Source of the DNA: Diphasiastrum complanatum | Lineage: Eukaryota; Streptophyta; Lycopodiopsida; Lycopodiales; Lycopodiaceae | Assembly: GCA_029204225.1 (NCBI GenBank) | Contig: CM055095.1 | Coordinates: forward strand, 12,550,399-12,614,398 | DNA: 64,000 nt | Direction: 5' to 3' | Shown: positions 1 to 64,000 of the stretch, in pieces | Layout of the letters: each line of letters starts with the position of its first letter | Position numbering within the stretch: the first letter of the stretch is position 1 | Notes under the pieces: model-generated | Seen by the model: only the letters and a program-made list of their open reading frames with translations | What the model was told of the DNA's origin: nothing | Database searches by the model: none | Translations under genes and position numbers: made by a program

Positions 1-249
1 TGAGTTGAGAGAGAAAAGAAAGAAGAAGAAAGATTTTACTAATGTCCGTGAGATATCCTAAGGTATATAGGACTAGGAAAAGTACATATCAAGTGTGATA
101 GATACAAAAGAGCAATGTGGCTCATACAACAAGAACTTAAAACTAATATGAACTACTATTAACTCTTAAGGCATAAAAATACTCTCACGCAGAAGAGTAC
201 CTTTGAATTTCTTTACAAAAAAAACTATACAGTCTCTATACTTTCAAAC

Positions 250-1169
250 TCATAACTTAACAAAAGCAGGCCGACCATCTCTGACAAGAACTCGTTTTCC
301 TTTGCTTTTTCCTTTTGTTATTAGTTTCTTCAGTTCAGCCCATTGCAATGGAATCAAGTCTTCATCCACATAATGGTCAGATCCTTTTAGACATCCTCAT
401 CTACGTAAAATTGTTTGCCGAAGGTTTGCATCTTTAAACCGCATAAAAACCACAAAGGATTGGAGCTTACCCTCCCAAGCCGCAACAATATAGTGAAAAA
501 GTGGAGGAAATATATGCATTTGATTCAGCCAGCAAGTCTTTTCCTTCAAATTTAACTCCTCGTACCTTGATGTTGAGTGTCTTTGCCATCCGCTTTTCTT
601 GCTCTTCCATTGTCTTGGAGATGACTTATTTGGGATTTTTAACTACTTTGGCCCATGACTTTGTCGAGATTTGAAGCTTTTTTTCAAGGATTCCAACAAG
701 GGCAGAAAGCGAATCCTCTTTTGAATGTCCTTCTTCTACTTGCTCATCCTCTGCTAGTTGTTCTTTGAGAAGCTCATTTTCCACTTCCAACATCCCTATT
801 TTCCCTTGTAACTGGGCCACTTAAGTTTCAAGTCCGGATATACGAAAGTCATGTCTTCATAGTTCTTCTTGTATTGCGTAATGTGGGAATAGAGTATAAT
901 GGTGCCATTTAAGAATGGCTTAGATGAATATGTGGAACCCGACGAGTATTCACTAGGAACAGTGCTAGCTTGGGATGCATTGGCCTGGAGGAGGCAGGTG
1001 TAGAAACGAAAGAATGCACAGGTGTGGAGGAGGCAGATTGCGAGATTGAAGCAATATTGGGAATGGAAGGTGATTGAGTCGTAGCTGGAAGTTCCAAGGA
1101 CGTAATGGAATCCGAGGAAGATGGCTAAGGAGCAGGGGCTGGTGGACCCCCTTTCTTATTCCTAGCCAT
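250..1169 (-). pseudogene. LINE (non-LTR) ORF1-like protein remnant
   Basis: Read on the minus strand from an ATG at 1169 (MARNKKGGPPAPAP), followed at once by an in-frame TAG. A Ser/Thr/Pro-rich stretch follows, then a predicted coiled coil (820-626, heptad-like LEVENELLKEQLAEDE) ending in SWAKVVKN. A basic segment EKRMAKTLNIKVRG (about 590-545) comes next, and finally a C-terminal block with KGSDHYVDEDLIPLQW and GKRVLVRDGRPA, ending in TGA at 250-252. Coiled coil, then an 'RALNI+V+G' segment, then a 'KG...ØDEDL' block is the layout I associate with ORF1-type proteins of LINE-like elements. At least three stops and one frameshift make it a pseudogene. No reverse transcriptase follows on its 3' side within the window. 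It could instead be a domesticated or unrelated coiled-coil protein. Confidence 0.38.
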
Positions 1170-1191
1170 GGTTCCTTCACTAACTTTTTCC

Positions 1192-1196
<5 letters not shown>

Positions 1197-1268
<72 letters not shown>
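1197..1268. repeat. (GA)n microsatellite
   Basis: Uninterrupted GA dinucleotides over about 72 bp. The tract lies just upstream of the ATG of the minus-strand ORF1-like remnant, so on that strand it would be a (CT)n leader. Confidence 0.98.
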
Positions 1269-1270
<2 letters not shown>

Positions 1271-1704
1271 TGAAACATGTATCTAGCAGTGTGTTAATCA
1301 CCTCACCATGAATTAGGCCTAACAAATTTTTAAAGAGTGCAACAATTTTTTTTTTGTCAATTTTCACTACTAACGTGTTCAAGCCTTTTATAAGTTATGA
1401 GTCTATCAAATATTAAACTCTAGTTTTCATTTTCATATAAACTAGTGATTAAATTTTTTTATTTAAATTTTTAAAAATTACTAGTCTGGCTCTACACTTT
1501 AATACATTCTTTGAGTGGTTATAATAAAGTATTAACAAAGTGCATGCCATTTTAACTTCTTGTTAAATTCATATATTATGAGATTTTTGTTTTTGTTTAA
1601 TTTTTTTTTGATAAAACGTGCATCTGGACAGCCAATGATGAGCTACCACATAGTGGCATGCACACTCCATCAAATGCTCATGTGGACGCGAAATGCACGT
1701 GCTA

Positions 1705-1832
1705 TGTGGCAACCTGTCATTGGTTGTCCACATTCATATTCCATCAGATTTTTCATGTGCTATGTCAACTTTCTACTAGTTGTTCACTTGAGAATCTGTG
1801 GCAACCTGTCATTGGTTGTCCACATTCATATT
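1705..1832. repeat. Two-copy tandem repeat, about 92-bp period
   Basis: A 36-bp block starting TGTGGCAACCTGTCATTGG occurs at 1705-1740 and again, identical, at 1797-1832. A diverged third version (GGACAGCCAATGATGAG, inverted sense) lies near 1625. The flanking 1270-1700 stretch is AT-rich and holds no recognisable gene. Confidence 0.8.
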
Positions 1833-1924
1833 GTTAGATTTCTTATGCTCAGCCTTAAACATGCAAAAAGGCTCATGAAATAGAAATTAGTCATTCACCA
1901 AGGAGGCAACTGTGGGCTTAATTT

Positions 1925-2269
1925 CCAACAGTCCCCCTTAAGGTCACGGTTGGTGCCTTGGTATCTTCGTCAGGTTCAGCTTGTTGAAGAATTTCTGGTG
2001 CTTGATCCTGGGAAGCGCTTTGGTGAAGATGTTTGTGAACATTTCTAATACCATATCAGTAATAAGATAAGCACTATCAAGCATTCACCATAAGGAAGAG
2101 GAAGAACACAACATCGTAATCACATTGAATAATGAAGAGTACACTAAACCCTGAATATAAAGAGAGAAACTAGTAGTTGACTATAGACTAGCCTACATCT
2201 AGTTACAGCTGGTAACAGCTGTCAACAGTAAATCGTAAACAATAATAAGTTTATCATTGTTTTCTAACA
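1925..2269 (-). mobile_element. Internally deleted Ty1/copia remnant
   Basis: Minus strand. A candidate 5' LTR runs from 2269 (TGTTAGAAAAC) to about 2054. It is followed by a primer-binding-like site at 2053-2044 (TGGTATTAGA, one change from the common copia initiator-Met site TGGTATCAGA). Directly after that, the frame reads NIFTKALPRIKHQKFFNKLN (about 2040-1960), the usual C-terminus of copia RNase H. A purine tract (AAGGGGGAC, 1939-1931) and a TGTTGGAA start follow. The whole gag-pol interior is therefore missing. The two LTR starts differ, so the 3' LTR assignment is weak. Confidence 0.55.
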
Positions 2270-4300
2270 CAATATTGTACAACACCCATTTGGCCATAGC
2301 CAAATTGTCCGTCTCACATGTATGTGACATTGTACGTATGAAGTTACTATTACTAGAAAGTAAATCTCGCCACTTTTTAAGTTTTCTTGTTTGATTCCTT
2401 TAGCAACAAGTAGGTGACATCATTGGCACCTCTTCTTTGTTTATCATGGATGTCACACAAGCAACCTCAAGCTCTTCAAAAGTTCATGCTTCATTTCAAG
2501 CTATGATAGACACTAGCTTGCTTGACATCCCTAGAACAACAATTAAGGTCCATGGACTCTAGGCTCACTTATTTGGTAAACAATAATAACTGAAGGGTAT
2601 GAACAAATAAATGTCATACTAGCTTCTACAACTACGATGGGTACAAATCATATTGTTGTTTCTATTCTAAATTATCATCTCCATGCTTTCATCAATAGCC
2701 ACCTAGAGTTAATGCATCTGACACACTACATGTCAAGGTTGCTAATGCACACATGTTTTTGAGTACTCAAATGATGCATAATATTGAATATGGAATTGGT
2801 AATTTCAATAGTCCTACAACCAAACTGTTTGGAGATACCGGTAATGGTTGCCCTAGACTGAGTGGCTGGTTTGACTGGTAGAATACATTTGTACGAGGTC
2901 AATAGGCTGACTAATTATAGCCCCACTATCCCTCTAGTCTTGCATTCGGCTAGGTATGACGAATTTGTCAATTGTACGTGGGTAATCCACCCAATATCTT
3001 TCTAGAATGTGATAGTAGTGAAGGTTACTACTTGTGGCTAAGTACTTCGACATGGGATGGAAATTCAGTCCAATGTACTGAGTATAGTAGTTATACTTCA
3101 ATAAATTCCTTAGTTACCCATGGCCTAACAGAAGATCTCACTATTTGGTTTTAGGTCATAACTTGGTTGGCCATACGTATTGTACTATGTACTACAATGA
3201 CATGATGTACTTTTTTCTCTGATATGGCTATGAAGTTTCATCACCTGGTACCCTCCTGTTGATAGGATACGACTTTTCTAGCTTTCTACAACGATGAGGA
3301 CGGCTTTGCCCTACAACTGTGTGACACTATAGGTGACAGACTCATTATCATACCCCGTAAAATGCATGATAGTCATCTAACGACATGCTACTTGAATGCG
3401 TGAAACGAATATTGTAGAACTTAATGGGTTTTGCAATTTTACTGGTCCATGGTCAACAAATCAACCTGGGATGCGATTGTACGTATCCTTAGTATGCTTT
3501 GTGGTTCCCCGAACTCAATGACCCTAACGTGTTCAGAACCCAATGAAGTATGTGCTAAAACTTGCAGGATACTCTAAGTTGCGAACAACATCGATTTGCA
3601 AACTGGATAGCTCAAGTGAAAAAATGGTGGGTACATTACGCATACCATTATGTTCCCTGAGGAACGGTAGCGTTTCCCAAATTCTGGGTCTAGATATTTC
3701 ACTAGACAATACCGGAAATGGTGTGCCTATGTTGCGACTTAGCCATGATAGCATGTTTCAGCTGTTTCTGGCAGACTTTTCGCTCTGGTGTTTCACAGAG
3801 GTCGGGACAAGTTAACGCACTCTCCATAAATGACGAAAAAATGTTTTCGAACTTGACTATTGTCATTCAACTAACAGGTCTATTCTAGCAAAACGTAGAG
3901 CAAAACAACATGTTTCTTTACTCTTCCGTAAGGCGCATCAATTCAATACGATGCCAATAAATCTTGGTTACAATTTTTTATTGATTTCGACTAATAAGTC
4001 GAAAAAACAATCTGTTCTCTAGACAACCACACAACATTTGTCATACCTTACTATAGTTTCAAGAACTCCTACTGGTGCAAAAAACGTTCACTACAAAATT
4101 TTAAAATGATTTGTGTGAATGCAACTATGAGATCCAAAACTTAAGCACCCTATGGACGATGGCTCAAAACAGTACATGAGCGAAAGCAATGACAAAGTTA
4201 ACCTTCCAGATGATACGATTGATTCTTCCAAAACTTGATTCAACTAAAACACTTATAAAATCTCATTCGAACCGCAAATGATTATGGCTACCATACCACA
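2270..4300. other. No recognisable gene; unassigned intergenic DNA
   Basis: Moderately AT-rich sequence with only short ORFs (for example 60 aa at 2972-3154 and 90 aa at 3543-3815) that match no family I know and show no splice-linked continuation. The right end (about 4030-4360) may include badly decayed copia integrase, because it runs directly into the pol fragment that follows. Confidence 0.5.
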
Positions 4301-4359
4301 CCACATTTTGATTGAAAGTAAAAGCTTACGAAAAACAGCTTCATGAACTTATTGGGATG

Positions 4360-5495
4360 AATAGCAACGAAACCTACGAGTGTTCGGATGCATCGCCTAT
4401 GCGCAGATCCCGAAGGAGACAAGGAAGAAATTCGACTTCCAAGGTCTCGAGACCATTTTGATCGGATATACTTTCTCCAACAAAGGCTTACAAGTTGTAC
4501 GACCCCGATACCCAACAGATTTTATTCAGCAGGGATATCGTATTTATCGAGGATCAGTTCAACGACTTCAAAGGCAAAGATAAAGTTTAATGTGACTTCG
4601 ACACCTGCCACTGACACGACAATTTGAGCCTCTGGCTCAAGCAGGCCCATAGTTGATCAACTACTCAACTACTCGACATCGAATCAGAAGAAGATGTTGT
4701 TGTTACTCAACAAGTCCAAGGATTGGTGGATCATCAACTGACGCTACCTCCAAGAAGATCGAACCAAGTGCTCTCACAACCCCCAAAATATATTCCTAAG
4801 TTTGTCTGACTTTTAATGCAGGAACCGACTATTGTCAAAGAGGCACTTAGCCAACCAGACTCCGATCTCTAGAGAGAAGCGATGGACAGAGAGAATTCCT
4901 CTATGATCAAGAACCAGACATGGTCATTAGTTGAACCACCTGTTGGCAGCAATCTTATGGATTGCAAATGGGTCTTTAAGATCAAGTACAATGCCAATGG
5001 AGGTATTGACCGAAGGAAGGTCCAACTAGTAGCGCGCATATTTGCTCAGATTTCCAACATTGACTACAACGAGACTTTCAGTCCAGTAGTCAAAGCATTC
5101 ATCGATAAAAGCTCTCCTATTGTATGCTGCTACAGCCGACCTCGAAGTACATCAACTCGATGTACAGACAGCTTATCTCAACAGAGTCATCGAAGAAGAC
5201 ATCTATATGCTACAAACTAAGGGATACGTTCTCAAATGTATGAAGCATCATGTCTATAAACTGCATAAGGCACTTTATGGCTTGAAGCAATCATCAAGTG
5301 CTTGGTTTTAGAGGATCAACACATTCCTCATTCAACACGGTTTCCAACCAAACACTGTTGATTCTAATGTTTACTTCAAGTCAATGCAACATTTCTTCAT
5401 TATTATCACCTTGTATTTCGATGATACATTGCATTTCACAGTACCGATCAGGTGAAGCATGATGTAAACAGATGTTGTCTTTCGAATTCGACATG
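4360..5495 (+). pseudogene. Ty1/copia pol fragment (integrase end and reverse transcriptase)
   Basis: The integrase C-terminal motif VFGCIAYAQIPKETRKKFDF starts near 4379, followed by a degenerate GYTFSNKG block. After a frame change, the reverse transcriptase starts at 4882: NQTWSLVEPP, CKWVFKIKYNANG, VARIFAQ, NIDYNETFSPVVK, then in another frame LDVQTAYLN and YKLHKALYGLKQSSSAWF, a stop, and LYFDD in place of the usual YVDD. Several stops and frameshifts mark it as dead. No LTR, gag or protease is seen with it. Plus strand, unlike the minus-strand copia remnant 2 kb upstream. Confidence 0.85.
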
Positions 5496-5690
5496 AGCGA
5501 TCTGTTGGATTTCAATGCTCAAGTTAAAAATCCATGCAATATTTGAAAAAACGACCCCAGCACATTGCATGCCATGTGGCATGCTCCAATATATCCCATA
5601 AGTTCTCTGGGAAACTATCTTCTATCATATACATATATAGTAAAACAAACACATTTCCAAGAAACTCGCGTGTGCGTGAGGGGTTGCGCT
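5496..5690. other. Unassigned sequence after the copia fragment
   Basis: No domain recognised. The copia reading frames dissolve into stops here, before the minisatellite begins. Confidence 0.4.
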
Positions 5691-5697
5691 CGTGCTG

Positions 5698-5845
5698 GGG
5701 GCCCACTAAAAATTTCGGGACCCCGTGCCGGGGAGAATTGGTGCCCGCAAAAAATCTTGGGACAACCACATGCGCTCGGGACCAAATGTGCTCACAAAAA
5801 ATTTCGGGACCATGGTGGTGCCCGCAAAAAATCTCGGGACCCCTC
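5698..5845. repeat. GC-rich imperfect minisatellite
   Basis: Four diverged copies of a unit like GTGCCCGCAAAAAATCTCGGG lie near 5698, 5741, 5788 and 5817, at 30-47 bp spacing. Each joins a GC-rich 'cccg' part to an A-rich run and 'tcgggacc'. The block is clearly more GC-rich than its surroundings. ORFs over it on both strands are by-products of the repeat. Confidence 0.7.
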
Positions 5846-5949
5846 GGGCGCCCTGCTTGCCTTGAAACTGCACGGGCCTGCTCGTCCACACATCCCACGC
5901 ATACAGGCCCGCTCGTTACTCTTGTCCCCGTGCAAACAAGCGACTTCCC

Positions 5950-6177
5950 TATGAGAGCTTGAAATCCTTGGACCTCATGGGGTGAACGTTGGTCTCTGTG
6001 TCGGGTGTAATCAGATCAGTGCACATAAAGATGCCCTTAGATTTGTGGGACACAACCAATTCCACAAGAGTGAATGTGCTATTGGTGCTAAATAGGCTCA
6101 TCCAACAAGAAGCATAAGTTTTCTTGACCCTTGCCAAGTTGAAGGTGCTATTTATAATCGCATTTATCCTTTGTTTG
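5950..6177. other. Unassigned intergenic sequence
   Basis: No gene seen. It lies between the minisatellite and the CT tract upstream of the glycerol kinase gene. Confidence 0.4.

Positions 6178-6230
<53 letters not shown>
6178..6230. repeat. (CT)n microsatellite upstream of glycerol kinase
   Basis: About 53 bp of CT dinucleotides, roughly 620 bp before the glycerol kinase start codon. CT/GA tracts are common in plant core promoters and 5' leaders. Whether this one has a role is not shown. Confidence 0.97.
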
Positions 6231-6233
<3 letters not shown>

Positions 6234-6849
6234 CATATCTATGTTTTTTCGTCCGATCCATCATCCTCGACTCTCCACCATACTCGAAGACGGTCTAAAT
6301 TAGTAGGCTACATTCTGTTATCCTTTTCCGTGGAAACAAAAACAAAAAACTGTGTAAGTGCTGATAAATAGGACAGAAGAAAGGTTGTTTATGAGCACAC
6401 ATTTATATTCAATTGCCCAGTCAAAATCTGACTATAAACGTGCGCTGCCTCTTAAGTTTTATCCTGGCATGTGATTCCGTCGGTGAGAACGAGAAGAGTG
6501 CTCTCACAAGAGGCCAATCCCCGAGAATAATAGCTACGTCTCAGCTCTAATTTCATTTGATGTGGGTGGTGGAAGTAAGTAATAACAACGACAAATTATC
6601 TTTAGCTGTTAAAAAATTTAAAGTATTGTATCATTTCTTCAGAATCTCCTCTCTAAAAAGGAGTCAGGACCTCCTCAGCAAACAGTTGTTCTTTCATGAG
6701 CGCCACAGTGCAGCGCAGCCAGCAGCCAACGCACACGCAGGCACAAGAGCAAGCGCAGCCAGCAGCAGTCAGCAGCCAGAGCAAGCAAAGACGCAGTCTT
6801 TGTGGCGGCGGCGTGCGGAGCTAGCTGGAGTTGAGGTTTGATCAGTAGA
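6231..6849 (+). promoter_or_regulatory. Presumed promoter and 5' leader of glycerol kinase
   Basis: No coding domain is found between the CT tract and the ATG at 6850. The last 150 bp (about 6690-6840) are CAG/GCAGCC-rich, unlike the AT-rich DNA further upstream, as expected for a plant 5' UTR. I could not place a TATA box or transcription start with confidence. Confidence 0.45.
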
Positions 6850-9827
6850 ATGGGATCAGAGGAGAATCATGGGGATGAATTCTATGTTGGAGCAATTGAT
6901 CAAGGCACCACCAGTACCCGGTTCATCTTGTACGATCGAAATGCCTGTCCCGTTGCCTCGCACAAAATGGAGTTCCCACAGATCTACCCGCAAGCAGGGT
7001 CTGTATCAACAACATCATCTAATGATTTTACCTCGTTTTTCTTTGTGATTGGTGCTTCGTGTCCTTTCGTCAAGCTGAAACTAAATGTATAATCTAAGTT
7101 AGACAGTCCCACAACCGAAACTATGTCTGCTAACGCATCGTCTGGAGTGCTGATACTCACATGTCACTAGATAAAACTTCTGATTATCCCTCTGCAAAGC
7201 TTGCAGGATACCAAGATTTGAAAAAGCCTACTCTGTTACAATTCGTAGGCAGATTAAATACTCTTCGGTCGTAAGAATTACGTCCTCTCCTGGTTACAGC
7301 TCTGTTACAGTCTGCAAACGTGTAAATTAAGTCTTGTATGGATAGAATGGAAGTATGCTAACATACAATTTTAATGTCTCGCAACCATCTTGTTAGTCAA
7401 TAAGTCATCTAATGCTCGCGAAGATGAAGATAAGAGTTTGATAGCAGCAAAACTGGAGTTCCAATACTGGACTTATAGAATCTAGACACTAGTTGTAATT
7501 TGTGACGGCAGCAACGAAAACCTAATTATTGCGCCGGCCGCTTTCTATGTTTAGAAGAGCTTGCTCATATATGATAACGAAGCCCCATTTATATATGCAA
7601 GGGCGTAGGTGTGACAATTCCGCTTCAGAACCTTCCAAGTGTTGTTACATTACCATCTCATGCTCATATCTTTGTGCGAGATATCGCGGCACTTCACAGC
7701 GAAACTTTTAGTCGCCTTCCTGCAAATACAGCTTGCTATTTTAGAGTTCATATATCGACAATTTGAGTTCCGGCCACTTTCTTGTTTTTTAGATGGTGGC
7801 CTATGATTTTATTTTATCCGAAAGGTATCTTCCTACAAGCTTAACGGACTAGATATCTGATCGTTGTCCTGTGTGACATTTTAGTTGATTTCATAACACA
7901 TGGCACCTGCATTTGAGATACATGTTTTTCAGAAATAATAATAGTAGTCATCGAGGTCTAAATTAAAGTTGTGTGGGGCTGAAGAATGAAATTTTTTGCA
8001 GGTGGGTGGAGCACGATCCTATGGTTATCTTGGATACCGTAAAAGTTTGTTTTCAGGAAGCTTACGCACAAGCAACGGCACAAGGCCTCTCCATTGACGG
8101 CAAGATGAAAGCTATTGGCATAACCAATCAGAGGGAAACAACTATTATTTGGAGCAAGAGCACTGGCCTTCCGCTGTACAACGCAATTGTCTGGATGGAT
8201 GCAAGGACTAGTGCCATATGCAGGTCAAATAATTTCATTTTAGAGTTTCGTATACATGTGTTTGCTGTTTTATCCTTTTTGTCTGATCCGAAACTTGTAA
8301 ATGATGCAATCAATTCATAACTAACGTACCGAATTTTTCTCACTTTCCAATCGAATTTTTGATTTTTTATAGGCGGTTGGAACAGCAGTTACCCATGGGT
8401 CGATCACAGTTCGTAGAAACTTGTGGGTTACCAATCAGTACTTATTTCAGTGCAATGAAGTTAATTTGGTTGCTTGAATCCGTGCCGGAGGTAAAAGCTG
8501 CGGTTGAGAGTGGTGATGCCCTCTTTGGCACAGTAGAAACTTGGATAATCTGGAATCTGACACAGGGAGCAACAAAGAATAAGTCAGAAGCAGGAGGCAT
8601 ACATGTCACGGACTGTTCTAATGCCGCCCGTACAATGCTCATGGATCTGAAGACTTTGGAATGGCACGAACCGACCCTCGAGTTGCTTGGAATTCCGAAA
8701 AGTATTCTTCCACGCATTGTTAGCAATTCTGAAGTTATTGGGTACATTGCTGAAGGGTGGCTTTTTTCCGGAATTCCCATATCTGGCTGTCTGGGTGATC
8801 AACACGCTGCAGTTTTAGGTCAGCATTGCAAGAAAGGTGAAGCTAAAAGCACATATGGCACAGGATGCTTTATCCTGCTCAATACTGGAGACGAGGTGAT
8901 CCGCTCTAAGCATGGTCTTTTGTCGACAGTAGCATTCAAGCTAGGCCCGAATGCCCCTACCCACTATGCATTGGAAGGATCCATTGCAATCGCCGGAGCT
9001 GCTGTGCAGTGGCTGCGAGACAGCCTTGGCGTCATCCAAAATTTTGGGGAAGTGGATGGCTTGGCTAACTCGGTTGAGAATACAGGGGGTGTGTATTTTG
9101 TGCCAGCCTTCAATGGGCTTTTTGCCCCGTGGTGGAGGGAGGATGCACGCGGTGTCTGCGTAGGCATTACGCGCTTCACCAACAGAGGACACATTGCCCG
9201 CGCTGTGCTCGAAAGCATATGCTTTCAGGCTATAGACGTTTTACGTGTGATGCATGCAGATGCAGGCCATACAAATCCAGAAGATTATATTCTTAAAGTG
9301 GACGGAGGCGCATCAGCCTCCAATCTGCTTCTTCAGCTTCAGGTAAATACATCTTGAACTATATTACAGGTAGCATATTCATAGAAAGGTACGCTGCTTA
9401 TTTCCTTGATTATGCAATTTAATCTGGCTAATTATATACTACAACAGTGATAAAGAGAGATGCAGATATTCATGGTTAAAGTTTTTTGTTTCTCTTGTAT
9501 ATCATACTTAGCGTTGCATTGTGGTCCCTGAATGTTCGAATTTTGAGTTTGTGACGCGAACTTTTGTGAGGATTGCAGGCCAATTTGCTAGGAAGTCCCG
9601 TAGTACGGCCGGCAGACGTGGAGACGACTGCGCGTGGTGCAGCATTTGCTGCAGGACTGGCAGTGGGGTTGTGGACTGAGAAGCAAGTGCTTGGAGAAGT
9701 TTCATTATCTCAGCGTAAAGCTATCACCTTCTATCCTGACAGCGCTAAAGAGGATAGAGTGAAGCGATATGAGTGCTGGTGTAAAGCAGTAGAAAGATGT
9801 TTTGGCCTTGCAGAGCTTGAATCTTAA
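6850..9827 (+). CDS. GLI1: Glycerol kinase, four exons
   Basis: ATP-dependent phosphorylation of glycerol to glycerol-3-phosphate, the entry step of glycerol use, expected in the cytosol. Exons by eye: 6850-6998, 8002-8223, 8373-9342 and 9579-9827. Introns are GT-AG (GTCTGT..TTGCAG, GTCAAA..TTATAG, GTAAAT..TTGCAG). The joined length is 1590 nt, 529 residues, close to the usual plant length of about 520. FGGY-kinase features: DQGTTSTRF at residues 17-25, [52 protein letters not shown] and [20 protein letters not shown]. The start was chosen at the ATG giving [11 protein letters not shown]. No stop or frameshift was seen, so it appears functional. It closely resembles Arabidopsis GLI1/NHO1; the symbol is by family resemblance. 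It is the only clearly intact host gene in the window. Confidence 0.96.
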
Positions 9828-10242
9828 ACTCAATCTTACTTACTAATGTAGTCCGAGAAGAGCATAAAGGCTATCCTGCACACCAGAGATTGTCAACTTT
9901 CCATGGGACCAGAGGCTGCATCTTGAATTACCTGCAACTGGTATATGGCATCATCATTAAGATCATGGGCGTGGTCTTTAGTATGCAAATCGATTATGGA
10001 CAATTATGTCATTACCATACTCTAACTCGAGATTAATGAGTCTTTCCACTGTATAAACATAACAGGCTACGAGACTGATCTTCCACGGTCGAGGTATACA
10101 GTGGATCATTCACTGTTCTATATGAATTCGTGCATTGCTGCCAGTTTTACAAACCCAACTGACATCTAATACGTTTTCCGACTGATTTAGACAGATTAGG
10201 CAAGAGAGCCTAATTTTGTTTGTGAATGTACATAATAATAAA
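9828..10242 (+). terminator. 3' UTR with poly(A) signal AATAAA
   Basis: Non-coding sequence after the glycerol kinase stop codon. A canonical AATAAA at 10237-10242 is the best polyadenylation signal, about 410 bp after the stop. Confidence 0.5.
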
Positions 10243-10263
10243 CTGCTCGCTCGCTCGCTCGCT
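10243..10263. repeat. (CTCG)n microsatellite
   Basis: Five tandem tetranucleotides immediately after the AATAAA signal of glycerol kinase. Confidence 0.9.
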
Positions 10264-10827
10264 TATGTAAATCAAACAAATAATGAAGAATGGCCTAATG
10301 ACCAACTGTACGTTGTTACAAACATTTGAATTCCGATGTAATTATATATGATATTGTGATATCTACTACATTATTCATTTTCCTGATCCAGCCGTTTTGC
10401 CATGTTAGACTGTTGAAGTGGTCTCAAATTATATATGTGATCTGATTGTGCGTGTTGATGGGGCAATTGCTATTTATTGAAACTAAGCATGCAAATGCGA
10501 ATAAAACCAAGCATGCAAATGCCGCACCAAGACTAGGTCAAGTTTGAAAAAGAAGACCAACACGGATGGAAGAAAACCAGAAAACAGAGCACAAGAGATG
10601 AAAAACAAATGTTCTAATTCTTCCTTATTTTTTGCACATATATGTACATTGCAAAGGAACGCGAGGCTCAAGTGGCCTTCAAAGTTAAGCCTAAATCTAC
10701 TCAACTGCCTACCAATAACTAGCTAACAATCAGCTCTAACCTATCTAACCTAACACCTAACTAACTGTTTACAGATGTGGCTGACTCTGCACCAATAGCA
10801 GTCTGTGAAATGTTTGAATGGTTACAT
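10264..10827 (-). mobile_element. Probable copia LTR remnant
   Basis: Unassigned sequence directly downstream, on the minus strand, of the copia RNase H stop. It holds TTAGTTAGG-type repeats and no gene, which fits a decayed 3' LTR. The left limit is uncertain because the glycerol kinase 3' flank merges into it. Confidence 0.35.
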
Positions 10828-11540
10828 TTAAGCTGCAGTTTGTGGTTGACCAAAGTTGATGCCCATAGCTTGTATATGCTTGAGAAACTCATCTATTCCA
10901 AGAGCCTTGGTCAGTGAATCTGCCATCATGTCCTTACTATACATATAATCCACATGAATTACTTTGTCTTCCACTAGACTTCTAACACTACTTTGTTGGA
11001 ATGTGTTTTGACCTATTGTGAAAGACAATTGGCCATTTTGATGTTGCTTTGGTTATCAATCCACATTTTGATTGCTTGCTTTTGTTCTTGACCAATGTCT
11101 TGAAGCAATTCTCGTAACCAAAGTACATCTTTTGCTCCTTCTACAAGAGCAACATATTCAGATTCTGTTGTTGATTGTGCAACTATCCTCTGCTTCTTTC
11201 TAATCCAGCCAATAGGCCCTTCACATAATTGGTAACAACAACATGTAGTAGATCTTGCATGCTTGTTTGTGCCATAACTTGCATCTGTATATGCCTCCAA
11301 AATTAAATTTGCTCCCCCTGAATAGCATACTCCAAAATCAACCGCACCCTTGAGATACCTTAAAATTCGTTTTGCCATCAACCAATGCCTATTAGTGTGA
11401 CAATCATTGAATTGACTCAAGAGAATCACTACAAAACAAATATCTGGCCTAGTGGAACACATCAAATTGATTGAAGAAATAAAATCCAACATTATGGCCT
11501 TTAGACAATGGAGTGTACAATCTTTCAAGAGTAATGTCTT
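10828..11540 (-). pseudogene. Ty1/copia RNase H fragment, 5'-truncated
   Basis: Minus strand. The end of reverse transcriptase (SSINLMCSTRPDICFVV, RILRYLKG) is followed by RNase H with YTDASYG, STTESEYVAL and MWIDNQSN. After a frameshift near 11020 come HVDYMYSKDMMADSLTKAL and the terminal stop at 10828-10830. The acidic residues expected of copia RNase H are still visible. Everything N-terminal (gag, protease, integrase, most RT) is missing. It lies tail-to-tail with glycerol kinase. Confidence 0.9.
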
Positions 11541-12782
11541 AAAGGTGTAGGTCTTGCCTTTCGTTCTTTACGGGTACACATCTTGGTTTTAACGGATATT
11601 GCCTTTAAATGACAAGTCTGACCTTTAAATGTAAGACCATAACTTCTAGTAAGGTATGGGCCTTAAGAAGGTATAAGTTTGTGCCAATAGAAGATATGCT
11701 CTTTAAGTGGTACAACTATGTTGTTAAACTGATGTACATAAGATGCTTGGCAAAAATTAGTGTTTGTCAAAATTCATGATGTCCCAAATGATGTACGGGA
11801 GGTGCTCAACAAAAATTGATAGTGCTCGTCAAAATTCATAATGCCCTAGAAAGAAATCCCAATTTTCCAAGCGCCCGATGTGTCCAGGTAGAGGGCTCGG
11901 TTTCCAAGGTGCTCGTGAATCATATGGGGCCCGTATCTTCCAACGGGGGTCACCCACAATGTGAACTAAATGTATTGTAGGGGGGTTTGATTTTTTAATT
12001 TGATGGGGATTTTCCACCCATCTCGGATGTTAGCGTCTCACCCTATCTTCCAAGGGGTCGGCACAATTCTAACTTTAGTGATGGTGGTTATGCCAAAGAC
12101 AAAAACACGGCACCCTTATATGCACCTCTCACCTTAGACCGAGGAGGTCTCTGAGAAGACGAGACCAACGAAGACTGAGAGCCGAGGAATGCTAGTTAGT
12201 ATTGTCAAGTAAAACTGTGTAAGCCTCATGGTGAATCCCGGAAGATGGAATGACCATGTAGGAACTAGTATTTCTAGGCAAATGTAATAAATGCAAGTAG
12301 ACCCCTCTTAAAGAAAGTAGAGTGAGCTACCTTTTGATGGTGACCTCTAGTGGAGAGCATTATTCCACTTGTAATTTGTGAAATGTGGAAATTCCACTAG
12401 GATGCCACCTAAGGAGCTCTCTTGCTTATTTAAGAGACTTCCTCTTTGAGGTGAGAAGCTTTTTGTGTAATGTATCTACTCCATGCTGAAATGAGAAGAG
12501 CCTCCACGAGTTTGGTGCATCCATTGAGCTCTTTGATCATGCTTGTTTCTTGAATGATGCATTCATGATCTTGCCCTCCCCTCCTATGTGTGTGGTTGTG
12601 GATAGTAAAGTGTATTAGTTTTCATGCTCAAGTCTCACACAATTCGGCTAACATAAATAGCTTGTTTTGTACTTCTTGTTCAATTGTAACTTTCTCACAT
12701 AGATTAGTAGAGAAAGCTTGCATAACTCGCGAGGAAGGAACTAAGAACTCACTTGACCGTATACAAGATGGAAGGGAGTAAC
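11541..12782. other. Unassigned intergenic sequence, possible LTR near 12.2-12.8 kb
   Basis: No protein family recognised. Around 11540-11720 there are loose repeats with CTTTAAATG-type words. Near 12430 a TATTTAAG box lies upstream of a T-rich leader, which would suit an LTR promoter in plus orientation, but no second LTR was found. Confidence 0.35.
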
Positions 12783-12962
12783 TCATCTAGTGGCCTTCTT
12801 GGGAGTTGTGCAGTATGCCCAGATAGTAGATAACAGCTTGGTTTCCCAATCTAATCTACTAGTTTCAACTATCTTGGTTAGGATTTTACAAATGGTCTTG
12901 TTTGTCGATTCTGCTTGGCCATTACATTTGGGATAGTACGGAGTACTTTTGCGGTGGATAAC
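12783..12962 (-). pseudogene. Ty3/gypsy integrase fragment, C-terminal part of core
   Basis: Minus strand: VIHRKSTPYYPKCNGQAEST, then NKTICKILTKIVE and LDWETKLLSTIWAY, the end of the integrase core including the Glu region, cut off at 12783. The preceding codons of the same core (HFGCPIELVSDRG..NFLRHYL) are found 6.6 kb away at 19534-19634. The two pieces align end to end with gypsy 2 (near 42500-42620). The DNA transposon at 12963-19533 therefore split one integrase gene. Confidence 0.88.
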
Positions 12963-12993
12963 CATTAGAGAAACTTAGAGTCCAACGAGGGCC
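12963..12993 (+). repeat. Left terminal inverted repeat
   Basis: Reads CATTAGAGAAAC, then a GAGGGCC block at positions 25-31. The inverted partner is 19503-19533. Confidence 0.75.
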
Positions 12994-14108
12994 TTTGAAA
13001 AAGATGTTTTTTTTTTTTTTTTTTTTTCTTATTTTCGTTGCCATGTGGACCAATTGAAACCTTAGCTTCAGGGTTCTACGTAACATAGAATTTTCCAAAT
13101 ATAAATAAAATAAAAACTTTTTAAATATATTGTTGTTTCGTCGGGCAGCATGTGGAAATGCTATTGGTTGATGAGGCCTACCCTTCCAGCTCATCACTGC
13201 CCGAAGAGACCCAAAAATATTGAAAATGAATATGACAAATGGTTGAGATGAGAAAATCGATGTACCATTAATGTATATGCATTGTCAAATCATGGTTGAC
13301 AGGGTTAACAAGAGTTAATTTGTGGCGCCAAATAGATCAGTGTTTCAAATTTTTGCCAACACTTTTTCTCAAATTCATGGCTTTTTGTCTACGCAAATTT
13401 TCAGATTCATAGTTCATTACTTTCTAATACAGCTCCAATGCCGACTGCAACAACCAAAATACAAATATCGATAAATTCATATTTATGAAAAAATTTCTTA
13501 CTTATTAAAACAATGAAGCATGCAACAATCCAGATTAAAGCAACAAAAACAAAAGAGCAATCCTTACTTATTTTCATATGGAATCAAATAGAATTTCACC
13601 ATAGGACTGCATTCGATAAAATAGACAGCCTTCTCAAAATTGGCTTCTTTCGCCTTTACTGCTCCCATGAAAAATGGACTAACAACAAAAATTGTACCAT
13701 AGGAATCGAAACTAATATTATTCTACAAAAAAAAAACTCCGGCTTCTACTATTACATCTGAAATTTCTGAGGTTTTATCTTTCAACTCGGCACAAAATTT
13801 GGGACTTAATCTAAAGCTTCTATGTGTAATTGGAAGAAAAAAAATCAAAAAAGTTGTCGAGAAGATCAATTTTATTAGCTAGGTAGGCCTCGTATTGATT
13901 ATAATGGTCAGAATAAAAAGAATACCTGGGCTGGACTTTATGGAATTCTCACAAAAAGATTATGTACAGGAGCAAAAACAGAAGTGGAAACAATATTTAC
14001 AGATTTCTCTGTTATTTTGTCTAGCTCCTCTTGGGTAATCAACACTTTTGGTGATGAAACCTGCTGAGGAGTTGGACGAGTAACAGGAGGAGAACTGGGT
14101 GAAGATTC
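12994..14108. other. AT-rich subterminal region of the DNA transposon
   Basis: Contains a poly-T run (about 13007-13027) and many A/T-rich words. A short plus ORF (82 aa at 13513) has no recognisable domain. No gene is called. Confidence 0.5.
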
Positions 14109-14693
14109 TCAAAGTGAGTCAGATTCTCCAGCATCTAACTCAGAGCTCAGGATGACACGAGGTCTTTTGGCAGGGATACGTCTAGGAGGAAGGGAAGCAA
14201 CTGGCCTTCGAGATCCAGCCTTCTTGGGGACAGCCTGCTTTCTCTTCCTCCTAGAGGTAGTAGGCACGTCGGTTCTATCCAGAGGCAGATTTTTGGAGGT
14301 GCTGACATTATCTAGATGCAGACTAGAATATATGTCCGGAAGCCTTTTGAGAATGACGAAATCCTTTGGCATGATGGTGACACGCTTACCATGCACTGCC
14401 AAAAGACAAGTATCCTCAAAACACTGGGACAAAAAATCTTCTACAGCACCTTGCAAAGCCTGCATGGTTGTCACGACAAAACAAACATCAAGCCCAAGTG
14501 ACAGAGTGACATTTCGGACAGATCGGTCAAAAGGAGCTCTAGAAATCAACAATTCAGTTGATCTCTGGAGTTTTCTGATCTTTGTAAGCCATACCTGCTT
14601 CCTGCCACGCCTACGGCCAGTATCAGCGGGAACACGGGAATGGGATGGCTGTACAGTGGTGATGGCACGGGCGGTGGATTTAGTCTTGGCCAT
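14109..14693 (-). CDS. Histone H3-like protein carried by a DNA transposon
   Basis: Intact single-exon ORF of 194 residues (a second ATG one codon upstream at 14696 is also possible). Seen: an H3-type N-terminus AKTKSTAR (compare ARTKQTAR), then a tail about 13 residues shorter than H3. The histone fold follows with LQRSTELLISRAPFDRSVRN, MQALQGAVEDFLSQ and CFEDTCLLAVHGKRVTIMPK. Loop 1 has the canonical H3 length, without the insertion usual in CenH3. The Lys4 equivalent is kept; Lys9 and Lys27 equivalents are lost. After the fold comes an extra C-terminal tail of about 65 residues, rich in basic clusters (SRRKRKQ, PKKAGSRRP, PPRRIPAKRPR) and ending acidic (SELDAGESDSL), which H3 lacks. Nucleosome incorporation is inferred from the family. 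Location inside the TIRs suggests capture by the transposon. Confidence 0.88.
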   Translation of the reverse strand: MAKTKSTARAITTVQPSHSRVPADTGRRRGRKQVWLTKIRKLQRSTELLISRAPFDRSVRNVTLSLGLDVCFVVTTMQALQGAVEDFLSQCFEDTCLLAVHGKRVTIMPKDFVILKRLPDIYSSLHLDNVSTSKNLPLDRTDVPTTSRRKRKQAVPKKAGSRRPVASLPPRRIPAKRPRVILSSELDAGESDSL

Positions 14694-14696
14694 CAT

Positions 14697-15340
14697 TCTC
14701 GGAAGAAGAAAATTAAAAAAAAAAAAAATTCAACAAAAGAAAGGTGGTTGAAAACAAAAAAAAAAATTGCGATAAAAGGGCGCTAGAGATCGATACCAGA
14801 ACTGAATATTGGTTTCGAGTGCAAGATCTACACAGATTATTTTATGAAAAGAGATGCGTGCTCGAAAGCGATATTGCACTACCAACGGTATCTAACTCGA
14901 GCGCACTATGAGAGGGCGAAAGCTTGAACGGTGAAAGAGCGCGCTTGAGAGCGATATTGGGAGCTAAAAGCAAAAATTTTGCAAAAAAATATGAAAATTT
15001 TGAGGACTTATATATACGAAATTTTTGCACGTGTGAAAATACGGCGAAGACACGTGTCGTCATATTATTGCTCCGCGTGGAATGTCTGAACTGAAAATGA
15101 TGACCCAATTATGAGACCACGTGGGCTGAGACACCTGGATCCAATACTGCATCGTCCGGTATCGCATTCAAGCGCACTTCACATCTCTTTTATTTTATGC
15201 TCTGTGTTCTTGCGCTTGGATCCGATACTCCAACTTGAAATATCTCTCTCGAGCACACGTTCCCTGGACCTGCTTGCCTGACCTGCGGTTTGCGCCTGAG
15301 AGCGATATTTGGAACTTTAGTTCTATTGTTTTTGTTCAAA
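14697..15340. promoter_or_regulatory. Divergent intergenic region with repeated GAGAGCGATATTGG motif
   Basis: Lies between the start codons of the H3-like gene (minus) and the orphan gene (plus), so it probably holds both promoters. The motif (G/C)(A)GCGATATT(G/T)G recurs near 14861-14879, 14945-14960 and 15293-15312, with weaker relatives (GAGATCGATACC near 14787, GGATCCGATACTCC near 15219). Confidence 0.5.
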
Positions 15341-16502
15341 ATGTCTAATTTTGATTCTAGTTTGTTTTCTTTTTTTCATGAATTTGGTATTACTGATAGG
15401 TTGGAGTATTTCAAATCTCTTTTTCTCCTTTCCTTTTTATTCTACCTTCTATAACTGAGGGCTTTGGTGTGGAGACTTTTCTGAGATATATCTCAGATTT
15501 AAGTCCCTGCTCAGTACTCCATTATTCAGATCTCAAAATAAGAACATGATTCAATATCAGGACCTGGTGGCACTTGACAAGCATATCTATAAGGGTAAGC
15601 TTGACAGAATGTTTACCAAGTTACATAATGATTTCAAGTCTGTAGACAAGTGCCCAATTCATAATAAAAAATGTAGATTTGTTGATTTTCGGTCTGCTTT
15701 TATTTTTTTTCTCTTGTTAAATATTTCTGACGATTCGGAGGCTGTCCCCTCCACTTTTGAAGCAGCTTCTTCTAGTGGTACAAAGTCTGAAAAGTCAAAG
15801 ATTGTAGATATAGATACTTTTTGAATTGATACGAGTGTTAATTTAGATGATTGTTCTGATTTTGATCCTACTCAAAATAGGGCTACGTTTATAGACCCTA
15901 GAACACCCACTACCCTTTCTCCTTCTGATAAATCTTTGATCATTTTGCCTACTTATAATATAGATAATAATTCCTTTTTGATAATATCGGATATATCGGA
16001 TCTTTTTGACTTCACTGAAGCTGAGACTCTTTGCATTTTGAGCAAAGAGCTTGATGAATTTTCGGATATAATTGATTTTGATGCTGATGATCTTCTTTAT
16101 GGTGTTGACGATGTACATAATGATAAGTTTTATTCAAGGAAAGATTGTTTGAAAATGGTTGTGAAGGAAATGCGCAACAAAGAAGATGATCTACCTTCTG
16201 AGGAGGAGTTTTTTAGAATCCAAAGTCAACTTGGTCTTCCACAGCCAACTGTCTATTCACCAACAATATTGACATCAAAAGGTGGACATAATATCGATGG
16301 AGAGATAGTAATCAGGGAAGACAAAGCCGAATGCGTAAGTTTTTGTATCTTATCAAGTACTAGTAGATTTGTTATGTCAGATTATATACTGGAGCTTACT
16401 TTGTTTTTTATCATTTCAGGAAACAATTTTCGTCGATTTTGTATTATGACAAATCTGGATTCCTCTGTAAAACCATTGGAAAAGTTGTAGTATATAGCTG
16501 TG
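15341..16502 (+). pseudogene. Orphan gene in the DNA transposon, decayed
   Basis: A plus-strand reading starts at ATG 15341 (MSNFDSSLFSFFHEFGITDR), changes frame near 15450, and continues from 15546 (MIQYQDLVALDKHIYKGKLD). It includes a CPIHNKKCRF segment that could bind zinc, a Ser-rich linker, a TGA at 15822-15824, then an acidic region (SDISDLFDFTEAETLCILSK) and KEMRNKEDDLPSEEEF. A good intron (GTAAGT at 16335 to TTTCAG at 16419) follows; beyond it the frame soon stops, overlapping the transposase end on the opposite strand. I recognise no family. It may be an accessory protein of the element. Confidence 0.45.
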
Positions 16503-19141
16503 TTTTGTGCTAGTCCCGCCATGTTGTGTACTTTTATGAAATGCCGCTCTTGCTTGCCAATGAGATTTTTTCATTCCTTGCGATGACCATATGCTAAGAC
16601 TTCCACTATTTCTTGCAAAGAATGTTGAATGATGTAGTAATATGTGCTGCATGTCATAAAAACATAATCTAAATCAGTACCAAAAGTATCTAATTTAATT
16701 GCACATATTTGTCTATCGTAGTATAAAATCAAAATCTTACCATATAATGTGTTATATGATCAACACCCCATGCACTTTGAACTGCATCCACAGATTCACT
16801 AGTTGTTTTCTGTATCATTTGTACATCAGTATTTGAAAATTTATCTTTTCTCAAGTATTTCACCATGTTGTCTAACTTTTTCCAAACTTCTACTTTGTGT
16901 ATACGAGTAGAACCTTCTTCAAAATCTTGAGTTGTTGCAATAATATTTTTCCAAACCGTGTATTGGACCTTAGATTGTTTTCCAGAATAATTTGATAAAA
17001 ATCTTCGAGCTTTAGATCCTCCAATGCTCGGCTTGCATGGAATATTTCCTGTTTTACTTGATAGCTTGTCATCTTTTTTTATTTTAACTTGGCCTTTATT
17101 TACATAAGCCTGTTTTGGACAACACATCCTCTAATATGGAAATAGCTTCCTTCGTAGAGGCCTCTGGCTCGGAATTCCATGCAAATAAGATGTGAAGATA
17201 TATTATTTTTTCTATAATACGCACCTCTGCATGCAATGTACAGATATGAACATTTCGTAGAGGAATCGGTAGTACGGGTTTCCAATTAGGATCTTCTCGA
17301 TCTCTTGATATTCATGTACTCCTTGTCATGTCTTTTGTTGTTTTCATGCAGTAAAAACAAGGGTGTTTAGAGTTAGCGCCATGAGATACATTGAACATAC
17401 ATTCTAATGTCTTCAGATCTCCTGCTAAATGCCATTCAATGTTGAAAGTGCCAATTCCAGGAAGATTGAGTGGAACTCTCCATGTGATTTTTTATGGTGG
17501 CAGGATGTGATGTTTTATTAAATATCCATGAAAGAATGTCATGGTCTTCTTTCAGCACCTATAAGAGAATACAAAAACGTGATTAGCCTCACAATATTAA
17601 CATAGAGAAGATTTTTCATATGAAATCCATTTTCAAATGATTATCCCTATTTATTATGCGAAGGAACTGCTATACCTGAAATGCTGCCAACCACCAGATA
17701 TCATTTTCTGATTGAACACTGAAATTGAGGCCTTCTGAGTCTTTTGAATTTGAAAGTGCTCCATTCATGATCGTGAGACTGACTCTTTCCACTTTTTGTC
17801 CTTTTATAATTTCAGACTCATCTAACTTGAGAACAATTATCAACTTGTTATTGACATTCTCATTTGTAATACCGTAAAAATTTATGATGAATGTTAATAA
17901 CTGATTAATGTCAATAAATAAATTGTTGGAATTGTTATAAGCTAGACTTTCTCCTTACGAACAATAAACTTCATTGTTATGAGATGGATTACAAACTATT
18001 GTCTGCATACCATGGTTTAACATGTTGTTGTTTTTTAAAAATGAAATGGTCATGGAATTGGAAACTTTTTAATATTCACCTCTACAAATGCCTCCTTTAT
18101 CATCTTAAACATTGTTGCATATCCTTCCCTACTGATGCTAGAAAAGTCACATGCCCCTGAAGCAATGTAGTGTCTAATATTTTTCCAACTTCATCCATAA
18201 TGTTATCAGTAACTGAAGCCTTAATCTTTTTGATTTTGTTATTATTTAACATTGATTTCATGGATTTAGAAGTCCAGATAGAGCCTAGTAAGTTTCCAAT
18301 TGAAATCTCATCGGCCAAATGGTCTTCAACAACCAATGCTGATCTGCATTGCAAACATAATGTTCATGAAAATGTCAGCAGAAATTAGGACACTTCACAG
18401 CAGTATATGATAAGCAAATCAACAGAAAGTTGAAATGAATAAATAACAAAATTAGTGATTATGAATGAATCAAAAAGCTCAAGCAATATTCAATACCAAA
18501 TAAGCTATAACTTACTTGAATGTATGGATTTGTCTTTTTCTATGACCTCCTCTGGATGATAGATCACATATATCCTTGTTTACCAGTCTTTTCCTCTTGT
18601 TGCTTCAGACCTTTCTGTTGAGCACATCCATATCTTTAACAAGAGACAAATATGAGATATGCATCGATTGAAATGCAATTTTTATCTCATCATTACTAGT
18701 TGTATAATGATGCAAAGAAGATTTCAACCTTTGAATCTCCTCCTTGAGCATCTCATTTTCATCCAAACAAGTTTTCATCTTTGTAGATTTTTCTTCGCAC
18801 TCCTTTGATATTTTCCTTGATTCCTCTTCCAAATAATGTATTCTTTGCATTGAATGTGCATTCCCATAGAGCATCAAATTCTCACAGTAACCCAAAAGGC
18901 CATTTTTACCATGACACATATAGATTATCAACTGACTCACCGAATGAAAATCTGGATGTTGCAATGAACATGGATCAATAGAATACAATGTTCCCGATGA
19001 CCATAAATCTACATGCTTTAGCTTTTCCTCCCTGTATCGGACCATATCAGAAGTTGAAAATTTGGGTTGCTTTGAATTTCTCGTCTTGGGCGGAGCATAT
19101 TTTGGTGACAGATCCACATGAAGATGATAAAGCTTTGTCAT
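16416..19141 (-). pseudogene. Multi-exon DDE-type transposase (decayed)
   Basis: Minus strand. Exons by eye: 19141 to about 18516 (MTKLYHLHVDLSPKYAPPKT, a coiled-coil segment, TGA at 18605-18607); 18343-18080 (SALVVEDHLADEISIGNLLG, later SREGYATMFKMIKEA in another frame); about 18002-17676; 17558-16743; 16646-16416. Catalytic-like motifs in order: KLIIVLKLDESEI with VERVSLTIMNG (first Asp); EWHLAGDLKTLECMF then HPCFYC (second Asp plus a CxxC pair); IPLRNVHICTLHAEVRIIEK; and SLSIWSSQGMKKSHWQARA with FHKSTQHGG. This order resembles an RNase H-fold transposase group with 'GD.K.L..' followed by 'CxxC' and 'LH..LRI'; I cannot name the superfamily. At least three stops and several frameshifts make it inactive. 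An N-terminal duplicate lies at 20042-20478. Confidence 0.65.
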
Positions 19142-19502
19142 CAGTACAGTAGTATAGTAACAAACAACACAATGACAATAACAAAGCTGGAGATGGCGCT
19201 AACGACTCTGCTGGAGATAGCGATGGCGCTAAACATTTGTTTTTGACCCTGGATATAGAGATAGCGTAGGCTTTTTTCAGAAATGTCACTCCTAATTCAA
19301 ATTTTTGAGTGAGGGAATATTTCAGCATTTTGGAAAAAAAAAAATTAACTATGGTTAAACACCAGTGAAGTTTGATGTGACTAAACTAAGGTGCATTATT
19401 TTACATGGAAAGTAATGCGAGCAGATGCATAAAGAAGTTAGAAAATGATATTATAATTACTTTACAGTTATTTTTCTCTCTCCTACATGGCATTTCTTAT
19501 AG

Positions 19503-19533
19503 GGCCCTCTTTGGGCCCATATTTTCTCTAATG
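19503..19533 (-). repeat. Right terminal inverted repeat
   Basis: On the minus strand reads CATTAGAGAAAATATGGGCC and then an AAAGAGGGCC block, partner of 12963-12993. Confidence 0.75.
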
Positions 19534-19634
19534 AAGGTAATGGCGTAGGAAATTATCGATCACTTCATTTAAGAAGTGTGTGCCTCTGTCACTAACAAGC
19601 TCGATTGGACAGCCAAAATGTGTAATAATGTTTT
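19534..19634 (-). pseudogene. Ty3/gypsy integrase fragment, middle of core
   Basis: 101 bp reading NIITHFGCPIELVSDRGTHF then LNEVIDNFLRHYL on the minus strand, including the SDRG Asp. It is the missing upstream part of the fragment at 12783-12962. Transposon ends lie on both sides of it. Confidence 0.85.
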
Positions 19635-20478
19635 CATTAGAGAAAATATGGGCCCAAAGAGGGCCCTATAAGAAATGCCATGTAGGATAAAGAAAAATAA
19701 CTATAAAGTTGTTATAATATCATTTTCTAACTTCTTTACGCATCTGCCTGCACTACTTTCCATGTAAATGAATGCATGTTAGTTTAGTCACATCAAACTT
19801 CACTTGTGCTTAACCATAGTTAAAATATAATTTTCAAAATGTATTCCCTCCCAAAAGTTGGGAACATCAAAAATTTGAATTAGGAGTAACATCTCTGAAA
19901 CAAAGTCTACGCCATCTCTATCTCCAGGGTCAAACAAGTGTTTGGCGCCATCTCTATCTCCAGTAGGGTCGAACAAGTGTTTAGTGCCATCTCCAGCTTT
20001 GTTATTGTCATTGTGTTGTTTGTTACTATACTATTGTACTGATGACAAAACTTTATCATCTTCATGTAGATCTGTCACCAAAATATGCTCTGCTTAGGAC
20101 AAGAAATTCAAAGCAACCCAAATTGACAACTTCTGATATGGTCCAATACAGAGAGGAAAAGCTAAAGCATGTAGATTTATGGTCATCAAGAACATTGTAT
20201 CTTGTTGGTCCATGTTCATTGCAACATCCAGATTTTCAGTCGGTGAGTCAGTTAATAATCTATATGTGTCATGACAAAGATGGCCTTTTGGGTTACAAAA
20301 ATCTACAAAGTTAAAAACTTGTTTGGATGAAAATGAGATGCTCAAGAAGGAGATCGCAAAGTTGAAATCTTCTTTGCATCATTATGCAACTAGTAATGAT
20401 GAGATAAAATCTGAATTTCAATCCATGCATATCTCATATTTGTCTCTTGTTAAAGATATGAATGTGTCAACAGAAAGG
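19635..20478 (+). mobile_element. Truncated second copy of the DNA transposon, inverted
   Basis: Begins with the same terminus (CATTAGAGAAAATATGGGCC) and repeats, in reverse orientation, the 5' end of the transposase gene: MTKLYHLHVDLSPKYALLRT at 20042. An internal deletion of about 110 bp relative to the first copy removes the segment after LLGY. Homology stops at about 20478 (..ACAGAAAGG), where gypsy RNase H begins. With 18606-19533 it forms a near-palindrome with arms of about 0.85-0.93 kb around a 101-bp spacer. Confidence 0.82.
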
Positions 20479-20690
20479 TAAGGACCTTCGTGGCCGTAAG
20501 ACTAGATGGTCGGAACTCATTCCGGAGTTTGTCTTTGATGTTAAGTATCGTAAAGGTACGTCGAACTGTGTTGCCGATGCCTTGAGTCGGATTGGAAAGA
20601 TTAATCAGTTATGCTTTGCTGAGATCCAATTTGATTTGTATCTTCCACTACGGGATCTTTGTCGAATCGATAGGTTTTGTTGCGAACCTG
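20479..20690 (+). pseudogene. Ty3/gypsy RNase H C-terminal fragment
   Basis: Reads KDLRGRKTRWSELIPEFVFD then VKYRKGTSNCVADALSRIGK, the end of gypsy RNase H. It is followed directly by the start of another RT domain, so domain order is reversed and two gypsy fragments are joined here. Confidence 0.82.
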
Positions 20691-23175
20691 ATAAAGAAAG
20701 AACTTCAGAGATTGCTTGACGCCGATTTCATTTATGAGATTGAGCATACCGAATAGATCTCATCGATTGTCATTGTTCCTAAGAAGAATGAGAAATTGCG
20801 AATCTGTGTGAATCTCAAAGCGTTGAACAGAATGATGCAAAAGGATCACTTTCCGTTACCTTTTACTGAAAGCATTTTGGATCGCCTTGCTGGAGCAAAA
20901 GCTTATAGTTTCTTGGATGGATTTAGTGGTTACAACCAGGTTAAGATTGCACCTTCCGATCACCACAAAACCGCTTTTGCAATAGAATGAGACACCTATG
21001 CTTACAAAGTAATGTCGTTTGGACTCTATAATGCACCAAGTTCGTTCCAAAGAGTAATGCAATTTGCTTCAAAAATTTCTTGAAATTTACTTGGATGACC
21101 TGGGAGTCCATAGTATAGATACAGACCACCTGGATCAATTAGAGAAAGTATTTGAAAGATGCCGCAAATATCAGATATTTCTAAATTCAGAAAAATGCCA
21201 GATATGGGTTTTCCACGGAGTTGTGCTTGGACATGTGATATCGAGACATGGTATTGCCACAAATTATTCTAAGATCAAGATTATTGTGGAATTGCCACCT
21301 CCAACAACGATTCGTGGAGTTTATGTGTTTATGGGTCATGCGAACTACTATTGAATTTTTATTATCTTCTTTGCGGATTTAGCACGACCTATATACAGAC
21401 TAACTATTGTTCCTATTTGGACTATAGATGCGTTAGAAGCCTTTGAAAAGTTTAAAATAGCATTAACTTCAGCACCAATACTGCGTTCTCCAGATTGGAC
21501 AATAGAATTTCATGCTCATACGAATGCCTCAAAATACGCCATTGGATTAGTTTTGACGCAGCTAGGTGATTATAAGAAGGATTATCCTATACGATTTGCA
21601 AGCAGACAGCTTATAGATCTAGAGAAAAATTATTCAACAACAGAACGTGAAGCATTAGCCATGATTTTTTCTGTTCGAAAATTTCATCACTACCTCATGG
21701 AAACGCATTTTGTATTTTATACGAATCATCAGTTGTTACTTTACTTGGTAAACAAGACGTGCAATACTGGATGTATTGCAAGATGGTTATTGTTATTGAC
21801 TTATTTGACTTTCGAATTGTGGTTCGAAAGGAGAAGCAACATTATCTAGTCGATCACGTTTCATGAATCAAATCCGCACCAGTTAACACTGAACTGGATG
21901 ATGAACTACAAGATGCTGCAGTGTTCTATGTTGAAGCAGTACCTGAGTGGGCAGCAGATATTGTTGAGTACCTGATGCTAGGACAACCGAATGACTCCTT
22001 GACAAAAGTACAGAAGAGACAATTGATTCATAAGGCTCAACCTTATCAATTGATCGTAGAACAATTGTATCGTCGTGGATCAGACAATATTCTGCAAAGA
22101 TGTGTTTTACCGCATGAAGTACCCGATTTAATCATGTTTTCACATGATGGCATGGGCAGAGGACACTTCTCTACAAATATTATTGTTCGCAAAATTTTGC
22201 AATCAGGTTGTTGGTGGCCTACGTTTCATAAGGACACAGAAAATTTTATTCAGACATGTGATGTTTGCCAACGAGCACGACGGCCTACTCGACAGAATTA
22301 TGAATTCTTGCATCCGGTTTTATCGCAAGCACCGTTTGAAAAATGGGGACTGGATTATGTTGGTCCTATTCATCCTGCCATGCAAGGATCTCAGGCCCGA
22401 TACATTATCCTAGCAACTGATTATATGACCAAGTGGGTTGAAGCCAAAGCTGTCAAAGTTGCTGATGCGAAATCTATGGCCAAGTTTAATATTATAATCA
22501 AATTTGGATGTCCGATCGAGATTGTCATTGACCGAGCGAGGTACACAATTTGTTAATTAAACAATAAAGTGTTTATTGAAAGATTTTTTTGTGATACACA
22601 GATTTACCACTCCCTACTATCCCAGAGGGAATGGCCAAGCTGAATCTTCCAATAAAATTCTCTGCACCATTATGACAAAGACAGTTGAAGCGAGTCGGTC
22701 TGATTGGGAACATAAACTGTATGCAGCGTTATAGGCATTTAGAACCACTTACAAAAATAGTACAAATCAAACACCTTTTCAACTAGTTTATGGTCAATAT
22801 GATGTCATGTTGATTGAATGTTTAATCTCATCTTTATGCATAGTAGCAACAGAACGATTAAATGATGATAAGTCTTTACAACTCCATCATAAAGTGTTGC
22901 ATAAATTATGTGAAACCCCATTGATGGCAGTTCATGCGTTAGCAGCAAAGAAAGCCCGCCGCAAGGCATGGCACAAATGTCGATTGCACAAAAAAGATAT
23001 GCAAGCAGGAGATCTCGCGTTGATGTACAAAACCAAGCTGATCAAGGGAAAGTTGAAGTGTGAAAGAAATCCTGAACTACGGCGCAGTAATTCTTGAGCA
23101 CTTGGATGAAAAACGATTTGATACTCGATTATGCAAGTTTTGGCAGCCTGCTCTGACAGTTCAGCAAGCCTGATC
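20690..23175 (+). pseudogene. Gypsy 1 pol: reverse transcriptase, RNase H, integrase
   Basis: RT starts IKKELQRLLDADFIYEIEH near 20690, then SSIVIVPKKNEKLRICVNLK, FPLPFTESILDRLAGAKAYS, and IYLDDLGVHS in the position of the catalytic YxDD. RNase H: APILRSPDWTIEFHAHTNAS, FASRQLIDLEKNYSTTEREA. Integrase zinc region: HKDTENFIQTCDVCQRARRP near 22230; core: FEKWGLDYVGP and ATDYMTKWVEAKAVKVADAK. The C-terminal DNA-binding part KTKLIKGKLK ends near 23175. At least five stops and frameshifts. Gag and protease are missing. No chromodomain seen. It is closely related to gypsy 2 and followed by the same accessory ORF. Confidence 0.9.
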
Positions 23176-23990
23176 TCAATGGTTTTTTAATTTTATTAGT
23201 TTTTCAATTTGTTGTTTTCGGTATTTGATTGTTCCAATTTATTTAAAAAAGACAATTTAAAAAAAAATGAAAAAAATAAATTGAGAAAATACTGATGAGC
23301 AAAAGTCAAGATAGTCATGAGCATGGGAAAAAAAGAAGGATAGTCTTTTTGATGAAAAATGACTTAAAAAATCACTGTTTTGGTTAGATGTGGCCTATAC
23401 AATACCAGAAACCTTCGTTGAGCTCTCAGACTATACATCCACTCTAGATTTTTGAGTTGGGCGAAGGTTCCTGTCCAGAAAAAATCCAATTTTTGAGTCA
23501 GACGAAGGATCAGTGATATGCCATTTTGGGAACCTTCGCCAAGCACCTTAACCTCATTATGAACCTTCGCCGACCTGCTAGATGATCTTAAAATGTCAAA
23601 ATTAGGTTGTCTATAGGTTCAAATTGTGAAAAAATACATTTATGACAATATCTGGACGAAGGACCCTCTTGGGCGAAGGTTCATCCTTCGTCAGTCTTGG
23701 AAAACGTTCGCCTGATTGGTTCAGATCCCCAAAAACCTTCGCCGAGATTTTTATAGCCTATTTTCACAATATTGTACATGCCTACAAATTTTTGTTCCGA
23801 ATTGATCAACCAAACTAGTATTCAGTGTAATGGACCCACCAAATTCACCTATAAGTTGGCTGAATTCGATTCATTCCTCACTTGTGCTAGCAAAGCTCTT
23901 GCAAATTTTTCCCGCGACCAAAGCCTTCCAAACTTCCTGAACTGCTTTCTAATATACTTTTGCGCATCTTACATTTCCTTTCTGCTCATC
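23176..23990 (+). promoter_or_regulatory. Pol-to-aORF spacer with GAACCTTCGC motif cluster
   Basis: Non-coding. The word (G)AACCTTCGC or its complement GCGAAGGTT(C), with variants GACGAAGGA and GTTCGCC, recurs about nine times between 23400 and 23745, in both orientations, so many copies can pair. The gypsy 2 spacer (43640-43930) has a similar cluster. Confidence 0.5.
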
Positions 23991-26900
23991 ATGTCTTCTA
24001 CTGATACTTCCCAATCTCCGCGTTATGCTATCCATCGTGATGTCCCATCTGCAACGGACATCATGATACTTCCTAGCACAAGCATGGTCACTCAGTGGAT
24101 GACCCTTGAGGAGCCTTTGCTCACTGCAATGGGTATTCATGAGATAGTCGTTTTTGGCAGAATCAACATGGATTTCATCACTCTTGCCTTCAGTATGTGG
24201 AAGGAAGAGAAATCCAAATTTTATATCACTTTTCAAGGAGCCACACACAAGGTGCGCGTCACTGAGGCCGCCCTTTTGCAGCCATAGGTATAGTGTTCGG
24301 TACACAGGCCTCACCAAATCATAAGCAGGCGAAACAAGCCATAAAGCCATACATCGACCTCACCAATGATTTGCATTGGAACAATGACGGATACCTCCTT
24401 GAAGCCATCACTGAGCCTTCCATCCACATTGTTGCCCAACTACTGAACAACTTCTTGATGGTTGGGAACCTCAGGAAAGATTGCATCACTTCACAAATCC
24501 TCTATAGGATAGTTGAGTCCTATACCAAGTTGGACAAAGCCCCTCTTGAACCATATAATTGGTTCAAAAATGTTTCTGGTGAGCTCAAATGAGCTATTAA
24601 GAGCAATACTCAGCAGCAGTTTGCTGCTGGCTCTTTGTTGTTTCTTCTAGCCACCTCTCACCTAGAAAATAAAATCCATGGTTTCCACCTGGATTCTGTG
24701 CTTTCAGTCTATGAAGAAGCATCGTCCGAGTCATCCCCACAGGCCTCGAGTTCCCATAGTCGACGTCATCCACGCAGCGAGATCGTCATTCCTGACTCAC
24801 CTTCCGCGTCACGACATCGCACTAGGCATACATCGTCAGCTGCGCTTCTGCCCCCTGCTGCTGTTCGCACTGAACTTTCGATTCCCCCCACCTCTGATGT
24901 TTCTCTCATCTCTACCTTCACACAAGGATAGTCTGTGACCATTGGGGCTACCATTCCCATCACAGCTACCCAGGACGCCTCACCCCCACACACCGAAGCT
25001 ACTTCACCAAACACGTAGTATTTCATGGATATGTTTGATGATTCCGACCCCCTTGGGGCCACCAAAATTTTTGAAATGTCCCAGAGTCCTGCACCCTTTG
25101 AGCTCCAATTTTCTGGAAGAGGATTTGAACAAATTCATGACACTATTGTCGGTTTTGAAGATTCAAGCCAGCAACCTCAAACTGAAGATAGCCCAGCCGC
25201 ACTTCGGGTCAACCAAGCTGTGAAATCACCGAAGCAGTCGATGCCACCGTGCCTGAGGGTTTCGAGGAGATATTTTTGAAGAAGAAGAAGAAGTACTGGC
25301 ACCTATTCCACACCAATCAAGGACAGTATCATCAGGTCCTCATGTTGCTGTCGCCTCCACGACAGTAGATTCTGGTGATGCTCTCGGTTTGGTCTCAAGC
25401 CTTGCACAAGTGATCTAGTCTATGCTTGACAAGAAAAAAGAAATGGAGCTGAGAATTTCTGATATGGAAGCAGAAAACACTCTGATCAGCCATAAGATTG
25501 TCCAGTTGGATCGAGAGTTAAAAATCGCCAAGCAGCATGAAGACAAATCTGAAACCGAAAAGAAGCTGGCATAGCAACATGCTGATTGCCTTGAAGGATA
25601 TGTCAGTTCCCTGCAAAACGCCCTGACAATAGCACATGATCAGGTGGATAAGGCCGTGCAGGATGCAAAACAACAGGTGCAACTACTGAAGGGTCAATTG
25701 TAAATGACGGAATAGGATCGCACGCGTCTTCAAGATGAATTGGATGTGACCACCCTTGAGTGTGATGTGTATCTTCAGACGCAAATACCAGATCATCCGG
25801 TCACTCCGACGGAGATCGCGTATTTGTTCAAGAAAGTGAAAACATACAAAGTGGCCCTTCAGGGATTCCAAGGCCGCTTTGACAGGTTCAAAGGAGCATC
25901 TTCAATTGAGTTGGCCAAGGCTAAAAAAACCATCAGCGCCTATGAAAAAATAGTCTCTTAGGTGTTGGAAGCCTGACCACAAATCTCTGTACCGGTCATG
26001 CCGCAATTCTTCCCTATGCGCCAAGAAGATGTACTAATGGATACAGGGTTAGATTCGGACATGGACCAGGGGGGAGCTCCAGATATAAAAGAACAACCGC
26101 CAACTTTATCGGCAGTGCAAGCGAGTCCATCCTCATCAAGGACCACACCTCTATCCAGAAGGCCCATCAACGTCAAGGACCAGATCTGGAGCTTCTTAAT
26201 GCAACATCCGCATGAGTCCTCGCGTGGGGGTTGGGTTCTGAAGTTTAAGACCTCCGAGATAGAGGTCGGCAAAGAGTTGGACAAAATACTTGCATTGGGA
26301 GAGCAACCGGCATGGAGAATTACCGTTTTTGAGAAAACTCTCGAATCAATCAAGAGTTACGTTGCTAGCCCTCACCAATTGTGGGTCGATCCTTATTATG
26401 TGCCAATGTCGAGAAGGAATAAATGGAAAGATTTGGGATTGGCTATGGACAAAATCACCATCCATACGCCCAATTGACCAATCATCCATCAGCCCTATAA
26501 CTGGACAATTTCAGTGGACTTCCACTGGGGTTTACAAGCATACCAGAGAGAGTATGTCCACTCTTCAGATCCAACGGTGCAACAATCGGCACTATTTGCA
26601 AAAGATCTAACTCTGTTGGCGTTAGTGGCAACCAGATGGGACGATTGCCTCCCTCCTCTGGCATTCGATCCAAATAAGCCGATGGCCTCAGAGAATATCA
26701 AAGATCAGTTGCCAGTTGCTCATTTATACTTTCATGCAGCAATGATGGGAGGCTCCTATGAAAGATTTCAGATCCTTAAGATCCAATCTACTTGAATGAT
26801 CTTTGGTTAGAAAGAGAAATACACTACCAATCTCACCAATGTAGAAAAATCAGCATCTACACACAAAATGAGATGCAAACACCAATAGAACTTGATCAAA

Positions 26901-27533
26901 CTTGAATGAAATGATTATGTACTGTTGCTGTCCATACAAAACCAGAAAGCTACTGTATCTCACACTTGTGGATCCAAAAATAGCAAATATAGATCATTCT
27001 ACACATAGAATTGCAAGCAATCACCAAGATAGTGCACCAATGGATAGTAGAACCCAAGAGAACCATGTATAAGCATGAAATGAGATAGAGAAGAGAGAAG
27101 ATTGCTCTCTCCATGACTTACATCCTTTTATAGCAGGTCCAAACCCTATTTGGCCACTTGGCTTTCCCACCAAAATGCTAACCCTACTAATTTTGGGTCT
27201 AGATTCAATGTACCCAACTATTCAAATTGAATCTACTTAAACTCGCATTCTAACTTTCCCACACTTTCAAAAAGTGTTTATTCAAATGAAATTTAGACTA
27301 ATCAACTTTGAAAAGTCAACCTCTAAGTCTAAAACAAGTTTTGGCCTCAATATGCCAAATATGGAAATATTGCAAGTGATGAAACTAGTTGAATCTTTCA
27401 CAGCTCTTGGGAATCACGCTTCACATTATGGACAACCTCAAAGTGGATTGACGGAGCCCATCATTGTTTTCTGCCACACAATGAGAGGGATTTGGCACCC
27501 TATGTGTGTAAGTCCAACCCGATGATCACATAG
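23991..27533 (+). pseudogene. Accessory ORF downstream of gypsy pol, copy 1 (unknown family)
   Basis: Unrecognised long protein, about 900-1000 codons, starting MSSTDTSQSPRYAIHRDVPS. Order seen: an N-terminal globular region with FQGATHKVRVTEAA, KQAIKPYIDLTNDL, DGYLLEAITEPSIHIVAQLL and LENKIHGFHLDSVLSVYEEA; a Ser/Pro/Thr-rich low-complexity linker; a coiled coil (about 25440-25960); then a C-terminal globular region with IKSYVASPHQLWVDPYYVPM, ATRWDDCLPPLAFDPNKPMA and DQLPVAHLYF. A solo LTR interrupts it at 26757-27402; beyond it the frame resumes and ends at TAG 27531-27533. Several stops and frameshifts. The copies at 44285 and 47884 share this order. It could be an extra structural or envelope-position protein of the gypsy family, or a captured host gene. 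No transmembrane segment or protease/RT motif seen. Confidence 0.6.
26757..27402 (-). mobile_element. Solo LTR of the copia 4 family
   Basis: 646 bp, about the length of the 649-bp LTR at 49060-49708 and closely similar along its whole length. Ends TATGAAAG...CTTTCACA (family consensus TGTGAAAG). Flanked by GCTCC (26752-26756) and GCTCT (27403-27407), a 5-bp target duplication with one change. It lies inside aORF copy 1. Confidence 0.9.
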
Positions 27534-27610
27534 AGATTTGATTAATTAAAAAGTCAATAAAAGGACTTTAGGCCTTTTTGCGGGACTTTATGTTTATTTC
27601 CTCATTTCAA
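27534..27610. other. Possible 3' end of gypsy 1
   Basis: Short AT-rich stretch (..AAAAGGACTTTAGGCC..) between the aORF stop and copia 1. It may be the start of a gypsy LTR that was cut off. Confidence 0.3.
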
Positions 27611-28133
27611 GCCGTCTTTTTTGGTTGTAATTGCTATTTTGTATTGTGCTTCAGTGTAATATAGCAGCAGCACATTTTTTATCTATGTATAACGTAGATG
27701 AATGCTTGTTGTGATTGAATGCACTTTCATCGTTGTTTGATCACGCTTGTTTACTCATTCTGATCAGAACACGGACGTCTACAACTCCTCAGGATTTTAT
27801 CAGACGATGGTTGTCTTTGACGGTTGAGGAACTCACGATATCATACTGCTTTTCTTATTTCAAAACAATACTTCACATTGAATCTGATTTTAGTAGTACC
27901 ACACACAAACCATCTCTAATCTCTTCGGTGGACTGTACTCTTGCTTTTGAGAGTATGAATTAATTTTTAAGATCTTGTTGGGCAATTAGAACACTTAAAG
28001 TTGTGATTACATTTAGCATAAGCTTTCTATAAGACTATTTTTGCATCTAGCAGCTGATTGTAATGGGAGAGCTATTCCGCAACACTTCTGCTCTCTTCTC
28101 CGTTTGCGTTCTTTCTTCTCCCTTGTCCCATCA
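27611..28133 (+). repeat. Copia 1 5' LTR
   Basis: Ends CCCATCA just before the initiator-Met-type PBS. Repeated at about 31177-31704 with scattered differences. Confidence 0.8.
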
Positions 28134-28136
28134 GAT

Positions 28137-28148
28137 TGGTATCAGAGC
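28137..28148 (+). other. Copia 1 primer-binding site
   Basis: TGGTATCAGAGC, the common plant copia site complementary to the 3' end of initiator-Met tRNA. Confidence 0.85.
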
Positions 28149-28200
28149 ATAGTTTAGCTAAACTGAGAGATTAAGTTTGTCCTATTTGTATACTGTTATC

Positions 28201-31064
28201 ATGTTTCATATAGGTAGCTCTTCGTCTTCATCACTCAGTGAAGCTAGAGTCATTGACAAGTTCAATGGTTCTAACTTCTACATTTGGAAGTTGAAACTTA
28301 GAATGATGTTGATAGACAGAGATCTTTGGGATGTGGTAGAAGTTGTAGACCTGAAACCAGAAGATGGTGATCAAGCAACGGCCTGGAGGATCAAAGATCA
28401 GAAGGCCTTAGCATGTATCACACTCAATCTGGCCGACTCCCAAATATCTCACATTACCACATGCAAAACCTCTAAGAAAGCACTGGACTTGCTATCAAGT
28501 CTCTATGAGACTCACAATGTAACTACAAGATTACATCTTCGAAGGAAGTTCTTTACTCTTAGCATGTCTGATTCTACTGCCATCACTTCTCACATCAACA
28601 ACTTCAAGTTCCTGTTAGATCAGTTATCAGTTGTAGGATGTTCTATTCAAGATGATGATGTCGTCATGACCTTGTTTTCTTCTCTTCCAAAGTCCTGTGA
28701 GCACAATGTGGTGATAATGTCCACACAACCGGACCTCACTCTTCAAAAGGTGATTGGTCATCTTCTTCAAGAAGAAAGACGGAGAAAGACTAGCAGCCTA
28801 TCCATCAAAGACAAATCCATGGCTCTATACACCAAGAAGAAAGACTATTCCAAGGGCAAGAATCAAGTGTAGCAGCAACAGTAGAAGCCTCACACTCAAG
28901 GTGAGCATAGTGGACCGCGCAAGAAGCTTTTCTGCAGATATTGCAAGAGAGCCAATCACGACATCAAGGAGTGTTGCATCCACATCTACAACGAGGCAAA
29001 GAAGCAACAACAGTAGTAGCAGCTAGACTCCTCCAACACGGCAGAATTCAAGGAATCAAATACACATTTGGTAATGGCTTACAACAATAGCAGCGAAGAC
29101 TATGATAGCTGGTACTTGGACAGTGGCGCTACCCAACACATGACCTCTCACAAGGAATGGTTTATCGAGTATGCAGCTTACAACAGAGATCAATTCATCT
29201 ACCTCGGAGATTCAAGCACCATACGCGTGAAAGGCAAAGGAACATTGATGATCACCTTCAACAATGATCTATCTATTTGTGTTCCTAACGTCCTTCATGT
29301 TCCTCAGTTATCAAAGAACCTGTTATCAATCTCTAAGATAACTGATGAGGGCTACATTGTTATTTTCTCATCTGAACAATGTATAATACTCGAGGAAGAT
29401 ACTACTCTGACTACATGCACTAGAGTCAAAAATCTTTACGTACTCTCTAATTCAGTTGCATTAGCTAGTATCTCTAATGAAAATGTAAACGACGGTGCTG
29501 TTCTATGGCATAGAAATTTGGAAATGTGAATACAAGATCACTTTCCTATATGCATTGTCATAAGCTAGTTGATGGACTGAATTTCTCTTCTTCATTAGAT
29601 AGGAAATCTTTCTTTTGTGAATCATGCATCTATGGGAAGCACTCTAGAAGCAGATTTCCAAAATCACATTCCATAAAATCAAAGCATACATTAGATCTTG
29701 TACATAGTGATCTCTGTGGTCCAATGCCAACTCCGTCATTAGGAGATGCAATCTATTTTATCACTTTCATACATGATTATTCTAGATGGTCTACAGTCAT
29801 GTTCATTAAGCACAAATCTGAAGCCTTTGAATGCTTCAAGAGATTCAAGGCCATGGTTGAGACACAAACATCTACAAAAGTGAAGGCACTCCAAACTGAA
29901 CGAGATGCCTGACTGTCTGGCTGAACATGACATCAAAAAATAGTTCACTACTTCCTATTCACCTCAACACAACGGGATTGCAGAAAGGAAGAACTGAACT
30001 CTTCTTAACTCAGCCAGATCAATGCTACATCAAGCGCACCTACCAGTGAAGTTCTGGGAAAAAGTTACTGCCACAGCCAGTTACGCGCAGAACAGATCCA
30101 ACACCAAAGCCGTCAACAACAAAACTCCTTATGAAGCTTGGCATGGACACAAGCCTAGTGTCAGCCAGTTAAAAATCTTTGGTTGTATATGTTTTGTTCA
30201 CATTCCTAAACAACTTAGGAAGAAGCTGGATCATAGGACAAATAAATGTATTTTCATTGGCTATCTTGATGAGCATAAAGCTCATGATCCATCCACCAAT
30301 GTAGTATTTGCCTCTAAGGATGTAATATTTCAAGAACATACATTTCAAACAACAATCGATAAACCATGCTATGTCATTTCATCTTATTTTACGTAGCATG
30401 GATTCTTCCAACGTTGATGTTCCTTCTACAGAACCTGCAGCTACAGCTATAGAAGCCGAGCAGTTGACAGTACCTGTCGTCAGACCAAAGCAAGCCAGCT
30501 CGAACAGATCTGGAGAAATTCAAGAAGAAGCATCATCGCATCTTGGTCAACCAAACATCTGCAGATCCTCACGGACTCGGACAGTTCCTGAGAGATATGC
30601 ACCTCAATCATTCTGGACTTCATCAAAAGAACCAGAGAGCCTACCGAAGCAATTAACTCCAAGGATGCTGTGAAGTGGCAAGAAGCTATGGAATTTGAGT
30701 ACAACTCACTTTTGATGAATCAGACCTGGACATTGGTCGACTTCCCCACTCACAAGACAGTTATCGGCAACAAGTGGATCTTCAAGAAGAAGATTAACTT
30801 TGATGGTTCCATTGCAAAATGGAAAGCACTGTTGGTGACTAAAAGATTCATCAAGTCCAAGGAGTGGATTATCAAGAAATTTTCAGTCTTGTCGTCAAGA
30901 TGCAGTCAATCAGGACTTTGATTGCGTTAGCAGCTGTGGAAGATCTCAAAATGCACCAAATGGATGTCAAGACAACATTTCTCAATGGCAATGTCGAAGA
31001 GGAGTTGTACACCTTCCAATCGGAAGGATTCAAAGTCAAAGGCCAAGAGCACACTCCTAATTAG
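28201..31064 (+). pseudogene. Copia 1 gag-pol
   Basis: Gag from ATG 28201: VIDKFNGSNFYIWKLKLRMM, ending with a zinc knuckle CRYCKRANHDIKEC (28931-28972) that keeps CX2CX4HX4C. Protease near 29110 with DSGATQHMT. Integrase: GAVLWHRNL, CESCIYGKHSR, LDLVHSDLCGPM, then YSPQHNGIAERKN and LKIFGCICFVHIPKQLRKKL. RT: WQEAMEFEYNSLL, NQTWTLVDFP, GNKWIFKKKI, MHQMDVKTTFLNG, ending at 31064. Several stops sit in CAG-like context (QQQ*KP), consistent with C-to-T decay. Frameshifts near 29525, 30400, 30660 and 30860. Non-functional. Confidence 0.92.
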
Positions 31065-31176
31065 GTGACAAGCATTCAATGTAATTAATACATGGATGGA
31101 ATCTACAAATAGATCGTCCAAGCATAGATTGTTGGCTGCTCCGTCAATGCGACGAATTATTTGAGCCTCACGGTTA

Positions 31177-31704
31177 CGCCATCATTTTTTTGTTGTAATT
31201 GCTATTCTATATTGTGCTTTAGTGTAATATAGCAGCAGCATGTTTTTTATCTGTGTACAATGTAGATGAATGCTTGTTGTGATTGAATGCACTTTCATCA
31301 TTGTTTGATTGCACTTGTTTACTTACTCTGATCAGAACACGGACGTCTACGACTCCTTAGTTTCTGATCAGACGATGACTATCTTTGACGTCTGAGGAAC
31401 TCACGATATCATACTGCTATTCCACTTATTTCAGAACTATACTTCACATTGAATTTGATTTCAGTAGTAGCACACACACACCATCTCTAATCTCTTCGGT
31501 GGACTGTACTCTTGCTTTTGAACATATGAATCAATTTTTAAGTTCATGTTTGGCAATTAGAACACTTAAAGCTGTGATTACATTTAGCATAAGCTTTTTA
31601 TTAGATTGTTTTTGCATCTAGCAGTTGATTGTAACGGGAGAGCTGTTCTGCAACACTTCTGCTCTCTTCTCCATTCGTGTTCTTCCTTCTCCCTTGCCCC
31701 ATCA
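31177..31704 (+). repeat. Copia 1 3' LTR
   Basis: Second copy of the copia 1 LTR, ending CCCCATCA, immediately followed by gypsy 2 RT. Confidence 0.8.
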
Positions 31705-32322
31705 TACACGTGGCTTGATTCTGGGCCATATAATGTCTAGACACGGGATCGCCACAGACCTATCAAAAATTAGGATCATTGTTGATCTACCACCACCAGG
31801 AACGATCCGAGAGGTCTACATCTTAATGGGTCATGCTAACTATTACAGGACTTTCATTCTAGATTTTGCAGAGTTAGCACAACCAATTTACAGATTCACA
31901 ACAGATCCACATTGGAATGAGAAAGCCCTAAAGGCTTTCCAAAAACTTAAAGATGCACTGGTCTTAGCACCAATTCTACGTCTGTCCAATTGGTCCATTG
32001 AGTTTCATGTGCATACGGATGCATCGAAGTATGCAGTTGGAGCAGTCTTAACCCAGCCAGGAGAACGCAAAAAGGATTTTTCAATCCGATTTGCAAGCCG
32101 ACAGCTCAGTGATATAGAAATGAATTATTCAACCACAGAGCAGGAAGCACTGGCAATGATATAGGCGGTTAAGAAGTTTTGGCATTACTTGATGGCCACA
32201 CACTTTGCCTTTTTTACGGACCATCAACCCTTGCTCTATCTTGTTAACAAAACTTGCAACACAGGGAGAATCACTCGATGCCTACATCTGCTATTAGAGT
32301 TTGATTTTGGATAGTGGTTCGC
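31705..32322 (+). pseudogene. Gypsy 2 pol, first part (RT end and RNase H)
   Basis: Starts abruptly in RT: GLILGHIMSRHGIATDLSKI, PPPGTIREVYILMGHANYYR. RNase H: FHVHTDASKYAVGAVLTQPG, RFASRQLSDIEMNYSTTEQE, one TAG at 32162-32164, then FFTDHQPLLYLVNKTCNTGR. It stops at 32322 where copia 2 enters. TTCGC at 32318-32322 is duplicated at 41857-41861. Closely related to gypsy 1. Its own gag, protease and fingers of RT are absent to the left. Confidence 0.92.
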
Positions 32323-32666
32323 TGTAAAAATTACAGCAAATAAGGATCCTAAAACACTTGAAATGATGAGGATAACAATAGATTATGATCTCATAAGATT
32401 ACCGCAAGTTGAACCATCAAAATCCATCAAAAATCTATGCTTGAACCTCACTAAATGGCCCAAATCCTTGAAGAAGCCTTCACACGTGTGAAAGTACGGC
32501 CTCCCACAGTCTGAGTACTATACACCAGACCTACATTCAATCCTATAATCATTAGTAATCACAAGAACTCAAACAATTATGAACATAGAGAGCAATTGCA
32601 CTATTATGAGAGAAAAATCATGAAATTGTTTGATTGATTTTGGTGAGATATCATCACCTATATATA
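32323..32666 (-). repeat. Copia 2 3' LTR, outer part
   Basis: Matches 41179-41522 of the 5' LTR. Interrupted after ..CACCTATATATA by copia 3; continues at 36118-36461. Confidence 0.92.
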
Positions 32667-33500
32667 TCAGAAATGGTGAACTCCTGCAACTTTGTCGCAG
32701 CACGAACAAGACATGAAGGTCGAACAATTCACAACAGTCAACATGACTTTGACTCGAAGCACGACCGAGAACAATTCGCGACAGTCAACGTGTCTTTGAC
32801 TCGAAGCACGAACGATTCGCGAATCAATCGCAAATTGCAAACACACTTCTAGGACCGCAAACCGCAAAAGGGATGCGAAACAAAAACTACAAAAGAACGA
32901 AAGCAAACGGGAGATTACTAAACAGACAACAAAGGAAAATCTTTCGTGCTGTCAGCTGGTAGCTCAACGGCTTCACGCCCAGTTGAAACAAGTAGCAACG
33001 ACGAAGACTAACTAACTAGTTGATTAGCATTAACTAGTCATGTGATTCGATGTTTAGCTATCTTGTAAACTCCACATAGTGGAGGTATAAACGATCTTCT
33101 CTGGATCATAATAGGAAAAGTGAATACAGAGATCTGAAAGAGACAGAGAGAGACGTGGCAAATAGAGTAAGAAAGGAAAGACACCAGAGTTGTGCATGAA
33201 AGTCTGCCAACAAGCAGAACACAACGAAAGAGTAGAATGTCATTCCGCCAACGAGTGAGACACTGACAAATTCACTCTAAACTAAAACTGATAATTCAGT
33301 TACTCTATTTTTGTGCATCTTGTCTTGTGCTATGTATCATGATTGCTAGAATAGAATATGTTTTGTGATGCGTAGTTGAGAGTCTGGGATCCTGTAAGGG
33401 CTTCCGCACAAAAGAAAACTTAAAGACAGAAAATTGTTGCAATAAAGAAGACGAAGTGATGACAAACACGAATCAGTCCCACGCACGTGCTCCCACCACA
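32667..33500 (+). repeat. Copia 3 5' LTR
   Basis: Contains a two-copy internal tandem repeat near 32723-32808 (ACAATTC.., CAGTCAAC.., TTTGACTCGAAGCAC). The same block is in the 3' LTR. Confidence 0.9.
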
Positions 33501-33512
33501 TGGTATCAGAAC
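33501..33512 (+). other. Copia 3 primer-binding site
   Basis: TGGTATCAGAAC directly after the LTR; one base off the usual TGGTATCAGAGC. Confidence 0.8.
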
Positions 33513-33556
33513 AAACAGGTTATCACTACTGTAGTGATTCTTTCAGACAACATAAT

Positions 33557-35272
33557 ATGGCTACGATAATCCAGACCAGAGTAGCAATCAGTCTCGATGG
33601 CGCAAATTACAGAATCTGGAAATTCAAAATCAAAACACTCCTGAAGGGCGAAGGCATCTGGTCGATGACCAAGCTCTCAGAGGTGCAGCCTCCAAAGGGA
33701 GACCTGAGGAGAGCTGAATGGATCAAAAAGGATGAGCGCGCAATGATGATCATCGTTTCGTCCATAAATGAAGATCTACTCATGCAGATTGAAGACTGCA
33801 AAAGCAGCCATGCAGCATGGGAAAGATTAAAGCAAAAGTATGAAGTGAGGACTGCAGCTTCAGTCATGCACATTCACAATCAGCTACAATCAATACAGTG
33901 GGATGGCAACCAGTTGGATCAGCACGTTGAGACGATCAGAACAATCCAACTCGCTGCATCAAGACAGGAGCACCAGGTCCTAGCACCACAACAGCTGATG
34001 TACTTCATGAAATCTCTACCAACGTCCTATCAGCCGCTGAGAATGCTCATACTGAGTCTATCAGATATGACATTCGACAAAGCAATCAGTCCCGTTGTTG
34101 ATGAGAGACTGATGAGAGACGAAGGAGAGGGAAGCAGTGATCAAGAGAAGGCTCTCTTCACGAAAGACAAGAAGAAGAACAAAAACAAGCCAAGATTCGA
34201 GAAGATGAAGTCCTCGAATCAACAATCTTCTTCCTATGATCACTGCCACAAACCAGGCCATACAGCCAACAAATGTTGGTACAATCCAGCAATACCTTGC
34301 ATGCACTGCAAGAAGAAAGGACATTCTGCATACGACTGCAGATTCAACTCAAAAAGAAAAAACAAAGCTGAAAAAGCAAACGTTGCAGAATCATCTAAAG
34401 ATGCAGAAAGAGGTGACGAAGCTTTCACGATACTCGACGAAGCTTCGACAAGCTACTCCGAACATGACTACGATGTGATCATCGATTCAGCAGCAACATC
34501 TCACATAACCTGCAACAAGAAGATCTTGATCAACTTTCGCAATCTCGAAAAAGATAGAGCAGTGATTCTAGGCGATGGAAGCAGACACGATGTCAAAGAC
34601 ATCGGCTCTCTACAGCTACAAACACTGTCAGACCAAGCAGAGCTGCCAGGAGCACTCTATGTGCCCTCACTCAGAAAAGATCTGCTATATGTCTCCAAGA
34701 TGGCAGATCTAAGCATTCAAATTTTGTTCGATGGCACCACTTGTCATGGATTAACCTACAGAGCTAGAAACGAAGAGAAAGGATTCAAGCTGCATCACTA
34801 CAGTGATGCAAACTGGGCGAGCTGCAAAGATGATAGCAAGTCCATTACTAGAGGATGTACGATAGCGTGTGGAGATGGATATGCGGAAATCAAATCTTGG
34901 TAGCTCAATCCTCTTGCGAAGCTGAGTATGTCGCAGCCTCGAAAGTGGCAAATGAGGTAGTGTGGCTGCAAATGATGTTGGAGGCAATCGGGATACCACA
35001 AGAGGGAGGGGCCAAGCACGATGATGATGGACTCTCAGAGTGCCATCTATCTGTCCCAGGATCCTGTCTTCCATTTAAAGACGAAGCACATTCCTCTGAA
35101 GTACCATCATATTTGAAATTTGATCTCGAAAGGAGAGCTCCAGGTGCAGTTCATAAAATCAGAAAATATGATTGTAGATCTCCTCACGAAACTGTTCGAC
35201 AAGCCACTCTTTACCAAGCACAGAGAGACAATTGGATTAAACGAACAAAGTTGCAAGGTTCAAGAGGGAGTT
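33557..35272 (+). pseudogene. Copia 3 gag-protease joined to RNase H (integrase and RT deleted)
   Basis: A long open frame from ATG 33557 (MATIIQTRVAISLDGANYRI) to 34903. Gag contains WKFKIKTLLKGEGIW, SHAAWERLKQKYEV and two zinc-knuckle positions: CHKPGHTANKC, where the first Cys is replaced by Tyr (YDHC), and an intact CMHCKKKGHSAYDC. Protease follows with IDSAATSHITC (DSA instead of DSG) and LGDGSRHDVKDIG, LYVPSLRKDLLYVSKM. At about 34760 the frame passes straight into RNase H (HHYSDANWASCKDDSKSITR) with no integrase or RT. RNase H continues in other frames: AQSSCEAEYVAASK, IVDLLTKLFDKPLFTKH. Non-autonomous by content. Confidence 0.92.
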
Positions 35273-36117
35273 TCAGAAATGGTGAACTCCTGCAACTTTG
35301 TCGCAGCACGAACAAGACACGAAGGTCGAACAATTCGCGACAGTCAACATGACTTTGACTCAAAGCACAAACGAGAACAATTCACGATAGTCAACGTGTA
35401 TTGGACTCAAACCACGAACGATTTTGCGAATCAATCACGAATCGCAAACACACCTCCAGGACCGCAAACCGCAAAAGAGACACGAAACAAAAACTACAAA
35501 AAGAAACGAAAAGAACGAAAGCAAACGGGAGACTACGAAACAAACGAAGAAAAATATTTCACGCTGGCAGCTGGCAGCTCAACGGGCTTCACACCCATCT
35601 GAAATGAGTAGCAATGACGGACACTAACTAACTATTTGATTAGCGTTAACTAGTCATGTGATCCGATGTTTAGCTATCTTGTAAACTCCACATAGTGGAG
35701 GTATAAACGATCCTCTCTGGATCATAATAGGAGAAGTGAATACAGAGATCTGAAAGAGACAGAGAGAGACATAGCGAATAGAGTAAGAAAGGAAAGACAC
35801 CAGAGCTGTGCATGAAAGTCTGCCAACGAGCAGAACACAGCGAAAGAGTAGAATGTCATTCCGCCAACGAGTGAGACACTGACGAATTCACTCTAAACTA
35901 ACACTGATAATTCAGTTACTCTATTTTCGTGCATCTTGTCTTGTGCCGTGTATCATGATTGCTAGAATAGAATATGTCCTATGATGCATAGTCGAGTGTT
36001 TGGGATCCTGTAAGGGCTTTCGCACAAAAGAAAATTAAAAAACAGAAAATTATCCGCGATAAAGAAGACAAAGTGAGGACGAACACGAATCAGTCCCACG
36101 CACGCGCTCCCGCCACA
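35273..36117 (+). repeat. Copia 3 3' LTR
   Basis: Near-identical partner of 32667-33500, ending CGCCACA before the ATATA duplication. Confidence 0.9.
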
Positions 36118-36461
36118 ATATATACATGGTCCATCACGGTTTTGGGCAGGTATGAGGGCCCTAAACCTATCCCTAATGCTAATTTTGGTGGACTTTTCAT
36201 CCCTACCAAGTTAGGGTTGGAATCTTGGAGATCCCTCAACAATGCAAAAATTACCAAAAATAGCTCCTATTTTTTCTCTCTTGTATCTAAGCATAATTTG
36301 GACTCATTCCAAAGGTTCTAACACTTAGGTCTACTTGATAACATCCTTATGAATGGAATCCTATGCTATTTGGCACGTGTGACAAGCCACATCGTGACCA
36401 TCTAACTATTTACAAGTCATATGACCAAAACTAGTCAAGCTAGAATTGTGAATTTTTAACA
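36118..36461 (-). repeat. Copia 2 3' LTR, inner part
   Basis: Continues the split 3' LTR up to ..TTTTTAACA at 36461; matches 41523-41856. The ORF PNANFGGLFIPTKLG here is chance translation of LTR DNA. Confidence 0.92.
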
Positions 36462-36475
36462 CTCTTCCTCACTAT

Positions 36476-39400
36476 CTAGCTTGGTTCAATCATTGCTTTA
36501 CTAATCAGTCCAAGTGATGATCTGAACATCATAAAAGGTGTCTTTTGAAGTGGTTTAGTAAGTAGATCAGCTACACATTCATTGCTTGGAACATGCTCCA
36601 AAGCAATCTCCTTGGCTTGCACCATTTCTCTCACAAAGTGATGGCATATCTCAATGTGCTTAGATCTTGCATGGAAGATTGGGTTAGATGCAAGGTGTTG
36701 GGCTGATATATTGTCATTGTAGATGATTGGTGCCTCCTTTGAATCCATGATCTTTAGCTCCACCAATAATCTCTTGATTCAAAGTACCTCCTTTGTAGTG
36801 GTTGTCAAAGCTTTGTACTCGGCCTCGGTTGAAGATAGAGATATAGTTTCTTGCTTTTTTGAAAGCCATGAAACCACACCTTCTCCTATGAAAGTTGAAT
36901 AGGCACTTGTTGATTTCCTATCCCTCTTGTCCCCTACAAAATCTGAATCATTACATGCATGAAGGTTAATCACATCTCCTCTATATAGAATCCCAAAATC
37001 CAATGTACCCGAGATGTATCTTAGAATCCTCTTAGTCTTTTTCCAATGGATATTCAATGGATTTTGCATGGATTGGCTCAACCTACATACACTAAAGCTA
37101 AGATCTAGTATAGTTATAGTAATCCACATTAAGGAGCCTATAAGCTGCCTAAACAAAGTGATGTCCATGAAGGATCTTTCATCATCTTCATTTGGCACTT
37201 TTACATCTTGCTCCATTGGTGTGTCAACACTTTTGCATACTTCCATCTTAAACTTCTTCAAAAGACTTTGAACATAGTTTACTTGACTTATAAAGATAAA
37301 ATTAGACCCTCTAAGTACCTCTATGCCTAAGATGAAGTGAAGACACCCTAGATCTACCATCTTGAACTCTAAGGATAGATCTATCTTGATTTTTTCAATA
37401 CCATCAGCACTATTTTCACTAATGATGATGTCATTTACATAAATGAGTAAAAGTACAATACCAACATCATCAAACTTAATGTAAAGAGTGGGATCATATT
37501 CACTTTGAACAAAAGAAAGTGAAATAAGATAGCAATGTAGTCTTGAATTCCAAGATCTCGAGGCTTGCTTCAAGCCATAGATGCTTCTTTGGAGATGGCA
37601 TAATTTGTTCTCCATTCCTTGCTTGATGAACCCTTGTGGCTGCTCCATATAGATATTATCTTCCAAAAAACCATTCAAGAAAGCATTAGAGACATCCAGT
37701 TGACATAGGATCCATCCAAATGTGATGCAAGTGCAATGATTAGCCTTATTGTGACCATCTTGGCCACGGGTGCAAAAGTTTCCTCATAGTCTATCCCTCT
37801 CTCTTGAGCATAACATTTTGCAACTAATCTTGCTTTATGTTTGTTAACACTCCCATTTGCATTCAACTTAAGCTTGAAGACCCACTTGCATCCTATTACA
37901 TTCCTTTGAGGTCTATCAACAACCAACCAAATTTCATTCTCAATCAAGGCATTATACTCATCCAACATAGCTTTATACCATTCTTTGGAGTTCAATGCAT
38001 CTTCAACATTAGATGGTTCTTCAAAACTAGATAAAGAATAAGAAGTGGATGAGATACCCTCAACTTGCTGCCCTTTGCCTTGATATGCGAGCCTTGATGG
38101 CTCCACTTTTTCCCTTGAAGATCTCCTTGGTGTGATAGGTGGGTTTGGTGCTTGCTCCTCCTCAAAACCAAGATCTTGCTCCTCGGCCAACTTCTTCTTG
38201 ATTGCTGGAGCACTTGAGCCTTCTTCAAGTGTATGCATATGATGTTCATCAAATATAACATCCCTTGAAACAACAAATTTGTTCAAGGATGGGAGATAGA
38301 CTTTGTAGCCCTTGCTTGAGCTAGCATATGCAAGCATGATCCCTCTTGTGGAAGATGGATCCTCCTTGGTTCTTGTTTCCAATGGCACATGCACATAACA
38401 TATACACCCAAAAACTTTCAAGTGATTAAGATTGGGTTTCTTTCCATACAACATCTCATAAGGAGTTTTGCCTTCAATTGCTTTGCAAGACACCCTATTC
38501 ATCAAGTAGTTTGCACATACAAGAGACTCACCCCAAAAGGATTTGGGCAAACAAGCATCTAATCTTAAAGCCTTAGAACATTCACATAATGTTCTATTCC
38601 TTCTTTCAACAACTCCATTTTGTTGAGCAGTGTAAGGACAAGAAGTCTCTTTCTTGATCCCTTCCTCCTCACAAAAGGCCTTGAACTCTTTGGAGATGAA
38701 TTCTCCACCATTGTCACTTCTAAGAATCTTGATGCTATGATTATGATGCTTTTCCACAAACAACTTGAACTTTACAAAAGTATCAAATACTTGAGACTTG
38801 AAGGAAAGTAAGAACACCTAGCAATATCTTGAGTAGTCATCAATGAAGGTTAAGAACATGGATGAACCTCCATTAGATTTGGTGCTAGCAATGTGCACAT
38901 CCGAGTGTATGAGTTCAAGAGGATGAGATGACTTTGTGATGGAGTTAGGAAACACCTTCTTATGTGTCTTGGATAAAGCACAAGCTTCACAAACCTTGTC
39001 TTCCTTCCCAATAGACCTTGGTAGGCCTAAAGCATACTCCTCCTTGATCATAGCCTCCATGGAACCTGAGTTGACATGTCCAAGTCTTTTGTGCCATAAA
39101 GTGAAGGTGGATATCTTGCTCTTCTCGGCCAACATGACAACATCAGTATCCACAAATGCATCCAACTTATAAAGTTTGCCAAGTCTAGTGCCCTTAGCCA
39201 CTATCTTACCCTTCTTCTTGATGAAACATTCATTTGAAGCAAAGTCAACATTGAAACCATTGTCTACCATTTGGCAAACACTTAGTAGATTCTTTGTTAT
39301 TGTAGGAATGTACAAAACACCTTCTATGTTGATCTTTTTGGAAGATCCTAAGCATAGGGGAATATTACCAACTCTTTCAATCTTACAAGCTTCATCATTT

Positions 39401-40367
39401 GCTGTATAGATAGAGTTTATAGGTCCATCATAAGATAAGAGAGAAGAGAAAAACTCCCTTTTGCTAGTCATGTGTGAACTAGCACTGGAGTCAATCCACC
39501 AAGGATCTTCTCCTTTGAAACTTGTTGAAGAAAATATGGACATCATGAGAGAGTCCTCATGTGAACTCTCCTCCTCCTCCTCCTCTTTGCTCATGTTTGC
39601 TTGGCTTTGATCTTGCTTCCTCTTGAAGCATTTCGAGGCATAATGCCCCATCTTGCTACAATAGTAGCACTTCACCTTTGATTTGTCCTTCTTGACTTTG
39701 GTGGTTGATGGAGATGCCTTTGAGGGTCCTTCTTGATTATCAAGCTTTGAAGACTTCTTGAATGTTGATCCTTTGCCTTTGGACTTGCCTTTGCTTTTGG
39801 TGAAGAGAGCTTGGCCATGAGTGTGCCTTGGAGTTCTTCAAGTATGGGTAGCTTACCAATAATTGCATATCCTTGAACCAAATTGTCAAATTCAAAGCTT
39901 AGTCCATTCAATATGAGTTGAACAAGCTCTTCATCCTTGATAGGATCACCTATGAAGGCTAGCCCTTTGTTCAATTCCTTTACTCTTAGGACAAAAGTAT
40001 GTGCACTCTCTCCTTTCTTTTGATAGCTTCTATAGATTTGATTCTTCAAAGCTAACATTCTAGTTTGGTTCTTGGATTCATAGACCTTTTGAAAAGTCTC
40101 CCAAGCATCTTGAGCCAAAGTGCAATCTCCTACCTCTCCTAAGAGTTCATTTGCAACATTCATTTTTATGCAATGTAGTGCAACATTGCACCTCTTGATG
40201 TATTTGGCTTTTTTTTGAGGATGAATAGGTTCACCCTCCTTACCATTTACAATTTCCATCAGATCTTGCATGATCATGATGGATTCCATTCTAACTTTCC
40301 ATATGTAATAGTTAGTTTTGTTGAGCCTTTCATTAGTATCCAAAAGATATGTATTTATAGATGCCAT
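36476..40367 (-). pseudogene. Copia 2 gag-pol polyprotein, near complete
   Basis: Minus strand from ATG 40367. Gag: NKTNYYIWKVRMESIMIMQD to a Lys-rich end at 39672. After a frame change, the zinc knuckle CYYCSKMGHYASKC; protease WWIDSSASSHMTS, where the usual DSG is DSS; pre-integrase TLWHKRLGHVNSG and CEACALSKTHKK; integrase HSDVHIASTKS, ILRSDNGGEFISKEF, AQQNGVVERRNRTLCE; LKVFGCICYVHVPLETRTKE; RT IGCKWVFKLKLNANGSVNKH, GIDYEETFAPVAKM, IYGLKQASRSW, IYVNDIII (YVDD changed to YVND); RNase H CNDSDFVGDKRDRKSTSAYS, SLSSTEAEYKAL, then SNECVADLLTKPLQKTPFMM. Stops or shifts near 39672, 38818, 37677 and 36779. Recently alive but now inactive. Confidence 0.95.
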
Positions 40368-41165
40368 CTAGTCTCCTAATCAAGGACTTGACACAAATGA
40401 AGGTTACTTCTATTGATTTGATTGAAGATCTACCTTATCCCACTTCTTAGGGACCTGAAAAGATCAGTAATAGACTTCCTATAAAGATCTAAGAATGATC
40501 TTTAACAAAATCAAATCATAGAATACTAGAAACAATGCACTTGCTTGATTGAAGTAGACAATACTAGTAGAATTGCCCCTCTTTCTATAAAGAACATAAA
40601 AGCTTCCAAATGATCTGATCAAGAGTGAATTTTAGCAACCTAATATACTTCCAAAATCACTTGTAAAAGAGCTAAATGGAACTTAATGAGGATGCAACAC
40701 AATCTACTATCCAATCACAAGCAAAAATTGATCAAAAATGATGAAAATTTGATCTAATTTGGTGCATAAGTCAAGCAATGGTTGGACTGAACCTATATCA
40801 GTTTAGGAGGTTTCCTCTACACCTTAGAACAGCCTTGAAGAGTCCCCAAAACTCTGATCTTCCCTCTCCTTGAATTCTAGAAAGTCTCCTCTATGAAATC
40901 ACCCCCAAAACTCGCTTAGAAATCAATGCTTGGAGCAAGCAAAACTTGCTATCTTGGTAATGTGAATTGAATTCAACTTTGCCTCTGGTTTTAGACACCT
41001 AAACACCTGCAAATTAAGTCACACAACACCAATATCCAATGTATTTGACTCACTTTGAGTTCTAGAATCAATGCTAGATGCTAAGATCCAATCTACACAA
41101 GATTTAGATCAAAAAATGTGATCAAATTGAATGAAAACCAAGGATTTAGCTCATTTCAGCCTTTA
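40368..41165 (-). other. Copia 2 5' leader
   Basis: About 800 bp between the PBS and the gag ATG on the minus strand. AT-rich, no ORF of note; probably carries packaging signals. Confidence 0.6.
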
Positions 41166-41178
41166 GGCTCTGATACCA
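41166..41178 (-). other. Copia 2 primer-binding site
   Basis: Minus strand TGGTATCAGAGCC immediately after the LTR end ..TTTTTACA. Confidence 0.92.
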
Positions 41179-41856
41179 TGTAAAAATTACAACAAATAAG
41201 GATCCTAAAACACTTGAAATGATGAGGGAAACAATAGATTATGATCTCATAAGATTAGCACAAGTTGAACCATCAAAATCCATAAAAAATCTATGCTTGA
41301 ACCTCACTAAATGGTCCAAATCCTTGAAGAAGCCTTCGTGTGGAAGTACGGCCTCCCACAGTTTGAGTACTGTACACCAGACCTACATTCAATCCTATAA
41401 TCATTAGTAATCACAAGAACTCAAACAATTATGAACATAGAGAGCAATTGCACTATTATGAGAGAAAAATCATGAAATTGCTTGATTGATTTTGGTGAGA
41501 TATCATCACCTATATATATATGATCCATCACAGTTTTGGGCAGGTATGAGTAGCCCTAAACTTATCCCTAATGCTAATTTTGGTGGATCTTTCATCCCTA
41601 CCAAGTTAGGGTTGGAATCTTGGAGATCCCTCAACAATGCAAAAACTACCAAAAATAGCTCCTATTTTCTCTCTCTTGTATCTAAGCATAATTTGGACTC
41701 ATTCCAAAGGTTCTAACACTTAGGTCTACTTGAGAACATCCTTATGAATGGAATCCTATGCTATTTGGCACGTGTGAAAAGTCACATCATGACCATCTAA
41801 CTATTTACAAGTCATATGACCAAAACTAGTCAAGCTAGAATTGTGAATTTTTAACA
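41179..41856 (-). repeat. Copia 2 5' LTR
   Basis: 678 bp, TGTAAAAATT..AATTTTTAACA read on the plus strand, so the ends are themselves inverted repeats. Partner of 32323-32666 plus 36118-36461. Confidence 0.94.
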
Positions 41857-43180
41857 TTCGCAAGGGGAAACAACACTACATGGTAGATCATGTATCGTGT
41901 ATCAAGGGGAAGGAGGTTGCAACCCAACCCGGTGATGAGCTACTCGATGTTGCCTTATTTTACATTGACACAATATCGAAATGGGCTGCCAACATAGTTG
42001 AATATCTAATGAGCAGCCAACCAAACAAATCACTACCAAAGGCAGATCACCGAAAATTGATCTTGAAAGCTAGACCTTATCAGCTGATTGCTGGCCAATT
42101 GTACCGAAGAAGACCAGATGGAATTCTTCGGGGATGTATTCTCCCTCATGAGGCCACCCAAATCATTGCGCTATGAAGGCATGGGTGGAAGTCATCTTGC
42201 ATCCGACATTACAGCTCACAAGATCCTACAATCCGGATGCTGGTGGCGAACGATTCATAAGGATACGAAGGAATACTTGAGGAAATACAATGTGTGCCAA
42301 AGGGCAAGGACACCAACAAGATTACCATTTGAAAAGTGGGGATTGGATTACATTGGTCCAATTCACCCTGTAGCAAGAAGTACCCAAGCTCAATACATAA
42401 TCGTGGCCATCGACTACCTCACCAAGTGGGTCAAACCCAAGGTAGTAAGAGCAGCTGATGCTAGGACCACTACCAAGTTTCTCTATGAAAATATCATTAT
42501 GCACTTTGGGTGCCCGGTGGAGATACTCAGCGATCGCGTGAGACTTGTCATCAATGAGACCATCAAGGTCCTATTGGAGAAATTCTTCATGATCCATAAG
42601 ACCAGTACGCCTTATTATCCTCACAGTAATGGGCAAGTAGAGTCGTCCAATAAGATCATGTGTAGCGTACTCACAAAAATAGTTGAAGCTAGTAGATTGG
42701 ATTGGAAACACAAGTTGCATGCTGCTCTGTGGGCATTCAGGATAGCATATAAGGGAAGCACTGATCAAACGCCATTCCAATTGGTTTATGGTCAGGATGC
42801 TATAATGCCAGTAGAGTTTTTAGTCCCTTCATTAAGGATTGCCACAACGCAATGTCTTGATGAATCCAGGTCTCTACAATTATGCCACGAAGCTCTGTGA
42901 AACACGCTTACTAGTTGTGCATGCACTGGTAGCTGAAAAGGAAATACTCAAAGCATGGCACGATCGTAGGTTACAAAAGAAAGATCTTCGATCCGGAGAT
43001 CTAGTCTTGATGTATAAAACCAAGGCGATCAAGGGGAAATTAAAATTCACAAGCGAAGGTCCTTATCGGATCAAAGAAATTCTTAATCATGGAGCCATGA
43101 ATTTGGAGAAGCTAGATGCGACACCTTTCAACACACCCATCAATGGTAGCCGGTTGCACAAGTACTGGCCACCGCAGTGA
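41857..43180 (+). pseudogene. Gypsy 2 pol, second part (integrase)
   Basis: Resumes after copia 2 with RKGKQHYMVDHVSCIKGKEV, then IAGQLYRRRPDGILRGCILP, a frame change near 42160, the zinc part HKDTKEYLRKYNVCQRARTP, core LPFEKWGLDYIGPIHPVA, AIDYLTKWVKPKVVRAADAR, MHFGCPVEILSDRVR and TSTPYYPHSNGQVESSNKIM with the catalytic Glu, then LVYGQDAIMPVEFLVPSLRI. After another shift at about 42890 come YKTKAIKGKLKFTSEGPYRI and the stop at 43180. Less decayed than gypsy 1. Confidence 0.93.
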
Positions 43181-44284
43181 GACAGGTCCAGGTCGATGGT
43201 GGCATGTTACGAAAAGTTCATCTGCAAGACCATCACAACTAGATTCAGGAAGATCAAGCCAGATCAAGCTAGATCCACCAAGATTCAGCTAGATCTGGTA
43301 AGATCAGAAAAGATCCAACAAGATCCAAGAGAGATTCAGGTCTTGATAGGATCAAGAGGGAAGCAAGTCATCAGATTACACCAATAAGCCCCCCAATTTG
43401 CAGATCAGAGACCTTGCAAAATAAGGGCAAAATTCTGGATGTAGTAGATTATCAATTTACAAAAGTTAAGAATCAGAAAATCTCAAGATCTCGTCAAAAA
43501 ACAGTCAAAAAGAGCACTTTTTCATGATTTTTGGAGATCCCCTGGGAGATAGCTCTTGAAAATTGGACAGTTACTAGATCTAACCTAGATGCATCTATGA
43601 AAAACTCTGCAAGAGTTACTGATGGAAAAAAACATCATTTTTAGTGTGTGTGAGGGTTCCAAGGAGCAGAATCTTCAGAACCTCGTAGAGCATTAAGATC
43701 ATTAAACCAACCTTCGCAAGGGGCATAAATGGAATCAGAGCAGTGAAATTGGCCTGTCTACATGGTCTGATCTTGAGAATCCAACCACGGGAGCAAGTTG
43801 TGTGAGCATTCACTTCTTGCGAGGATTGAACCCTCGCAGACTGTCTGAACCCTTGTAGAACCTTCGCAGGGCAGTCAAATCACCTTCTGGACTCTCGCAG
43901 ACTTCTCAGAGGTCTTAGAATTTTGTGAAGAAGGTCCTTGCCAAAATTTGGGTGAAACTGAGCAAAGAAAAGTGGATTTCACCTAATACGCACTCTAAAT
44001 TCCACTATATAAGGACTAAATTCGAATCATTTGTCACCTTTCCTAGTGAAGCTCTGCTCAAATTTCGACCAAAACTTCCAAGTTCTCCGAATGCAACAAA
44101 ACCTCATACAGGCAATCATCTGCATACTCTGAACCCAGATCTGCACTTTAAACCACTATTACTACCATCCAATTCTTGTTTTTTCACTATTTTTCTCGTT
44201 CCCATCACTTTTTATCATTTTCACCATTTTTTCTTACTTTTTCTCACTCTTTCTTTGTAACCAACTTTAATTATCATTGCTAAC
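43181..44284 (+). promoter_or_regulatory. Gypsy 2 pol-to-aORF spacer
   Basis: 1.1 kb without a gene. 43230-43345 is a loose repeat of AGATC/AAGATC words. 43640-43930 has repeated CTCGCAGA, CCTTCGCA and GAACC(C/T) words (near 43680, 43708, 43830, 43865, 43892), like the gypsy 1 spacer. It could contain a promoter, splice acceptor or structured RNA for the aORF. Confidence 0.5.
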
Positions 44285-47200
44285 ATGGCATCCTCACCTT
44301 CTGACGACTCTGGCATTAAGCAAGTGATCCAGCGCGAGATACCATCAGCCACCCATATTTGGACCTTGCCTTCTGATGCTTTGATTAAATCATGGCTTCA
44401 GATTGCTGGCCCACTTCTTGAAGCAATGGGGTTCTACTCAGCGCTTTTCAGTTCTGACATCAACATGGGCCTCACCCATCATGCATATGCCACTTGGGAC
44501 GCGCCGAAGATGCGTTTCCACTTCCTGTACCAGGGTACCATGGTACGGGTTAACGCAGACTCGATGGTCATTGTCGGCATTATGTCTGGTGACCGCCAGC
44601 CCATCTCTCATCATCGGGCAAAAGCCCTGATAAAGCCTTTTGTAACCCAAACTTCACCTGAAATTCCAATCCAAACTAACAATGGGTACTTGATAGAGGC
44701 TATCACGAACTCCATCATTCAGACGACCGTGCATCTGTTGAACAACTTTTTGGTTGTTTCAACATTTCGCAAGTACAAAATCTAGTCCAAGCTACTTAGT
44801 CAGATTGTGGAGTCCTTCTTGAGATTCTCACCCACAGTCGTGCCATACGACTAGCATGCCTTCCTCATCCATGAATTAACAATTTTCATCAAACCAAATA
44901 CTCATGACCGTATCGCAATGAGTCCCCTGTTGTGTAACTTTGCTTGTGCACTTCTCGAGGCAAAAGTGTGCGACTTTCGCCGTTCTAGTCTTTTATCATC
45001 CATTGTGCCACACACTAACCTCTATCCTCCATCTACTGCATCCTCGTCTGTCCAACCTGCAGTCACTGATATGATGGCCAGCAAAAGAATGTGTGGTGCT
45101 ACCCCCTCCTTCTCATCCCCACTTGCTACCAGATGTCGTACCACCACCATCACGCCAGTAACAATTCCGACTTCTACCACCGACACTTCCTCTTCTATAC
45201 AGCCCCCTACCACTGTTTCTGTTGTCGTTTCTCTTCTTTCTGTTCCACCCACAACTACTGCTTCTATTTCCATTTTTCTTTGTAGATACTACTTCTACCT
45301 CTGTTCCATCTTCTACCACCCCTTCCATTACTATCACATCCTCCATTACCCATGTTTTCACCGTTGTCCCTCTCCAGTTCAATCATGTTGATTCACAGTT
45401 GTCTCGGACACCCTGGCGTGGATGCAGGTCATAAACTTTTCACTGCCATGCCAAGCCACTTCAGCCCCATCTTCTCCTTCCGTCCTTCACACCACCCTAC
45501 AGTTTTCCCCTGTTTCGTCCATTCTCTCTTTTGGACAAACTGTCCCCATCCCTGTCTCCGCTTCTGTTCCTCCCACACCACTCACTTCTCATCAAAGGTT
45601 GTCGAGGGCGACCAACCGTTGTCTGATGACGCATTTGTACAAACTATTTTTATTCCATCACCAGATCATGCAGATCCCACCGCACTTGATGACAAGAGAT
45701 TACCAGAGAAACTCATAGAGGAGGACGACGACGCCTACCAGGCCTTGGCAACATTTATCCAAGACACAGTAGCATCCAGAGCCTTCTTGGAAAGCCAAAT
45801 ACTGCATTTGGCAACCAACAACACTCAGCTGCGAGCAGAAATCACAGAGATGCAGCATGAGCTGATCATCGCTCAACAACACGAACAAGATAGGCACCGA
45901 GAGATCACAAAGCTACAGCAAAAGGAGGACGGCCTCAATCAGTATATCCAGAGCCTCTCCAAAGTGCTGATGGATGCCTCCACAAAGGTGCAGGAGCTTT
46001 AGTCTGAAGCATCCCGATGGCTTGCACCCCTCTAGACGCAACTCCAGATATAGAAAGCAGAAAACACACGCTTGGGAGCAGAGGTGCAAGCACCGCAATG
46101 TGAAAAACTCGTCTGGTTAGCTTAAACCCGCACCTGACTCAAGGCCACTATCTCAAGCATAGATGAATCTTTTCAGGCGTCAGGTGCAGGTCTACAATCA
46201 AGCTCTGAACAACTACCAGGCGGAGTTCGACGGGCTAGCGCAACTCAGAGCTCATCCAGGCCAAAGAAGCCCTCAAGGCTTGTCAATAGGTTCTAAAGCA
46301 GAAGGCTCAACCAACCCCAATGGTAATTTCAATGCCACCTCTCTTTGATGCTGCACAGGAAAGTACGAGCCAAGATCAAGGCCAGTAGACAGCATGGGAC
46401 ACAAGTTAGAATCAGGGGTCAGGTGGGCAAGACCAAGGGCCTCTCAATACTGAAGCATACACGCTGACCCGAGGCCAAGATACAGGCCCCAACCAGATCC
46501 AAGAAGAAGGACAACCTCATCATCATGAGGCTCACGTTTTATATCTGCCAGCCGGACCTTCAGACGCCCCAAGTCCGTGGAGGAAAAGATCAACGAATTC
46601 CTATCCAAATATCTCCACGAGTCTTCAAGAGGCGGCTGACAAATCTCATTCACAGCTCACACCATCAAAGAAAATGAACTACAAGCACTCCTCGCCCTCT
46701 GACCTCAACCAGAGTGGCGCCAACAGTTGTTTGAACGTGACCCTACGACCATCAGGGCATACGTGACTAGTCCACAACAACTTAGGGTGAACGCGCATTT
46801 TTTGTCATGCACACGATGATCTAAATGGGCGAAATGCGACACCCCTCTGGACAAAATCACCCTCGATAATTGTAATTGGCCAAGAATTTCATAAGAGCAT
46901 GGCTGGACAAGGCTGTATATGCCCAAAGGGCTCTCAACAAATTTTCAAATGAGTATTTCAATTGTCCAAACCCAATCGTCCGCGTGGCCGCAACGTACGC
47001 CTGGAACTTAGAATATCTGATGGGTATAGAGACCAAATGGGATAACTTCGTCCCGCCCATATGTTTTGATCCTAATAAGGCAATGGCCTCCAATTGCGTG
47101 GAAGATCAGTTGTCAATCGCTCATGTGTATTATTGAACCGACCTTTTGGGCCATCCTTGGATGAGCCGTTTTCAAGCTTGGATCGATCAACGATGGATCA

Positions 47201-47484
47201 CCGGCATCCACAAGTCCCTGCACACAAATAAAGACTTGAAAAATATTGGCAGAATCACATTTATGAAAGATGTCACAACGTACCTGATCAACCAGCGGCA
47301 AGCCGAGCGCTCTCTTTATTGAACTGACAGAGTGCCGAGGGATCGGCACTACTTCAGGTCATGGGTCTCGTTGGGTGTATTCCCAACACAACGTGAGCAA
47401 ATGGATAAATTTAATAATAAATGTGTTGCGAGGGCATGGCTTCCTGCGTATATAAGTCCATGGCCCAATGAGCACACGAACTAA
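44285..47484 (+). pseudogene. Accessory ORF downstream of gypsy pol, copy 2 (unknown family)
   Basis: Starts MASSPSDDSGIKQVIQREIP, aligning with copy 1 (SSTDTSQ..IHRDVPSATDI). Then RFHFLYQGTMVRVNADS, ALIKPFVTQTSPEI, NNGYLIEAITNSIIQTTVHL; a Ser/Thr/Pro-rich linker (about 44990-45600); a coiled coil (about 45720-46000, ASRAFLESQILHLATNNTQL); then, in shifting frames, IRAYVTSPQQLRVNAHFLS, WDNFVPPICFDPNKAMASNC and VEDQLSIAHVYY, ending near 47484 after WVSLGVFPTQREQMDKFNNK. It diverges more in the linker than at the two ends, as expected if both ends are folded domains. Multiple stops and frameshifts. Function unknown. Confidence 0.6.
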
Positions 47485-47883
47485 TTGTAAATAGAAATAA
47501 TAGACTTGGGCCCTTTATAATTAAAATAAAACTTGAGGCCCAAAGTCATTTTAGAACTTAGAGTTTACTTTTTAGAGTTGGGTCCACTTTTGGACTCACA
47601 TGAATCTTGTGAATTCTAATGTACTTTTTATGGACCCTCGAATCAAGTTGGGTCCAAGATGAATGGTTAGGATCATTGTGAATATTAGCCAATAAGATTT
47701 TGGGGCAAGGGCCTTCCCCATTCATAAAAAGACACCAATTGTACTCTATTTGCATGCTTAATGAGAAGGAGGAAACTCTACCATTTTTGAAAGAGAAGCA
47801 TCCTCATTTACTATTCAATGCTTGCTCTTGTTTTTTTTTTATCATTTGCTCTCAGCTTCCTGGAATTGCCACTTAGGCTCCAC
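47485..47883. other. AT-rich spacer, possible gypsy 2 3' LTR segment
   Basis: Contains TTGGGCCCTTTAT, GAGGCCCAAAG and a poly-T run. No gene. Position after the aORF would suit the start of an LTR, but no matching partner is in the window. Confidence 0.35.
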
Positions 47884-49059
47884 ATGGGTCAAGGAGCTAC
47901 CCACAAGGTGCGAGTCACTAAGGCTGCCCTTGCTGCCATAGGTATAGTTTCTGGGCCTCGACCAACTCCAAACCACAAGCATGCAAAATCTGTCATCAAG
48001 CCTTTTGTGCACATCACTGTCAAACTGTACTACACCAATGATGGTCGCCTGCTAGAGGCCATTAGAGATTTGATCCTCCATGCTGCTGTGTAGCTCCTGA
48101 ATAACTTTCTGATGGCTGGCAACCTCAAGAAAGAAATGATCTCTTCCTAGTACCTCCATCGCTTGGTAGAATCTAACTACGAGTCAGATAAGGGAACCAT
48201 GCAACCGCACGCCTGCTGGTATAAGACGGTCTTCGAGGAGCTGAAGAGAGTGATCAAGAGTAATACCAAACAACAATTCGTTGTTGTCTCTCTTATGGCC
48301 GCCTTAGCCACCTCATATCTAGACAATAAGGTTCATGGATTTCGTGCTGAGTCCGTGCTAGCCACCTACGAAGTAGCACCAGTTGAATCCTCCCGCCAAA
48401 CATCCAACTCTTAGAATCGTCGACGAGTACACAATGAGATTGTCGCATCCGCCTCGCCTCCCGCATCTCGGATGTCACACTCAACCACCACCATCAGCTG
48501 CGCCTATATCCCCTAATGCAACTCGCACTGAACTACCCATTACCTCAGCCACTATAGCTACCCTCATCTCTGATTCCTCCCAAGGGCCATCTGTGGCAAT
48601 TGGATCTTCTATTCCAATCACAGCAATCCAAGCCGCCTTCCCCCCATATATTTCACCAGAAACCTAGCGGTTTATGGATATGATCAATGATTCCGACCCT
48701 TTACAGGCAGATGGAATATTTGAGATGCCTCAGGCCCCGCGCCTTTTATTCCAAACTCCCCCGAAAGAGTATTCGATCAATTCCATGAAACCTTTAACAC
48801 TTTTGATTCAGCACCACAGTCAGGCGGCCAAGCAGAACAAGCATATTAGGCACCAGATACCATCAGTGTCACTTCTACAATTGTATCACTGAAGTAGTTC
48901 GACGCCGCATAACTATATGAGTTTGCAGAAGAAGATATCTTTGAAGAGGAAGATCGACAGACAACAACTCAAGACCAATCACCACAAGCTACGAGACTTA
49001 GAGCTCCTCTTCCTATTGCTGCTATTACATCATCACCCTTGGATTCTAGTGATGCCTTT
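47884..49059 (+). pseudogene. Accessory ORF copy 3, truncated at both ends
   Basis: Begins within the family at GQGATHKVRVTKAALAAIGI, then HAKSVIKPFVHIT, DGRLLEAIRDLILHAAV, a stop, LLNNFLMAGNLKKEM, WYKTVFEELKRVIKSNTKQQ, LATSYLDNKVHGFRAESVLA, the Ser/Pro linker, and DSSDAF at the exact point where the copia 4 LTR starts (49060). It matches copy 1 more closely than copy 2. The remainder should lie beyond 64000, on the far side of copia 4. No gypsy pol directly precedes it. Confidence 0.65.
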
Positions 49060-49708
49060 TGTGAAAGATTGCAGATCCTTAAGATCCAGTCTACAAAAAT
49101 GATCTTTGGCTAGAAAGAGAAATACCCTACCAATCTCACCAATGTAGAAAAATTAGCATCTACACACAAAATGAGATGCAAACACTAATAGAACTTGATC
49201 AAACTTCAATGAAATGATAAAGTACTTTCAATTTCTGTACAAAACCAGCAAGCTACTGTATTTCACACATGTGGATCTAAAAATAGGAATAAATGACCAT
49301 TCTACACATAGAATTGCAAGCAATCACCAAGATAGTGCACCAATGGATAGTAGAACCCAAGAGAACCATGTATAAGCATGAAATGAGACAGAGAAGAGAG
49401 AAGATAGCTCTCTCCACGAGTTACATCTTTTTATAATAGGTCCAAACCCTATTTGGCCACTTGTCTTTCCCTCCAAAATGCAAACCCTACTATTTTTGGG
49501 TCTAGATTCAATGTACCCAACTATTCAAATTTGAATCTACTCAAACTTGCATTCTAACTTTCCCACACTTTCAAAAAGTATTTATTCAAATGACATTTAG
49601 ACTAATGAACTTTGAAAAATCAATCTCTAAGTCTAAAACAAGTTTTGGCCTCAATATGCCAAATATGGAAATATAGCAAATATGATGAAACTAGTTAAAT
49701 CTTTCACA
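49060..49708 (-). repeat. Copia 4 3' LTR
   Basis: 649 bp, plus-strand ends TGTGAAAG..CTTTCACA. Homologous to the solo LTR 26757-27402 and to 63404-64000. Confidence 0.93.
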
Positions 49709-49726
49709 CTCCCTCTTCAACTAGTA

Positions 49727-49943
49727 TTAGCACAGCTTTGATAGTACTCCAAGTGAAGGCCTATGCTTCATGAACAAGTCCTTTCCCAATGCTTTGGTGA
49801 AGATATCAGCTACACATTCCCTTGAAGACACATGTTGAAGCTCCACCTCCTTTGCAATGACTTGCTCATTTACAAAATGATATTCCACCTCAATATGCTT
49901 GCTCCTAGCATAGTTTTTGACAATAGAACTGTGATCCATCATA
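49727..49943 (-). pseudogene. Copia 4 RNase H C-terminus
   Basis: ARSKHIEVEYHFVNEQVIAK, then VSSRECVADIFTKALGKDLF and the stop at 49727. It is read in frame from the foreign ORF upstream, giving a 370-codon fusion. Confidence 0.9.
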
Positions 49944-51160
49944 AGAATGATCTTCTTCCTAAGAATAGATCTCTTTTCAATGATCATGTAATGTTCAAAA
50001 AAGAAACAACCATAATTGATATAGAGAATAGTGTCCACTTGGGATGCTTCACTATTTCTTACATCAATTTTACATATCAAGATGTAACTAGTACATGAAG
50101 AATCAAATAGAATGTATATGAAATGATTCCACCATGCTTCCAACTCTGGAATCCCTAAAAAAATATAGCAAACAAACAATAAATATGATTGATCAACTTT
50201 TGCTTGCATGTCTCCTCCTCCTTTGTCCTTTGTTGCCTTGTATCCACCATGAAACTCCATGAATGAGCCTCCATCTCCATCTTGCCTCAAGATACCATCA
50301 TACCTTGATGACTTGACCATGAATGAGTGACATAATGAAATTACAATAGCTTCATTTCCATCAACAAAACTAGCCAAGAATGCTAGTACAAATCCAACAT
50401 CAAAACAATGCTCACCAATGTAACTAGTTTTACCATATCTTGACAATTTGCTCACATCCACATGAAAATGCTCAAACATGAGATAGAACAAGTAAAGTAG
50501 ACTTGAACAACACTTCCTTGCTGCTCCTTTGACCTTACTTGAGTCTTCAATATGCTGCAAAAATAGATCCATAACATCTTTGCCAATTACCTCTCCTTTG
50601 ATGCTCTTGACTAGCTCCAAATTGCCACCTTCCCTTTTGACTAGTTGAAGCGCTTGGAGATCAACCTCTTGATCTTCAAATTGATCATAAAAGTTATTGA
50701 ACAAACCTTGTTTTCTAGATCCATTACTTGATTTTATAGCAAGATAACATCCATCCACTTGCATAGCTCCATGTACACAAGAAGATCCTCCAAATGATGT
50801 TCCACTCTTCATAAGCATTAGAGGAGTTTTGAGCTCCAAAAAGATCCTTTAAGAATTCGTGCAAGATGTAGTTTATATTACTAAAATATTATAACACTAC
50901 TACTTTTGAATTGCCATAACTTTTTAGTAGTAGATCAAAAGTATATCATGTAAGATATCATTGGAAAGCCCTTGTTGAGCGCTTTCCAATGCATTAAAGT
51001 TTGCTAAATTTGGACTTACCACTAAAAAGTTATGCCATTTTTAGTGTGGAATCAAAATGTGGACTCAAAAAGTTACGTTATGTAGATTTCAAATTTGAGT
51101 GATTTGATTGGTCCATGTGTAAGAAAAATTGAGAAAAAAATATAAAAAGAATCTTTACAA
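49944..51160 (-). other. Foreign segment with long ORF in place of copia 4 reverse transcriptase
   Basis: On the minus strand copia coding sequence stops after ARKEEEWMEQ (start of RT, about 51210). About 1.2 kb later it resumes at the RNase H tail (about 49940). Between them there is no RT motif. From ATG 50839 a frame stays open for about 298 codons (MELKTPLMLMKSGTSFGGSS .. VKREGGNLELVKSIKGEVIG .. CCSSLLYLFYLMFEHFHVDV .. FLASFVDGNEAIVISLCHSF) and runs into RNase H. Cys, Leu, Phe-rich stretches suggest either a buried-core domain or fortuitous coding. I do not recognise the protein. Likely captured host or other-element DNA. Confidence 0.6.
50931..51045. repeat. Long imperfect palindrome
   Basis: Arms begin CCATAACTTTTTAGTAGTAG and end CTAAAAAGTTATGCC. 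The centre has a perfect 11-bp stem CATTGGAAAGC / GCTTTCCAATG around about 10 bp. It lies in the foreign segment before the ORF start and could be a small foldback element. Confidence 0.7.
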
Positions 51161-51169
51161 AGGGTCTTT

Positions 51170-52516
51170 TTTGGATCTAGAACTCCTCTAATGAGATCAA
51201 TACTCAAGATCCATTGCTCCATCCACTCCTCTTCTTTCCTTGCTTGATCTACACTTTTAGGCTCATCCAAAGAGGTTAGGAAAACAACATAATCTCCAAA
51301 AACTACTTGCTTACCCTTTTGATCATTTGTGAGCCTTGAAGGTACTTGTCTTTCTCTTGATGTTCTCCTTGGCTTTTGACTTGATGAAGGTCCATCATCA
51401 TCACCATCCAAAGTAGGATCCTTATCATCAACATCAAGAATGTTAGATCCATATACACTACCATCAATCATGCTTGAAGACACGTTGGGAATGTTCCCCT
51501 CATCAAAAATGACATCTCTACCAACAATCACCTTGTTAGTAGAAGGAATGTAAACCTTGTAGGCTTTACTCACCTCACTATATCCAAAAAAAGTACTTCT
51601 TCTTGAAGATGGATCCTCCTTGGTCCTATCATCAAGAGTAATGTTGACATAGCATGTGAATCCAAAGGTTCTTAAAAAGTTGACACTCGGCCTCCTCTTG
51701 AATAGCATCTCAAAAGGTGTCCTTCCATCCAAAATAGCACTCGGCCACCTATTGCACAAGAAACTGGCACACAACAAAGCTTGATCCCAAAATGGTTTGT
51801 CAAAATCAGCACTTAACCTCATAGCTTTAGCACTTTCACATAAAGTCCTATTCTTTCTTTCAGCCACTCCATTTTGTTGTGGGGTCCTTGATGTTGTATA
51901 CTCCCTCTTGATCCCATGCTCATCACAAAAGGCCTTGAACTTGGTAGATATGTACTCATCACCATTGTCACTCCTCAAGCACTTGATCTTTGTGGAAAAT
52001 TAGTTCTTCCTTGCATTCTTGAACTTGATAAAGACATCATACACTTCATCCTTGCTCTTTAGTAGATAGATCCAAAAAAATCTACTAAAATAATGTTACA
52101 TACATCTTAGCTCCACTATTGTTAATTGTAGTTAATCCATGAATATCCGAATGTACAAGTTGAAAATGGCTTTGTAGATGTAGATATAGATCTAGTATAG
52201 GGTTGTCTATGTGACTTTGACAAAGCACAAGACTCACAAATATGTTTGATGCCACTTAAGGAACTTGGAAGACCTATCACAATCTTCTTCCTAGCCATTA
52301 CCTCCAAAGACTTGAAGTTGAGGTGCCCCATCCTTTTATGCCAAACCTCTTGAATAGGTATTTGCTCCCTTGCAACACATCCAACTTGGTTAGCAATAAC
52401 ACATGCATCTACTTTGAACAACTTCCCTTGCCTTTTACCTTTTCCAACCAAAACATCCTTCCTTTTGATCAAACAAGCATCTCCATCAAACTCCACCTTG
52501 AGGCCTTTACTTAGCA
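51170..52516 (-). pseudogene. Copia 4 pre-integrase, integrase and start of RT
   Basis: From 52516: LSKGLKVEFDGDACLIKRKD, VWHKRMGHLNFKSLEVMARK, CESCALSKSHRQ (zinc), a degraded stretch 52010-52120, then CLRSDNGDEYISTKFKAFCD, TPQQNGVAERKNRTLCESAK (catalytic Glu), LRTFGFTCYVNITLDDRTKE, VYIPSTNKVIVGRDVIFDEG and linker PRRTSRERQVPSRL, ending in DEPKSVDQARKEEEW. One stop near 52013. Confidence 0.92.
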
Positions 52517-53251
52517 TGTTGGATCGTCAGCACCCACACCGGCTATGGCTCCAACTAGCATGACTATGGCAGTCTCCCAACTAGTCTACGCTATGGCTTC
52601 TCCAACTAGTTTGGATATGGATGCAAGAAAGATAGTCATGAGCATGGTGGTGAGTATTCTGATGGGTAAGATCCACTCTTCTCTCTTTTCTCTCCTTAGT
52701 TTCTAACAAATGATGGCTTAACCTAAAAGATAAAACCCTAAACTAAATCTCATCCTCTAAGGCTTACCCTACTAGAGTATGGAGGGCCTAGATTAACTTA
52801 ACTCGTTGTCAAATGAATAATATACAATACAATGTGAAGTAACACAGTACATGAAACTACACAAGGGAGAACACTCAGAGAGAAATATAGGCTTGTATAG
52901 CAAATGAGGCTCGAAAATGGACTCTTCCACTCCTATATATACTTGGAGTGGTGGTCACTTACAAAAAGGCACTATGGGACTAACTTAACTTTGAATCACA
53001 TTGGTGCCATGGGACAAACCCCCAATGGACCTTTGTGACTAACTTTTACATAACTTGAAATAACTGGAAACTACATATCTATGTGCAATGCCCATGGCAG
53101 TTTAAACTTAGAACTGAATATCTTAAGCCATTACGGATAAAGTAAAAGCCTAAACTTGATGGGCAAGTTCTACGTTTAAATCATATCCTGCTTGTATTTT
53201 TAAAGATGTTCCGTAGGATGGCTAGAATATTCCTTGGAATATCAGCCTACA
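52517..53251 (-). repeat. LARD 3' LTR
   Basis: TGTTGGATCGTC..CAGCCTACA, 735 bp. Matches 60955-61661. Confidence 0.95.
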
Positions 53252-53312
53252 TTATTCCCTCCGTTAAGAACTTGGCGGTCCCACACCAAGTGCAATGTTA
53301 AGACCCCGCTCC
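53252..53312 (-). other. LARD polypurine-type tract
   Basis: Minus strand AACGGAGGGAATAA immediately before the 3' LTR start. Confidence 0.5.
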
Positions 53313-53819
53313 TTATGGTGCTGGAATAGTCAAAGTCGGTGCAGCTTGTAGATGTGGAACTTTGTGTAAAGTGCTGCTCCATAGGAGATGAAGCTTTGAA
53401 GAAGTGCGAGCATCTCCAGAAGATTTGGATTGAATCAGGTTGGAGTTGGCTCGTTGATGACTAGCTTCTAATTGCTCACGCAAATGATTCAACGGATGAT
53501 GTACACGAGCTTTGTATTTCTTGAGACATGATGTGAATGCCACACAAGGGTTTACTGAACGACAATGAGATGAAGATGGAGTGGGTGTGATAGGGGGTGT
53601 TGTAATCTCGGAAGTGGTGAAGGTGGATAGATGGAAGGGGCTGGATGGATTAAAATTCCTTTGCTTATTACTGTCTTTTGAAAGCACTTTTGTCAGCTGA
53701 AGTTTTGCATTTGACGTTTCTTGTAGCTGTTTGAATTTTTTTTTTTTTGACTTAAGACATGGCTCATAATCATTGTTGGAAACCTCTAACATCCTTGAGT
53801 TCGTTGCTTCAAATGCCAA
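53313..53819 (-). CDS. Hypothetical ORF in LARD, 168 aa
   Basis: Longest ORF of the element outside the minisatellite. Starts MAFEATNSRMLEVSNNDYEP, has a Lys-rich KSKKKKFKQL segment, a Ser/Thr/Pro-rich middle and an amphipathic NHLREQLEASHQRANSN part. No domain recognised. It may be non-functional. Related short ORFs upstream (54050-53826, 54468-54160) share Gln-rich character but no clear homology. Confidence 0.25.
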   Translation of the reverse strand: MAFEATNSRMLEVSNNDYEPCLKSKKKKFKQLQETSNAKLQLTKVLSKDSNKQRNFNPSSPFHLSTFTTSEITTPPITPTPSSSHCRSVNPCVAFTSCLKKYKARVHHPLNHLREQLEASHQRANSNLIQSKSSGDARTSSKLHLLWSSTLHKVPHLQAAPTLTIPAP

Positions 53820-53825
53820 ACTATA

Positions 53826-55950
53826 TCAATGGTATGTTGTAGATGGCGTAGATTTGTCTGCTTCACGAACACAAAGGTACTGTAGTTGATAAACTATTGT
53901 CTCCGAAAATACTTTATTGACAAAGATCTCCTCTTTTGACATTGTTGTGCCACTGCAACTTCTTTGAGCTCTTTGCACAGTTTGAGAGCTCTTTGAATTG
54001 TAGCAATTGTATCTAGAGACTTGTATGACGTTTTTTTTTTTTTCATACACATAGTCATGTGCTTTTGAGTTATCAAGAAGCTGATCTCTTTTGCAATGAC
54101 ACGACTGACATTTTATTGGTGGGAGCCTCTATCATTCTTGCTTTATTCCTTTGGAGCTTTTAAACAACATCAGTGGTCTGCTGCAGATGTCGTAGAGTTG
54201 TTTGCTTTACAAATTGTTTCAATTCATAACCCAAAGCAAGTTCAAATCGATCCATCGGGTGGAAATGAGGTCTTGAAACAAGGATGGGAAAAGTGAGATG
54301 AAGTTTCAAGATTGACCATATGGTAGAATATGAGAGAATGAATGGAAGGAAAAAAAGAATGAGATAAGTATTGTGTGGTTTTCCATATCTCTCCATAATA
54401 TAACCAATGCTCTTTGTACAATTCTCCACGGAATCATCATTGCTCGCCTTTAAAAATATCTTTGTCATTGAGGTTGTGCGCTCATAACTTCAATCTCTGA
54501 TTGACTTGAGAGTCCTTCAGTTTACGTAGGCCTATGAGATTTCACTCAGTGATGACTGGTGCTTATTGCGGACTCCGCAGATGATCAAATGGATGATGTA
54601 CAACAGCGGTAGTATGGTCTTGAGACACTATTACCACTGCTCAATGTATATTTTTCCAATGAAGCATCGTTGTTGGCATTGGTAGGAACACTTGTCGTCT
54701 GCATTGGTTTGCACATAGATTTTTCCTTTGATGTGACTTGAGAGCCCTTCATTGGTACAAGCTACCACTTTATTGATGATTTGATGGCCATGGTGAGGCA
54801 ATTGGAAAAGCGTGGATATTGTAGTGCTTACGTAAAACCAACTGCTTATTGCGAATGGTGGTGTTGGTGTTGTCGCGGATATTCCATCTTGGTGAGAAGA
54901 TGGGTCTTTTGCTAGATCATGGTTGCAGTCTGATAAGATGCTCGTTTTATTGCCAAACTGAGCATTTCTTGTTGAAGTTCTTGATTGCTCTTGTTGTTCA
55001 TATTGAAAGTGCTTAAATACCACCTATAGTGCTGCTGTAAAAGAAAACACACCAAACCATATGAGAATAGAACAAACAAATAGGTAGCAACAAACGACAT
55101 AGTTGATAGGACAAAACTTGAAATAAGAGAAAAAATGAAAAATTGTAGCAGATAACTCTATAAAAGGATTTGCATGACACTCTTAGACCAAACTCTTGCA
55201 ATCCAGTATCGAACTTGGCACAAGACCATAGTTACAGTGTTACAAAAGAAAAACAAGTGATAATGTATAACATTTACATAGCATGCAATAAGACAATTAC
55301 GTCTAAGATTACATTCACTCAGATAAAACATACGGGTTATCATCTAGACACAAAACTCATGATTCATCAGGCGATAGCTCAAAACTTGGCTCCAGGGTAT
55401 GATATCAATTGCTTGGTCATAGAGACGTAATGAAGACACAGATATGAGGTGGTACATTCTCGATCTTATCTATGGATGGTGTTTGAGATAGACCTTACAT
55501 GGTGTATGGATGGTGTTTGAGATAGACCTCACATGGTTGCTAGATAGGATGTAACTCTATTTGGATTGGAAGCAACTATGTATCCGTGGATGACAAAAGA
55601 ATCAGTAAGACTAGACGAGCCTAGACACATCTAATACTACTAGTTTTAGTAAGGTGCAAATGGATCAACTTGATGAGCAGGCACAGTGGTATCTTCTATA
55701 TAGGACATCGCTGGGTCTATGTAGTCGGAATCAACTTGTGTGATAGACGATGTAGCAATATGTTGACTCTCTACAAAAGACTGTTGTGTTGGATGGGGAT
55801 GTTGGATGGGGAGCGATCGGTCATGGATAAGAAGACTCTGGTTGAGAATGTAAAAGTGGTGTAGGATGGTTCATAGAACCAGAGGATCAAGGTTGATGAA
55901 AAACTGGGCCTATTGGCCTTGGTTGGCCTATGTTGATGAGGAGTTGAGGC
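53826..55950. other. LARD interior without recognisable genes
   Basis: Only short ORFs. A small tandem duplication (about 31 bp, GATGGTGTTTGAGATAGACC twice) lies near 55475-55535. Confidence 0.5.
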
Positions 55951-55959
55951 CGTCGTGAG

Positions 55960-56190
55960 TGCAATCCACATGGTTGTGTTTGACTTTTCAATATTCACAT
56001 ACCATTCCTTTGCGTCGCCAAGTAGGATCATGGGGAATAGTTCGAGCTTTTCAGCTTCAGAAATATCGTCGTAGAACGTACAAGTGTTTTTGAAGTCTTG
56101 AAGAAATTGTATAGGGATTCCGCATCATATTTGGTGCATCAACCCGTGGAATTCTCCCTTCCACTTTTGGAGGAGGCTGATCTGACTTCT
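55960..56190 (-). pseudogene. Ty3/gypsy gag relic in LARD
   Basis: Minus strand: PPPKVEGRIPRVDAPNM, then after a shift FLQDFKNTCTFYDDISEAEK and LELFPMILLGDAKEWYVNIE, a pattern typical of plant gypsy gag (..F.M.L.G.A..WY). It fits the gypsy-type tRNA-Asp PBS and the minus orientation. Confidence 0.65.
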
Positions 56191-56199
56191 CACTAATGG

Positions 56200-57845
56200 T
56201 GCTCTAGCAGAAAATCAATACTTAGGTGATGGATGGTGGATGATGAGTGTGATAACCTATTCTTGCTTATCTATGGCTCCCTACCAAGTTATATCCAAGG
56301 CAATCCCTACTGAATATACCTTAGGCTTCTCCCAACTAGACGAGATAGGAATAGGTGACCAAGATGTTGATGGTAATTGTGAATATGTACAGGCCTAAGT
56401 ATAAAGATATCTCACTGTTTCACTTTTGGCGGTCATAGATCCCATTTTCACGCTTGGATTGATGATGCCAAGTTTTCAAGTTTTGATCTTTCAAGAGGTA
56501 TTGGGGTTTGCTAGTTTTAGCTCTGGAGAATTCGCACACAAGTGAAGAGGTTCGCACAAAGGCCAAGCTTGCCAAAACAAGTACCATGCAAGTACTATTT
56601 GAGGAAAGATCAAGAATTTGTATCGTTAGATAATTTGGAGGAGGTTGCTATGTTTCTCTCACCTTCTTTGGACTTTCCTGGTATTTTTAGAGCCTCTGGT
56701 CCTTAGGGCAAAAGTACCTCCAACCTATTCACACATGCCAATTTTGATCATTTTATGGGGGCCTTTTTCGATTTCTTGGTCAAGATGTGTAAGTAGAGTA
56801 TTTGCACATGTGTTAAAGATTTTGCTGGGAATCTATGCGAATATTTACCATGATGAAATATGCAAAAATAGCCATTTTTGCTCTGTATCTTACCATTGAT
56901 GATAACATAGAGTCTCATAATATTTTCGAGTTATTCCAATGAAATCTGATCCTGGTTTGACATGTTTGGCATTGTTGACACGCCACTGTCATTTGCCTCA
57001 CTAGAGTCTCTTGTTCTCATATTACCACTTGAGGGTGGCAGTACCTGGACAGGCCTCTTCATCGGCAGTCTCGAGATTTGAAGGCAATGGATTGATCCCC
57101 ACCGGTCAGTAGTAACTCAGCATACAAAACTTTCACTCAGAAAACTCAACGTTTGTTAGCTTGAGATTATGACAGGCCATTTGCTCCTTGCCATCTGAAT
57201 GCTCTTAACATACCATTGAACTCCTTACAAGAAAAACAGTTGTCTCAGGCAAACTTGTTTCAAAACAAGCGCTCTCTATGTCGAGATTCTATGCACTTAG
57301 ATTATGGGTGATGGATGTTGATATCGACAGATTTGGCAAACTTACTGTGACGGATCTATGGTTTCCTACTAGGACACTATTAAGGCATTCCCTACTAGAG
57401 GTGCCTAAGGCTATCAAAACAAATTCATCATGATAGGATTGTCGGCGATGGAAGATGGATATGTACAATTCTAGGTGCAACGTGTATCTGCAAGAGCTTG
57501 GAGTTTCCTGAGTGGAACCATATGATGCTGATGTTAGAGGATTTTACTAAGTTTCAAGTGCTTGAAATTATGGGTCTTCATTGTGATCACAAATGAACCT
57601 CTCTAGATAGAAATTGCATGCATGCCTGGGACTCGCACAAGTCCAGATCTTGCCAAAAAACAGGCTATGCGAGTACTAGATAGTTCTACTTTAGGAGAGA
57701 TCAGAGATTTTGCACTTGAAAGTATTTCTACAAGTTTGTTCTGGGTTTTCTTACCTTATTTGGGAGTTCTTTTTTTGTCTTTTTTTTTTAAGTTACTCAC
57801 CTCCTCTAGGATTCTTGTAGCTGACAAAAGTCGTTGCGAAAATCA
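56200..57845. other. LARD interior, unassigned
   Basis: No domain recognised. Words such as GGTTCGCACAAAG and GACTCGCACAAGTCC near 56530 and 57628 foreshadow the minisatellite. Confidence 0.45.
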
Positions 57846-57849
57846 GGGA

Positions 57850-58845
57850 ATGACTCGTATAGTTGTGCGAGTTATTTCGGACCTAATCAACTCAAATGGA
57901 CCACAGAGCAAGAAAATGACTGGGGACTCGTACAAAAAATGACTCGTGGACGGAAACGGACGACTCGCACAGGACTCACACAAAAGATGACTCGTGGACG
58001 AAAACGGACGACTCGCACAGGACTCCACAGAAGATGACTCGTGCAAAAAATGACTCGTGGGCGAAAACGGACGACTTGCACAGGACTCGCACAAAAGATG
58101 ACTCGCATAAAAAAATGACTCGTGGATGGAAACGGACGACTCGCACAGGACTCGCACAGAAGATGACTTGCGCAAAAAATGACTCGTGGAAGGAAACGGA
58201 CGACTAGCACAGGACTCGCACAGAAGATGACTCGTGCAAAAAAATGACTCACGGACGGAAACGGACGACTCGCACAGGACTTGCACAGAGTTGGAAGATG
58301 ACTCGCACATGGTTGAAGGATTCCCGAATGAACTAGAAATGGCTCGCATAGGGGAACAATTCCAAATGACCCGCCCAGACTTGGAAGATGACTCGTACCA
58401 GAATATGACTCACACAAAACTGTACCCGTGGAGCTAGAACCCGTTTCAATAACTCGCATAGGAAGTACTCGCACACGACTCGGGGTGAAAAATGACTCAT
58501 ACGTGAGAACTTACTCGCACACTATGAAAATGACCCGCCCACAAGATGACTCGCACAAGAAGCTCAGTACCCGCACAGGCTAAAATGACTCGTACAGGTC
58601 AGAAGGAGGTAAAAAACATCACAAAATGACTAGCACAAACCCGAAAATGACTCGCACTGGTTTGAAAGGTTCCCAAAAAAAAGTAGAAAATGACTCGCAC
58701 AGGGGAACAAAATGACTCGTACAAACCTGAAAATGACTCGCACAGCAAACAACGGTAGACGTAATGACTCAGAATTAAAAAAATGACTCGCACTGTAGAC
58801 AGTAGGCACTCGCACACATGACTAAAGATTTATGAACTCGCACAC
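57850..58845. repeat. Complex minisatellite based on GACTCGCAC
   Basis: About six imperfect units of 47-66 bp (57950-58300), each with AAACGGACGACTCGCACAGG and AAAATGACTCGTG. Less regular ATGACTCGCAC repeats continue to about 58840. Long minus-strand ORFs (CESCASRPFPSTSHF) are products of the repeat. Confidence 0.93.
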
Positions 58846-58849
58846 TTGC

Positions 58850-60939
58850 TACTTGGGTTAGGAGCAGATGGGAGAAACACCTCTAAACACTTGTGAAAAA
58901 CCAGCGCTCTGCTCTTTATTGGAAAACAATGATAGCTATAAATTGCACCTCTCTTCGAGAGTCCAGTGCTAGCAAAGTCTTACAGAATTTCTGAAATGAA
59001 AACTTTCAAAGCAAAATTCTGGTAGTCTTACAAGCTAATTGTTGAAATAGGAATACTCGAAGCCCAACACCGACAATTTTACAACTCACACCAATAGCGA
59101 AGAAGGAAAATGTCAAAGCTCGTAAGCTTGGATTCTTCAACAAACAAACTATGTTAGCAACAAATCACCCAGTCACAGACTTTATTCTAGTGCGTAACAG
59201 TTGTTTCATTGTCGTAGAATTTTTTACAAAATCAGTTTTGAAAAGTTATTACGAACAATGTGCCGGTACTGAGATATGGAGACACAATTGGTCAATAATA
59301 ACGAGAATCGAGATACATTTTATGCTGTCAGCTCGATGGTAAGGGCTAGATTGACAATCTGGATTCTACGTCATGCAAACTATGAGAAACCACATGAAAA
59401 CTAGAAGATCATTGTTAGCTCGGTTTTCACCATCATGGCTAGCAGAGTAGATAGCAGGAGCAAGAGCTGTGATTCATCATGAGCAACTACGAGAAGGAAG
59501 GATAATAGTTAACAGCTCAGAGTCCAGACAGATGTTAAATCCAACATACTGTGAGATATTCCACCTGTGAGAGAGAGAGAGAGCTTCAAACAAGGAAGCA
59601 TCAGTCACCCTCTACACCGTTGGTAGGCGATAATGATGCAGAAAGATATGTGAGAAGCATTTTCACTTCAGTTAGCGGCCCACCATCGCTCAAATACCTG
59701 TCAAGCAATTGTGTTCTCACGTCTGACAGCAAGAAAATCACATAAAAGTCAGCGCATTACTTCCAAAATGGATCAATGTAGGCGCTCTCCTTCTGATCAG
59801 TGAGCAGTAGGGCCTCTGATCAGTGGGCAGTAGGGACTACCTAGAGAGCGAAAGGAGGAGTTGAAAAATCTTAGGAAGAAAGACGGTAGGAGGGTAGATG
59901 GATTTCAGCTCACGATGGAGGACCCAATTTATGATACACTACTACCAGAAGAAGTCATTGATCCGCTGCGCAAAAACTCTGCACAAACAGCCCAAAAAAA
60001 AGACTGAATGGTGTGGATCTGAGGTTTGGTGCCCTCCCCCTGCTGAGAGCACTGCTGGATGCAGCTGAAAAACACAAAAACTTAACACAAAAAACTTGAG
60101 CTTGTTGTAGGCTGATCCTATTGCGAGTGTTGTCTAGCTCATCTCTGAGCACCTGGTTAAAAGGAACATGTACAAAAAAAAGCTTGGAACGTTTGTTCAG
60201 ATTAAAAGAAGACGCCTCCGAAGGTGGTTCTGGTACAGTAGTCGCACACCTGACAAGGTATTCGTTGAAGTTCAGATACCTTCTATGTGAGTCATTCCTT
60301 GGCAAAAACTGGCTGAAACATAGCAGCGGCTGATCGCTCCTGCCTGACGTGTAGATCTGCTTCAAATGAGCTGCGTTTTTTTGCTGGGCGAGTGGGTCTA
60401 ATACAAAAAAATATCCGACAGGGTAAAAAATCAGACCTGGATGGTAACGCTGCTCATTTCTGCACTATTATGTTGTTCCTTTGACTCTTTCATCCCGTAC
60501 TCAACCGAAGATTCCCTGAGAGTGTAACATGTCATAAGATGGTTCCGAGTCAGTTTCTCACCCAATGCTCATTTGGGAGAAGATATGAACTCCTCGTTTT
60601 CTTTATCTCAAAGGCACAAAGTGTACAAGTCATCCTACTAACTCTATCCAATGCAAGTGGGCGGTAACAAACTCAAGAGAAAATGGAGAGTGACAAAGAA
60701 ATCCATAGGGATACGAGTAGGATAGGGTGGGTGAGTAGTGCACGAGTAGTGTAAAAATCAAACCTTGGTGAAAATCAGAAATTGTAAGATCGTACATGCC
60801 TGCAAAGGCCTTTTTTTAAAAAAAAGCAAGAAGCGTGGTTGTGCATGAAGCTTGGTAGTTTAAAACACTACAAAAGATAACTTTTACATTACAAAAGCAA
60901 GGAAATCAAGCAAAAAGCATGAGAAAAGAGCAGAAAGAG
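58850..60939. other. LARD 5' interior, unassigned
   Basis: No gene recognised. Minus-strand 60365-59955 has a 136-aa ORF (MKQIYTSGRSDQPLLCFSQF) without known domains. A 16-bp duplication AGTAGGG-type near 59800 is seen. Confidence 0.4.
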
Positions 60940-60953
60940 CGGCAACGGCGCCA
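60940..60953 (-). other. LARD primer-binding site, tRNA-Asp type
   Basis: Minus strand TGGCGCCGTTGCCG, separated from the LTR by one base. It matches the 3' end of plant tRNA-Asp, used by Athila/Tat-type gypsy elements. Confidence 0.85.
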
Positions 60954-60954
60954 A

Positions 60955-61661
60955 TGTTGGATCTTCAGCATCCACACCGGCTATGGCTCCAACTAGCATG
61001 GCTATGGTAGTCTCCCAACTAGTCTACGCTATGGCTTCTCCAACTAGTTTGGATATGGATGCAATAAAGACAGTCATGAGCATGGTGGCGAGTATTCTGA
61101 TGGGTAAGATCCACTCTTCTCTCTTTTCTCTCCTTAGTTTCTAACAAATGAACTAAATCTCATCCTCTAAGGCTTACCCTACTAGATTATGGAGGGCCTA
61201 GATTAACTTAACCCGTTGCCAGATGAATAATATACAATACAATGTGAAGTAACACAGTACATGAAACTACACAAGGGAGAACACTCAGAGAGAAATATAG
61301 GCTTGTATTGCAAATGAGGCTCGAAAATGGACTCTTCCACTCCTATATATACTTGGAGTGGTGGTCACTTACAAAAAGGCACTATGGGACTAACTTAACT
61401 TTGAATCACATTGGTGCCATGGGACAAACCCCCAATGGACCTTTGTGACTAACTTTTACATAACTTGAAATAACTGGAAACTACATATCTATGTGCAATG
61501 CCCATAGCAGTTTAAACTTAGAACTGAATATCTTAAGCCATTACAGATAAAGTAAAAGCCTAAACTTGATGGGCAAGTTCTACGTTTAAATCATATCATG
61601 CTTGTATTTTTAAAGATGTTCCCCGGGATGGCTAGAATATTCCTTGGAATATCAGCCTACA
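60955..61661 (-). repeat. LARD 5' LTR
   Basis: 707 bp, near-identical to 52517-53251 apart from a 28-bp deletion near 61150. Confidence 0.95.
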
Positions 61662-62801
61662 TAGCATTTGACTCACACTAAGCAAATTCTTGGTAATAGA
61701 TGGAATAAACAAGACATCCTCCAAATGAACATTCCTATTTGTAGAGAGAGAAATATGAATTGTGCCAATCCCATTGATTGTACACTCACCATCATTTTCC
61801 ATGTAGATCACCCTCTTGTCATCTCCATATGCCAACAAAGAAGTGAAGTACTCTTTGTGAAAGGTCATGTGTGAACTTGCTCCACTATCAATCCACCAAG
61901 GATCTAGATCTCCATCATTATCAAGCATACATGAAGACATCACAAAACCATCATCATTTGCATCTTGAACATCCAAACCATCCTCATCAAGCGTAAGATT
62001 ACCTTGCTTGTCTCCTTGATCTCTCTTCTTTTTGTAGCACTCACTTGCAAAGAGTCCTTTGATACCACAATAGAAGCACTTGAGCTTTGAGCTATCCTTC
62101 TTTTTGCCACTTGAAGAATCATCCACTTGATCTTGCCCTTTAGACCACTTACTTTTGGTTTTGCCCTTGAAACTGCCCTTTGTGAAAATAGCATCCTCTT
62201 GAAGTGTTGATGTAGATCCACCTCTTGCTTGAAGCCTATATTTCTCATTGATCAAGATCTCTTAAAGATCCATCAAACTTGGCAAAGTCTTTTGAATAGC
62301 AATACTTTGAACAATGTTAGCATGAGCATCCAACAAGCCATTAAGAATTACTTGAATAAGCTCTCCTTCCTTAATGCTTTCATCAATGCAAGCCAACTCA
62401 TCATTCAATGCTTTCATTCTCAAAACAAAAGTACTTGGACTTTCTTCATTCTTTTGCAAACAAGAAAAAAGTTTCCTTCTTAAAGTCAACACTGTAGAAG
62501 TAGACTTGGATTCATAAAGCTTCTTCAATGAATTCCAAGCTTCCAAAGATGATGTGCACTTACCAACTTCCTTGAAAAGCTCATTGGTAACATTCATCTT
62601 TATCATGTGTAGAGCCTTCTTGGCCCTCTTGTCATACCTCACTTGATCTTGTTGTGTTGTTGGTCTCTCCTCCAAACCTACAACAATATCCAAAACATCA
62701 TTCATCTCAAGAAGTGACTCCATCCTCACTTTCCACAATGAATAGTTACTTGAGGTAAGCCTATCATTGGCTTCCAACATGACTCCAATTGAGGTTGCCA
62801 T
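61662..62801 (-). pseudogene. Copia 4 gag and protease
   Basis: Minus strand from ATG 62801: MATSIGVMLEANDRLTSSNY, WKVRMESLLEMND, SSLEAWNSLKKLYESK, LRRKLFSCLQKNEESPSTFV; a TAA at 62261; then a basic linker and the zinc knuckle CFYCGIKGLFASEC, whose His is replaced by Leu. Protease: DPWWIDSGASSHMTFHKEYF with intact DSG, then VHLEDVLFIPSITKNLLSVS, broken off at the LARD. Homologous to copia 2 gag. Confidence 0.93.
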
Positions 62802-63388
62802 GTAGCAATGACCTAATCTTCTCTTTCAACCTATTTCAATGCACAAAGCACTCCTTTGAACAGCAACAAATGCTTTCAAAAAAAATCACCAAGATTTGAA
62901 ACTATCTTAAAAATTCTCTTCTAGCACTTATACCAAGCAAATCAACACATAGAATCATGGAATCTTGATCAACCTATGATCTATCCTGAATCTAATGACT
63001 TTTGCCACTTCCTAAGATTGAAACACACTCAAATGAAGTCCAGCAACCTCACTATCTAGAGATCCAATCAAAATTAGGATTTTGACAAAATCACAAAAAA
63101 TTGACTATTCCAAATCTACATGCAAATGCTTGAAAGATTGATAAGCAATCTATAAGCGACCACTTAGGCTAATCCAATGATCCAAAAATCGGCCAAATCC
63201 AATATGTGAAATAGAAAATTGGAATTGATCAAGTTTATAGACCTATATAGTGTTTTGATCTACAAAAGATTCAATCTACAAAAGCAAAAAACTTGATTTT
63301 GGTGTAGAATCCTCTCTAGCATGCTCTAGACTTGATATCTTCACAAAATCATTGATAGATCTGATTTCCTCCTTCATAACCTGAAACA
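62802..63388 (-). other. Copia 4 5' leader
   Basis: About 590 bp between PBS and gag. AT-rich, no ORF of note. Confidence 0.6.
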
Positions 63389-63403
63389 CAAGCTCTGATA
63401 TTA
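63389..63403 (-). other. Copia 4 primer-binding site, degenerate
   Basis: Minus strand TAATATCAGAGCTT directly after the LTR end TTTCACA, from TGGTATCAGAGC with two changes. Confidence 0.75.
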
Positions 63404-64000
63404 TGTGAAATATTTCAAATCCTTAAGATCAAATCTACAAAAATGATCTTTGGTTAGAAAGTGAAATACACTACCAATCTCATCAATGTAGAAAAATCAG
63501 CATCTACACACAAAATGAGATGCAAACACTAATAGAACTTGATCAAACTTGAATGACATAATAAAGTACTATTGTTGTCCGTACAAAACCAGCAAGCTAC
63601 TGTATTTCACACGTGTGGATCCAAAAATAACAATAAATCACCATTCTACACAGAATTGCACGCAATCACCAAGATAGTGCACCAATGGATAGTAGAACCC
63701 AAGAGAACCATGTATAAGCATGAAATGAGATAGAGAAGACAAAAGATAGCTCTCTCCACGAGTTACATCCTTTTATAACAAGTCCAAACCCTATTTGGCC
63801 ACTTGGCTTTCCTTCCAAAATGCAAACCCTACTATTTTTGGGTCTAGATTCAATGTACCCAACTATTCAAATTTGAATCTACTCAAACTCGCATTCTAAC
63901 TTTCCCACACTTTCAAAAAGTGTTTATTCAAATGACATTTAGACTAATGAACTTTGAAAAATCAATTTCTAAATCTAAAACAAGTTTTGGCCTCAATATG
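63404..64000 (-). repeat. Copia 4 5' LTR, cut by window edge
   Basis: Starts TGTGAAATATTTC and matches 49060-49650. About 50 bp should remain beyond the window. Confidence 0.93.

Follow-up and report, generated by a model that had tools for sequence, protein, structure and literature searches.

The H3-like gene described here lies in a 64,000-nucleotide stretch of the genome of the lycophyte Diphasiastrum complanatum (Lycopodiaceae), G000:C4:12550399-12614398, hereafter called the window; the assembly measures 1.745 Gb. The gene sits inside a 6,571-bp insert (12963-19533) that is bounded by terminal inverted repeats (TIRs) and also carries a transposase gene (Table 1). The initial annotation had placed an H3-like gene with a transposase between TIRs and had described the transposase as riddled with stops, and both statements held, with frame changes seen in addition to the stops. 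The gene content was incomplete, as a third, divergently transcribed gene between these two (gene 2) had been missed. The window also contains a glycerol kinase open reading frame (ORF) of the host at 8395-9354, identical at 317 of 318 residues to the D. complanatum protein O6H91_04G021200. At 57843-58459, diverged tandem repeats with a unit of about 65 nt by self-comparison make up overlapping ORFs on the minus strand. Two related-looking ORFs lie beside gypsy elements at 23778-24287 and 44285-45002, for which a DNA similarity of 24233-25050 to 47889-48699 can be cited.

Table 1. Features of the transposon copy and of its insertion site, in positions of the window.
Feature	Position	Strand	Remarks
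Downstream half of the interrupted gypsy integrase (insertion target)	about 12702-12968	-	
Left TIR	12963-13006	+	CATTAGAGAAA..., then a T-run; pairs with the right end
Decayed continuation of the H3-like gene (linker and C-terminal domain)	13584-14108	-	in frame; uninterrupted as far as 13941, disrupted beyond it
First 195 codons of the H3-like gene, coding for the tail, the histone fold and the beginning of the basic linker	14109-14696	-	ended by a premature TGA
Array of a 16-nt motif (GCGCTTGAGAGCGATA-like)	14780-15307	both orientations	shared upstream region of the H3-like gene and gene 2
Gene 2 (acidic protein)	15341-16447	+	broken; divergent from the H3-like gene, convergent (tail to tail) with the transposase
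Transposase gene, several exons	16419-19141	-	broken by stops and frame changes
Right TIR	19490-19533	-	pairs with the left end
Upstream half of the interrupted gypsy integrase (insertion target)	about 19534-19644	-	
Second, partial copy in inverted orientation, with a right TIR and the beginning of another transposase gene	19635-20479	+	92% inverted repeat

The TIRs are about 44 nt long and begin with CATTAG. Their alignment by eye showed identity at 31 of 44 columns, and none of 2000 shuffles gave an equally good pair. The same ends were found elsewhere in the genome: the right 31-nt end was recovered at 30-31 of 31 positions in 7 of the 20 copies that were fetched, and the left end at 27 or more of 31 positions in 7 of the 14 copies that were extended further. 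Removal of 12963-19533 restored the frame of the interrupted gypsy integrase exactly, with no stop and with no duplicated bases needed, and the rejoined gypsy sequence had 33 residues between two landmark motifs, the same spacing as in another gypsy copy. With TIRs, a transposase gene and an insertion into known sequence, the insert is a TIR DNA transposon. A target-site duplication (TSD) was not detectable in the five two-ended copies (12963-19533 in the window, L017, L022, L023 and L027), where the longest exact flanking repeats were 0, 0, 0, 2 and 0 bp; this is unusual for a RAG1/Transib-like fold. In the inverted partial second copy, tblastn with the family proteins located the transposase N-terminus at 20051-20311. 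A hairpin at 18623-20479 was considered as the element itself and rejected, since it consists of the right end of the element beside the inverted partial copy. Short tandem repeats of about 34-39 nt ('GGCGCCATCTCTATCTCCAG...') occupy 19185-19260 and 19905-19998, in the leader that separates the transposase start from the right TIR, and differ in version between the two neighbouring copies.

The transposase of the window was placed by tblastn with the family proteins at 19132-16422, and in this copy a K replaces the E of the QGME motif. Its predicted fold is closest to RAG1 and Transib, and by this prediction the transposase would belong to the RAG1/Transib superfamily. At the sequence level, a profile of 14 transposase relatives searched against the PDB up to an E of 10 gave two matches, neither of them a transposase, and the 5-bp TSD of the RAG1/Transib type was not found in the five two-ended copies. 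An assignment to hAT was rejected, as the transposase pieces and six relatives contained no Pfam hAT domain and no 8-bp TSD was present in the five two-ended copies; for CACTA, no Transposase_21 match was obtained in the pieces or in the six relatives scanned. Neither the transposase alignment nor the H3-like protein found a relative in scans of viral contigs, and a search of plasmid DNA yielded no match. One transposase relative, P0124, gave 19,057 first-look candidates in the genome, a figure that is not a copy number. Several of the scored P0124 places were open over the matched part (for example C17:17856674-17857507), so that less decayed subfamilies may exist.

The H3-like ORF of the window copy begins with an ATG at 14696, followed by a second ATG at 14693, and stops at 14109. 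The initial annotation had called an H3-like ORF here, and this was confirmed: on the minus strand the product matches Pfam Histone with an E of 3.5e-23, and it is identical to plant H3.3 at 42 of 86 core positions, with a core free of gaps and a loop 1 of H3 length. The Pfam match, together with the close relatives found genome-wide, led us to reject a chance ORF. The closest database proteins are ordinary H3s, the top match being two canonical H3s in tandem, and a weak match to CENP-T_C (E 5.5e-5) lies below the curated cut-off. The AF2 model contains the histone helices and is confident only at residues 51-90, with a pLDDT near 52 for the third helix. The window copy kept 26 of 37 invariant H3 columns as against 16 of 49 other columns (p 0.0005, in a comparison with four sequences). 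The residues that it kept are the ones conserved in other H3s, in a comparison that is biased because the relatives had been found by words shared with the query. When the window copy was taken alone, its replacements were no more conservative than neutral drift would give: 11 of 44 were positive, against a simulated mean of 0.25. The neutral probability of its open core was near 0.09. The H3 part and the host glycerol kinase have the same GC3, 0.44, with 0.22-0.37 in the transposase pieces and 0.27-0.29 in gene 2. This host-like composition fits the capture of a host gene, and the H3-like gene may thus derive from a captured host H3. An antisense ORF of 199 codons runs through the H3-like gene at 14152-14751, and a similar one of 194 codons lies at 6458-7042 of locus L015; it is probably a by-product of base composition.

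A search of the whole assembly with the H3-like protein gave 7,532 first-look candidates, 150 of which were scored. All of these had an E of 2.9e-89 or better, identity was 76-86% in the scored matches other than the window itself, and about 38 of the 150 (by eye) were without an internal stop. We fetched 20 loci of 9 kb, all of them found through the H3-like ORF and 16 picked for a stop-free H3-like part; stop counts in these copies are not evidence, because the copies had been chosen for few stops. A transposase relative was present upstream of the H3-like gene, in the same orientation and order, in 15 of the 20, and gene 2 occupied the same place in 16. Near-duplicates were noted for L016/L026, L025/L028, L018/L023 and L020/L021, and the 17 distinct copies differ from each other by 7-13% at the DNA level. 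After extension of 14 loci, the left end was found in 7, both ends in 4 and neither end in 4, and the two-ended extended copies measured 8896, 8521, 8405 and 9000 bp. In the opposite direction, 2 of 57 scored transposase places were near one of the 150 scored H3 places (by eye), a count that holds among the matches listed and says nothing on absence. In our reading the insert is a decayed member of a high-copy family of TIR DNA transposons in D. complanatum, whose standard gene set is a transposase of predicted RAG1/Transib fold, the divergent gene 2 and a two-domain H3-like protein.

The protein of the family is longer than the ORF in the window. Among the 20 fetched copies the open frame reaches 370 aa in L015, L016 and L026, 336 aa in L022 and 333 aa in L014, and is shorter in the other 15; in the majority sequence of the 17 distinct copies the frame stays open until about residue 370. 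By the standard of the family the TGA in the window is premature, because the frame continues to 370 aa in other copies, and the decayed stretch that follows it (13584-14108) corresponds to the part still open in L015, L016 and L026, its limit at 13584 being derived from the 370-codon length in L015. The ORF that had been called intact is therefore intact for 195 codons but not for the family length, and what had been described as a new basic C-terminal tail is indeed basic but is the start of a linker leading to a further domain. The 370-aa form (Pfam Histone, 1.9e-21) is laid out as an H3 domain, a basic S/P-rich linker and a new C-terminal domain. A Pfam scan of the C-terminal domain gave no match, and comparison of the C-terminal part with the PDB by sequence gave just two chance matches (E 0.84 and 2.1).

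Of 87 core residues, the majority sequence of the family has 48 (55%) in common with plant H3.3, over an ungapped core, and by this core fold of H3 length the protein is a relative of histone H3. R49, R52, R69, R72, R83, H113, K115, R116, T118, K122 and D123 are kept; the loop 2 of nucleosomal H3, KRVTIMPKD, stands out among the kept residues, and the start of the H3 tail is retained as well. The changed residues are R63 and those that concern the H3.1/H3.3 chaperones (87 H to T, 89 V to M, 90 L to Q), and because of these alterations deposition by the known routes is uncertain. The tail starts with ARTKSTARAITT. K4 is present in each of the 22 copies. At residue 9, 20 copies have A, one has V and one has K, and the first 33 residues of the majority tail contain just two lysines, K4 and K31, with no K27 site. 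Canonical H3 and H3.3 were rejected as identities, since K9, K27, the K-rich tail and residues 87-90 are not retained. CenH3 was rejected too, as loop 1 is of H3 length and not of the longer CenH3 type; at the five columns where two CenH3s agree against H3, the window copy has the CenH3 residue at none. Placement in an H3/CenH3 tree, which the initial annotation had proposed, gave long branches that joined others weakly, P0045 at 83/72 and Arabidopsis CENH3 at 63/45.

Gene 2 had no Pfam match, PHD and kelch included. Its convergent arrangement with the transposase resembles that of RAG2-like and RAG1-like genes. The motif array lies in the region from which gene 2 and the H3-like gene diverge: when up to 3 mismatches were allowed, all six matches in the 64 kb fell within the array, against 0.28 expected in the 64 kb, and a matrix search added two weaker copies. 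In all 20 fetched copies the 800 bp upstream of the H3-like gene contain 2-7 copies of the motif, against an expectation from shuffles of 0.03 per 9 kb.

Selection on the H3-like gene was estimated from the first 340 codons of the 17 distinct copies, with observed mutation types and methylation contexts included; this is not a full codon-tree test. Changes private to one copy gave an omega of 1.12 (213 N, 75 S, p 0.43). Changes common to 2-8 copies gave 0.56 (113 N, 77 S, p 0.00018), and those common to 3-8 copies gave 0.44 (58 N, 50 S, p 0.00003). For these three classes in turn, omega was 0.96, 0.51 (p 0.005) and 0.34 (p 0.0006) in the H3 domain and 1.27, 0.58 (p 0.06) and 0.50 (p 0.07) in the C-terminal domain; the values for the linker (1.03, 0.80 and 0.61) were not significant, and codons 1-193 alone gave 0.90, 0.58 and 0.41. 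Pairwise dN/dS was 0.46, and 0.40 for the H3 domain (22 copies), but this measure ignores mutation bias and we therefore relied on the counts of shared and private changes. Neutral change after insertion and constraint before it is the pattern expected of an element gene in use, and the H3-like protein is very probably a functional gene of the element. The initial annotation had proposed to check whether the ORF recurs in other copies and is constrained across them, and recurrence and constraint were both seen in the fetched copies. Of the two outcomes that it had set against its own reading, full-length copies lacking the ORF and a single recent retrocopy without constraint, neither was seen among these copies, which had been found by the ORF itself. 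A retrocopy or lone pseudogene was rejected, as the other copies have the same layout and the changes that they share are constrained.

Transposons are silenced through histone H3 marks. We give a probability of about 0.5 to our explanation as a whole, namely an element family with an H3-like gene that is used for anti-silencing; as the task of the protein itself, anti-silencing is the mechanism that we prefer, tentatively. By this mechanism the H3-like protein would pair with the host H4 and would enter, or replace H3 in, the nucleosomes over the element. The resulting chromatin would have no H3K9 methylation and no K27 site, while methylation of H3K4 would still be possible. The motif array could be the target of the H3-like protein, and the array, together with the C-terminal domain or gene 2, may direct the protein to the element's own promoter by analogy with the VANC proteins of VANDALs, which are MULEs. 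The outcome would be that silencing of the element is counteracted. In its widest form, which we hold with more reserve still, the proposal is that a plant superfamily with a RAG1-like transposase evolved a histone variant of two domains and uses it to build, on its very numerous copies, nucleosomes that cannot be silenced, with K4 retained but neither K9 nor K27. Such a variant would be a histone-based counterpart of VANC, maintained by selection over many rounds of transposition. The initial annotation had proposed that a host H3 was captured and serves the element in its chromatin or in escape from silencing; the host-like GC3 is consistent with the capture, and for the role we would go no further than the conditional steps given above.

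Three other roles were weighed against anti-silencing. NF-Y and CENP-T type proteins use histone folds as DNA-binding or dimerising modules, and the H3-like protein might in the same way have become a sequence-specific regulator of the divergent promoter, bound to the motif array. The 2-7 motif sites upstream of the gene in 20 of 20 fetched copies and the sub-threshold CENP-T_C match (E 5.5e-5) speak for such a role, but the residues that have been kept are those of nucleosomal H3, above all loop 2, and the start of the tail has been kept with them, so that we consider a regulator improbable. A role in the transposition complex, instead of in silencing, is somewhat less improbable but still unlikely. 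The protein, paired with the host H4 or sitting on DNA, might bend the ends or help the transposase to dock on targets in nucleosomes, in the way that the PHD finger of RAG2 links RAG1 to chromatin. Such a role would agree with a gene that is always co-mobilised and under selection, with the predicted transposase fold nearest to RAG1 and Transib, and with the retention in the tail of the ARTK-like K4 peptide, given that RAG2-type PHD fingers are described as readers of methylated H3K4 (PMC7204232). It is weakened by gene 2, which has no Pfam PHD or kelch match, so that no K4 reader was found in the element, and by the PDB profile search, whose two matches up to an E of 10 include no transposase and thus give no sequence-level link to RAG1.

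The least probable role is that of passive cargo, a host H3 gene captured and multiplied without use, as has been suggested for fungal hAT elements. The GC3 of the H3 part, host-like at 0.44 and above the 0.22-0.37 of the transposase pieces, would be expected of such cargo, and the published accounts of the fungal cases describe drift or decay by RIP (PMC3538342, PMC6710886). However, shared changes in the clubmoss gene are constrained (p 0.0002 and 0.00003) whereas private ones are neutral, a conserved extra domain has been gained, and the gene is found across 17 distinct copies that are 7-13% apart at the DNA level. Passive cargo is therefore already disfavoured, and very improbable in our judgement. 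Should anti-silencing prove to be the task, a transposon that supplies its own H3 without K9 would hit silencing at its substrate, and the question of whether a parasite can rewrite the histone would become testable by ChIP and reconstitution.

The initial annotation knew of no described transposon family with an H3 cargo, a view that did not survive comparison with the literature: fungal hAT elements with H3-like genes have been published (PMC3538342, PMC6710886), and the clubmoss case is thus not the first. For Pyrenophora tritici-repentis, the published account describes a 5.6-kb H3L hAT element with 26 nearly identical H3L genes, reports ESTs and places the H3-like protein in neither H3 nor CenH3 (PMC3538342). 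The three-gene plan with a multi-copy H3-like gene is common to both elements. The clubmoss element differs from the fungal one as described there (PMC3538342) in its plant host, its RAG1/Transib-like predicted fold and its length of 8.4-9.0 kb in four two-ended copies, and further in its far more numerous and older copies, its extra C-terminal domain, the lack of a visible TSD and the measured constraint. In Pseudocercospora fijiensis and relatives, an hAT element with an 8-bp TSD is reported to have multiplied H3 to hundreds of copies, the extra copies being destroyed by RIP (PMC6710886). The likeness there lies in a DNA transposon that amplifies an H3 sequence, but the account is of a captured housekeeping H3 and not of a protein maintained by the element (PMC6710886). 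No plant transposon with an H3 cargo was found in the open-access literature that was searched, which does not prove absence.

Other known systems resemble single parts of the element. VANC proteins of Arabidopsis VANDALs are reported to bind motif repeats in the noncoding parts of their own transposon and to strip silent marks (PMC10398659), and the likeness consists in an accessory protein encoded by the element together with short motif repeats in a noncoding region. VANC is not a histone and its function has been shown (PMC10398659), whereas in the clubmoss the motif array is what was seen and the function would follow by inference. The RAGL/ProtoRAG and Transib elements, as far as their published descriptions extend, resemble ours in the predicted fold of the transposase and in a second gene convergent with it (PMC7204232, PMC9435367, PMC8289069, PMC4411706), and also in DDE-like motifs with C-x2-C and H-x4-H. 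The clubmoss element differs from them in its CATTAG TIR, in having no 5-bp TSD and no kelch or PHD gene that could be found, and in carrying an H3-like gene instead; its transposase had no sequence-level match to theirs in the profile search against the PDB, Transib proteins outside the PDB lying beyond that comparison. Transib-like proteins, 39 of them, have already been reported in plants (PMC9435367). Arabidopsis H3.15, which lacks K27, is reported to escape PRC2 (PMC10426802), and it resembles the clubmoss protein in being a variant of H3 without a silencing lysine, one that can dilute a repressive mark; H3.15 is, however, a host gene near canonical H3, whereas the clubmoss protein is element-borne with 55% core identity to H3 in the family majority. 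What is new here is the host kingdom, the transposase type, the extra domain and the measured selection. Taken together, these comparisons suggest that an H3 gene would have joined transposons more than once, in the fungal hAT elements and in a lycophyte element of predicted RAG1/Transib fold, and it is in the clubmoss element, unlike the fungal cases, that selection on the cargo can be measured.
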